Positions 1 through 45,126 of a stretch of 45,126 nucleotides of DNA are shown here, piece by piece (within the stretch, counting starts at the first letter, position 1; every line of letters starts with the position of its first letter). The stretch comes from an uncultured bacterium (GTDB lineage: Bacteria; Verrucomicrobiota; Kiritimatiellia; RFP12; UBA1067). Location of the stretch: contig CACZHC010000052.1 of assembly GCA_902780865.1 (NCBI GenBank), forward strand, positions 1-45,126. The letters run 5' to 3'. Made by a program: the position numbers and the translations under genes. The notes under the pieces were generated by a model that saw only the letters and a program-made list of their open reading frames with translations, was not told where the DNA came from and searched no databases.

Positions 1-1
1 C

Positions 2-337
2 GTCATGGCGAGCGGCAACGAGAACGTCATCCTCTGCGAGCGCGGCATCCGCACGTTCGAGACGGCGATGCGCAACACGCTCGACCTCGCCGTGGTGCCT
101 TACCTCCGCGGGCGCACGCATCTGCCGATCGTCGTCGACCCGTCGCACGCGACGGGGCACGCGTATCTCGTCGAGCCTGTTTCCGTCGCGGCGGCCGCGA
201 TCGGCGCGGACGGGCTAATAATCGAGGTGCACAACGATCCGCCGCACGCGAGGTGCGACGGCGCGCAGAGCCAGACCCCCGAGATGTTCGACGCGACAAT
301 GAAGAAGATTCGCGCCATCCGCGAGGCCTTTGCGTAG
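2..337 (+). CDS. aroF: 3-deoxy-7-phosphoheptulonate (DAHP) synthase, C-terminal part (5' end outside window)
   Basis: This is the end of the first enzyme of the shikimate pathway, which condenses phosphoenolpyruvate and erythrose-4-phosphate in the cytoplasm. About 111 residues are visible. They carry family hallmarks: the [11 protein letters not shown] stretch, the VDPSHATG motif that contributes phosphate and metal contacts, a [10 protein letters not shown] strand and a DGAQSQTPE loop close to the C-terminus. The pattern fits the AroF/KDSA-like type found in Bacillus and Thermotoga rather than the E. coli AroG type. The frame is open to the left edge, so the internal ATG at 5 is not the real start. 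The next gene has its own promoter after a gap of about 110 bases. Confidence 0.93.
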
Positions 338-414
338 GCGTTCGGAAGGCCTTCTCCAGCGAACATACTGTCTATTGCCTGACGGACTTGTTTCGTTTTG
401 GCGTGGTTTGCCCA

Positions 415-443
415 TTGTCCGATAGAAGGAATTGTGGTATAAT
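415..443 (+). promoter_or_regulatory. Promoter of the FHA gene, predicted leaderless start
   Basis: A TTGTCC -35-like box at 415-420 is followed after 17 bases by a perfect TATAAT at 438-443, preceded by TGG (extended -10). The ATG of the FHA gene is at 451, only seven bases after the -10. Transcription would start at or within a base or two of the ATG, and no Shine-Dalgarno sequence can fit. Confidence 0.75.
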
Positions 444-450
444 CACTACC

Positions 451-1425
451 ATGAAAATCAAGTTTATAGCCAACATCAAGGGCATATACCTTGGGTATTC
501 GTTTGAACCTTCCGAAATCGTTACTATTGGACGCGAAATCGGAAACACCATAGCTCCCATAAATGTGGACGGCTTTTCACGCCACCATGCGCGCATCTTC
601 TTCAAGGATGGCGCATGGTATATCGAGGACGTCGGCAGCACTAACGGCACCTACCGCAACCGCGTGAAAGTCGAAGCCCCGACAAAGATCGAGAAGGGCG
701 ATTCGATCAGGTGCGGGCTAATGGAACTTGCCTCGTTTGAATTCGAACCCTCTGCCGCGCCCGCTCCTGTCACCGCGGCCGAGCCGCCGAAGCCGATTGA
801 ACCACCAAAGCCGGTTGCGCCGATCAAACCCGTCGAACCTGCTAAGCCAACTGAGCCGATCAAGCCAGCCGAGCCGCCGAAGCCGGTCGAGCCCGTGAAG
901 CCCGTTGCGCCGCCGCCTCCACCACCGCCTCCTCCGCCGATTGCCCCGGCAAAGCCAAAGCCCACCGAGCCCATGAAGCCCGTGGCCCCGATTGAACCTG
1001 TTGCCTCTCTTGAGCCTGTCGCCGAGCTTGAGCCAGTTGCAGAACTTGAGCCGATTACTCCTCTTGAACCAGTAACGCCTCTCGAACCTATCACGCCCCT
1101 CGAGCCAATTACTCCTCTTGAACCAGTCGAGGAGCTCAAGCCGGTTTCTCCTGTAAAGACGGAGAAGGTGCCTACGCCGGCTGCGCCTACATCTTCGCTT
1201 CGCAGACCTACGATACCTGGGCTCAAGCCGGGTCTCAAGCCTGGGCTAAAACTGCCGCAGAAGGGCGGCGCGTTGCCCACTGGCCTCAAGCTCCCGCCCA
1301 AAGGCGGTGCGTTGCCTACCGGTCTAAAGCTTCCGCCCAAAGGCGGTGCGCTCCCCACCGGACTCAAGTTGCCGCCAAAACCAGGCCTTAAGCCCGGCCT
1401 CAAAGTTCCCGGCAAAGGCGCTTGA
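451..1425 (+). CDS. FHA-domain protein with long proline-rich repeat tail
   Basis: A 324-residue protein with no signal peptide. Residues about 1-100 form a forkhead-associated domain, which binds phosphothreonine: GR at 28-29, SRHHA at 43-47 and GSTNGTYRN at 62-70 are the expected recognition-loop residues. The rest is low complexity: a stretch of Pro/Glu/Lys repeats with a run of ten prolines, eight six-residue LEPxxP-like units, and a tail with three exact-length 13-residue units (KGGALPTGLKLPP) flanked by GLKPGLK copies. The ATG at 451 is chosen because it begins the FHA fold and sits just after the promoter; an open frame extends upstream but has no homology. A partner kinase could be the Ser/Thr kinase at 26187, but that link is only inference. 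The function of the tail is unknown; it may be an extended linker or scaffold. Confidence 0.85.
   Translation: MKIKFIANIKGIYLGYSFEPSEIVTIGREIGNTIAPINVDGFSRHHARIFFKDGAWYIEDVGSTNGTYRNRVKVEAPTKIEKGDSIRCGLMELASFEFEPSAAPAPVTAAEPPKPIEPPKPVAPIKPVEPAKPTEPIKPAEPPKPVEPVKPVAPPPPPPPPPPIAPAKPKPTEPMKPVAPIEPVASLEPVAELEPVAELEPITPLEPVTPLEPITPLEPITPLEPVEELKPVSPVKTEKVPTPAAPTSSLRRPTIPGLKPGLKPGLKLPQKGGALPTGLKLPPKGGALPTGLKLPPKGGALPTGLKLPPKPGLKPGLKVPGKGA
1009..1152 (+). repeat. Eight tandem 18-bp units in the FHA gene
   Basis: Eight in-frame 18-base units encode LEPVAE, LEPVAE, LEPITP, LEPVTP, LEPITP, LEPITP, LEPVEE and LKPVSP. Synonymous differences among units show the copies are maintained as protein, not recent slippage alone. 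Confidence 0.85.
1261..1377 (+). repeat. Three tandem 39-bp units in the FHA gene
   Basis: Three contiguous 39-base units (1261-1299, 1300-1338, 1339-1377) each encode KGGALPTGLKLPP. The DNA copies differ at several third positions while the protein is identical, so the repeat is under protein-level constraint. Confidence 0.9.
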
Positions 1426-1456
1426 TTTTCGTAGTACATTTTCAAGGAGAAAGAAC

Positions 1457-4400
1457 ATGAATTGCAGATTATTCGGTCTGTCGGCAATCGCCGCCATGGC
1501 TTCGTTTGTCACTTACGCCGATCTTGTCTCTCGCGACATCGGCGATCCCGAGATGAACGCATGGGAAGCAGGCACATGGGTTACTTGCGGCGGCGACGTG
1601 ATCACGCTCGACGAGCGGCCGTCCGACGCGCCGACGAAGGCGAAGTCGGTGCGCTTCGAGACGCGCTACGGCGACCATGTTTTCGGCGGCTGGAACGCAT
1701 CGCTCAAGAAGAACATCCTTCCTGGAAAGCCAGTCAAGTTCACCGGCTGGGCGCGTCTCGGCAACGACGACTCGTGGGGAATGGAGTTCGCGTTTGTCGA
1801 CGCGCACACGAACAACTTCTCGATATCCATGCATCCAGTGGGCGACCCGAAGGGGAAGTTCCAGCTGACGCGCAACTGGCAGAAGTTCGAGATGACTTTC
1901 CCGGAAACCGTCGGCAAGAACAAGGAGCCGATAGCGCTTCCCGTCAAGTTCGACTGCGTCAAGCAGAACAACTGGGGCGACCGCAACTCGCCGCCTAAGA
2001 CGCGCCAGTTCGACTTGTACGACTTCCGCCTCTGGACCGACATGGCAGGCGTCACCGACAGGCCCTACGAGCTTTCCGTAAGGTATCCCGTCGTGGGCAA
2101 CACGTTCTATGACGCCGAAGGAGAACCTGCGGTCATCATTTCCGCCGGAAGCTGGATCGGCGAGGAGAATACGCTTACCTTCAAGGCAAATGTCGTTTCC
2201 GCCACAGGCGAGGAGAGAAAGTTCGAAATCCCGCCGCTGAAGGTCCTCGACGGCGCGAGCCAGATTGTGAAGCTGCCGTTCGACGAACCGGGCGCGTACA
2301 AGGTCGAGATAGCGGTCGACGGCTTTCCGAAGCCTTTTGTCGAGAAGTCCCGCTACGTCGTCTGTCTCCATCCGCGGGATCTGACCGACGAGGAGAAGGA
2401 GGCGTCGCCATACGGAATCAATGTCCATGGCGGCGGATATGTCGGCTATGAGAAGTTCGCCCGCCTCGGCTTCACCTGGGTGCGCGACTATGCTTACAAC
2501 TTCCACTGGATGCGCCGCGCGCGCGGCGACGGCAAATACGCCGGCTGGCCGTGGTACCCCAAGATCGTCAAGGCCGCGGAGGATGTCGGCATCAAGACGC
2601 TTCCGTGCCTGATGGGGGCAGTCGAGATCAAGCGGGACGCGACAGGCGACAACGATCCAAGCTATACGCCGAACAAGGAATGGCGCCGCCAGATGGCGCT
2701 CGCCGTCTCGACCTTCGACACGCTGACTGCGTTCGAGCTCGACAACGAGGTGGACGGTCTCATGTTCAAGACGCTCGACGGCTACGGGCGCTACTGCCAG
2801 GCGTTCGGCGACATCGTCAAGGCCGCTCGTCCCGATGCGCGCGCCGTGGCGCCTGGCCTTGCCGGCATCTACGTCGAGCAGTCGCAGAAGCTCGTTGAGA
2901 AGGGGTATTTCCGCAACATCGACGTCGTGAACGGACACCGCTACTGCGGCAAGGACGGTCCTGAATACTCCAAGGCGAACCTCAACACCGGCATGAGCGA
3001 GGCGAAGCCCGCGTACTTGCGCGACGTGTGGCGCCACTGGAAGAAGGCCGCGACGTGCGACGGCAAGTTCCGCGAGCTCTGGGTCACCGAATGGGGCTGG
3101 GACACTCTCGCGGGCCAGCCCGTCAGCGAGTGGGAGCAGGCCGCGTACCTCCAGCGCAAGTGGGTGCTCGCGATGGGCAACGGCGTCGAGAAGATGTTCT
3201 GGTACTGGTACTACGACGACGATACCGACACGCCCAACTACTTCTTCGCCGGCTGCGGCATCTTCGACCGCAGGCGCAACCCGAAGCCGTCTGCCGCGTC
3301 CTTCGCCGCGATGAGGACGTTCATCCCGGGTAAATACGAGTACATCGGCACGGCCAACCTCGGGCCCAACCACATGGTTCAGCTCGTCCGCGCCGAGGGC
3401 AAGGTCGTCGCGCTTGCGTACAAGGTGAGAAAGGACGGCCCGGATCTCGAGATCAAGGACGAGAAGGCCAAGCTCATCACCGACATGTTCGGCCGCACTC
3501 TCAAGCCGACTGGCACCTTCGGCAAGCGCAAGCTCGACATCGCGCCGACATGGTACGTTGGTCTCGACGAGGACAGCGACTGGCTCAAGCAGTGCCCGCT
3601 CGACATCGAGAGCGACTTCTACGTCCGCAACGTCGGCGGCGAGCCGGTTCGCGTTGAGGTCGCGCAGCCTGACAAGTTCGAGTACTCCGTCGAGCCGCCG
3701 AAGGGATGGACGGTCGAGAAGAAGCCCTACGGCTTCGACGTCATGGGCCCAGCGGGGCTCAAGCGCGGCAACACATCTTTCACCGTCACCGGCAAGAACG
3801 GCAAGGTCTCGAAGACGATGGCGATCGAGGTCGATATCGTTCCGCAGGCCTACGCCAAGTCCAAGGCGGCGAATTTCGACGGCGAGTTCACCATGGACGT
3901 CACGAACCAGTCCGCCGAGGACCAGAACTTCGCAGTCAAGGCGGAGCTCCCGGATGGCTGGGCGATCGATCCTGCCGTCACGCAGACCGGCAAGCTCAAA
4001 CCAGAGGAGACCAAGACTCTCTCGTTCAAGCTTGTGAAGTCCGCACCGGTCGACCCGGCTGCAAAGGGCGCCGCGAATCCGAAGCTCTCCATCGTCAACG
4101 CGAAGGGCATGCAGGTCGACTACGCGCCTGTCATCCCGCGCACCTGGACGATGCGTAGCGTCGACCTCAAGAAGATCAAGTTTGACGGCGATCTTTCCGA
4201 CTGGGACGACCGCAACCTCGTCAACAGCTTCATGATCGGTCCGAACGGCGACAAGGACCCGACGAAGGTTTATCTCGCGTACTGCCCTGAGGGACTCGTT
4301 GCGGCGCTCGACGTCGACGACTCGCGCTGCTTCACGGCCGACCCCGGCAGCTTCTGGCGCGCTGCCGACTGCCTCGAAATCATGATCACGACTCCCGACG

Positions 4401-4825
4401 GCGTCAAGTTCAAGGCAGACGAGCCGTGGTCGCTCTTCGACCACCAGATGTGGTTCTGCCCGATGCTGAAGGACAAGAACGTGTTCTGCGGCTACTGGAG
4501 CAACTGCGCGGGACAGAAGGTCTACAAGAAGTCCGGCGAGGATGTAAACGCCAAGTGGACTGGAAACGCATCAAAGAGCGTGCCTGATGGTTCACGCTCC
4601 GGCCTCGTAAAGACGCCGCGCGGCTATCGCGCCGAGATGTTCATTCCTGCCGAGCAGCTCAAGGGCTGGGACAAGATGAAGCCCGGCGCCACGATAGGTC
4701 TTTCGTTCACGCTCGTCGTCGAGGATCTCAAGAACTCGCAGCATGAGCTCTACTGGCCTAACTCCAAGCGCGACAACCTCATGAAGAAGCCGTGGACTTG
4801 GGCAAAGGTCAAGCTCGAGAAGTAA
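1457..4825 (+). CDS. Large secreted clan GH-A-like glycoside hydrolase with C-terminal CBM9/DOMON-like domain
   Basis: A 1122-residue exported protein. The N-terminus has a signal peptide (hydrophobic run, likely cleavage after TYA near residue 21). A jelly-roll-like N-terminal region is followed by a TIM-barrel section with two candidate catalytic glutamates in clan GH-A positions: Glu431 in FELDNEVDG (acid/base) and Glu545 in VTEWGWDT (nucleophile). This resembles GH39- or GH5-type barrels; I cannot assign the family. Then comes an alpha-galactosidase-associated NEW3-like beta domain (around residues 790-880) and a C-terminal domain (FDGDLSDW..., about 910-1120) like the CBM9/DOMON-like carbohydrate-binding fold. 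The ATG at 1457 is picked because it has AAGGAG at 1444-1449 and directly precedes the signal peptide. Six bases separate it from the downstream fucosidase, so the two are co-transcribed and probably act on the same glycan. The exact substrate cannot be read from sequence. Confidence 0.78.
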   Translation: MNCRLFGLSAIAAMASFVTYADLVSRDIGDPEMNAWEAGTWVTCGGDVITLDERPSDAPTKAKSVRFETRYGDHVFGGWNASLKKNILPGKPVKFTGWARLGNDDSWGMEFAFVDAHTNNFSISMHPVGDPKGKFQLTRNWQKFEMTFPETVGKNKEPIALPVKFDCVKQNNWGDRNSPPKTRQFDLYDFRLWTDMAGVTDRPYELSVRYPVVGNTFYDAEGEPAVIISAGSWIGEENTLTFKANVVSATGEERKFEIPPLKVLDGASQIVKLPFDEPGAYKVEIAVDGFPKPFVEKSRYVVCLHPRDLTDEEKEASPYGINVHGGGYVGYEKFARLGFTWVRDYAYNFHWMRRARGDGKYAGWPWYPKIVKAAEDVGIKTLPCLMGAVEIKRDATGDNDPSYTPNKEWRRQMALAVSTFDTLTAFELDNEVDGLMFKTLDGYGRYCQAFGDIVKAARPDARAVAPGLAGIYVEQSQKLVEKGYFRNIDVVNGHRYCGKDGPEYSKANLNTGMSEAKPAYLRDVWRHWKKAATCDGKFRELWVTEWGWDTLAGQPVSEWEQAAYLQRKWVLAMGNGVEKMFWYWYYDDDTDTPNYFFAGCGIFDRRRNPKPSAASFAAMRTFIPGKYEYIGTANLGPNHMVQLVRAEGKVVALAYKVRKDGPDLEIKDEKAKLITDMFGRTLKPTGTFGKRKLDIAPTWYVGLDEDSDWLKQCPLDIESDFYVRNVGGEPVRVEVAQPDKFEYSVEPPKGWTVEKKPYGFDVMGPAGLKRGNTSFTVTGKNGKVSKTMAIEVDIVPQAYAKSKAANFDGEFTMDVTNQSAEDQNFAVKAELPDGWAIDPAVTQTGKLKPEETKTLSFKLVKSAPVDPAAKGAANPKLSIVNAKGMQVDYAPVIPRTWTMRSVDLKKIKFDGDLSDWDDRNLVNSFMIGPNGDKDPTKVYLAYCPEGLVAALDVDDSRCFTADPGSFWRAADCLEIMITTPDGVKFKADEPWSLFDHQMWFCPMLKDKNVFCGYWSNCAGQKVYKKSGEDVNAKWTGNASKSVPDGSRSGLVKTPRGYRAEMFIPAEQLKGWDKMKPGATIGLSFTLVVEDLKNSQHELYWPNSKRDNLMKKPWTWAKVKLEK

Positions 4826-4831
4826 AAAGAC

Positions 4832-6787
4832 ATGCGCAAGGCACTTCTTGTTTTTTCGGTCGCCGCCGTGGCAGAGCTCGCCTTGGCCGGCGTTGTTCTC
4901 GAAAAACCATCGTCGGTTTCCCGGACGGATGACGGATGGCGTATCGTCTATGCGCTCGGCGAGCCGGTGAAAGCCGATTTCTTCGCACTGGAGAACAATC
5001 CTGCCGGGGCGTGGAAACTTACGGTTGACTCGTGGGAGTTCGCGCGCGGGGAGGGTCTGTGCAAGAATCTTGTCACGAATCTGCCGAAGGCCGTGTTCGC
5101 TTCGCGCTTCCAGTTTGAAGTCAAAGGCGACGCCGACCCGAAGATGGGCGGTCTTGCGCTCGAGCTCCGGCCGCGCGCAGAAACGGAAATACGCAAGGCG
5201 ATGAATGGCCGACTGCCGCAGCGCCTCGAGAAAAAGTCCGATCGCATCTTTGCAGATTTCGGCGGCGAGACGGCTGTGCGCGGCGTTTTTGTGCCGGCCG
5301 GCAAGACTGCCGAAGTCTACGGGTCGTGGTCGCCTTCGCTTGCCGACGGCGGCCTTGGCTCGCCGATTCTCGCCTCGCGTTCGGAGAAGGATGGACGCCT
5401 CTACATCGAGTTCCACGACGTCCAGAGGTTCTGCTACTTCGCCGTGACGGGCGTTGACGCGCCGAAAGACATTGAGTTCGACATCGTGCCCTACGACTAC
5501 GCGAAGCACCTGACGAACGAGACGTGGGAGCAGAAGCTCGCGCGCATGAAGTGGTGGACGGATGCGCGATTCGGCATGTTCATCCACTTCGGGCTCTACG
5601 CCGTTCCCGCGCGACACGAGTGGGTGAAGTCGAACGAGCGCATTGGCGACGAGCAGTACCGCGAGTACTTCGAGACGTTCAATCCGTCTCGCTTCGACGC
5701 CAAGGCGTGGGCAAAGGCCGCGAAGAACGCGGGCATGAAGTACGCTGTCCTCACCTCGCGCCACCACGAGGGCTTCTCGCTCTTCGACACGAAGTTCTCC
5801 GACTACAAGATCACAAATACGCCGTTCGGCCGCGACCTCGTCAAGGAGTTTGTCGACGCTTTCCGCGCCGAGGGGCTGAAGGTCGGATTCTACTACTCCC
5901 TGCTCGACTGGCATCATCCCGACTACACGATCGACAAGATGCATCCGCGTCGCAAGAACCCCGAAAAGTTCGGCGCAGGCGGGGAGAACTTCGACTACGC
6001 GAAGGAGAACGAGGGCCGCGACATGGCGAAGTACCGCCAGTTCATGAAGAACCAAGTGACGGAGCTTCTTACGAACTACGGCAAGATCGACATAATCTGG
6101 TTTGACTTCTCCTTCCCCGGGAAGAACGGCAAGGACCGCCACGACTGGGATTCCGAAGGTCTCGTTCGCCTTGCGAAGAAGCTTCAGCCAGAGATCATCA
6201 TCGACAACCGCCTCGACCTCACGGATTGGGAGGACGGCTGGGATTTCGCGACGCCCGAGCAGAGCAGGCCGGCAGGATGCGTTGAGGTGAACGGCAGGAA
6301 AGTCCCATGGGAGACGTGCCAGACGTTCTCCGGCAGCTGGGGCTATGCGCGCGACGAGTCGAGCTGGAAGAGCGCCTACCAGTGCATCGAGCAGCTGATC
6401 GACGCCGTTTCCAAGGGCGGCAACGTCATCATGAACGTCGGGCCGATGGCGACGGGCGAGTTCGACTACCGCGCTCTCGAGCGTCTTGCGGACTACGGCA
6501 AGTGGCTTAGGGTCAACGGAGAGTCAATCTACGGTTGTGGTCCCGCGCCCGAGGAGTTCACGCCGCTTCCAGGGACGACGCTGACCTACAACCCCAAGAC
6601 GAACCGCCTTTACATGCACATGCTCTCCTGGCGGTTTGGCACGTTCCAGGTCCCGTTCGGCGAGCGCGTGAAGTGCTGTCGGCTGCTGAACGACGGAAGT
6701 GAACTCAGGTTCCGCTGGAACACTCTTCATCTTCCCGTCGAGAAGCCGCCGGTGGAGATACCGGTTGTGGAATTCATCTTAAAATAG
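4832..6787 (+). CDS. Secreted GH29 alpha-L-fucosidase with extra N-terminal domain
   Basis: A 651-residue enzyme predicted to release terminal alpha-L-fucose. A signal peptide ends near residue 19 (ALA). About 210 residues of beta-rich N-terminal domain precede the GH29 barrel, which starts at KWWTDARFGMFIHFG; most GH29 enzymes begin their barrel close to the mature N-terminus, so this addition is notable. Family motifs follow: LTSRHHEGFSLF, FYYSLLDWHHPDY and IIWFDFSF, where Asp425 is the expected nucleophile. The late GGNVIMNVGPMATGEF segment is typical of the family. It is the second of three closely spaced genes for secreted proteins. Two other GH29 barrels lie at 30179 and 31369. Confidence 0.92.
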   Translation: MRKALLVFSVAAVAELALAGVVLEKPSSVSRTDDGWRIVYALGEPVKADFFALENNPAGAWKLTVDSWEFARGEGLCKNLVTNLPKAVFASRFQFEVKGDADPKMGGLALELRPRAETEIRKAMNGRLPQRLEKKSDRIFADFGGETAVRGVFVPAGKTAEVYGSWSPSLADGGLGSPILASRSEKDGRLYIEFHDVQRFCYFAVTGVDAPKDIEFDIVPYDYAKHLTNETWEQKLARMKWWTDARFGMFIHFGLYAVPARHEWVKSNERIGDEQYREYFETFNPSRFDAKAWAKAAKNAGMKYAVLTSRHHEGFSLFDTKFSDYKITNTPFGRDLVKEFVDAFRAEGLKVGFYYSLLDWHHPDYTIDKMHPRRKNPEKFGAGGENFDYAKENEGRDMAKYRQFMKNQVTELLTNYGKIDIIWFDFSFPGKNGKDRHDWDSEGLVRLAKKLQPEIIIDNRLDLTDWEDGWDFATPEQSRPAGCVEVNGRKVPWETCQTFSGSWGYARDESSWKSAYQCIEQLIDAVSKGGNVIMNVGPMATGEFDYRALERLADYGKWLRVNGESIYGCGPAPEEFTPLPGTTLTYNPKTNRLYMHMLSWRFGTFQVPFGERVKCCRLLNDGSELRFRWNTLHLPVEKPPVEIPVVEFILK

Positions 6788-6803
6788 ACAAGGAGGAAAT
6801 AAA

Positions 6804-9161
6804 ATGGACATGGTAACACTGCTGCTTGCGGCTACAATCGCATTGCCGCCATTTGGAGACGTAAAGGTAGTCGACGAAATCGACTGCACCAAGGCGGATC
6901 ACCGCTTCGCGGACTGGCCGAAGGGCTCAAGCCGCGTGGAGAATGTCCTCGGCAAACCCTGCCGTGTTCTCGACGTGCAGTCAGAAACGGCGTCCTACCT
7001 AGACTGGCGCCTTGGCGAGGGCAAGGGGCTCAAGCCAAACGCCGCATACGTCGTCGTGATCGAGTATCCCGACGACAAGCCGCGCGCGTTCCATGTCCGC
7101 AACTACGGCAACAACTCGCGTCGTTCGTTCTACACCGGGCGTTCCAACGGCGACGCCTTTGAGGGGCCTATCGTCCACCACAAGCCAGAGTCGCTGAACA
7201 TTCCGCAGTCCGGCAAGTACGAGAAGTGGACGTCGCTCACCTTCCTCGGCGAAAAGGCCGCGAACCGCCGCGATCTCGGGAAGGACATGGCCGCGAAGAC
7301 CGGCGAGAAGCCGCAGCTCGACATTGCGACCGACGGCTTCGAAGTCGCGATCTCACAGTATAAGCGTCAGTGGCATCCCTGCTCCGAGGGAATTGCCGTC
7401 TCGCGCATCCAGCTCTGCGAGATTCTCGACGAGAAGGCGGCGTGGGTTTCGCTTAACCTGCCGCCAGCGCCGCTGCCGCGTCGCCACATTTTCTGGCGCG
7501 AGGAGATGAGCGACGGGGTCATGGCCAAGGACAGCCTCTGCCCTGGCAACGGCGGTCTCGACTGGATCGAGCAGAAGTTCCGCGCGATGAAGATTTTCGG
7601 TCAGAACACCTACTGCAAGGACCTCCTCGAGTTCGGCCACAACCAGCACTGGGACTGCCACTGGAAGCACGGCAAGCCGGGCGGAAAATCGTTCAAGTGG
7701 ATGTGGGCGTGCGACGCCTACTATGCCGATCTCTGGACGAAGATCGTCTCGCTTGCCGTGGAGAAGTATGGATTTGACCTCCTTCCCTACTACGAGTACG
7801 GCGGGGCGGCCGGTGATCCCAAGGAGGCGCTCGGCCCCCAGAAGCGCGCCGAACCGCTCGACATCGACAACAAGCCCGACCGCAAGGCGCGGGGCGCGAA
7901 CTATACGCACATCTGGTGGTCCGAGGGCAAGCTTCGCGTCGACATCACCGACCCTGACACTCTTGAAGAGCTCAAGTACATACTCGAGGGCACGATACTC
8001 CGCTACAAGGACCTGGTCGACAAGGGCGCTTTCGTCGGCGCGTTGATGCGCCCGCGTCCAGGCCACTGGGCAATCAGCTTCTCCGACAAGACGCGTGCAA
8101 GGTTCGCCAAGGAGGAGAACGGCGGCCAGGCCGTCTCACGCCAGGACCTCAAGAAGAACCGCGCACTCTACGACAAGTACATCGCCTGGTACGGCAAGAA
8201 GCGCGCGCAGTTCATGGACGAAATCCGCAAGTATCTCGAGGAGAACGGCGTCAAGAACGCGATCTCCATCCTCGAGAACGACGATTCCGAGACCGGCTAT
8301 CCCCTTGCCGACGGCGGCAGCATGACGACCGACGATCTCGCCTACTGGAAGGAGAAGCTTCCCGGCAAGAAGATTGTCGACGTCAACGATCCGAGCGTCG
8401 TCGGGCAGCATCGCTACCTCAAGGCGCTTAAGACCCCGGCCGGCACATGGGGTCCGTGGGAATGGCAGCATGCCTCGCCAGCCTGCGACCCAGAGCACTA
8501 CCACGACCTCAAGAACGTCTGGATAGCGCTGCCGTTCCATGCTTTCTTCACCGTGACCGATCCCGAGTGCCTCTCCGCGTTTGCAAACGGCAACGGCACG
8601 GCGACGCTTATCCGCCACTACGACCTCAACGAAGGCACCTTCGACAGCGAGCCGCTTCTCGACCCTAACGGCAATCCAGTCAAGAACGGGAAGGGCGAAG
8701 TCGAGAAGAGGCCAATCACCGGCTACGCGATGGCCGACTGGGAACACGCAGGACGCGCCTGCATGATCGCCGAGATCAACGCGATGGCGAACGGCGACCC
8801 CGTGAACCTCGGCTACCTGATGGGTTCCAACTACACTCGCGGCTTCCCCGGACCGGTCAGGGAATTCAACCAGAACTTCCTTGCGCTTCCTGCGCTTCCC
8901 TCGAAGGTTGTGAAGGGCGCATGCTCCGACCCCGAGGTGGTCCTGCGCGAGATCGACTGCTCGAAGCTTGGAGTCAAGGCGAAGTACTATGCGCTCGTCC
9001 ACACCGGCTGGAAGGAGAAGAGCGACATCAAGGTCACGATTCCCGGCGCAAAGAGCGAAGTCGAGTTCGTCGCATACGGCAAGACACGTACCGTGAAGAA
9101 TGGCGTTCTTGCGTTCAAGACGCTGAAGCCGCTCCAGCTCATTGCGATCAAGGCGAAGTAG
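6804..9161 (+). CDS. Large secreted protein of unknown function in glycan operon
   Basis: A 785-residue protein I do not recognise. AGGAGG at 6791-6796 lies seven bases before the ATG at 6804. A short hydrophobic N-terminus (LLLAATIALP) looks like a signal peptide. The first 200 residues are beta-rich and could be a carbohydrate-binding module. The middle is rich in aromatic and acidic residues (HIFWREEMSDG, GQNTYCKDLLEFGHNQHWDCHW, LLPYYEYGG, ISILENDDSETGYP, WEWQHASPACDPEHYHD), as in a TIM-barrel glycosidase, ending in a small beta domain. The gene starts 16 bases after the GH29 stop, so it is co-transcribed with two glycan-degrading enzymes. A role in binding or cleaving the same glycan is inference from that context. 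Confidence 0.7.
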   Translation: MDMVTLLLAATIALPPFGDVKVVDEIDCTKADHRFADWPKGSSRVENVLGKPCRVLDVQSETASYLDWRLGEGKGLKPNAAYVVVIEYPDDKPRAFHVRNYGNNSRRSFYTGRSNGDAFEGPIVHHKPESLNIPQSGKYEKWTSLTFLGEKAANRRDLGKDMAAKTGEKPQLDIATDGFEVAISQYKRQWHPCSEGIAVSRIQLCEILDEKAAWVSLNLPPAPLPRRHIFWREEMSDGVMAKDSLCPGNGGLDWIEQKFRAMKIFGQNTYCKDLLEFGHNQHWDCHWKHGKPGGKSFKWMWACDAYYADLWTKIVSLAVEKYGFDLLPYYEYGGAAGDPKEALGPQKRAEPLDIDNKPDRKARGANYTHIWWSEGKLRVDITDPDTLEELKYILEGTILRYKDLVDKGAFVGALMRPRPGHWAISFSDKTRARFAKEENGGQAVSRQDLKKNRALYDKYIAWYGKKRAQFMDEIRKYLEENGVKNAISILENDDSETGYPLADGGSMTTDDLAYWKEKLPGKKIVDVNDPSVVGQHRYLKALKTPAGTWGPWEWQHASPACDPEHYHDLKNVWIALPFHAFFTVTDPECLSAFANGNGTATLIRHYDLNEGTFDSEPLLDPNGNPVKNGKGEVEKRPITGYAMADWEHAGRACMIAEINAMANGDPVNLGYLMGSNYTRGFPGPVREFNQNFLALPALPSKVVKGACSDPEVVLREIDCSKLGVKAKYYALVHTGWKEKSDIKVTIPGAKSEVEFVAYGKTRTVKNGVLAFKTLKPLQLIAIKAK

Positions 9162-9194
9162 TGCCTGTCTGACGCCGCGCCGCCATGAAACTTT

Positions 9195-9203
9195 TGGTAT
9201 AAT
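9195..9203 (+). promoter_or_regulatory. Extended -10 promoter of nusB
   Basis: TGGTATAAT lies 22 bases upstream of the nusB ATG, with an AAAAGG Shine-Dalgarno-like sequence at 9211-9216. No good -35 box is visible, so the TGG extension probably compensates. Confidence 0.65.
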
Positions 9204-9225
9204 ATACATCAAAAGGTTCTTTGAC

Positions 9226-9657
9226 ATGGCGGCTACGCGCAGACAGGCCCGCGAATGGGCGATTCAGATGCTGACGGCGGCGGATCTAAATCCGCCGGAC
9301 GACGTCGGGCAGTTCATGGTTTCCTTCTGGGAAGAGCTTTCCTCTCTCGACAGCGAAGAGGGGAGAGCCAGTCCCAAGGGTGAGATGAAGGATTTCGCTG
9401 AAGCGCGCGTAGTTGGCGTCCTTGCTAACCAAAAGGAGATAGACGAGATACTTGTCCCGCTTCTTGCGAAATGGGATCTCTACCGCCTCGGCACAATAGA
9501 ACGCGCCGTCCTCAGGATGGGCGTATGGGAAATGAAGTGGTCGGACGTCCCGAAGCCCGTCGTCATCAACGAGGCGATCGACCTTGCCAACTGGTTCTCT
9601 ACCCCCAAGTCGAGGACGCTTATCAATGCAGTCCTCGACAAGTACGCGAAGGGTTAG
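9226..9657 (+). CDS. nusB: Transcription antitermination factor NusB
   Basis: A 143-residue all-helical RNA-binding protein that works with NusE (S10) on boxA RNA to prevent premature termination in rRNA operons. The N-terminal RRQAREWAIQML helix, the LVPLLAKWDLYRLGTIERAVLRMGVWEM core and the NEAIDLANWF segment are typical; length fits the family. The ATG at 9226 is preferred over an upstream in-frame codon because the latter overlaps the promoter. Linkage to rib genes is common in other bacteria, often with ribH, but here ribD and ribE follow directly. Confidence 0.93.
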   Translation: MAATRRQAREWAIQMLTAADLNPPDDVGQFMVSFWEELSSLDSEEGRASPKGEMKDFAEARVVGVLANQKEIDEILVPLLAKWDLYRLGTIERAVLRMGVWEMKWSDVPKPVVINEAIDLANWFSTPKSRTLINAVLDKYAKG

Positions 9658-9746
9658 GAGTTGGAGTTCAGAGTTGGAGTTGGAGAGTGGAGGATTAGGA
9701 GTTAGGGGTCAGGAGTCAGTACGCAGTAGTTAGGAGTTTGGAGATT
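9655..9746 (+). repeat. G-rich degenerate GGAGTT-type spacer between nusB and ribD
   Basis: The 92-base interval is almost devoid of C and is built of degenerate GGAGTT / GGAGTCAG / TTAGGAG phrases. It holds several AGGAG cores, the last at 9732-9736 acting as the likely ribosome-binding site of ribD. No FMN riboswitch consensus is recognisable. Confidence 0.7.
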
Positions 9747-10805
9747 GTGAAAGACGCCGAATATATGGAGAGGGCTGTCGAGCTTGCGGCGCGCGGGCTT
9801 GGACACACAAGGCCTAATCCCGCAGTCGGCGCAGTGATAGTGAAGGGCGGCAAGATAGTCGGCGAAGGCTGGCACAAAAAGGCCGGAAAGGACCATGCTG
9901 AAGTCGCCGCGATCAAGAACGCGGCGCGGCGCGGCGCAAAGATTCTCAAGGGCGCGACGATCTACGTGACCCTCGAGCCCTGCTCGAAGCCGGGGCGCGT
10001 GGGCGCGTGCACAGACGCGATCATCGCCGCGGGAATCTCGCGTGTCGTCTACGCAATCCCCGACCCCAACCCGAAGAATCGCGGCAAGGCGAAGCGCGCT
10101 CTCGCGAAATGCGGCGTCCGGTGCGAGCGATTCAAGGGCGACAAGGAGTTGTTGTCTGAGTGCGGGGGTCTCGTCAACGCCTTCCGCAAGCATGTCCTGA
10201 CGGGCCTTCCGTATGTCACGGTCAAGATTGCAATGTCGCTTGACGGAAAGATCTGCGACGACTGGGGCGACTCGAACTGGATCTCCTGCGAAGCGTCCCG
10301 GCGCCGCACGAACCGGCTGCGCGAAACCGTGGACGCGATCATGGTCGGCGCCGAGACGGTGAGGAAAGACAATCCGTCGCTTCTTGCACGCATAAAGCCG
10401 AACAAGGACTTGATCCGCGTCGTAATCTCGAAAAGCGGGAAGCTTCCGAAGAAGGCCCGGGTCTTCACGGACGGAAAGAACCCCACTCTTGTTTTCGACG
10501 ACGCGAAGAAGGCGCTTTGCGAGCTCGGCAAGATGGGCGTCATGTCCGTTCTCTGCGAGGGCGGCCTAAAGCTTGCGGGATATCTCGCCGACCACGGGCT
10601 TGTCGACGAGTGGATCACCGTCATGGCCCCGGTTTTCATCGGACCGCGGCGAATCGCAAGGGCGATCCGGGGCACGGCTTTTTACGACACATGTTTCTTT
10701 GCTTATGGAGATGCCTTCTTTGACGCAGGACTTTCCGACTACGCGACATGGAATGGCGACGGTTATCCCAATCCGCCGATTGTCCAGCACATCGAAACCC
10801 CATAG
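9747..10805 (+). CDS. ribD: Bifunctional riboflavin biosynthesis deaminase/reductase RibD
   Basis: A 352-residue enzyme catalysing the second and third steps of riboflavin synthesis from GTP. The N-terminal deaminase domain has the zinc ligands in HAEVAA and PCSKPGRVGAC, and TRPNPAVGAVIV. The C-terminal reductase domain has YVTVKIAMSLDGKI, a MVGAETVRKDNPSL segment and the CEGGLKLAGYL motif. The start is taken as GTG 9747, giving MKDAEYMERAVELA, which matches how family members begin; AGGAG at 9732-9736 is ten bases upstream. TTG 9738 is possible but too close to that site. ribE follows 12 bases after the stop. The genes for GTP cyclohydrolase/DHBP synthase and lumazine synthase are not in the window. 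Confidence 0.93.
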   Translation: MKDAEYMERAVELAARGLGHTRPNPAVGAVIVKGGKIVGEGWHKKAGKDHAEVAAIKNAARRGAKILKGATIYVTLEPCSKPGRVGACTDAIIAAGISRVVYAIPDPNPKNRGKAKRALAKCGVRCERFKGDKELLSECGGLVNAFRKHVLTGLPYVTVKIAMSLDGKICDDWGDSNWISCEASRRRTNRLRETVDAIMVGAETVRKDNPSLLARIKPNKDLIRVVISKSGKLPKKARVFTDGKNPTLVFDDAKKALCELGKMGVMSVLCEGGLKLAGYLADHGLVDEWITVMAPVFIGPRRIARAIRGTAFYDTCFFAYGDAFFDAGLSDYATWNGDGYPNPPIVQHIETP

Positions 10806-10817
10806 TCCCCGCCCCTT

Positions 10818-11447
10818 ATGTTCACAGGCCTTATACAGAGAATCGGAACGGTAAAGCGCGTCTCGCGCGGGGCTGGGCTCGTTGTCGAGATCGCGGCGGA
10901 TACGCCGTGGTCGAAACCTCTCGAAGAGGGCGAGTCGGTCGCGGTGAATGGCGTGTGCCTTACAGTAGTCAAGTGCGACGGCTCGCGATTCACGGCGGAC
11001 GTCCTGAGAGAGACCGAGTCGCGCACTGGGCTCGGCGAGCTCGTGCCGGGCGCGAAGGTTAACTTAGAGCGCGCGCTTAGGGCGGGCGACGCGATGGGCG
11101 GGCATATCGTCCAGGGTCATGTCGACTGCCGCGGCACAATTGCCGCGAAGATGCCGAAGGGCCGCGACTTCCAGCTCAAGGTCAGGTGTGGCCGCGTTCT
11201 TGCGTCGCAATCGGTTCTCAAGGGCTCGATCGCAATCGACGGCGTGTCGCTCACGATTTCCGTTCTTGGCGACGATTGGCTCGCCGTAGACCTCATTCCG
11301 ACTACTGCGAAGGAGACTACGCTTGGCTCAAAGAAGGTCGGAGATGCCGTCAACCTCGAGGGCGACATCGTCGGCAAATACGTCGCGAAAGCGGCGAAGC
11401 CGAGTGGCCTTACTGAGGCGGCCCTGCAGAACGCCGGATTTATTTGA
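10818..11447 (+). CDS. ribE: Riboflavin synthase alpha subunit
   Basis: A 209-residue protein that dismutates two molecules of 6,7-dimethyl-8-ribityllumazine to riboflavin. The two tandem lumazine-binding barrels are visible: the first starts MFTGLIQRIGTV and carries VAVNGVCLTV; the second carries GGHIVQGHVD, SIAIDGVSLTI and DLIPTTAKETTLG. Length is normal. It is translated from the same transcript as ribD. Its TGA stop is also the TGN part of the extended -10 of hisB. Confidence 0.95.
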   Translation: MFTGLIQRIGTVKRVSRGAGLVVEIAADTPWSKPLEEGESVAVNGVCLTVVKCDGSRFTADVLRETESRTGLGELVPGAKVNLERALRAGDAMGGHIVQGHVDCRGTIAAKMPKGRDFQLKVRCGRVLASQSVLKGSIAIDGVSLTISVLGDDWLAVDLIPTTAKETTLGSKKVGDAVNLEGDIVGKYVAKAAKPSGLTEAALQNAGFI

Positions 11448-11453
11448 TATAAT
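11445..11453 (+). promoter_or_regulatory. Extended -10 promoter of hisB, predicted leaderless start
   Basis: TGATATAAT: a perfect TATAAT at 11448-11453 preceded by TGA, which is the ribE stop codon. The hisB ATG follows after exactly six bases, so the mRNA should begin at the start codon. Confidence 0.68.
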
Positions 11454-11459
11454 ATCACC

Positions 11460-12044
11460 ATGAGAACGGCTAAAATATCGCGCGACACCAAGGAAACGAA
11501 GATTGCCCTTGAGCTGAACCTCGACGGTTCCGGCGAGGGGGAGATATCGACTGGCATCGGGTTTTTCGACCACATGCTCGAGCTCCTCAAGAAGCATGCG
11601 CTCATCGACCTCACCGTAAAGGCGGAAGGCGACCTCAAGGTCGACTACCACCACACCGTCGAGGACGTTGGGCTTGTGCTCGGCAAGGCGCTCGACAAGG
11701 CGCTTGGCGACAGGAAGGGCATCGTCCGCTACGGCTTTGCGTCGATTCCGATGGACGAGGCGCTGTGCGAGACTTCGCTCGACCTCGGCGGCCGTCCGTT
11801 CCTCGTCATGCAGTGCGCGATGAAGCACATGTTCGTCAAGGACTTTGAGGTTAAGCTCGTCGAGGAGTTCTTCCGTGCAGTTTCCGTCGAAAGCCGCTCG
11901 AACATCCACCTCCGCCAGATTTACGGCGACGAGGCGCATCACGTTTGCGAGGGGCTTTTCAAGAGCTTTGCCCGCGCGCTTCGCCAGGCAAAGGCAGTCG
12001 ACCCGAACGAGAAGGGTGTCCCCTCGTCGAAGGGAGTCATCTGA
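11460..12044 (+). CDS. hisB: Imidazoleglycerol-phosphate dehydratase
   Basis: A 194-residue enzyme that dehydrates imidazoleglycerol phosphate to imidazole acetol phosphate in histidine synthesis. The metal-binding histidines appear in GFFDHMLELLKKH, DYHHTVEDVG, FVKDFEVKLVEEFF and DEAHHVCEGLFKSFARAL. It is the monofunctional form, without the histidinol-phosphatase domain of E. coli HisB. There is no Shine-Dalgarno sequence; the ATG is six bases after a -10 box. hisA follows one base after the stop codon. Confidence 0.96.
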   Translation: MRTAKISRDTKETKIALELNLDGSGEGEISTGIGFFDHMLELLKKHALIDLTVKAEGDLKVDYHHTVEDVGLVLGKALDKALGDRKGIVRYGFASIPMDEALCETSLDLGGRPFLVMQCAMKHMFVKDFEVKLVEEFFRAVSVESRSNIHLRQIYGDEAHHVCEGLFKSFARALRQAKAVDPNEKGVPSSKGVI

Positions 12045-12045
12045 C

Positions 12046-12771
12046 ATGGTAATACTCCCCGCAATCGATCTCAAGGACGGCAAATGCGTGCGGCTCAGGC
12101 AGGGCCGTGCTGACGATGTCACTGTCTATGGCGACGATCCGGCGGCGCAGGCGAAGGACTGGCGCGAGCAGGGCGGCGAGGAACTTCATGTCGTCGACCT
12201 TGACGGCGCTTTCGCCGGAACGCCGAAGCATGCCGAGACGATTGCACGCATAATCGAGGCGTTCGGTGGCCCAGTCGAAGTCGGCGGCGGTCTTCGCGAC
12301 GCCGAGTCGCTTCGCGCCGTCATCGAGGCGGGTGCTGCGCGCGCGATAATCGGGAGCGCCGCTCTCGAGGACCCCGCGTTTCTTTCCGAGGCCGTCGAGC
12401 TTTATGGAGACAAGATCGCCGTCGGCATCGATGCGCGAAACGGCTTCGTCCAGACGAAGGGCTGGGTCGAGACCACCAAGGTAAAGGCGACCGAGCTCGC
12501 CGCTGCCGTCGCCAAGGCCGGCGTGAAGACGATAATCTACACCGACACCGCGACAGACGGAATGCTCGGCGGGCCCAACCTTACGCAGATGGCTGCGATT
12601 TGCGACGCTGCGCCGACATGCCAGATAACGGCCTCTGGCGGCGTAAGCTCTCCGTTCGACATCGAAAACCTGAAGGCGCTCGAGCGTCCCAACCTGAGGG
12701 CTGCGATTGTCGGCAAAGCGCTCTATGACGGGCGCACGACGCTCAAGGAAATCAAGCGCGCTGCGCTCTGA
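12046..12771 (+). CDS. hisA: Phosphoribosylformimino-5-aminoimidazole carboxamide ribotide isomerase
   Basis: A 241-residue TIM-barrel isomerase of histidine synthesis. It starts VILPAIDLKDGKCVRL with the catalytic Asp of AIDLK, has the phosphate-binding VEVGGGLRD and ASGGVSS loops and the second catalytic Asp in YTDTATDGML. AGGGAG at 12031-12036 inside the hisB end serves as ribosome-binding site. The other his genes are not in the window, so the pathway genes are scattered. Confidence 0.95.
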   Translation: MVILPAIDLKDGKCVRLRQGRADDVTVYGDDPAAQAKDWREQGGEELHVVDLDGAFAGTPKHAETIARIIEAFGGPVEVGGGLRDAESLRAVIEAGAARAIIGSAALEDPAFLSEAVELYGDKIAVGIDARNGFVQTKGWVETTKVKATELAAAVAKAGVKTIIYTDTATDGMLGGPNLTQMAAICDAAPTCQITASGGVSSPFDIENLKALERPNLRAAIVGKALYDGRTTLKEIKRAAL

Positions 12772-12774
12772 CAA

Positions 12775-15228
12775 ATGATCCAGACTCCGGCTCCCGAATC
12801 GTTTCTTCTCAGGTGGCGCGGCGACGTGCTATCTGTAACGCTTACGCTCGAAACGCCGCGCAAGGGCCGCGCGGCGTTTCGCACGAACATTGGCCGCGCC
12901 CGCGTGCGCCGGCGCGAAATCATCGCGGAGACCGAGAGAGGGGAGACGCCGCTTGCACGCGCGTGGACTGACATTCCGCTCGTGGAAACGGAGCCAGGTG
13001 TTTTCAAGGCCGACATTCTCCTTGATGAAGTCGGCATTTTCTCTGGTAAGGCGTGCTTTTTCCCCGAGGGGTCTAATGTTCCCGAATGGCCCGAGGGACG
13101 CAACCTCCATGTCAAGGTCGAGAGCGCGGAAACGCGGGCGAACAATACGATATACACCGTCTTCCCCCGTCAGTTCGGCTCGTTCCGCGAAGTAGCGCGG
13201 CGTCTCGACCACATCATGGACAGGATGGGCTTTCGCATCATCCAGACGCTTCCGCCTTTTCCCGTCCCGACGACATACGCCGTAATGGGCGAGTACGGCT
13301 GCCCGTTTGCCGCGACAGATTTCTTCTCCGTTGATCCGGCGATGGCGGAGTTCGACGAGTTCACGACGCCGCTTGACCAGTTTAGGGAGCTCATAGACGC
13401 GGTTCACGCGCGCCATGGGCTTTTGCTCGTCGACCTTCCGGCGAACCACACCGGCTGGGCGTCGACGCTTCAGACCCACCATCCCGACTGGTTCCACAAG
13501 GAGGACGACGGGCGGTTCCACTCCCCGGGCGCGTGGGGCGTGAAGTGGGCCGATCTTGTCGAGCTCGACTACTCGAACCCCGAGCTTCGCGCCTACATGG
13601 CGGACGTGTTTCTCTTCTGGTGCCGCAACGGAGTCGACGGCTTCAGGTGCGACGCCGGGTACATGATTCCCCTGAAGACGTGGGAGTACATCGTATCCCG
13701 CGTCCGCGAGGAATATCCCGATACGATCTTCATGCTTGAGGGGCTTGGCGGGGACCTTAAGCTCACCGACGATCTTCTCGCCGTGGCAAACCTCGACTGG
13801 GCGTACTCCGAGATATTTCAGACCTACGACCGCGGTGCCTTCGAATGGTATCTTCCGGGCGCAATCGCGAGGAGCGAGAAGTTCGGCACGCTCGTCCACT
13901 TCGCGGAGACGCACGACAACGACCGGCTTGCGAAGAAGGGCGAGACATACGCGAAGCTCCGCGTCCAGCTCGCGGCGCTGCTCTCCTGGCAGGGTGCGTG
14001 GGGAATCGCCAACGGAGTCGAATGGTTCTGCCGCGAGAAGATCGACGTCCACGGCAAGAATGACCTCGCGTGGAACAGCGAATCGAACATGGTCGACCTG
14101 ATCGCGAAGCTCAACCACATATTGAGAAACGACCCGACGTTCTCCGGTGCGAGCCGCCTCTCGCTCGTCACTCGCGGCGAGGGCAACACGCTTGCGGTCG
14201 TGCGCGAAGGCGGCGATGAAGCGGATGGCAGAAAGGTTCTTGTACTCGCAAACCTCGACTGCAGCGCGCCTGCGATGATCGACTGGGATCGCGCGACGTT
14301 CCAATACGACGAGGCCTTTGACTTGCTTTCAGAGCGCAAGGTCAAGACCTCCGGCCCGGTGCCGCTGAAGCCAGGCGAAGTTCTTTGCCTCGCGACCTCC
14401 TCCGTCCAGGCGAAGTCGCGTACAACTCAAATCCTCAAGCCCACAAACCCTCAAGCCCTCAAACCCTCCTTCCACTGGGTCTTCCCGCGTGACCTCCAAC
14501 GCGTCGTGTGCGTTCCGGAGAACGAATGGGTGGAGGTTTCCGCCGAATGTCATTTCAGGGTTCGCCTCATCGATCCGGAGATCGGCAAGACGCTTAGGGT
14601 TTACCGTTCGCACCCAGACGGGAAGAGGCACGTGGCGATGTTCGACGCGCCTCACTACAAGGGCGACGGCACGCATTGCCGCGAGCTTGAGATAATGGTC
14701 GTCGTCTACCCCGAGGGCAAGGCGATGCGTACGAGCGCAAAGTTTCTCGTCCCGCCGACGCCAAAACTCGCCGCGGCGAAGCTCGTCCTGGCAGGTGACG
14801 AGGTGCGCAAGCATCCCGAGTACAGGACTATCCTTTCCAATGGTGCCGGCGCAGCATCTCAGATGCGTCTTGGCTGGGGCGACATCGCGAGCCAGTATGA
14901 CGCGATTCTTGCTGCAAACCCGAATCCGAACGTGCCGTCCGACAGATTGAACCTCTGGACGCGCACGCGCTGCTGGCTTCAGCGCGAGGGATACATGCGC
15001 GAGATCGACGCGAAGTGCGTGACGTCATTTACCGCCGACCCTGCGGCTCGTCGTCTCGCGCTACGAGCGCGGCGACAACGACGTCGGCGACCAGGTGCGG
15101 ATAGTCTTCCGCCCCGACATCGAGTGGCGGAGCTTCCATTCCACTACGAAGGCGTATTCCGGGCTCGACAAGTTCTTCCCCGAGAAGACGTGCGAAACGG
15201 CTTCTGGCTTCGTCTTCGCTCCGTATGA
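12775..15228 (+). CDS. GH13 part of the broken debranching gene (open frame as sequenced)
   Basis: The uninterrupted frame from ATG 12775 codes for 817 residues. The first roughly 755 residues are genuine homologous sequence: the GH13 barrel, the octamer-repeat linker and part of the following domains. The last 60 or so residues (arginine-rich, after TADP) are out-of-frame read-through following the shift at 15039-15041. The start lies three bases after the hisA stop codon; the two may be co-transcribed. Confidence 0.72.
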   Translation: MIQTPAPESFLLRWRGDVLSVTLTLETPRKGRAAFRTNIGRARVRRREIIAETERGETPLARAWTDIPLVETEPGVFKADILLDEVGIFSGKACFFPEGSNVPEWPEGRNLHVKVESAETRANNTIYTVFPRQFGSFREVARRLDHIMDRMGFRIIQTLPPFPVPTTYAVMGEYGCPFAATDFFSVDPAMAEFDEFTTPLDQFRELIDAVHARHGLLLVDLPANHTGWASTLQTHHPDWFHKEDDGRFHSPGAWGVKWADLVELDYSNPELRAYMADVFLFWCRNGVDGFRCDAGYMIPLKTWEYIVSRVREEYPDTIFMLEGLGGDLKLTDDLLAVANLDWAYSEIFQTYDRGAFEWYLPGAIARSEKFGTLVHFAETHDNDRLAKKGETYAKLRVQLAALLSWQGAWGIANGVEWFCREKIDVHGKNDLAWNSESNMVDLIAKLNHILRNDPTFSGASRLSLVTRGEGNTLAVVREGGDEADGRKVLVLANLDCSAPAMIDWDRATFQYDEAFDLLSERKVKTSGPVPLKPGEVLCLATSSVQAKSRTTQILKPTNPQALKPSFHWVFPRDLQRVVCVPENEWVEVSAECHFRVRLIDPEIGKTLRVYRSHPDGKRHVAMFDAPHYKGDGTHCRELEIMVVVYPEGKAMRTSAKFLVPPTPKLAAAKLVLAGDEVRKHPEYRTILSNGAGAASQMRLGWGDIASQYDAILAANPNPNVPSDRLNLWTRTRCWLQREGYMREIDAKCVTSFTADPAARRLALRARRQRRRRPGADSLPPRHRVAELPFHYEGVFRARQVLPREDVRNGFWLRLRSV
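14427..14466 (+). repeat. Five tandem 8-bp units in the interdomain linker
   Basis: Five contiguous octamers: TCAAATCC, TCAAGCCC, ACAAACCC, TCAAGCCC, TCAAACCC. The stretch has almost no G, unlike the surrounding coding sequence, and encodes a QILKPTNPQALKPS-like linker between the GH13 part and the following domain. Confidence 0.85.
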
Positions 15229-15811
15229 TGGCTCCTTCGAGATGACTGTCGAGAACGGGGTCTACCACCATGAGCCGCAGTGGGAATACAACGTCTCCCA
15301 TTCCGAAGAAGCTGCGCGAGGGCAGGATGGATCAGGCGATCTCTACAGTCCCGGCTGGATATCGGCCGACCTCAAGGTGGGCGAACAGGTCGTAATGACC
15401 GGCGTCTACGAAGCCGATTCCGACCGCGGCAAATCCGCCGCGCCGTTCAGGTGGTGCGCCGAGCAGCTGCCGTCTGTCGTGACTGCGCCTGTCCCCGATG
15501 TTCTCGCTCGCTCGCTAGACCTCTTCATCGTGAAGCGCGACGACCTCAAGACGGTGATTGCGGGCTATCCGTGGTTCCTCGACTGGGGGCGCGACACCTT
15601 CATATTCATGCGCGGCATGATCGCCGCGGGCAAGATCACCGACTCCGTCCGCATCCTGAAGGCGCGCATTCGAGGAGAACGGCACTCTTCCCAACATCAT
15701 CTACGGCAACACCGCCGGGAACCGCGATACGACCGACGCGCAGCTCTGGTTCATCCGCTGTGTGCAGGAGATATGCGAAGCCGGCTGCGCGAACCAGATG
15801 ACGGCGCTTAA
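15041..15811 (+). CDS. Middle fragment of the broken debranching gene (frame 2)
   Basis: Homologous sequence resumes in frame 2 at the CTG at 15041 (LRLVVSRYERGDND) and continues to about 15668, including the GH133 hallmark GYPWFLDWGRDTFIF. Beyond 15668 this frame gives only out-of-frame residues up to the stop at 15809-15811. An internal ATG at 15095 exists but has no reason to be a real start. Confidence 0.6.
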   Translation: MRLVVSRYERGDNDVGDQVRIVFRPDIEWRSFHSTTKAYSGLDKFFPEKTCETASGFVFAPYDGSFEMTVENGVYHHEPQWEYNVSHSEEAARGQDGSGDLYSPGWISADLKVGEQVVMTGVYEADSDRGKSAAPFRWCAEQLPSVVTAPVPDVLARSLDLFIVKRDDLKTVIAGYPWFLDWGRDTFIFMRGMIAAGKITDSVRILKARIRGERHSSQHHLRQHRREPRYDRRAALVHPLCAGDMRSRLREPDDGA

Positions 15812-16559
15812 GAAGACTTGCGAGTCGATAGTCGACAACTACATCAAGGGCACGCCTAACGGAATCCACGTCGACAAGGAAAGCGCGCTCGTCTGGTCGC
15901 CTTCGCATTTCACGTGGATGGACACGAACTATCCGGCCTGCACGCCGCGCGTCGGCTATCCCGTCGAGATACAGGCGCTTTGGATTTCCGCTCTCAGGTT
16001 CCTTGGCCGCGGCGAACTCGCGGACAAGGCGCTCGATTCGCTGAAGCGACTCTTCAAGCGCAAGGACGCGCCGGGGTACTACGACTGCCTCTCCGCCCCA
16101 GGCGGCGAAAGCGCGGCGAACGCGGTGCCAGAAGATACTGTCCGGCCGAACGAGCTCTTCCTCATAACGCTTGGCATACTCGACGACAAGTCGATCATAG
16201 AGTCTACGGAGGAGCTGCTCGTTCCAGGCGGAATGCGCTCCTTAAACGCCGGCAACAGGCTCTACTGCGGCGTCTATGCCGGAGACGAGGACACGAAGCG
16301 CAAGCCCGCCTATCACAATGGAACCGTCTGGGGATGGGTGTTTCCGCTTTATGCCGAGGCGCTCGTCAAGACTGGTGCATGTTCGCGCTCTTCCGCGCTT
16401 TCGCTTCTCGCATCGTCCGTCGAGAACTTGAACGCTGGCTGCATCTGCCACGTCAGCGAAAATGCCGACGGCGACGCACCGCATGCCCAGAAGGGCTGCA
16501 CGGCCCAGGCGTGGAGCGACTCTGAGCTTTTGCGCGTCTGGCTCGAGATTTCACGCTGA
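15669..16559 (+). CDS. C-terminal fragment of the broken debranching gene (frame 3)
   Basis: From the TTC at 15669 (FEENGTLPNIIYG) frame 3 carries the rest of the GH133 alpha/alpha barrel, with DTTDAQLWF, FTWMDTNYP, GYPVEIQALW and YHNGTVWGW, to the TGA at 16557-16559. The first in-frame ATG is at 15762, inside the domain, so this is not an independent gene. Confidence 0.65.
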   Translation, partial: FEENGTLPNIIYGNTAGNRDTTDAQLWFIRCVQEICEAGCANQMTALKKTCESIVDNYIKGTPNGIHVDKESALVWSPSHFTWMDTNYPACTPRVGYPVEIQALWISALRFLGRGELADKALDSLKRLFKRKDAPGYYDCLSAPGGESAANAVPEDTVRPNELFLITLGILDDKSIIESTEELLVPGGMRSLNAGNRLYCGVYAGDEDTKRKPAYHNGTVWGWVFPLYAEALVKTGACSRSSALSLLASSVENLNAGCICHVSENADGDAPHAQKGCTAQAWSDSELLRVWLEISR

Positions 16560-16597
16560 GGCCTATTCGTGCGTCAGATGACCGGCGGGGGATATTT

Positions 16598-16606
16598 TGG
16601 TATAAT
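16598..16606 (+). promoter_or_regulatory. Extended -10 promoter of the alkaline phosphatase operon, leaderless geometry
   Basis: TGGTATAAT ends six bases before the ATG at 16613. An ATGACC at 16578-16583 with a 17-base spacer is a weak -35 candidate. The six-base interval leaves no room for a ribosome-binding site. Confidence 0.72.
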
Positions 16607-16612
16607 ATCTCC

Positions 16613-18019
16613 ATGAAAAAGTTACTTTTCCTGGCCATCGCGGCCATTGCGGTGTCTGCATTTGCGGATAGGCCCAAGTATGTGTTTCTATTCATCGGCG
16701 ACGGGATGTCCGTTCCCCAGCGCATGACGGCCGAGGAGTTCTCTCGCAAGAGCGGCGCCGGTCCCCTTGCGATGAATGCGATGCCGTTCAGCGCGATGAC
16801 GCGCACCTGCTCGGCTGACTCGCTCGTGACCGACTCCGCGGCGGCGGCAACGGCGATCGCCTGCGGCACGAAGACTAAGAACCACTACTCCGGCGTCGAT
16901 CCAGAGGGGAAGCCGCTCTTCTCTTCCGCCGCGGCGGCGAAGAAGGCGGGTGTCAAAGTCGGCATTGTGACGACTGTGACGATCACGCACGCGACGCCGG
17001 CCGGCTTCTACGCCCACCGCAACAACCGCGGCGACGCCTACGGCATCTCCCTTGACCTCGCCGACTCCGGCTTTGACTTCTTCGCGGGCGGCGGTCTCGA
17101 CGTCAATGCAAAGAACACGCTGAAGCACAAGCAGTACGAGGAGTTCGGCGATGCCTACGAGTATGTCCGCTCCAAGGGCTACAAGATCGTCGAGACAAAG
17201 GACCAGTTCCTCGCGCTCAAGCCCGGCGACGGCAAGGTGTTCACCAAGTTCACGAACGGCGCTCTCGATTCGACGATCGACGCCGACGGCACCCAGCCGA
17301 CACTCGCCGAGATGGTCGCGAAGGCGACCGAGATGCTCGACGGCGAGAGCGGCTTTTTTATCATGGCCGAGGGCGGTCGCATAGACTGGGCTGGCCACGG
17401 CAACGACGCGGCGACGAATCTCCGCGACGTCCTTGCGCTTGACGAGGCGGTCAAGGTCGCGATTGAATTCCAGAACAGGCATCCCGACGACACGCTCGTC
17501 GTCGTTACGGGCGACCACGAGACCGGCGGCATGTCGATGGGCTTTGCAGGAACTGGATACGCACTCTACATGGATCGCCTCGCCAACCAGACCATGTCCG
17601 TCGGCAAGTTCGGCGACAAGGTCAATGCCGCGTTCAAGGCCAATCCCAATCTCTCGTTCGATGACGTCAAGCCGATCATTGTCGAGGCGTTTGGCTTCAA
17701 GTTCGAGGGCGACGCCAAGAAGGACGGCATGGTGCTTACCGAAACCGAGCTGAAGGGCATTGTCGAGGCGTTCAACCACGACGTCGAGTTCCACAAGTCC
17801 AAAATCGAGGAGAACTCGCAGTACGACGGCGAGAAGCGCTATCTCCTCGGCGGCGAGTGCCGCATCGTGATGTCGCACAAGTGCGGCATCGGCTGGAGCT
17901 CGGGCGCACACACCGCAATGCCAGTTCTCACGACCGCAAAGGGCCGTTGCGCCGAGAAATTCTCCGGATTCATCGAGAACACCGACATCGCGAAGGTAAT
18001 GAAGGCGTTCTACGAATGA
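16613..18019 (+). CDS. Secreted alkaline phosphatase (PhoA superfamily)
   Basis: A 468-residue exported phosphomonoesterase. A signal peptide ends near residue 18 (AFA). The first metal aspartate is in FLFIGDGMS, the nucleophile is Ser75 in the VTDSAAAATA motif, and further metal ligands lie in HATPAGFYAH, AEGGRIDWAGHGND, VVTGDHETGGM and the late SSGAHT histidine. Phosphate scavenging outside the cytoplasm is the family role; a different phospho-substrate cannot be excluded. It is the first gene of a tight four-gene operon: the next ATG overlaps its stop codon. Confidence 0.93.
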   Translation: MKKLLFLAIAAIAVSAFADRPKYVFLFIGDGMSVPQRMTAEEFSRKSGAGPLAMNAMPFSAMTRTCSADSLVTDSAAAATAIACGTKTKNHYSGVDPEGKPLFSSAAAAKKAGVKVGIVTTVTITHATPAGFYAHRNNRGDAYGISLDLADSGFDFFAGGGLDVNAKNTLKHKQYEEFGDAYEYVRSKGYKIVETKDQFLALKPGDGKVFTKFTNGALDSTIDADGTQPTLAEMVAKATEMLDGESGFFIMAEGGRIDWAGHGNDAATNLRDVLALDEAVKVAIEFQNRHPDDTLVVVTGDHETGGMSMGFAGTGYALYMDRLANQTMSVGKFGDKVNAAFKANPNLSFDDVKPIIVEAFGFKFEGDAKKDGMVLTETELKGIVEAFNHDVEFHKSKIEENSQYDGEKRYLLGGECRIVMSHKCGIGWSSGAHTAMPVLTTAKGRCAEKFSGFIENTDIAKVMKAFYE

Positions 18020-19116
18020 GGAACGCCGTCTCCGCCGCCGTTTTCGCGCTTTGCTGCGCGGCGCTTCTCCTTGTCCCAGGGCCGCGGCGCCTTGCGGATG
18101 ACGGAGTGCGGACGGTGCGGGCGGAGGTGGTCGAGACCGACGACTCGGGGCTACAGCTGCTCGGGCTTGTCGAGTTTGGTACCCAGCGACTGAAGGTGCG
18201 GCTTCCAGACGGACGCGTTTTCCAGGCCGCAAACGAGTTGCGCGCGCAACTGGAACTCGACAAGAAATTCTCAATCGGCGACACTGCGCTTGTCGTGCTG
18301 CCGCCAAGCGCGGCGGACGGCGACATCCTCGTCGCGCGCGACCACTGGCGCATGGGCTGGGGCTTCGCGTTCTTCGGTGGCTTCTGCGTTCTTCTCTGCG
18401 TGTTCGGAGGTTGGACTGGGTTGAAGGCGCTTTTCAGCTTCGTCTTTAGTTGCCTTGTCGTTTGGAAGCTTCTCATACCCCTCGTCCTTGCTGGATGGCA
18501 TGCGTCAACCGTCGTCTTCATTTCGGTCGCCGCGCTGACGGGTGTAATAATGTATCTCGTCGCCGGCTGGACTAAAAAGGGCTTTAGTGCGTTTGCGGGG
18601 TCGATGCTCGGCGTCGTCGCGTCGCTTGCGCTCGCCCATTTCTTCGGGCGCGTCATGAACGTCAACGGCGCGACGATGCCTTTCGCGCAGCAGCTGCTCT
18701 ACTCGGGATTTTCGGGGCTCGATCTGCAGGACGTCTTCTTCGGTGCAATCGTGCTCGCTTCTTCCGGCGCGGTGATGGACCTCGGCATGGACATCGCGGC
18801 AGGCGTAGAGGAAGTGCACAGGCACAGCCCGTCTCTCGGGTTCCGCGAGCTTGCGGCATCTGGCGTCAGGATAGGAAGGGCAGTCGTCGGCACGATGACG
18901 ACGACGCTTTTGCTCGCCTATTCGGGCGGCTACCTCACGCTGCTCATGGTGTTCGCAACGCAGGGCACGGCGCCGATGGACTTTCTCAACTCGACGCTCG
19001 TTTCGGCGGAGCTCGTGAAGACGCTTGTAGGAAGCTTTGGCCTCGTCCTTGTCGCGCCGTTCACGGCCATCGTCTCGGCCGCGGTCTATGCACGCGGCGG
19101 CAAGGGGGTGGCCTAG
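18016..19116 (+). CDS. YibE/F-like multi-pass membrane protein
   Basis: A 366-residue protein whose ATG overlaps the alkaline phosphatase stop (ATGA). An N-terminal hydrophobic segment, a soluble beta-rich region of about 80 residues (RAEVVETDDSG...GDTALVVLP) and then about seven membrane segments starting at WGFAFFGGFCVLLCVFGG match the YibE/F family. Conserved polar spots in the membrane part include SSGAVMDLGMDIAAGVEEV and VGTMTTTLLLAYSGG. The family's biochemical role is not established; transport has been suggested. The stop is two bases before uvrB. Confidence 0.85.
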   Translation: MRNAVSAAVFALCCAALLLVPGPRRLADDGVRTVRAEVVETDDSGLQLLGLVEFGTQRLKVRLPDGRVFQAANELRAQLELDKKFSIGDTALVVLPPSAADGDILVARDHWRMGWGFAFFGGFCVLLCVFGGWTGLKALFSFVFSCLVVWKLLIPLVLAGWHASTVVFISVAALTGVIMYLVAGWTKKGFSAFAGSMLGVVASLALAHFFGRVMNVNGATMPFAQQLLYSGFSGLDLQDVFFGAIVLASSGAVMDLGMDIAAGVEEVHRHSPSLGFRELAASGVRIGRAVVGTMTTTLLLAYSGGYLTLLMVFATQGTAPMDFLNSTLVSAELVKTLVGSFGLVLVAPFTAIVSAAVYARGGKGVA

Positions 19117-19118
19117 TC

Positions 19119-21110
19119 ATGGCGCGGGCACCTGCCAAGTCGACTGGAGTCTTCGCGCTCAAGTCGAAGTTCAAGCCTACGGGCGACCAGCCAGAGGCGA
19201 TAGCCGCGCTGTACGAGGGGCTTAAACGAGGCGAAGACCGGCTTGTCCTGCAAGGCGTCACGGGTTCAGGAAAAACCTTCACGATGGCGAACCTCATCGC
19301 AAAGTGGGGTCGTCCGACGCTGATCCTCTCGCACAACAAGACGCTCGCCGCCCAGCTCTTTGCGGAACTCAAGGAGTTCTTCCCCGAGAACGCTGTCGAG
19401 TATTTCATTTCGTACTACGACTACTACCAGCCAGAGGCGTACATTCCGCAGACCGACACGTACATCGAAAAGGACGCGTCGATAAACGAGGAGATTGAGC
19501 GCTACCGCCTTGCGGCGACGAACGCGCTCATTGCAAGGCGCGATGTTATCGTCGTCTCGTCGGTGAGCTGCATTTACGGTCTCGGCGAGTCGGACGAATA
19601 CCGCGACCTCGCCGTCGGCTTCAAGGTGGGCGAGGCGCTGTCGCGCGAGCGGCTTCTCTCGCGTCTCGTCGAGGCGCAGTACGTCAGGAACGACTACGAT
19701 TTCGCTCCTGGCGCGTTTCGCGTGCGCGGCGACGTGGTGGACGTCTTTCCCGCCTACGAGACGAAGGCGATCAGGGTCGAGTTCTTCGGCGACGAGATCG
19801 ATTCTATCCGCGAGCTTGATCCCCTGACTGGGAAGTGTGGCGTCTCGATGCCTGCCGCCGTCGTAACGCCCGCAAAACAGTTCGTCATGGGCAAGGACAA
19901 GTTCGAGGCGGCGTTCACGCGAATCGAAGCAGAGCTCGACGAGCGCCTCAAGTTCTTTTCCTCAAAGGGCAAGCTTCTTGAGGCGCAGCGCCTTAAGGAG
20001 CGGACTGAATACGACATCGAGATGATGCGCGAGCTCGGTTACTGCAACGGCATAGAGAACTACTCGCGCCCGCTTTCGGGACGCGCACCAGGCTCTCCGC
20101 CGGAGTGCCTTCTCGACTATTTCCCAGACGATTTCCTCACGATCATAGACGAGAGCCATGTCTCGGTGCCGCAGATACGCGCGATGTACAATGGCGACCA
20201 GGCAAGAAAGCAGAAGCTCGTCGACTTCGGTTTCCGCCTTCCGAGCGCAAAGGACAACAGGCCCTTGAAGTTCGACGAGTTCAACGCGAAGGTTCACCAG
20301 ATCGTCTACTGCTCGGCGACCCCGGGCGACTACGAGTACGAACAGTCGAAGACGGTCGCGGAACAGGTGATACGACCGACGGGACTTCTCGATCCCGTGA
20401 TCGAGCTGCGCCCGCTCGCGAACCAGATTGACGACCTCGTGGCGGAGATCAAGCGCGTCGTCGAGCAGAAGGACCGCGTCTTCGTCACGACGCTCACGAA
20501 GCGCTCGTCCGAAGACTTGACGCAGTATCTCCACGGGACCGGCATACGCGTAGAGTACCTTCATAGCGACATCGACGCCATAGAGCGCGTCTCGATACTC
20601 CATCGGCTGAGGAAGGGCGAGTTCGACGTTCTCGTCGGGATCAACCTCCTGCGTGAAGGCCTCGACCTTCCGGAAGTCGCGCTTGTCGCGATTCTCGACG
20701 CCGACAAGGAGGGGTTCTTGAGATCCACGACTTCGCTCGTGCAGACGGCCGGGCGGACGGCCCGCCACGAGAAGGGGCGCGTCATACTCTACGCCGACAG
20801 GAAGACGGACGCGATAAAGGACTTGCTGCGCATCACGAAGGCGCACCGCGAAAAGCAGATCGCCTACAACGAGAAGCACGGCATCGTGCCGAAGTCGGTG
20901 AAGCGCGCGATAAACGAGTCGGCGTATGTCTTTGCGGCCGGCTCCGCGGCGTCTGCGGCTCCCAGTACGCGCGATGGGATTCCCGTAGCGGACATCTTGG
21001 CGGAACTCGAGCGCGACATGCTCGAGGCGGCGGACAATCTTGAATTCGAACGCGCGGCGTATCTGCGCGACCAGATAAGGGAAATCAAGCGGAAGAGAGG
21101 CAGAAGATGA
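19119..21110 (+). CDS. uvrB: Excinuclease ABC subunit B
   Basis: A 663-residue DNA-damage recognition helicase of nucleotide excision repair; it is loaded by UvrA and recruits UvrC. Walker A is GVTGSGKT at residues 46-53. The DNA-gripping beta hairpin YYDYYQPEAYIP is intact, followed by the EKDASINEEIERYR segment. Helicase motifs include TIIDESHV, QIVYCSATPGDYE, EGLDLPEVALVAILDADKEGFLRS and QTAGRTARH. A C-terminal UVR motif (LERDMLEAADNLEFERAAYLRDQI) for UvrC contact is present. Length is normal. Confidence 0.98.
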   Translation: MARAPAKSTGVFALKSKFKPTGDQPEAIAALYEGLKRGEDRLVLQGVTGSGKTFTMANLIAKWGRPTLILSHNKTLAAQLFAELKEFFPENAVEYFISYYDYYQPEAYIPQTDTYIEKDASINEEIERYRLAATNALIARRDVIVVSSVSCIYGLGESDEYRDLAVGFKVGEALSRERLLSRLVEAQYVRNDYDFAPGAFRVRGDVVDVFPAYETKAIRVEFFGDEIDSIRELDPLTGKCGVSMPAAVVTPAKQFVMGKDKFEAAFTRIEAELDERLKFFSSKGKLLEAQRLKERTEYDIEMMRELGYCNGIENYSRPLSGRAPGSPPECLLDYFPDDFLTIIDESHVSVPQIRAMYNGDQARKQKLVDFGFRLPSAKDNRPLKFDEFNAKVHQIVYCSATPGDYEYEQSKTVAEQVIRPTGLLDPVIELRPLANQIDDLVAEIKRVVEQKDRVFVTTLTKRSSEDLTQYLHGTGIRVEYLHSDIDAIERVSILHRLRKGEFDVLVGINLLREGLDLPEVALVAILDADKEGFLRSTTSLVQTAGRTARHEKGRVILYADRKTDAIKDLLRITKAHREKQIAYNEKHGIVPKSVKRAINESAYVFAAGSAASAAPSTRDGIPVADILAELERDMLEAADNLEFERAAYLRDQIREIKRKRGRR

Positions 21111-23767
21111 AGAAGAGCGCCCATGAACAGTACGATGAGCTGAGCTCGCAAAGTGCGATGAAGCGTGCGCTGCATTCGATCCGCACGCGGTATTCGCTTG
21201 CGACGGCTTTCCTGATCCTTCTGTGCCTTGCAGTGTTCTACATCGGCGGACGCATCGTCCTCGTTCACATGATGCGGGAGGCCGAGCACCAAGTCGAGGA
21301 GATAGGGTACGATATCTCTCGTCTCGCATACAGCCACGCGGACATGGTGGTGAAGGAAAACAGCAAGAGCGCTGGAGAAATTGCGCTCTTGGTCGCAAAG
21401 GGAGATGAGGTGTCTACAATACTCACACGGCCGGAATTCGATAAAATATCTCTTGTCCTCGCGTTTTCTGGTTCAGGCATTTTTGCTTCTGGTGCGGCGA
21501 GAGGGACAGATGGCATTTTGGCCATATCGCCTGCCGACATCGCTCCTTATATCGAGCGATTCTCCGAATGGCTTGCCCCTGACGGCGATAGCCACTCTCC
21601 TTCTGTTGGACTCGTGCAGTTGTGTGGAAGGGCCCACTACGTCTTCGTCGTACCATCCGAAAAGAATGCCATGTCGCGTGTAGTTGTTGGAACTCCGTTC
21701 GATTCCGCAGTGTTCACGTCGAGCGTCAATGACGGCTTCTCCGGTCTTGATGTGCGCGTTGTCAACCGCAAGGTAGCAGTCACGGTGTCGTTGTCGTCAA
21801 CTGCAAAGGCAGCACAGCTCGCCAGTGAGGGTACTGCGGGATTTGGCATCGTGCCGATGCTTTCCGAGGCGATGAGCTTCTACTCCGGCGGTTTTTGGAA
21901 CCTTGGCTCGAATCCTTACGAGGCAGTGTTCGCGCTTCGCGACATCGCAGGCAACGCAGTGTCCATGATCTCCGTGTCGCTTCCAACGTCGCTCGCTACC
22001 GTGACGCGGTCGGCGCTTGGCCGTTTCACGTTCTTCATCTCAATGGTTGGAATAGTCCTCATCCTGCCAATCTTCTGGTTCCAGGGAAGGGTGCTGCTCA
22101 ATCCGCTGACAAAGATGACAGAGGCAATTCGCGACCTTGGAGAGCGCCATGAGGACATAGACTGTCCGTCTCTCGAATGGAAAGGCAACGACGAGTTCGC
22201 AATGCTTGCCATGTCCGTCAACAGGATGCTCGAGACGATAACGGAACGAACCGTCAAGATCGCCCAGGTGGAGGCACGGCACAGGGCGCTTATCGACGGA
22301 TTGCCGGATGCGCTCGCAGTCTTCGACAGACGAGGCCGCCTTGTCGCCGTGAACAAGCAGCCCGAGGGAACGCCGCCCCTTCCCGGGATGGTTCACGGCG
22401 AAGCTCCGAGCGCAGAGGTGTTCGGCGAAGACGGGGCAAAGGCTATTGCAAAGGCGATCGCCACCGTCTTCGAGACGGCGTCGGTGCAGGCGGTGCGCCT
22501 TGAGTCGCACGGCGACGAGCCGCGGAACTTCGAGGTGCGCATTACGCGCATGGACGAGGTGTTCGCGCTTGCGATAGTCCGCGACGTCACGCGGGAAGCC
22601 GCCGAGCACAAGCTGCGGCTCGCCGCCGAGGCGCGCTCCCTCGACGCTTCCAAGCGCGAATCGCTTACGCTCCTCGCCGCAGGCATCGCCCACGACGTCA
22701 ACAACGTCCTTTCCGTAATCCTGAACACTGTGGAGTCGGCCGCGGCGGACTCAGGTTCCGGGCTTGACATCGTCGCCATACGCGACGCGGTCATGCGTGG
22801 TTCGCGCATGACCAAGGAGCTGATGGCCTTCGCGGGCGACAACAAGGTGTCTCTCCTAAGGGCGTCGCCAGAATTCTTCGTAAAGGACATCCAGGCGCTT
22901 GCCTCGCATGTCGTCAGCGGCAATGTAGCGATATCCTATGCGCTTGCAGAGGGCTTGCCGGACGTGGACGCCGACCCTAACCAGTTCTGGAAGGTGTTCT
23001 TCAACATCATAAAGAACGCGACCGAGGCGCTTGGCGATCGTCCAGGCCATATCAACATATCTACCGAGGCGTTCTATATGACCGAGGAGGCGGCAACCTT
23101 GTTCACTTCGGCAAACCCCATTCCACCCGGTCCAGGCGTCCTGTTCAAGATTGCCGACGACGGTCCCGGGATACCACCTGACCTCCTGCCCAAGCTATTC
23201 GACCCGTACGTGTCCTCCAAGTCGCTCGGGCGCGGTCTCGGTCTTGCCACGGTGCGAACCATCGTGGAGGCGCACGGCGGCGGCATCAAGGTTGAAAGCG
23301 TCATAGACCATGGCACGACGTTCAACATATTCCTGCCGCAGACAAAACTGCCGAACGATTCCAAAGGGATCGCCAACGCCCAGGAGAAAACGCCCGGCTC
23401 GCTGCCGTCCGAGGTCCTTGTCGTAGATGACGACGAGGCGATACTCAAGACGCTCTCCATATTGCTGAAGTCGCTCGGCGTGTCTGCCCATGTGGCGCGC
23501 GACCGTGTTTCCGCGCTTGCGGTGATGAGGCGATATACCAGCCGCATCGGCGCAGTCCTTATGGACGCCCACATAGGCGGCGTAGACGTCGTGCGGCTTT
23601 TCGAGGCGTTCCGCCTCACTGCGAAAGACATTCCGATCGTCGTGGTGTCTGGTTCCTCTGAGGAAAACATACGCAATATGTTCGGTACTTGCAAGTACGA
23701 CGGGTTCCTTGGAAAGCCGTTTACGTTAGAAGAGCTCAAGACGACGCTGCTCGACGTCTGCGGATAG
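21107..23767 (+). CDS. Membrane hybrid sensor histidine kinase/response regulator
   Basis: An 886-residue protein overlapping uvrB by four bases. TM1 is about residues 30-52 and TM2 about 306-328, enclosing a roughly 250-residue extracytoplasmic sensor region with no recognised motif. After TM2 come a HAMP-like linker, a PAS domain (about 385-500), a dimerisation helix with phospho-acceptor His529 in AAGIAHDVNNVLSV, and an ATPase domain with NIIKNATEAL, DDGPGIPPDLL and GRGLGLATVRTIVEAHGG. A C-terminal receiver domain begins VLVVDDDEAILKT with phospho-acceptor Asp820 in LMDAHIGG. The layout resembles the CckA type. No separate response regulator or phosphotransfer gene is nearby, so the signal probably moves on to a distant partner. 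The stimulus is unknown. Confidence 0.92.
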   Translation: MKKSAHEQYDELSSQSAMKRALHSIRTRYSLATAFLILLCLAVFYIGGRIVLVHMMREAEHQVEEIGYDISRLAYSHADMVVKENSKSAGEIALLVAKGDEVSTILTRPEFDKISLVLAFSGSGIFASGAARGTDGILAISPADIAPYIERFSEWLAPDGDSHSPSVGLVQLCGRAHYVFVVPSEKNAMSRVVVGTPFDSAVFTSSVNDGFSGLDVRVVNRKVAVTVSLSSTAKAAQLASEGTAGFGIVPMLSEAMSFYSGGFWNLGSNPYEAVFALRDIAGNAVSMISVSLPTSLATVTRSALGRFTFFISMVGIVLILPIFWFQGRVLLNPLTKMTEAIRDLGERHEDIDCPSLEWKGNDEFAMLAMSVNRMLETITERTVKIAQVEARHRALIDGLPDALAVFDRRGRLVAVNKQPEGTPPLPGMVHGEAPSAEVFGEDGAKAIAKAIATVFETASVQAVRLESHGDEPRNFEVRITRMDEVFALAIVRDVTREAAEHKLRLAAEARSLDASKRESLTLLAAGIAHDVNNVLSVILNTVESAAADSGSGLDIVAIRDAVMRGSRMTKELMAFAGDNKVSLLRASPEFFVKDIQALASHVVSGNVAISYALAEGLPDVDADPNQFWKVFFNIIKNATEALGDRPGHINISTEAFYMTEEAATLFTSANPIPPGPGVLFKIADDGPGIPPDLLPKLFDPYVSSKSLGRGLGLATVRTIVEAHGGGIKVESVIDHGTTFNIFLPQTKLPNDSKGIANAQEKTPGSLPSEVLVVDDDEAILKTLSILLKSLGVSAHVARDRVSALAVMRRYTSRIGAVLMDAHIGGVDVVRLFEAFRLTAKDIPIVVVSGSSEENIRNMFGTCKYDGFLGKPFTLEELKTTLLDVCG

Positions 23768-23802
23768 CCGTTTTCGACTGGCATTTTGACCTTGTTTCGC
23801 CA

Positions 23803-23831
23803 TTGCGCTATCAAGCGGAAAATAGTATAAT
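23803..23831 (+). promoter_or_regulatory. Promoter of guaB operon
   Basis: TTGCGC at 23803-23808 and TATAAT at 23826-23831 are separated by 17 bases. The leader of about 30 bases contains a small hairpin (CGTGC, loop GCCT, GCACG at 23848-23861) and a GAGGTG ribosome-binding site at 23861-23866 just before the ATG at 23870. Confidence 0.65.
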
Positions 23832-23869
23832 GTCACTAAAAAGGACACGTGCGCCTGCACGAGGTGAAT

Positions 23870-25366
23870 ATGAACAAGTATCTTGACGATTTCATGAAGA
23901 CTTTCCCCTACGAGGGGCTTACTTACGACGACGTGACTCTCGTCACGCAGTACGCCGACTTTCTTCCGGACGACGCGTCGCTCGAGACGAAGCTCACGAG
24001 CCGCACGACGATGAAGATTCCGTTCATCTCCGCGGCGATGGACACCGTGACAGAGGCGCCGATGGCCATTGCCATGGCGATTGCGGGCGGCATCGGCGTA
24101 ATACACAAGAATCTCGAGGAGGACGACCAGGCGAAGGAGGTCGCGAAGGTCAAGAACTACCTCAACGGCATGATCGCGAAGCCCATCTGCTTCCATGCGA
24201 ACGACGACATCTCGTTCCTCCGCTCCGAGAAGAAGCGCATGGGGCTCAAGTTCAACGGCTTCCCCGTGCTCGACTCCGACGACCGCCTCGTCGGAATGAT
24301 CACTTCGTCCGACATGCGCTTCGCGCCGATGGAGGCCAAGAAGCTCAAGGACGTCATGCAGCCCGCGCCGATCACGGCGAAGCCCGGCACCTCGCTCAAG
24401 AAGGCCTACGAACTCATGCGCGCCGCGAAAGTCGGCAAGCTTCCGCTCGTTGACAAGGATGGACGCGTAGTGGGTCTCTACAGCTTTACGGACGTCGCGC
24501 GAATCATCGAGAACCCGAATGCGGCCTACAACTGCGACGACAAGTTCCGCCTCAGGGTCTCCGCGTCGGTTTCCGGCGGAAAGGGCGACCTTACGCGCAT
24601 GGAGAAGCTTGCTGACGCCGGAGTAGACTGTGTCGTTGTTGACTCGGCGCACGGCCACTCCAAGGGCATCATGGAGATGACGAAGTACATCGTGAAGCAC
24701 TTCCCGAAGGTAGACGTCATCGCCGGCAACATTGCGACGGGCGAGGCTGCAAAGGCGCTCGCCAAGTGCGGCGCACACGCCGTCAAGGTCGGCATCGGGC
24801 CTGGCTCGATCTGCACGACGCGCGTAGTCTGCGGCGTAGGCATCCCGCAGCTCACGGCGGTGTACAATGCCGCGAAGGCGCTTAGGGGCAGCGGTGTAGC
24901 GGTCATTGCGGACGGTGGCATCAAGCTCTCTGGCGACGTTCCGAAGGCAATTGCCGCAGGCGCTGATTCTGTGATGCTCGGCTCCGTCCTCGCAGGCACC
25001 GAGGAGAGCCCGGGCGAGAAGATATACTCGAACGGCCGCCAGTATGTCGTCTACCGCGGCATGGGATCGATGGCCGCGCTCAAGAACGGCAAGGGTTCGC
25101 GTGCGCGCTACTTCCAGGACAACGAGGCGGAAGACGATCTCGTGCCTCAGGGCATCGAGGGAATGGTTCCCTACTCCGGTCACGTGAAGTCTATCATGAC
25201 GCAGTTCTGCGGCGGCCTCAAGGCGTCGCTCGGCTACTGCGGCACCAAGACGATTGCGGAACTCCAGGAGCGAGGCAAGTTCTACCGCGTGACCGCGGCT
25301 GGCCAGCGCGAGGCGCGTCCGCACGACATCACCATCACCAAGGAAGCTCCCAACTACCGCACATGA
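23870..25366 (+). CDS. guaB: Inosine-5'-monophosphate dehydrogenase
   Basis: A 498-residue NAD-dependent enzyme converting IMP to XMP, the committed step to guanine nucleotides. The barrel starts TYDDVTLVTQYADFLP, is interrupted by two CBS motifs (about residues 95-215) and resumes with VVDSAHGHS, AGNIATGEAA and the catalytic loop GIGPGSICTTRVV (Cys315). Downstream are ADGGIKLSGDV, MLGSVLAGTEESPG and the YRGMGSM segment. ATG 23870 is chosen over the in-frame GTG at 23849 because it sits correctly after the GAGGTG site and matches family N-termini. The lepB ATG overlaps its stop. Confidence 0.97.
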   Translation: MNKYLDDFMKTFPYEGLTYDDVTLVTQYADFLPDDASLETKLTSRTTMKIPFISAAMDTVTEAPMAIAMAIAGGIGVIHKNLEEDDQAKEVAKVKNYLNGMIAKPICFHANDDISFLRSEKKRMGLKFNGFPVLDSDDRLVGMITSSDMRFAPMEAKKLKDVMQPAPITAKPGTSLKKAYELMRAAKVGKLPLVDKDGRVVGLYSFTDVARIIENPNAAYNCDDKFRLRVSASVSGGKGDLTRMEKLADAGVDCVVVDSAHGHSKGIMEMTKYIVKHFPKVDVIAGNIATGEAAKALAKCGAHAVKVGIGPGSICTTRVVCGVGIPQLTAVYNAAKALRGSGVAVIADGGIKLSGDVPKAIAAGADSVMLGSVLAGTEESPGEKIYSNGRQYVVYRGMGSMAALKNGKGSRARYFQDNEAEDDLVPQGIEGMVPYSGHVKSIMTQFCGGLKASLGYCGTKTIAELQERGKFYRVTAAGQREARPHDITITKEAPNYRT

Positions 25367-26190
25367 GCGAGATTACCGAGGGTTTCAAGGTCCCGGACGG
25401 GCCGACTGCGGACGAAAGACCGGCCAAGACCTGGCAGGACTACGGCCGCGAGTGGCTTGACACGCTCGTCGTCGCAATCTCCGTCGCGATGTGCTTCCGC
25501 GCCTACTTCTACGAGCCGTTCAACATCCCGACCGGCTCCATGCAGGAGACCCTCTGGGGCTACCACACTGTCGCAAACGTCGAGAAGGGGACGTGGGACG
25601 TGTTCCCGCTTTCGATCCTGAAGTGGCTTTGGACGGGTGAGCGTGTAGTCGACTACAAGGCACCGGCATCCGGCATGGCGCGCGTGACGCCGCGCAACGA
25701 CGGTTTCGCCAACATCCGCATCGGTGCGAGCGACAAGACGTTCAAGCTGCCGACTGACGCGTGCAACAGCCTGAGGAACCAGCACTTCCGCGCAGGCGAA
25801 ACGTTCTGGAAGGGCGCGATAGTGACGGGCGACTTCATCTTCGTGAACCGCTGGATATGGAACTTCAGGAAGCCCCGCAACGGCGACGTGATGATCTTCG
25901 CTACGACTGGCATCGAGGGGCTTCCGCAGGGCACCCACTACATCAAGCGCATGAAGGCGACGCCTGGCGAAACATATGTTCTTGAACATCTGCCGACCGA
26001 CGGGCAGGGGCATGTGCGCGAAGACCTTCCAAAGACAGTGACTATGGGCGAAGACGAATACTTCGCCTGCGGAGACAATTTCAACAACAGCTACGACAGC
26101 CGCTACTGGGGACCCGTTCCCGGTTCAAAACTGCGGGGCGTCGGCAGCGTTGTTTTTTGGCCATTCAACGGATGGAGGATCATACGATGA
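25363..26190 (+). CDS. lepB: Signal peptidase I with an unusual insertion
   Basis: A 275-residue membrane serine protease that cleaves signal peptides from exported proteins. One membrane helix (about residues 32-50) leads into the catalytic serine Ser59 in NIPTGSMQETL. The general base is Lys195 in HYIKRMKATPGE, and the late box GDNFNNSYDSRYWGPV is intact. In most family members the GDxIxV box follows the serine box within roughly 20 residues; here it appears at residue 156 (GDFIFVNRW), so about 75-80 extra residues lie between. Four-base overlaps with guaB before and the kinase after imply coupled translation. Confidence 0.93.
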   Translation: MSEITEGFKVPDGPTADERPAKTWQDYGREWLDTLVVAISVAMCFRAYFYEPFNIPTGSMQETLWGYHTVANVEKGTWDVFPLSILKWLWTGERVVDYKAPASGMARVTPRNDGFANIRIGASDKTFKLPTDACNSLRNQHFRAGETFWKGAIVTGDFIFVNRWIWNFRKPRNGDVMIFATTGIEGLPQGTHYIKRMKATPGETYVLEHLPTDGQGHVREDLPKTVTMGEDEYFACGDNFNNSYDSRYWGPVPGSKLRGVGSVVFWPFNGWRIIR

Positions 26191-28958
26191 GCGAAGAACA
26201 GCTTATTCCAACTCCTGGAGTCTTCGGCGAGACCGGGAACTTCCTGCTTGAGCGCGAACTCGGTCGCGGCGGCATGGGCGGCGTCTACATGGGGCGCGAC
26301 AAGATGCTCGACCGCCCAGTCGCCGTCAAGGTGATGCTCAAGGAATACGGCGCCGACGCGGAGTTCGTCGAAAAGTTCAAGCGCGAAGCCCAGGCCGCCG
26401 CAAAGCTCATCCACCCGAACATCGCGCAGATATACAGCTACGGCATCGCCGACGGCATGCCGTACATCGCGATGGAGCTCGTTGCCGGCGGCTCCTTGGA
26501 CCAACTCATGAAGAACGCGGGCGCGTCGATAGACATTCCGCGCGTGATGAAGATCTGCGAGCAGGTGGCGCAGGCCCTCAGGTGCGCCGCCGACCAGGGG
26601 CTCGTCCACGGCGACGTAAAGCCCGAGAACGTCCTTCTTGACGCAAACGGCAACGCGAAGCTCGTCGACTTCGGCCTCGCGGCGATGCAGAAGGACACTA
26701 ACGAAATCTGGGGTACGCCATATTACATCGCCCCCGAGAAGGTAAAGAAGGAGCCGGTCGACTACAGGGCGGACATGTACTCCCTCGGCGGCACAATCTA
26801 CCACGCGCTCACTGGCGTCGCCCCGTTCGAAGGCGACGACGCGCCTGCGGTAGTACGAAAGCGCTTCGAGGGCGCTCCTGTCCCGCCAAGCAAAATCAGG
26901 GCCGACATATCGCCCCAGATCGACGCCCTTGTCCTCAAGATGCTCGCCCTCAATCCTGCCGACCGATTCCCGTCGTTCGAAGCTCTCCTGCAGGAGTATA
27001 GCCGCGTCATGGCGACCGGACTTACGGCCAAACCCACTGGGACCAGCTCGCAGCCAGCCGGCACGTCTCCCGGCGGACACAAGATTACGCTTAAGGGCCG
27101 CAAGCGCTTCAAGGTCAAGACGGCAGGAGAAGGCGAGGAAGGTGGCGAGCAGCAGTCGCAGCCCACCCGTCATGCGCCGCCGCCGGAACCGGAGGAAGGC
27201 GGCGTCGCAGGCAAGGTGCTTGGCGTAGTCGGCATTACCATTGCCGCCATCGGACTTGTCGCAGGTTTGCTTGTGTGGTATGTCATCGCCGACAAGAATT
27301 CAAGAGAGAGGGCGAGGCAGGAGCAGATCGCCAGCAACATCCACAAGGCGAAAGAGGCGATTTCCGACGTTCGCAGGAACGCGCTGCAGTTTGCGGACCA
27401 GTGCGACGACCTTGCGGCGAAGGCGGTCAAGACCTGCCAGGATCCTACCGACAAGTTGATGCAACAGCTTTCCGGCAAGTTCGACGCCTCGCTTCTGATG
27501 GGGCTTAAGCCCGGCCCGACACCCGAGCTCCTTGCGGCGTTCGCCCTCACAAATGTAGTCGAGAAGGTGACAGAAGGCGACACTAACGCACTTGCGGCGG
27601 CAGGCGCGCAAATGGCCCAGGCCGTGGCTGGGGCCATGCAGGGCCTAGTGTCCAATATGGCGGCCGTTGTCTCCGCAGCGGCCACGACAATCCCCAAGTT
27701 CCGTCCTCCGAACGACGACGAGGCAGATCCCGCCTCTCCCGAACACGAGGCCTACATGAAGGCGAAGGAGGCATGGGAGAAAGAGCAGAAGGAGAAAATG
27801 GCACAGGCGGCCGAAGCGCAGAAGAAGGCCGACGAGGCCGCCGCCGCGCCTGCCGCCGCTGCGGCGACTCCGGCTGCACCGGTGTCCACCGACCTCAATA
27901 CCATTGAAGGCGTAAAGGCGGCTTTCGAGATCCAGTTGAGGGAGATTCTTACGTTGGCCAAGCGCGACATGGGAGTAATCTGGGAACGCGCATACGGTTG
28001 CCAGGCTGCAGCAATACGCGTCCGCTGCAAGATCAACGAGCTTCTCGCGAAGATAGACGAGTTCAAGGTCGAAGGCGAAGACGAGATCGCAATGCAGAAG
28101 GCGGCGGAATTCAGCCAGGCGGCAAAGGACGAGTTTGACCAGATAAAGGCGTCGGACGATGTCACCACCTTGCAGAAGGGCTCCTCGTTTATCAGCAACA
28201 AAGGCGCTGACACGGTGCAGAAGACTGCAAACCGGACGCTTATGGCCACGAAGGAAATGGAACGTCAGATCGAGAAGATACGTAAACGCATAGAGGAAGA
28301 AGAGAACAAAAAACGACTAGAGAAGGAGAAGCAGGAGACCATCGCGAAGGACAACGAGAAGATCAAGGAGAAGTTCGAGTCCCTCGTCACGACCGGCGTC
28401 TTCAGGCAGCTTGACTGGAAGGGCGCGACACGCCAACTGACGATGGTGAAGGACGAGTTCAAGTATTCCGAAAGTCAGGTGTACGCCGATATCTTCATAC
28501 AGAAGGTGAAGATGATGGCGACGGTTCAGGAAGTGTTCATCGCGAACTGCAAGGACTACAAGTTCGGCAAGGCCAAGCTTGCGCGCTACAAGATCGCCAA
28601 CATCTCCGAGAAGGAGATCAGCTTGATAAAGCCCGATGGCAAGACCCCGATGAAGATGACGTGGGTGAAGTTCTACCAGCAATACCACGGCAACCTCAAC
28701 GAGCTCATCGTGAAGTTCATCGAGAAGGGCAAGAACGTCTGCAAGCTCGCAGACGGCAAGCGCCTGAGCCTCCAGCCGTGGGCCGACGCCATGATGGGCG
28801 CGGCGCTCACAATGCAGATTATCTGCAGCGACGACGCTGCTGCGACTGTCCGCGCGCAGCAGATTGCAAAAAACGCCGTGAAGGAACTTCCCGACTACTT
28901 GAACCGCGCAAAGGAAATCTTCCCGGACATGGAGTTCGACGCGGTATCCGAGGAATAG
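26187..28958 (+). CDS. Membrane-anchored Ser/Thr protein kinase with coiled-coil extracytoplasmic region
   Basis: A 923-residue Hanks-type kinase. The kinase domain is residues about 20-285: glycine loop GRGGMGGVY 26-34, Lys48 in VAVKV, Glu68 in FKREAQ, catalytic loop HGDVKPENVLL (141-151), DFG 161-163 and APE 182-184. The catalytic loop has HGD where most kinases have HRD, so activation-loop control may differ. A basic proline-rich linker is followed by one membrane helix (about 343-365). The remaining roughly 550 residues are Ala/Lys/Glu-rich, mostly helical or coiled-coil, with an Ala/Pro-rich stretch, and have no domain I recognise. The ATG at 26187 overlaps the lepB stop codon. Confidence 0.9.
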   Translation: MSEEQLIPTPGVFGETGNFLLERELGRGGMGGVYMGRDKMLDRPVAVKVMLKEYGADAEFVEKFKREAQAAAKLIHPNIAQIYSYGIADGMPYIAMELVAGGSLDQLMKNAGASIDIPRVMKICEQVAQALRCAADQGLVHGDVKPENVLLDANGNAKLVDFGLAAMQKDTNEIWGTPYYIAPEKVKKEPVDYRADMYSLGGTIYHALTGVAPFEGDDAPAVVRKRFEGAPVPPSKIRADISPQIDALVLKMLALNPADRFPSFEALLQEYSRVMATGLTAKPTGTSSQPAGTSPGGHKITLKGRKRFKVKTAGEGEEGGEQQSQPTRHAPPPEPEEGGVAGKVLGVVGITIAAIGLVAGLLVWYVIADKNSRERARQEQIASNIHKAKEAISDVRRNALQFADQCDDLAAKAVKTCQDPTDKLMQQLSGKFDASLLMGLKPGPTPELLAAFALTNVVEKVTEGDTNALAAAGAQMAQAVAGAMQGLVSNMAAVVSAAATTIPKFRPPNDDEADPASPEHEAYMKAKEAWEKEQKEKMAQAAEAQKKADEAAAAPAAAAATPAAPVSTDLNTIEGVKAAFEIQLREILTLAKRDMGVIWERAYGCQAAAIRVRCKINELLAKIDEFKVEGEDEIAMQKAAEFSQAAKDEFDQIKASDDVTTLQKGSSFISNKGADTVQKTANRTLMATKEMERQIEKIRKRIEEEENKKRLEKEKQETIAKDNEKIKEKFESLVTTGVFRQLDWKGATRQLTMVKDEFKYSESQVYADIFIQKVKMMATVQEVFIANCKDYKFGKAKLARYKIANISEKEISLIKPDGKTPMKMTWVKFYQQYHGNLNELIVKFIEKGKNVCKLADGKRLSLQPWADAMMGAALTMQIICSDDAAATVRAQQIAKNAVKELPDYLNRAKEIFPDMEFDAVSEE

Positions 28959-28964
28959 CGCGGT

Positions 28965-30047
28965 CTATTCGTCACCATGCAGGTGGCGTCTGCGCCACGC
29001 ACGCATGGTCGTGCCCATGCGCCTCTTGAAGTCGTGCATGAGATGCGTCTCTGAACGCCACCCGCAGAGGTTTGCGATCGGGCCGATTGCCTGGTGCGGG
29101 TCGCGCAGCAATTCGAGAACCTTTGCATAGCGCGCCGTCTTTATCTCCCCCGCAACCGTCTTCCCCTGCCGGCGGAATGCCTCTGCAAGCCGCGTATGCG
29201 ACACGCCGAGCTCGTGCGCAAGAGTGACGACGTCGAGCCGTACCGCGTCAGACCGTATGAGGTCGGTCGCCCGGCGGAAAAGAAGCATCTGCTGAAGCGT
29301 AGCGGCGGCGAGAAAACCAGCACCCGAGAAGTTCGGCTCTACAGTCGCTATTGGCGGACGCGTGTGTCCGCATAGGAGCTCGTCGTTGTCGATGCCGAGG
29401 ACCGAGAGCCGGTCTGGAACTACAATGCCGCGTTCCGCACATGTTTCGACGACGAGAAGCGCCGTCAGGTCGTTCGCTGCGAGCACACCCGTAGGCGAAG
29501 GAAGTGCGGCAAGCCACGACGCAAGCTGCCTGCGCGTGCGGCCGCCGAAGACCGAACCTTGAAGGCGACGCTTGGCGACTATCGAAAGAAAGGCGTTTTC
29601 GCGCGAGACCGACCAGGGCTCGCGCGACGGGTCGGGAACGAACGCTACGCCCGCGCCAGGCATGATGCGCTCGAAATGATCGAGCGCCGCAGCGACAATG
29701 GCAGGAGTGTCGAATCGGACATAGGCAAAGTTGGACGCGCGACGTCCTGGGCCGTGGTCGTCAAGCACGACCACTGGTCGATGCGACTTGGCAAGCAGGT
29801 CGAGCGCCGCTTTCTGGCGGCCTTCCGCTGCGACGCTCAAAAGAAAGCCCTCCGTGCCGTCGGCGAGCGCCTTTCTTACCGTCTCGGCGTTCAACTCGGA
29901 GGCAGAGCGGACGATCTGGACATCCCAGACATGCCCTGCGTCGAGAAAACTGAGAATTCCTGCGAGGTGTTCGCGACCGGCCTTGCCTTCGAGCTTCGGC
30001 GACAGAAAAACCTTGCGAACTTTATTGCTGGCGGATGATCGCTTCAT
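28965..30047 (-). CDS. AraC-family regulator with LacI-like sugar-sensing domain (XylR type)
   Basis: A 360-residue transcription regulator. Residues about 10-260 resemble a periplasmic-binding/LacI sensor (RPVVVLDDHG, VAFVPDPSREPWSVSRENAF, GVLAANDLTALLVVETCAERGIVVPDRLSVLGIDND). The last 100 residues carry an AraC double helix-turn-helix (VTLAHELGVSHTRLAEAFRR and IGPIANLCGWRSETHLMHDFKRRMG). It is divergent from the fucosidase at 30179 and next to fucI, so it most likely controls this fucose locus, with fucose or a related sugar as ligand (inference). The start is set at 30047, six bases downstream of a TGGTATAAT box; the longer open frame upstream overlaps the intergenic region and lacks homology. 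Confidence 0.9.
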   Translation of the reverse strand: MKRSSASNKVRKVFLSPKLEGKAGREHLAGILSFLDAGHVWDVQIVRSASELNAETVRKALADGTEGFLLSVAAEGRQKAALDLLAKSHRPVVVLDDHGPGRRASNFAYVRFDTPAIVAAALDHFERIMPGAGVAFVPDPSREPWSVSRENAFLSIVAKRRLQGSVFGGRTRRQLASWLAALPSPTGVLAANDLTALLVVETCAERGIVVPDRLSVLGIDNDELLCGHTRPPIATVEPNFSGAGFLAAATLQQMLLFRRATDLIRSDAVRLDVVTLAHELGVSHTRLAEAFRRQGKTVAGEIKTARYAKVLELLRDPHQAIGPIANLCGWRSETHLMHDFKRRMGTTMRAWRRRHLHGDE

Positions 30048-30053
30048 GGCGCG

Positions 30054-30062
30054 ATTATACCA
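30054..30062 (-). promoter_or_regulatory. Extended -10 promoter of the AraC-type regulator, leaderless geometry
   Basis: Read on the minus strand: TGGTATAAT, then six bases (CGCGCC), then the ATG at 30047. No Shine-Dalgarno sequence is possible. Confidence 0.7.
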
Positions 30063-30097
30063 TAACTTAAGGTGGTTGTGTCTGAAAACGCAGTTAT
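30062..30097. promoter_or_regulatory. Candidate operator in the regulator/fucosidase divergent region
   Basis: ATAACT at 30062-30067 and AGTTAT at 30092-30097 form a perfect 6-bp inverted repeat beside the regulator promoter in a 131-base divergent intergenic region that is noticeably A/T-rich. It is a weak candidate for a binding site of the divergent regulator. Confidence 0.25.
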
Positions 30098-30134
30098 TTT
30101 CTGTATGAATAAATAGTTTCTTGCGGTTCGTTTT

Positions 30135-30143
30135 TGGTACAAT
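30135..30143 (+). promoter_or_regulatory. Extended -10 promoter of the fucosidase operon
   Basis: TGGTACAAT differs by one base from the box used elsewhere in the window. A leader of about 30 bases follows with AAGGAG at 30165-30170, eight bases before the ATG at 30179. The weaker -10 is consistent with a regulated promoter. Confidence 0.6.
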
Positions 30144-30178
30144 CAACCCAAAATCAAATACTGCAAGGAGAATATACG

Positions 30179-31360
30179 ATGAAAAAAGCCATTGCCGCCG
30201 TCGCCCTCGCCGCCACAGCCGCGCTTTACGCCGACTACACACCGGAAAAATGGAATCTCGAGGCCCGCGACAAGTTCGCCGCGCAGCGCTTCGGGATCTT
30301 CATCCACTGGGGGCTCTACGCCAACTACGCCCAGGGTGAATGGTACCAGCAGCAGAACGGCATCAAGACCGAGACCTACGGACGCATGATGGACGGTTTC
30401 TGTCCGTCGAAGTTCGACGCGAAGGAGTGGGTGCGAGTCTTCAAGGACGCGGGCGCAAAGTACGTGACGATCACCTCGCGCCACCACGACGGCTTTTCGC
30501 TCTGGCCGACAAAGGTCGACGACGGCTACAACATCGCCAACACTCCCTTCAAGCGCGACATCCTCGGCGAGCTTTCGAAGGCATGCGACGAGGCGGGGCT
30601 GCAGCTCAACTTCTACTACTCGCTCATGGACTGGCACAGGAAGGACTATCCGGCCGGGACTGCCGCCGTCAAGTGCCTTGGTTCGCAGAAGGGCGACTAC
30701 GAATCATACAAGAAGTTCATGCTTGGCCAGATCGGCGAGCTCATCGACAGCTACCACCCGGGCAACATCTGGTTCGACGGCGAGTGGGAGCATGCGCACC
30801 ACCAGAACGACGGCACATGGAAGCGCACGCTTGACTGGGACTTCGACACGATCTACGACTTCATCCACTCGAAGAAGACGCTTGTCGCGAACAACAACCA
30901 CCAGCCGATTCGTCCGAAGGAGGACATCCAGCTCTTCGAGCGCGATCTCCCCGGCGACAATTCCGACGCCGGCTTCTCGAAGAACCAGCCCGTTGCGCAC
31001 GACCGCCCCGTGGAGCAGTGCGACGTCATCCAGAAGAACGTCTGGGGCTACAGGATCGCCGAGCGCAGCTTCCGCACGCCGGAGGAGGTCTGCGCGATGA
31101 TCTGCCGCTGCGCGGCGAAGGACTCGAACCTCCTCATGAACATCGGGCCCGACGGCTCCGGCCGCCTTCCGGCGCGCGCGGTCGAGGTGATGGCCGAGGT
31201 CGGCAAGTGGATGCGCGAGAACGACGGCACGCGCGGCGTCGGTCTTGTCAAGAATCCCGATGGATCAGAGACCGGCAAGACTAAGAAGGGCGATGTCGTC
31301 TACGAAATCACGATCCCGAAGGGCGCAAAAGGCTTCCCGACGGTGAAGAAATCCGAATAA
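30179..31360 (+). CDS. Secreted GH29 alpha-L-fucosidase
   Basis: A 393-residue exported fucosidase made up almost only of the GH29 barrel. A signal peptide ends near residue 18 (ALYA). Motifs: RFGIFIHWGLYANYAQGEWY, ITSRHHDGFSLWPT, LNFYYSLMDWHRKDY, GNIWFDGEWEH with nucleophile Asp200, NNNHQP, and LLMNIGPDGSG. The ATG at 30179 has a good AAGGAG site and starts the signal peptide. It is the first gene of the rightward fucose operon. The compact architecture contrasts with the GH29 at 4832. Confidence 0.94.
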   Translation: MKKAIAAVALAATAALYADYTPEKWNLEARDKFAAQRFGIFIHWGLYANYAQGEWYQQQNGIKTETYGRMMDGFCPSKFDAKEWVRVFKDAGAKYVTITSRHHDGFSLWPTKVDDGYNIANTPFKRDILGELSKACDEAGLQLNFYYSLMDWHRKDYPAGTAAVKCLGSQKGDYESYKKFMLGQIGELIDSYHPGNIWFDGEWEHAHHQNDGTWKRTLDWDFDTIYDFIHSKKTLVANNNHQPIRPKEDIQLFERDLPGDNSDAGFSKNQPVAHDRPVEQCDVIQKNVWGYRIAERSFRTPEEVCAMICRCAAKDSNLLMNIGPDGSGRLPARAVEVMAEVGKWMRENDGTRGVGLVKNPDGSETGKTKKGDVVYEITIPKGAKGFPTVKKSE

Positions 31361-31368
31361 GTGATTCC

Positions 31369-33654
31369 ATGGGAAACACCAGAATACATTTGTTGTTGGC
31401 GACCGTTGCGGCGCTTGTGTCGGCATCATGTCCAGCCGTGTCGGTCGTCGTAGATTTGCCGTCTCCGAAACCCGGCCCTGCGCTGGCCGCGCGCATCGCG
31501 GCGGGCGACTGCGAGGTCTACGGAATCGTCCACTGGGGTCTTAACACCTATACCGACCGCGAATGGGGCTATGGCAACGAGGATCCGGCACGGCTGAATC
31601 CCACGAAGTTCGACGCCGACCAGATTGTCGGCGCGTGCAAGGCGGGCGGGCTTGGCGGGCTCATTGTTGTCGCAAAGCATCATGACGGCTTCTGCCTCTG
31701 GCCGACGAAGACGACGGAGTACAACATCTCGAAGTCTCCGTTCCGCGGCGGGAAGGGCGACTATGTCCGTGAAATGGAGCAGGCGTGCCGCAAGGCGAGG
31801 CTGAAGTTCGGCGTTTACATTTCCCCGTGGGACCGACATGACGCGGACTATGCGACACCCACGTACGTAGAAAAATACCATGCCCAGATCAAGGAACTCC
31901 TGTCCGGCGACTACGGCAAAATATTCGAGATGTGGTTCGACGGCGCGAACGGCGGCGACGGCTGGTACGGCGGCGCGAACGAGCGCCGCACGATCGGCGG
32001 CGACTACTATCGCTTCCCCGAAGTGTTTAAGTTCGTGCGCGAGCTTCAGCCGATGGTCTGCATCTTCGCGGGCGAGTCGGACGCGTCTGACTTCCGCTGG
32101 CCCGGTAACGAGAGGGGTGTTCTGGATCCTGATTCCGGCGCGACGATCTGCTCGACTGGTGGGTTTGCGGGCGGCAAGTTCGGTAATCCGGAATATATGC
32201 CGCACATCAACACCGGAATGCGCGCTGCCGAAAACAGCAGTTCGAAGAGCTTCTTCCGCGTTTGCGAATGCGACTTCCCGATGCGCCCGGGATGGTTCTA
32301 CCACGAAAAGGACCGCGGCCGGACGAAGAGCGCCGCCTACCTCATGCAGCGCTATCTGAACACCGTCGGCAATGGCGGTACGATGAACATCGGCATTGCG
32401 CCGAACAAGGACGGGAGGCTCGACGCGGAGGATGTGAAGGCTCTCAAGGGGTTTAAAGAGCTTAAGGACGCGTTCTTCGCGAAGCAGGTCTACGGCTCGG
32501 CGCGTGCCAACGTGGTGGTGCTATGGGAAACCGTCAACCAACACGGCGAGCTCGCGCCGGGCTGGAAGCTTGTGCGGAGGGCTCAGGCGGGGGCCTCCGC
32601 TTCCGGGGAAGTTCCGCTCGCGTCGGGCAAGGTAATTGGAGTCAAGCGCATCCGCATCCTCCCCGAGAGCGTGCCCGAGGATGAAATCAAGCTTGCGCGT
32701 CCGACCGAGGCGGACTTCGCCGAACCCCCGCCGCAGGACTACTCCATCCTGGCGCGCCATTACTACACCGACCCCGAGCTCATCCAGCTCATCATGTCCG
32801 CAACGACCGAGTCCGGCGAAACGGACACCGCGAAGTGGATGACGGCCGGAAAGCAGGGCGCGGCGGATTATGCCATTGGCGACGTCGCCCAAAAGATCGC
32901 CGCCGCGAAGAAGGTGCTTCGCAGCGACACATGGTATGGCTACAAGCGGACGGTGTTCGACTTCGAGGGGCACGAGGCCTGGGTCGTGTCGCCGAAATGC
33001 GAACCTGCCGCGGGACTTCCTTGGACATGGACGATGCAGTGGGCCGAGGCGTATGTGGACAGGACGGGTGTTCTCGACCTTCTCGCGAAAGGCTGGCATC
33101 ATGTGACAATTGACACGTTCCAACACAGAATGGACGAAGAGGGACTTCGCGTAAGCCGCGCGTTTCAGAAGTTTCTTGTCGAGGAGATCGGCTTCGCGCC
33201 AAAGGCATGCCTCGTGGGGATGAGCTGGGGCGGATTCTTCTCGACGCGCTATGCCGCCACATTCCCCGAGTGCGTCGGAAAGATTTACCTCGACGCGCCG
33301 CTCATGAACTTCGATGGCTTCGCCAAGGTCGGCGGCACGCCGACCGAGAATGCGGCGCGAATCGGGCCCTGGGCGAACATGCCGCCCGCAGACGGCAACT
33401 GGTCCACCGATCCCAGGATGCCGGTAAACATGGCTGATCGGCTCGCGAAGGCGGGCATCCCGATTCTGCTTCTGTACGGCGGCCAAGACGCAACCGTGCC
33501 TCCAGCCAAGAACTGCGAACTGTTCACCGAAAGATTCAAGGCGGCAGGCGGCAAGATCGACATCCGCCACCGTGGGCTCTACGGCCACCATCCGCACGGC
33601 GAGGACCCCGACAAGACGTCCAGCATCGTCTCCTTCTTTGAAGCCAAGAAATAG
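31369..33654 (+). CDS. Secreted GH29 fucosidase fused to an alpha/beta-hydrolase (esterase-like) domain
   Basis: A 761-residue two-domain protein. A signal peptide-like N-terminus precedes a divergent GH29 barrel (about residues 40-370) with YGIVHWGLNTYTDREWGYG, VVAKHHDGFCLWPT, FGVYISPWDRH and FEMWFDGANGG, where Asp191 is the expected nucleophile. A beta-rich connector follows (about 380-450). The C-terminal domain (about 490-761) has an alpha/beta-hydrolase triad: Ser619 in GMSWGG, Asp707 in LLYGGQDATVP and a histidine at 740-743 in GLYGHHPHG. Such a pair could remove ester groups and fucose from the same decorated glycan. The ATG at 31369 is eight bases from the upstream stop with no clear ribosome-binding site, suggesting translational coupling. 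Confidence 0.88.
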   Translation: MGNTRIHLLLATVAALVSASCPAVSVVVDLPSPKPGPALAARIAAGDCEVYGIVHWGLNTYTDREWGYGNEDPARLNPTKFDADQIVGACKAGGLGGLIVVAKHHDGFCLWPTKTTEYNISKSPFRGGKGDYVREMEQACRKARLKFGVYISPWDRHDADYATPTYVEKYHAQIKELLSGDYGKIFEMWFDGANGGDGWYGGANERRTIGGDYYRFPEVFKFVRELQPMVCIFAGESDASDFRWPGNERGVLDPDSGATICSTGGFAGGKFGNPEYMPHINTGMRAAENSSSKSFFRVCECDFPMRPGWFYHEKDRGRTKSAAYLMQRYLNTVGNGGTMNIGIAPNKDGRLDAEDVKALKGFKELKDAFFAKQVYGSARANVVVLWETVNQHGELAPGWKLVRRAQAGASASGEVPLASGKVIGVKRIRILPESVPEDEIKLARPTEADFAEPPPQDYSILARHYYTDPELIQLIMSATTESGETDTAKWMTAGKQGAADYAIGDVAQKIAAAKKVLRSDTWYGYKRTVFDFEGHEAWVVSPKCEPAAGLPWTWTMQWAEAYVDRTGVLDLLAKGWHHVTIDTFQHRMDEEGLRVSRAFQKFLVEEIGFAPKACLVGMSWGGFFSTRYAATFPECVGKIYLDAPLMNFDGFAKVGGTPTENAARIGPWANMPPADGNWSTDPRMPVNMADRLAKAGIPILLLYGGQDATVPPAKNCELFTERFKAAGGKIDIRHRGLYGHHPHGEDPDKTSSIVSFFEAKK

Positions 33655-33672
33655 AACCTCGAATACGCGAAA

Positions 33673-35757
33673 ATGAAAATACATCCCAAGCATATTGTCG
33701 CGCTTGCTGTACTTGCGGCAGGGATAGTTTCTGGCGCAGCGCCTAAGGAGATGACGGTTGCGACGGACGGGATGTCGCCGAATGACGCGCTCCTGTCCAT
33801 CCGGGCGGCGAAGGGAAAGGGCGACTGGAGCTCCTGGACTGTGCATGTGAAGCCCGGCGTATATGTTCTGAAGGAACCGCTTGTGTTCACGCCGGCGGAC
33901 TCTGGAACGCCCGATGCGCCCGTGCGCTGGGTCGGGGATGGTGGCGAGGCTGTGTTTTCCGGCGGCGAACCGCTCTCGGACTGGCGCGACGAAGGCAATG
34001 GCGTCTGGTCCGCGCCGATTCCGAAGACACCGTCTGACGAAAGGGCTTGCTTCGAACAGCTCTGGGTGAACGGAAGAAGGGCGGATCGTGCGCGGCTTCC
34101 AAACGGCGATTCCGCGAATCCCATCGCCGGATGCCTTCGCATTGCGAATGCATCGATAACGCCCGTCAAGGATGCGGCGGGCAAGACGACTTACATCGAA
34201 CACGTAACGCCGTCCAATGCCGCAGCGCTTGCCACGATGCAAGCGGACAAAATGCCGTGGGCGCAGATGTGCGTCGTTCACAAATGGGCCTTCTCGCGGC
34301 GGGTGATAAAGTCAATCGATCCCGCCACCGGCACGGTCGAGACGCATTCCCCGGTGAACTGGGACGGCTGGAAGAAATGGAATTCACAGGAGACGCTCGT
34401 CTGGTTCGAGAACGTGCGCGGCGGATTTGACGCGCCCGGCGAATGGTTCTACGACGGGAAGAACGGACGCATCCTCTACCGTCCGCTTCCAGGAGAGAAG
34501 ATCGAGTCGGTCGTGGCATTCGCCCCCAGCTCCAAGCTGAGCCGGCTCGTGGAGATAAAAGGCGATCCCGACAAGAAGGAGCTTGTTCACGATATTCTGT
34601 TCAGCAACCTTGTGTTCGCCGTGACGGACGGCTGGGGCGAAGGGCGGGAGAACAACCGTCCGACACAGTCGTACCAGCATCAGGCCGCTTTTTCAAACGA
34701 CGGCGCCATTACAGCGACTGGGGCCCACCGCCTCGCGTGGGACCGCTGCGTGTTCCGTCACACCGGCAACTACGCGCTCAGGTTCAACGACGGGTGTGTT
34801 TCAAACACGGTCGCGCGCTGTCTCATGGAGGACCTTGGCGCCGGCGGCGTGATCATGGGCTCATGGGCCGGACATGTTGCTGACGGCGAGACGCTTTCCC
34901 GGCGCGTCATATCCAAGACGGCGCCGCATTCCGTCGCGTTCAACCGCATCGAGGACTGCATCATACGCGGCGGCGGACGTTTCAATCCCGAAGCAACGGG
35001 AATTGTCTTTACCCACGTCTCAGACTCGAAGGTGCTTCACTGCGACATATACGACTTCTTCTATTCGGGAGTCTCGGTCGGATGGACGTGGGGGTTCCGC
35101 GGCTCGGTCGCACAGCGCAACGAGATTGCGTACAACAGGATATACGACCTTGGGAAAGGCGTCATGAGCGATATGGGCGGTGTCTATACGCTCGGCACCA
35201 GCTTCGGGACTACGGTTCACGACAACGTCATCCACGATGTGAACAGCTATTCATACGGCGGATGGGGCATCTACTTCGACGAGGGAAGCGAAGGGGTTGT
35301 CGCGGAGCGCAACCTCTGCTGGAATACGACCGACGGGGGCTTTCACCAGCATTACGGCACAGGCTGCATAGTGAGAAACAACATCTTCGCCTGGAACCGC
35401 ACCCGAGGAGCTGTCAGGATGGAGCGAGCGGTCGTGCAGGACGTTCCATGCACGCTTAACTTCCTGAACAACATCGTGATCGTGAAGGGGAGCCCTCTCG
35501 CCGGACGCGGCGTGCGCAACGTCGGCGACATCTGGGCAGGAAACCTGTGGTACGACTTTTCGGGCAAGCCCGATTTCGACGGTCTCGACTGGAACGGATG
35601 GGTCGCGAGCGGGAAGGAAATTCTCGGAAAGTACGCCGACCCGCAATTCGAGAATCCCGAAGCCTTCGACTTCCGGCTCAAGCCGTCCTCCCCGGCCTTC
35701 GCGCTCGGTTTCAAACCGTGGGACAGCTCAAAGGCGGGCTCATCAGGCAGGCAATAA
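33673..35757 (+). CDS. Secreted right-handed beta-helix protein, GH141-like
   Basis: A 694-residue exported protein with a signal peptide (likely cleavage after SGA, residue 22). The first 130 residues match the entry region of beta-helix glycosidases (KPGVYVLKEPLVFTPADSG, AVFSGGEPLSDW, LWVNGRRADRARLP). The body has parallel beta-helix coils, with repeated Asn/Val-rich turns such as NRIEDCIIRGGG, VLHCDIYDFFYSGV, NRIYDLGKGVMSDMGG and GGWGIYFDEGS. GH141, whose founding member is an alpha-L-fucosidase, has this layout, and the neighbours are fucosidases. A polysaccharide lyase or epimerase using the same fold is the main alternative. I did not identify catalytic residues with certainty. Confidence 0.75.
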   Translation: MKIHPKHIVALAVLAAGIVSGAAPKEMTVATDGMSPNDALLSIRAAKGKGDWSSWTVHVKPGVYVLKEPLVFTPADSGTPDAPVRWVGDGGEAVFSGGEPLSDWRDEGNGVWSAPIPKTPSDERACFEQLWVNGRRADRARLPNGDSANPIAGCLRIANASITPVKDAAGKTTYIEHVTPSNAAALATMQADKMPWAQMCVVHKWAFSRRVIKSIDPATGTVETHSPVNWDGWKKWNSQETLVWFENVRGGFDAPGEWFYDGKNGRILYRPLPGEKIESVVAFAPSSKLSRLVEIKGDPDKKELVHDILFSNLVFAVTDGWGEGRENNRPTQSYQHQAAFSNDGAITATGAHRLAWDRCVFRHTGNYALRFNDGCVSNTVARCLMEDLGAGGVIMGSWAGHVADGETLSRRVISKTAPHSVAFNRIEDCIIRGGGRFNPEATGIVFTHVSDSKVLHCDIYDFFYSGVSVGWTWGFRGSVAQRNEIAYNRIYDLGKGVMSDMGGVYTLGTSFGTTVHDNVIHDVNSYSYGGWGIYFDEGSEGVVAERNLCWNTTDGGFHQHYGTGCIVRNNIFAWNRTRGAVRMERAVVQDVPCTLNFLNNIVIVKGSPLAGRGVRNVGDIWAGNLWYDFSGKPDFDGLDWNGWVASGKEILGKYADPQFENPEAFDFRLKPSSPAFALGFKPWDSSKAGSSGRQ

Positions 35758-35796
35758 CCGGCATCTAACTCAAAGCATACAAGAAAGGAAGCAAAA

Positions 35797-37680
35797 ATGA
35801 ACCAGACAGTGTTTACGCACAACCCGTTTCCAAAGGTGGGCATTCGCCCGATCATCGACGGCCGCAGGCGCGGAGTCCGCGAGTCGCTCGAAGACCAGAC
35901 GATGGCGATGGCCAAGGCAGCCGCGAAGCTGATCTCCGACAATCTCCGCTATCCCGACGGCTCAAAGGTTGAGTGCGTTATCGCAGACACGACGATCGGC
36001 GGCAGGTTCGAGGCCGCGCAGTGCGCAAACAAGTTCGCCGCGAACAACGTCGGCGTTTCGCTCTCCGTGACGCCTTGCTGGTGCTACGGAACGGAGACGA
36101 TGGACCTCGACCCCGTGATGCCAAAGGCCGTGTGGGGCTTCAACGGAACGGAGCGCCCGGGAGCCGTCTATCTCGCATGCATGCTCGCAGGATACGCGCA
36201 GCGCGGGATGCCGGCGTACGGAATCTACGGACACGAGGTGCAGAACCGCGACGAGTCCGACAAGATCCCCGCCGACGTCGCCGAGAAGATCCTCCGCTTC
36301 GCGAAGGCGGGGCTCGCCGTCGCGATGATGAAGGGCAAGAGCTACCTCTCGATCGGAACTTCCGCGATGGGCATCGCGGGCTCGTTCGTCGACGTCAACT
36401 TCATGCAGGACTATCTCGGCATCGCGCCGGAGAACATGGACGAGTGCGAGATTCTCCGCCGCATCGAGGAAGGCATCTACGACAAGGAAGAGTACAAGAA
36501 GGCGCTCGCGTGGATGAAGAAGAACCTCAAGGAAGGGAAGGACTACAATCCGCCAAAGATCCAGAAGTCGCGCGAGGCGAAGGACAAGGACTGGGAGTTC
36601 ATCGCGAAGATGGCGATAATCGTCCGCGACATGATGGCCGGCAATCCCAAGCTCAAGGAGATGGGCTTCGGCGAGGAGGCGGTCGGCAGGAACGCGATCG
36701 CAGGCGGCTTCCAGGGCCAGCGTCAGTGGACTGACCACTGGCCGAACGGCGACGTCGCGGAGGTGATGTGCAACACTTCGTTCGACTGGAACGGCAAGAA
36801 GATGCCGCAGATCCTCGCGACGGAGAACGACTCGCTCAACGGCATCTGCATGCTTCTCATGTGGCTCCTCACCAACAAGGCGTCGATGTTCGCCGACGTT
36901 CGCACCTACTGGAGCGACGCGGCCGTGAAGCGCGCGACGGGGAAGGGCCTTCCGAAGGAGGCGAAGGCGGGCATCATCCATCTTCTCAACTCCGGATCCT
37001 GCTGTCTCGACGCGGCGGGCGAGATGAAGGAGAAGGGGAAGCCGGTCTTCAAGAACTGGTGGGACGTGACGCAGAAGGACATCGACGCGACCTTGAAGGC
37101 GACGAAGTGGGTTCCGGCTGGAGTCGAATACTTCCGCGGCGGCGGCTTCTCGTCGTCGTTCCTTACGCCAAAAGGCATGCCTCTCACGATGATCCGCATC
37201 TCCATCGTGAAAGGCCAGGGGCCTGTTCTTCAGATTGCAGAGGGCTATTCCGTCACTCTCGATCCGAAGCAACAAAAGACGCTTATGGAGCGTACGAACC
37301 CCGAATGGCCCTGCACCTGGTTTACGCCGCGTCTCACTGGGAAGGGCTTCTTCAAGGACGTCTACTCGGTGATGAACGCATGGGCGGCGAACCACGGCGC
37401 GATCGCGTACGGACACATCGGCGCGGACCTCATCACGCTCGCCTCGATGCTCCGCATTCCGGTCGCCATGCACAACGTTCCGGAGGAGAAGGTCTTCCAG
37501 CCGCACTGCTGGGGGCTCTTCGGCGCGTCGGACGATCCGACTGGCGCAGACTACCGCGCCTGCGCGGGCGGAGCGAGTTTCGGCTTAGGGCTCGCTAGCA
37601 TTGCCTATGCTGTGCTAACTTGCCTGACATCGTGCGGCTTGCTTCGCCGCAACGGGCGGCGCGGCGATTTTCCGCCCTAA
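35797..37680 (+). CDS. fucI: L-fucose isomerase with an abnormal C-terminal tail
   Basis: A 627-residue cytoplasmic enzyme converting L-fucose to L-fuculose. Recognisable parts: [81 protein letters not shown] (with candidate Mn2+-binding Glu and Asp) and [31 protein letters not shown] about eight bases upstream of the ATG is the ribosome-binding site. Family members normally end about ten residues after the DYRAC motif with a GPLYK-like tail. Here DYRAC is followed by about 42 unrelated residues (hydrophobic, then Arg-rich) encoded by an inverted-repeat element whose right arm supplies the stop codon. Whether the enzyme still works is open. It is the last gene of the fucose operon; fucK and fucA are not in the window. 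Confidence 0.93.
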
Positions 37681-37686
37681 GCCGAA
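37579..37686. repeat. Palindromic multi-hairpin element at the end of fucI
   Basis: Perfect 13-bp inverted repeats (TTCGGCTTAGGGC at 37579-37591; GCCCTAAGCCGAA at 37674-37686) enclose a hairpin AGCAT/ATGCT (37597-37611) and a hairpin TGCGGC/GCCGCA (37633-37651). GGGCGG at 37654-37659 can also pair with CCGCCC at 37672-37677, competing with the outer stem. A 7-bp direct repeat GCGGGCG lies outside both ends (37564-37570 and 37698-37704), which could be a target duplication or chance in GC-rich DNA. No transposase is present, so it would be a non-autonomous element if mobile. Confidence 0.75.
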
Positions 37687-37690
37687 CACA

Positions 37691-37703
37691 GCCCGAAGCG
37701 GGC
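37691..37703. terminator. Possible bidirectional terminator hairpin
   Basis: GCCCG, loop AAG, CGGGC forms a strong small hairpin between the convergent genes fucI and the coiled-coil membrane protein. No T-run follows on either strand, so intrinsic termination is uncertain. Confidence 0.3.
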
Positions 37704-37736
37704 GCGACGCAAAACAGTCGAGCGCAGTCCCTAATA

Positions 37737-38822
37737 TCAGGTAGTGGGAATAAGCCAGTCTGAATTGGCGCCGTTGATTTCGACTGGGACGACGTAACGG
37801 TCACCTGTCGCCGACTGCGCCTCGACAGGAGCTGTGGTCTTGGGAGCCGGCTTTGGCGCCGCGGGTTTTGGCTGCGGCTTTGCGGCTGCAGACGAAGAAG
37901 GGGGGATGTCCGGTCGCTTCTTCTGTGCAACGGCGGCCGCAGGTTTCTTGGACGAAGTCGAAGTTGTCTTTGGCGCCGCTGCGGGCTTTGACGGCGTCTT
38001 GGGCTTGGTGATGGGCTTGAGTATGTCGTCAAGTTCATCGTCGTCAAGATCGTTGTCGTAGGTGTCGAAGTAACTGACAGGAGTGTCTCTTTCTTCTTGC
38101 AGCTTTTCCGCTGCGGCCTTTTCTTCAGCGTCTTTCTTCTCGTAGTATTCAGGATAGAGCCGACGGCGCTGGCGTTCGATTTCCTCGCGCCGCAGCTTTT
38201 CCTTCTCTGCTTCGATCTTTTCCTTTTCGGCTTTGAGAAGGGCTCTGGCCTTGACGAGCTTTGCCGTATCCTCGTCTATTTGCTTCTGGAGCGCGAGCTG
38301 TTCCCTTGAGGGGCCTGCGGCCTTCTGCACCGTGGCGGCCTCCTGGGCCTTTGCCGCAGCCGCCGCAACGGCCTTGAGCTGCTCTTCGGCCATCTTGGCG
38401 CGGCTCTCTTCGAGCTTTGCCTGCTGCTCGATCATCTTGGCCTGCTGGTCGGCCATCTGTTTCTGGAGAGCGGCAAGAGTGTCAGTCATCGCCTTGATGG
38501 CTGCGTCGTTGGCGGCATTTTGCGCCGGTGCGGGCGGCTGCACGACTACGGGCTGCCTATCGCGATCCTTCATGACGATTTCCAAAACCTTGTCATTCAA
38601 CGCCTGGTTCTTGGCGTCTGCATCGCGGAGCATCAGCAGGAAAATGACAATCAGAACTGTCATCAGGAATCCAAAGAACACGCAGAGCATAATCATGCGC
38701 TTGCGCGATTTGCTCTGCTCGGCGTCTATGTACTGCTGGAACGCCTTAAGCACTGGAAAGTCGTCAAGACCCTCGTGGCCATAGATGCTGATGGCATTCG
38801 TATCGTTGTTATTTTCGTGCAT
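37737..38822 (-). CDS. TolA-like single-pass membrane protein with long coiled coil
   Basis: A 361-residue protein with no assigned family. A 42-residue cytoplasmic N-terminus with a basic KSRKR patch precedes one membrane helix (about 43-65). A long Ala/Gln/Glu/Lys-rich helical region (about 85-235) contains regular QQAK and EKEK patterns. Then come an acidic segment (YDNDLDDDELDD) and an Ala/Pro/Lys-rich tail ending DRYVVPVEINGANSDWLIPTT. The anchor, helical rod and short C-terminal module recall TolA or TonB, but no sequence identity is evident. The ATG at 38822 is six bases after a TGGTATAAT box, so it is preferred to the TTG two codons upstream. Confidence 0.75.
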   Translation of the reverse strand: MHENNNDTNAISIYGHEGLDDFPVLKAFQQYIDAEQSKSRKRMIMLCVFFGFLMTVLIVIFLLMLRDADAKNQALNDKVLEIVMKDRDRQPVVVQPPAPAQNAANDAAIKAMTDTLAALQKQMADQQAKMIEQQAKLEESRAKMAEEQLKAVAAAAAKAQEAATVQKAAGPSREQLALQKQIDEDTAKLVKARALLKAEKEKIEAEKEKLRREEIERQRRRLYPEYYEKKDAEEKAAAEKLQEERDTPVSYFDTYDNDLDDDELDDILKPITKPKTPSKPAAAPKTTSTSSKKPAAAVAQKKRPDIPPSSSAAAKPQPKPAAPKPAPKTTAPVEAQSATGDRYVVPVEINGANSDWLIPTT

Positions 38823-38828
38823 GGGCAA

Positions 38829-38837
38829 ATTATACCA
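38829..38837 (-). promoter_or_regulatory. Extended -10 promoter of the TolA-like gene, leaderless geometry
   Basis: On the minus strand TGGTATAAT is followed by six bases (TTGCCC) and the ATG at 38822. No ribosome-binding site can be placed. Confidence 0.7.
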
Positions 38838-38891
38838 TTTTTAGCGGATTCAGTGTTTTATACTTATTCATGTCGCATAATGCGTGTTATG

Positions 38892-40166
38892 TCAACTACG
38901 CCCAAGCGACGCCAGACGCTTGGAAATTGTCGCCTCATACCCTTCGTCGGTCGGCCTATAATACTTCTTAGGCACCGTTAAATACGCCTGCTTGACATAA
39001 TGGTTCGCAAAGTTGTGCGGATACTTGTATTCTGTTACCTCTGCGCTGCCGACTGCCTTGACATGCTTGTTCTTAAGATGCTCTGGAACCGGCTGCACCG
39101 CACCTGCCTCGACGTCAGCCATCGCTTCGGAGATTGCCATGCAGCTCGCGTTGGACTTTGGTGCCGTCGCAAGGTAAGTCGTTGCCTGCGAAAGATTTAT
39201 CGCGCACTCGGGCATGCCGACGAATTCGCACGCCTGCATCGCGGCGACCGCGACGGAGAGCCCGCGCGGATCCGCGTTGCCGATGTCTTCGCTTGCGGAG
39301 ATGACGAGCCGCCGCGCGATGAAGCGTGGATCCTCGCCAGCCGTCAGCATCTTGCCGAGCCAGTATACGGCAGCATCTGGATCGCTACCACGAATCGACT
39401 TGATAAACGCGGAAATGGTGTCGTAGTGGCCGTCTTCCTTCTTGTCGTAGCGCACCTGGCGCCGCTGGACGCACTCCTGGATGACTTCAAGGGTCAGGTG
39501 AACAACGCCGTCATCGCCCTTCGGCGTCGAGCGCATCGCGATTTCGAGCGCCGTGAGCGCGTGCCTTGCGTCGCCGTCGCAAATCTCCGCAAGAAAATCG
39601 CGCGCATCATCGTCGAACTTGGAAGGCGTCGTACCATACCCCTTCTCCTTGTTGGCAAGAGCCCTTTCAAGGAGCCGGGCAATCGCTGCCGGCTCAAGCG
39701 CGTGAAGCTCGAAGACGAGCGAGCGCGAAGTAAGTGGCGTGTTGATGAAGAAATTCGGATTGTGCGTCGTCGCGCCGATCAAAACAACAGTTCCGTCCTC
39801 GACATATGGCAGGAGGACGTCCTGCTGCGACTTGTTGAAGCGGTGTATCTCGTCGATGAAGAGTATCGTTCCCCTTCCGCCGAGCTCGTCACGCGCCCTT
39901 TCGCATATCTTGCGGATGTCGGCAACGCCGGAGAGAACGCCGGAGAGCCGCACGAAATTGCGCTTCGTTGTCTTGGCAACAACTTCGGCGAGCGTCGTCT
40001 TGCCGCATCCGGGCGGCCCGTAGAGGATTATGTTCGTGAGCCGATCGGCCTCTATGACGCGCCGGAGGAGCTTCCCCTCGCCGAGGATGTGATCCTGCCC
40101 GACGACTTCCTCAAGCGTTGTGGGCCGCATACGAGCGGCGAGCGGCTCTGTCTCGCGCCCATCCAT
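38892..40166 (-). CDS. rarA: Replication-associated recombination protein A (AAA+ ATPase)
   Basis: A 424-residue clamp-loader-like ATPase acting at stalled replication forks. It begins PLAARMRPTTLEEVVGQDHILG. Walker A is YGPPGCGKTT, Walker B ILFIDEIHRF, sensor 1 IGATTHNP, with the family-typical KSQQDVLLPYVEDG. The C-terminal half has SIRGSDPDAAVYWLGKML, RLVISASEDIGNADP and YKYPHNF. Length is typical. It starts three bases after the stop of the upstream unknown gene, as the third gene of a minus-strand operon. Confidence 0.96.
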   Translation of the reverse strand: MDGRETEPLAARMRPTTLEEVVGQDHILGEGKLLRRVIEADRLTNIILYGPPGCGKTTLAEVVAKTTKRNFVRLSGVLSGVADIRKICERARDELGGRGTILFIDEIHRFNKSQQDVLLPYVEDGTVVLIGATTHNPNFFINTPLTSRSLVFELHALEPAAIARLLERALANKEKGYGTTPSKFDDDARDFLAEICDGDARHALTALEIAMRSTPKGDDGVVHLTLEVIQECVQRRQVRYDKKEDGHYDTISAFIKSIRGSDPDAAVYWLGKMLTAGEDPRFIARRLVISASEDIGNADPRGLSVAVAAMQACEFVGMPECAINLSQATTYLATAPKSNASCMAISEAMADVEAGAVQPVPEHLKNKHVKAVGSAEVTEYKYPHNFANHYVKQAYLTVPKKYYRPTDEGYEATISKRLASLGRS

Positions 40167-40169
40167 ATC

Positions 40170-41144
40170 TCATTCGCCGAACACGTACCAGTTCACGACG
40201 GTCTTCGGGAACAGCTTGCAAACGGCATAGACATCGGCAAGCTTCATTGACTTTGACGCATAGATGAAGCACGTGTCGGTCATCTCGTCCTTTGCGACCG
40301 ACTCGAAGGACGGGTTGGTCTCGATGAGCTTGGGGTCGGTCGCGTTCGGATCGCTCCAGTCTTCCTTTATGACAGTAAGCGACGGCTTACCGTCGACAAA
40401 GCGCACTTCAAAGGGCTGCGAAAGGCGTTCCTTGCGGTCGCGCCAGCTCTCGCGCGGCAGAAACGCACGGTAGAAGAACTGCCCTTCTTTGTACCCGTTG
40501 ACCTTCGTCTCCGGGGAATCAAGCTGCATAAGGGCGCCAGCAAGCTTTATCGCGTCGCCGACGGTCATCTCGGGCGGGAAGTCCGGCGTCATCTCGTGCT
40601 TCCCGCCGTTTGTCTCGCCTGTCCACGTAAACTTGAAAGTGCGCTTCTCGCCCTTGGGGATCTTGACTGCTGGCTGGAAACGCCCGTATGTCGAACTTTG
40701 GTCGAGAGCGTCGTCGAACTGCATAAGCGACTGCGGCAGGTTGTAGAGCGCGAAAACGGCGAGCGGCATGTTCGTCGCGGCGACAGGTGCGCCGTCCGGC
40801 TCCCTCGTGCCACCCGTCCACACGATCGGCTGCTTGCGCTCGTCGCGCATATCACGGACAAGCGACCACAAGTCGGGCTCCATCTTCACCTTCGTGCCTA
40901 TCGGCCAGAATTTGCAGGCCTTCGCCGACGCTGGCTTGCCAAGCGGCATCCCGGCTTTCTCAAACGCGGCGGCGATGTCCTTCACGCTGTCTTCGGTGAG
41001 GAACATCGACTCGTAGTCGTGGTCCGAGTCAGGGCCGGCGAAAAGGAACTCGATCTGCGCGTCGAGGCCGCAGTCGGTCGATACGGCCGTAAACGAAACG
41101 CAGTTGGATGAAACGACTATCGATGCGAGCAGTGCGGCAATCAT
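40170..41144 (-). CDS. Exported protein of unknown function, possibly YdjY-like
   Basis: A 324-residue protein with a short hydrophobic N-terminus (MIAALLASIVVSS) that may be a signal peptide. The region GPDSDHDYESMFLTEDSVKDIAAAFEKAGMPLG resembles the YdjY-type domain common in PVC genomes (glycine-rich start, acidic DYES turn, helix with an AG pair); this is a tentative call. A second half contains QFDDALDQSSTYGRF and an IPKGEKRTFKFTWTGE beta segment with no recognised motif. Its ATG overlaps the aminotransferase stop by four bases. Function unknown. Confidence 0.7.
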   Translation of the reverse strand: MIAALLASIVVSSNCVSFTAVSTDCGLDAQIEFLFAGPDSDHDYESMFLTEDSVKDIAAAFEKAGMPLGKPASAKACKFWPIGTKVKMEPDLWSLVRDMRDERKQPIVWTGGTREPDGAPVAATNMPLAVFALYNLPQSLMQFDDALDQSSTYGRFQPAVKIPKGEKRTFKFTWTGETNGGKHEMTPDFPPEMTVGDAIKLAGALMQLDSPETKVNGYKEGQFFYRAFLPRESWRDRKERLSQPFEVRFVDGKPSLTVIKEDWSDPNATDPKLIETNPSFESVAKDEMTDTCFIYASKSMKLADVYAVCKLFPKTVVNWYVFGE

Positions 41145-42346
41145 TTTGCAAACCTCCCCATTGCGCGCTTGAAGCCCTCGGCTGAACGCGCGATTATCTT
41201 TTCGTCTACGCTGCAGCTGAGGCGGACGTAGCCGGCAAAGCCAAATCCCTTCCCGGGCACGACGAGAATGCGCTCGGCAAGGAGCGCATCGACGAATTCA
41301 CCGTCGTCCGGCACCGGGCTCTTGGCGAAGAAGTAGAAAGCGCCCTTCGGCATCTCGAACTCCACACCGGCGTCGGAGAGGACCTTCGCCATGAGCTTGC
41401 GGCGGCGGTCGTACACCTCGAGGTCCACCGTCTCGGAAAGAAGCGCTGCGGCAAGGCGCTGCCCGATTACTGGCGCGTTGACCGAACCGAGCGTGCGCGT
41501 TGTGAGCGTGACGGCCGCGACAAGCGTTTCCTGACCGGGCATCGCGGGATTCGCAAGGAAATATCCGACGCGCTCTCCGGCGAGAGACAGCGTCTTCGAG
41601 AAACTGCCTACGACGCAGCACCACTTGGAGAGCGGCAGCATCGCAGGAACCGAAACGCCGTCGAAGGCAAAGGCGCGGTACGGCTCGTCGGAAAGCAGGA
41701 ACATCGGACGGAGCCCCTTCTCTTCGCGTTCTGCATTGACGCGATCGACAAGCTCGGCGACTTTCCTGAGGTCGTCAAGCGAATAGACGCATCCCGTCGG
41801 GTTGTTAGGCGAGTTGAGCAGGATGGCGCGAGTCTTCGAAGTGACGGCGGCCGCAAGGCCTTCGACATCGGGGCGGAAGGAAGGCGGAATAGACGGCACG
41901 GGCCTGAGGACGCCGCCGAAATGCCCGCAGTACGCGCCATACTCGACGAAATACGGTGCTGGGACGATGACTTCGTCGCCAGGTTCAATCACCGAACGGA
42001 AGAAGCTTACCATCGCCCCGGCGGCGCCGACGGACATCACGACGTCCTTGGCGGCGACGGGCGTCTGCTGCTGTTTGGTCAGGAAGGCCGCCATCGCCTC
42101 GCGTACTTCTGGAATGCCTGCGTTGGGACAGTAGCCGAGTCCGAGCGGCTTCACCGCGCGTTCGGCAATTTCCGCAAGCACCTCTTTCGCCTTGGCCGGC
42201 GGTGGCACGTCCGGATTGCCGAGCGAGAAGTCGCATACGGCGTCTTCGCCGAACTGCCGCTTGAGCTCGAGTCCCCTTTCAAACATCTTGCGGATGAAGC
42301 TCGACGAGCCCATCGCGCCCTGTATCTGGTCTGTTACGAGTTGCAT
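41141..42346 (-). CDS. PLP-dependent class I/II aminotransferase
   Basis: A 401-residue fold-type I aminotransferase. Motifs: CDFSLGNPDVPPP, LGYCPNAGIPEVREAMAAFL, AGAMVSFFRSVIEPGDEVIVPAPYFVEY, LNSPNNPTG (substrate carboxylate), LLSDEPYRAF and the PLP lysine in SFSKTLSLAGERVGY. The late RLSCSVDEK arginine binds the substrate carboxylate in relatives. The specific amino acid cannot be decided; aspartate/alanine-type is likely. It leads the operon with the unknown gene and rarA, from a promoter ten bases upstream. Confidence 0.92.
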   Translation of the reverse strand: MQLVTDQIQGAMGSSSFIRKMFERGLELKRQFGEDAVCDFSLGNPDVPPPAKAKEVLAEIAERAVKPLGLGYCPNAGIPEVREAMAAFLTKQQQTPVAAKDVVMSVGAAGAMVSFFRSVIEPGDEVIVPAPYFVEYGAYCGHFGGVLRPVPSIPPSFRPDVEGLAAAVTSKTRAILLNSPNNPTGCVYSLDDLRKVAELVDRVNAEREEKGLRPMFLLSDEPYRAFAFDGVSVPAMLPLSKWCCVVGSFSKTLSLAGERVGYFLANPAMPGQETLVAAVTLTTRTLGSVNAPVIGQRLAAALLSETVDLEVYDRRRKLMAKVLSDAGVEFEMPKGAFYFFAKSPVPDDGEFVDALLAERILVVPGKGFGFAGYVRLSCSVDEKIIARSAEGFKRAMGRFAK

Positions 42347-42356
42347 AGTCTTTTAT

Positions 42357-42365
42357 ATTATACCA
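42357..42365 (-). promoter_or_regulatory. Extended -10 promoter of the aminotransferase operon
   Basis: On the minus strand TGGTATAAT is followed by ten bases and the ATG at 42346. The leader would be about three bases, too short for a ribosome-binding site. Confidence 0.65.
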
Positions 42366-42375
42366 AAGCCATCCC

Positions 42376-43329
42376 TCACTTCGTCGCAGGGGTTTTTGCG
42401 GTAAGGGTGCGCCTGCCCTTCGATTCGAGGTAGCGGATAAGCTCGACCGGACGATCAGTCTGTATCATGGTCGCGCCATGTGCGAGGCACCATCCCCAGC
42501 TGCCATCGGCATCGCCCTTGAACCCGCGTTCGTCGGTGTGACCGGCGCAAAGCGAGTTCCACAGAGTGTTTATCCAGATCCGCGGACCGCCCTTTTCCTG
42601 CAAGCCCTCAAGCTGAGTAAGCACGTCGAGCGACTCTTCATTCGGGAAGCACAGCTCGTATGCGAAGGGAACACGCTCGGCGGACTGCCAGGCCGCAAAC
42701 CCTTTTGCCGAATTCTTCTTTTCGAGGTTGAGGATCGGCATGTAGAGAAATGTTCCGTCGGCGACGCCGGCCCATTCGCTGTCCATCTTCTTCTTTAGGT
42801 CGTTTGGCATGAACCCGCCCTTCAGGATCACCTCGCGCTCCACGCCGCAGCGACGTGCGCATTCGGCGATGCCCTTTGGATCGCGCGGGAACTTGTCGAT
42901 GTTGACGAGTATCTTCCCCTTGGTAAGTGCAAACGCCTCCTCAAGCGTGAGAATCTCGTAGTCGGTGAGTTTCTTGTCGTCGCCCTTCAGCCGGAACTTC
43001 TTGATCTCCTCGAGCGTATAGTCCGTTGACGGTCCCTTGCCGTTGGATACGCGGTCGAGAGTGCCGTCGTGAAGAAGGACGTAGTGTCCGTCCTTCGTCT
43101 TTGAGACATCCAGCTCAACGATGTCGGCGCCAATTTCAATCGAACCCTTTATCGCGCCGACGGAGTTCTCCGGTGCGTGTCTCCAGTCGCCGCGGTGCAT
43201 TGTGACGAATACGTAGCTCCTGTCACGGCTCTCAAGTTGCGCACGGAGGGCTTCCGTATGCGACTGTCCGGCAAGTGCGAACGCCGGAAGCGTCGCGAGC
43301 AGAATGGAAGTTGTGAAAAATCTTGTCAT
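42376..43329 (-). CDS. Exported glycerophosphodiester phosphodiesterase
   Basis: A 317-residue enzyme hydrolysing deacylated phospholipid headgroups to glycerol-3-phosphate and an alcohol. The signal peptide has likely cleavage after ALA near residue 20. Family motifs include HRGDWRHAPENS (catalytic His and Glu), IGADIVELDVSKTKDGHYVLLHDGTLDRVSNG (metal ligands and second His), and the late WINTLWNSLCAGHTDE and MIQTDRPVELIRYL. AAGGAG at 43338-43343 precedes the ATG by eight bases. Confidence 0.94.
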   Translation of the reverse strand: MTRFFTTSILLATLPAFALAGQSHTEALRAQLESRDRSYVFVTMHRGDWRHAPENSVGAIKGSIEIGADIVELDVSKTKDGHYVLLHDGTLDRVSNGKGPSTDYTLEEIKKFRLKGDDKKLTDYEILTLEEAFALTKGKILVNIDKFPRDPKGIAECARRCGVEREVILKGGFMPNDLKKKMDSEWAGVADGTFLYMPILNLEKKNSAKGFAAWQSAERVPFAYELCFPNEESLDVLTQLEGLQEKGGPRIWINTLWNSLCAGHTDERGFKGDADGSWGWCLAHGATMIQTDRPVELIRYLESKGRRTLTAKTPATK

Positions 43330-43351
43330 ACAAACATCTCCTTATGCGTGT

Positions 43352-43360
43352 ATTATACCA
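43352..43360 (-). promoter_or_regulatory. Extended -10 promoter of the GDPD gene (with leader)
   Basis: TGGTATAAT on the minus strand, 22 bases before the ATG, with AAGGAG in between. It shares the same -10 box as the leaderless genes but has a normal leader. Confidence 0.68.
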
Positions 43361-43403
43361 AGATTTGCCGCCGTCCGCCACTTCGCCCGCTTCATCCGCC
43401 GCG

Positions 43404-45126
43404 TCAGAGGTTGGCAAAGGGGTTGCAGGAGAAGCCGCCAGAGCCGGAAGAAGGCCCGAACGAGGTGCGCGGCTCGCGCTTCGCACGCGGCGCTCCGGGC
43501 GCCGCTACGCCGCCGATCGTCGGCTTCGACTTCGCGGAAAGCGAGATTCGCCCTCTCGCACGGTCGACGCCGATAACAGTGACCTGAAGACGGTCGCCCG
43601 CCTTCACGACGGACGCAGGATCTGAGACGAAATTGTCCGAAAGCTCCGAGAGGTGGACAAGACCGTCCTGATGGACGCCGATGTCGACGAACGCGCCGAA
43701 AGCAGTGACATTCGTGACGACGCCTTCGAGCTTCATCCCCTCCTTGACGTCCTCGATCTTCGTCACGTCGTCGCGGAACTTTGGCGGCTCGAAGGTCGCG
43801 CGGGGGTCTCGCCCCGGCTTCACGAGCTCGTTTACGATGTCCTTCAAGGTCGGCTCGCCAACGTCGTTCGTTATGTAGCGCCTGACGTCTATCTTCTTCG
43901 CCGCGGCGGAATTGCCGACGAGTTCGCTCACCGAAAGCCCCGCGTCCCTGGCCATCAGGCCAACAAGGGCATAGCGCTCGGGATGAACCGCCGACGAGTC
44001 GAGCGGGTTCGCCGCGCCGCGGATCCTGAGGAATCCCGCGCACTGCTCGAACGCCTTGTCGCCAAGCCCCTTCACTTTCTTGAGGTCGCTGCGCGAGGAG
44101 AACTTGCCGTTTTCGTTGCGCCATTCGACGATGTTCTTCGCGAGCGTCGGCGTAATTCCGGAGACGCGCTCCAAGAGCGGCGCCGACGCCGTGTTGAGCT
44201 CGACGCCGACTCCGTTCACGCACGAGACGACGACTTCGTCAAGCTTTGCGCCGAGAAGCGGCTGCGAGACGTCGTGCTGGTACTGGCCAACGCCAATCGC
44301 CTTCGGATCGACCTTCACGAGTTCCGCGAGAGGATCCTGCAGACGGCGGCCGATCGAGATCGCGCCGCGCACGGTGAGGTCGAGGTCTGGGAACTCCTTG
44401 CGGGCTATTTCGCTCGCGGAGTAGACAGACGCGCCCGCCTCGCTCACGGAGACGACGATGGGCGTCGGAATCTCGGGGTGCTGCGCGTGAAGTTTCTTCA
44501 GCGTGTCGCGCACGAACGACTCAGTCTCGCGCCCGGCCGTTCCGTTGCCTACGGCGACCGCCTCAACATGGTATTTCGCGACGATCATCGCGACGGCCTT
44601 CGCGGCCTCAAGCGGGTTCTGCTGAGGGAAGATGACGGTCTTGCCGAGGTACTTGCCCGTCGAGTCGAGCATCGCGACCTTGCAGCCGGTGCGAATGCCG
44701 GGATCGATCGCGAGGACCGCCTTTTCGCCGAGCGGCGAGGCGAGGAGAAGATGACGCAGGTTCTCCGCGAACACCTCGACGGCCGCGCGGTCGGCCTCTG
44801 CCTTCTTGTCTACCGTCACGTCGATTTCGCACGACGGCGCGAGAAGCCGCCTGTAGGCGTCGCGAGCGGCTAGCTCAAGCTGTTCGTCGCACGTCTCGTT
44901 TCGCCGCGCGCCGCGAACCGCCGACACCATTTCCACGATGCGCTCGACGACGGGATCTTCGTCGAGAACGAGCTTGACCCACAGGACGCCTTCCTTCTGG
45001 CCGCGGCGAATCGCGAGATAGCGGTGCGAGGGAATCGTCGCGATGGGCTCCTCGAAGTCGTAGTACTGCTCGAACTTCGTCGGCTCTTTCGGCGCGGGGC
45101 TCGCGACTTCGCTCTTCACCTTGGAA
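43404..45126 (-). CDS. tex: Tex-type RNA-binding transcription accessory protein, N-terminus outside window
   Basis: About 573 residues of a protein that is normally 720-780 long; the 5' end lies beyond the right edge, and the GTG near 45119 is internal. Domains in order: the end of the N-terminal helical region, an RNase H-like YqgF domain (VLAIDPGIRTGCKVAMLDSTG, VGNGTAGRETESFVRD), the VSEAGASVYSASEIA helix, helix-hairpin-helix repeats (ITPTLAKNIVEWR, LKKVKGLGDKAFEQCAGFLRI), and an S1 RNA-binding domain (GVVTNVTAFGAFVDIGVHQDGLVHLSEL). The C-terminal tail is Gly/Pro/Ser-rich. Tex binds nucleic acid and affects transcription in several bacteria; its exact role is not settled. Confidence 0.95.
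   Translation of the reverse strand, partial: SKVKSEVASPAPKEPTKFEQYYDFEEPIATIPSHRYLAIRRGQKEGVLWVKLVLDEDPVVERIVEMVSAVRGARRNETCDEQLELAARDAYRRLLAPSCEIDVTVDKKAEADRAAVEVFAENLRHLLLASPLGEKAVLAIDPGIRTGCKVAMLDSTGKYLGKTVIFPQQNPLEAAKAVAMIVAKYHVEAVAVGNGTAGRETESFVRDTLKKLHAQHPEIPTPIVVSVSEAGASVYSASEIARKEFPDLDLTVRGAISIGRRLQDPLAELVKVDPKAIGVGQYQHDVSQPLLGAKLDEVVVSCVNGVGVELNTASAPLLERVSGITPTLAKNIVEWRNENGKFSSRSDLKKVKGLGDKAFEQCAGFLRIRGAANPLDSSAVHPERYALVGLMARDAGLSVSELVGNSAAAKKIDVRRYITNDVGEPTLKDIVNELVKPGRDPRATFEPPKFRDDVTKIEDVKEGMKLEGVVTNVTAFGAFVDIGVHQDGLVHLSELSDNFVSDPASVVKAGDRLQVTVIGVDRARGRISLSAKSKPTIGGVAAPGAPRAKREPRTSFGPSSGSGGFSCNPFANL

Follow-up and report, generated by a model that had tools for sequence, protein, structure and literature searches.

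An exported GH29-B fucosidase joined to an unassigned serine alpha/beta-hydrolase in a Kiritimatiellia fucose operon

What does a bacterium do with an exported protein that joins a fucosidase to a serine hydrolase, and do the two domains act on the same substrate? This question is raised by a gene in a 45,126-nucleotide stretch of DNA (the window) from an uncultured member of the Kiritimatiellia. The gene belongs to a 3.36-Mb genome bin to which Kiritimatiellae assemblies from rumen and gut are closely related, and the features on which the analysis rests are collected in Table 1.

A two-domain exported protein beside fucose genes

The gene is a single open reading frame with an ATG start and no internal stop codon, and its 761-aa product matched two Pfam models above their curated cut-offs, Alpha_L_fucos at residues 58-362 (E 3.7e-30) and Abhydrolase_1 at residues 569-648 (E 3.3e-10). 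The AlphaFold model of the whole protein (mean pLDDT 87.7, pTM 0.65) comprises two confident domains separated by a low-confidence linker that looks flexible. A sequence-only reading had described one exported polypeptide uniting a GH29 domain with an alpha/beta-hydrolase, and this fusion in one predicted exported protein is confirmed by the reading frame, the Pfam matches, the two modelled domains and its recurrence in four other assemblies (L034, L035, L036 and L038, of which the L036 contig ends within the hydrolase and L038 is cut within GH29). Given this recurrence, the fusion is neither a chance event nor a single assembly error. Because Cys21 is absent from some sister proteins, the protein is probably not a lipoprotein.

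Table 1. Features of the fusion gene and its operon (positions in the window).
Feature	Position	Strand	Basis
Divergent regulator, LacI-like sensor and AraC-type HTH, start approximate	28965..30242	-	Pfam
Plain GH29-A fucosidase, upstream, same operon	30179..31360	+	Pfam
GH29-B / alpha/beta-hydrolase fusion gene, 761 aa	31369..33654	+	ORF, Pfam, AlphaFold
N-terminal export signal, residues ~1-25, boundary approximate	31369..31443	+	Read from sequence; sister N-termini compared
GH29-B catalytic barrel, residues 45-372	31501..32484	+	Pfam, sequence and structure matches, dN/dS
Asp191, catalytic nucleophile (= Asp172 of 3UES)	31939..31941	+	Alignment
Glu248, acid/base (= Glu217 of 3UES)	32110..32112	+	Alignment
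GH29 C-terminal beta-sandwich, residues 373-470, mosaic between sister species	32485..32778	+	AlphaFold, sister comparison
Conserved GH29-B tail 'SATTESGETDTAKWMTAGK', residues 477-495, attachment point of C-terminal partners	32797..32853	+	Sister alignments
Low-confidence interdomain linker, residues 481-504	32809..32880	+	AlphaFold
Alpha/beta-hydrolase module, residues 506-761	32884..33651	+	Pfam, model, structure search
PWTWTMQWA motif, residues 551-559, nearly invariant	33019..33045	+	Homologue alignment
Ser619, predicted nucleophile, G-M-S-W-G elbow after strand	33223..33225	+	Alignment, model
Asp707, predicted triad acid	33487..33489	+	Alignment, model
His740, most likely triad histidine	33586..33588	+	Alignment with 4X00
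GH141-like beta-helix protein, downstream (GH141_M just above cut-off)	33673..35757	+	Pfam
L-fucose isomerase FucI	35797..37680	+	Pfam, NCBIfam

The GH29 part is of the canonical GH29-B type by sequence, catalytic residues and fold. It scored 106 bits against PF01120 (cut-off 25.2), and a sequence search returned the GH29-B enzymes 8AYR (E 4e-86), 5K9H, 4ZRX and 3UES. Asp191, already picked out from the sequence, aligns with the nucleophile of 3UES and, like Glu248, is kept in every one of the 46 GH29-B sequences aligned; the equivalent pair in 3UES is the one mutated in 3UET, according to the title of that structure. The model superimposes on 8AYR with a Z of 45.3 and 1.9 A over 408 residues at 34% identity, so the earlier description of the barrel as divergent does not hold, and its Z to 3UES is 41 as against approximately 31-33 to structures of the GH29-A type. 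The enzymes 3UES (B. longum subsp. infantis), 8AYR (Akkermansia muciniphila) and 5K9H (a rumen bacterium) are GH29-B alpha-1,3/4-L-fucosidases that have in common with the fusion protein a barrel and beta-sandwich with Asp and Glu at the same positions (Z 41-45); unlike them, the fusion protein carries a serine alpha/beta-hydrolase C-terminal to GH29.

The genes for GH29-A, the fusion, the GH141-like protein and FucI follow one another on the same strand, 8-39 bp apart. The fusion gene starts 8 bp past GH29-A, and its placement between a plain GH29 and a GH141-like protein, as previously reported, is now seen to lie ahead of an L-fucose isomerase gene, fucI, the second gene downstream. At L035 and L007 the fusion is immediately upstream of fucI. 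Closely related GH29-B genes without the hydrolase module occupy the same operon slot at L037 and L039, which indicates that the hydrolase is not essential to the fucosidase. At L058, a stand-alone hydrolase with its own export signal (317 aa stop-to-stop, 90% identical) lies between a divergent regulator (63% identical) and fucI (97% identical), and the interval also holds an IS200-like transposase-type ORF.

Two other features of the window concern fucose genes. The fucI frame runs here to residue 627, whereas matches to relatives end at residue 591, and in two relatives similarity extends beyond an in-frame stop, which suggests that the usual stop codon has been lost at 37570-37680. Elsewhere, two ORFs without Pfam matches (1346-4825, 1159 aa; 6804-9161, 785 aa) flank another GH29 gene (4832-6787), and the genes across 1346-9161 may form a second fucose-related cluster.

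Both domains of the fusion are conserved among its relatives. Against sister genes, the GH29 barrel gave a dN/dS of about 0.08-0.16 and the hydrolase one of 0.07-0.14, or 0.18 when the latter was compared with stand-alone L058, and these low values indicate purifying selection that keeps both domains functional. A search of viral contigs found no relative.

The hydrolase module

A fold search with the full model gave GH29 structures only. For this reason a separate model of the hydrolase was used as the query, and no one class stood out. Residues 501-761 were predicted to adopt an alpha/beta-hydrolase fold (pLDDT 91.3, pTM 0.91), and this modelled fold, the GxSxG elbow and the order of Asp followed by His place the module in the alpha/beta-hydrolase superfamily. 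The full triad proposed from the sequence, Ser619/Asp707/His740-743, is upheld in that all 49 homologous hydrolase domains compared keep Ser619, Asp707, His740, His741 and His743. Of the three histidines, His740 is the best candidate for the triad, since the Gly-His of 4X00 aligns to it. The position of the PWTWTMQWA motif suggests that it forms the oxyanion-hole loop.

Searches of NCBIfam and PDB sequences for a specific name gave generic matches only, sub-threshold in the case of NCBIfam; the best PDB match to the hydrolase profile (E 1.3e-5) was among generic hydrolases, and divergent family members used as extra queries added no specific name. At E<=0.01, the fusion protein matched neither the CE7 model PF05448 (AXE1), the CE15 model PF22244 nor the CE1 model PF00756. 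Some homologues gave weak, near-cut-off CE1 matches, the AXE1 match of L160 falls in a separate domain outside the module, and the CE15 matches of L109 and L152 fall in the N-terminal partner. The module thus resembles multi-domain esterases of the CE1, CE7 and CE15 types in its serine alpha/beta-hydrolase fold, its export and its frequent fusion to carbohydrate enzymes, but differs from CE7 (AXE1) and CE15 (GCE_fung) in leaving their Pfam models unmatched and in having its own PWTWTMQWA and GHHPHG motifs. As no named family or solved structure is close, we treat the module as an unassigned serine hydrolase for which the term esterase comes from context. Judged by its partners and neighbours, its most likely role is to take an O-acyl group off a polysaccharide, and acetyl is the simplest guess for that group.

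Spread of the module and exchange of partners

A profile search (E <= 1e-30) detected the hydrolase module in 136 of 387 Verrucomicrobiota genomes, either alone, in copies of ~280-330 aa, or fused to other domains. GH5-like domains are the most frequent partner among the proteins sampled, and further partners include BD-FAE, alkaline phosphatase, CE15, tannase/feruloyl esterase, CE7 and SGNH/GDSL domains; fusions to GH5-like, CE15, CE7, SGNH, tannase and BD-FAE partners imply that the family is not specific to fucosides. The neighbours of the stand-alone copies point to no single substrate, with rhamnosidases, GH88, GH67-type and GH2 enzymes among them, and such copies also adjoin genes for tRNA synthetases, SecY and other housekeeping functions.

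Fucosidases of other types also carry the module, which is fused to GH29-A at L031 and L085 and occurs with GH29, CBM32-type and SGNH domains in a 1088-aa frame at L083 (5992-9255). The GH29 domains of these three proteins are 24-35% identical to the GH29-B described here, as compared with 62-69% for the hydrolase, and the pairings with GH29-A, in L083 and with GH29-B are best read as separate events. In a tree of 92 modules, a quick method counted at least 26 architecture changes under the labels used. The 761-aa protein groups with L034, L035, L038 and L058 on a branch with 98% support, and the GH29-A and L083 fusions join it in a wider 14-row group (support 95) in which other architectures are intermixed.

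Other arrangements were observed in the course of this survey. The L083 frame amounts to one fucosidase with two esterase-type domains, and at L059 (5152-7413) a PF02230 esterase-type hydrolase lies N-terminal to GH29-B, giving a second type of fusion between an esterase-type domain and a fucosidase. Exported proteins that combine an SGNH esterase with the hydrolase module recur in genomes of other Verrucomicrobiota families (L144-L150, L162), with a second SGNH domain in L144. The genome of the fusion itself contains a decayed stand-alone hydrolase copy (G000:C15 ~16600-16790; L164 ~1490-1720, minus strand), in which the export signal and first strands are followed by the HHPHG C-terminus, as would be expected after a large internal deletion.

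Comparison of closely related loci shows how such changes occur. L058 and L035 align across the upstream region, the export signal and the sequence PKPGPALAARI (L058 5755-6020) and then jump to the hydrolase (L058 6013-6758 versus L035 3263-4008); the two L058 matches overlap by 8 bp and the match offsets differ by 1,440 nt (480 codons), so that GH29 was lost or gained exactly in frame. L034 and L039 share 99% DNA identity across 1,065 bp of GH29-B and have different C-terminal partners: GH29-B runs on into the hydrolase in L034, and the same tail, 'TAKWMTAGKQGA', is followed in L039 by in-frame GH141-like sequence to the end of the contig. The beta-sandwich is likewise exchanged, being 29-40% identical to that of the fusion protein in L034, L035, L036, L038 and L039 and 85% identical in L037, with better conserved flanks (80-93% identity). 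The tree of the GH29 barrels rejects a single origin of the fused state followed by vertical inheritance (AU p 7e-5).

An extra open frame was present on 23 of 45 GH29-B homologues with near-complete barrels, or approximately half (our protein included), counting at least 150 aa on the C side or at least 250 aa on the N side; the loci were picked by similarity and not at random, frames were taken stop-to-stop and some contigs end early, so this fraction is indicative. Pfam distinguished at least ten kinds of partner, among them GH97, beta-helix/GH120-like, GH16, FAD oxidoreductase, GH123, GH106 and GH78 domains as well as GH2, BNR sialidase, nucleoside hydrolase, tyrosine-phosphatase-type and PF02230 esterase-type domains. 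As controls, 17 of 17 close GH29-A orthologues (402-476 aa) and 24 of 26 near-full-length FucI orthologues (584-709 aa) are in frames of single-domain length, and the idea that all genes of the operon are prone to fusion is therefore unsupported. The gene neighbourhood swaps enzyme domains unusually often. The multi-catalytic glycoside hydrolases of Caldicellulosiruptor are also domain-shuffled, their catalytic modules having been rearranged into new orders within one genomic locus; here, unlike in that system, the domain at the centre of the shuffling is a fucosidase from rumen Kiritimatiellae, and the partners are mainly exo-acting glycoside hydrolases and esterases.

Two sequence elements of GH29-B genes deserve mention. 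The tail 'GETDTAKWM' (32797-32853) is present in ~42 of 46 aligned GH29-B sequences and is among the best conserved parts outside the barrel; it is predicted at pLDDT <40 although conserved, and marks where C-terminal partners attach. Tandem heptamer repeats (GGAGTCA- or GGGGAAC-like) occur inside the GH29 coding sequence of L034 (7413-7547), L036 (7495-7608) and L037 (7395-7508), at a loop equivalent to residues 124-131, where a 7-bp change in copy number would shift the frame. L035 has a different, partly palindromic insert at this loop, and the 761-aa gene has no heptamer array there; the window does carry a GTTAGGA array between genes, at 9653-9743.

What the two domains may do together

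The reading to which we give slightly better than even chances is that of a secreted two-enzyme protein, in which a GH29-B fucosidase and a serine carbohydrate esterase act on the same fucosylated glycan. A retaining alpha-L-fucosidase, with Asp191 as nucleophile and Glu248 as acid/base, would be tethered by a flexible linker to the esterase, where Ser619 would attack, with His740 and Asp707 as the relay, and take an O-acyl group, most simply acetyl, off the same fucosylated glycan. Deacylation would give the barrel access to the fucoside or clear away a neighbouring decoration, and the released fucose would pass to FucI. We infer the ester hydrolysis, the acyl group and the action on the same glycan from several lines of evidence: the invariant active-site sets, the low dN/dS, the recurrence of the fusion, the nearby fucI and the L058 copy, the association of the module with GH29-A (L031, L085) and with GH29 and CBM32 (L083), the PF02230-GH29-B protein of L059, and partners elsewhere that are largely carbohydrate esterases (CE15, CE7, tannase/feruloyl, BD-FAE, SGNH) and glycoside hydrolases. 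Against it count the distance to any solved relative, the tie between S9 and esterase neighbours, the common non-fucose partners and the dispensability of the module.

The module may instead be a general carbohydrate esterase that frequent exchange of modules has brought to this GH29 and that works by itself on different acyl groups in the same plant or host material, with the fusion providing co-secretion and not coupled chemistry on fucose; we hold this to be possible, at appreciably less than even chances. Its many non-fucose partners favour such a generic role, since a wide range of unrelated exported enzymes carry the module, and so do the sampled GH29-B homologues, about half of which bear some partner, the non-clonal presence of the hydrolase on closely related barrels (the AU test above) and a linker that looks flexible in the model. 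However, three different GH29 types carry the module and its closest stand-alone copy adjoins fucI, and this near-identical copy together with the separate fusions favours fucose as the acyl site.

It is quite unlikely that the C-terminal domain is a serine hydrolase other than an esterase, such as an S9-type peptidase or acylaminoacyl hydrolase. VIA-align placed S9 peptidase chains level with esterases, including esterase D, as structural neighbours of the hydrolase model (Z 18-20), and the first Foldseek match was a putative DPP IV; but identities are only 10-19%, Pfam Peptidase_S9 was unmatched in the fusion protein at E<=0.01, the N-terminal beta-propeller of the S9 type is absent, its place being taken by the GH29 barrel, stand-alone copies are too short at ~280-330 aa, and carbohydrate enzymes predominate among the partners and neighbours. 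That the fusion arose as an artefact when the metagenomes were assembled is barely credible, for although all sequences derive from metagenome-assembled genomes and GH29-B copies are alike enough to confuse assemblers, the identical in-frame junction occurs in five assemblies, with hydrolases that diverge from that of the window by 7-12% in amino-acid sequence, and a chimera needs shared sequence at the join, where fused and stand-alone forms differ before the hydrolase except for 8 bp.

The esterase-fucosidase reading can be carried further, to a new carbohydrate-esterase family together with a combinatorial system in rumen Kiritimatiellae, in which GH29-B barrels gain and lose catalytic partners in frame at their 'GETDTAKWM' tails from one close relative to the next and the present branch is tuned to acylated fucosides, a wider proposal that we consider doubtful. 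GH29 enzymes, alpha/beta-hydrolases and multi-catalytic carbohydrate enzymes are already known. The fusion might have been widely characterised already; a search of open-access papers, covering part of the literature, returned no described GH29-esterase fusion, and this weakly suggests that the combination, the promiscuous unassigned hydrolase and the speed of in-frame exchange are new.

If the activity is as proposed, the protein would be a one-protein answer to acyl-blocked fucosides, and the hydrolase would offer a way into an uncharacterised esterase family found in about one-third of the Verrucomicrobiota genomes searched. The rapid exchange of partners also provides natural matched pairs of fused and unfused enzymes at high identity, with which the gain from enzyme fusion could be tested.
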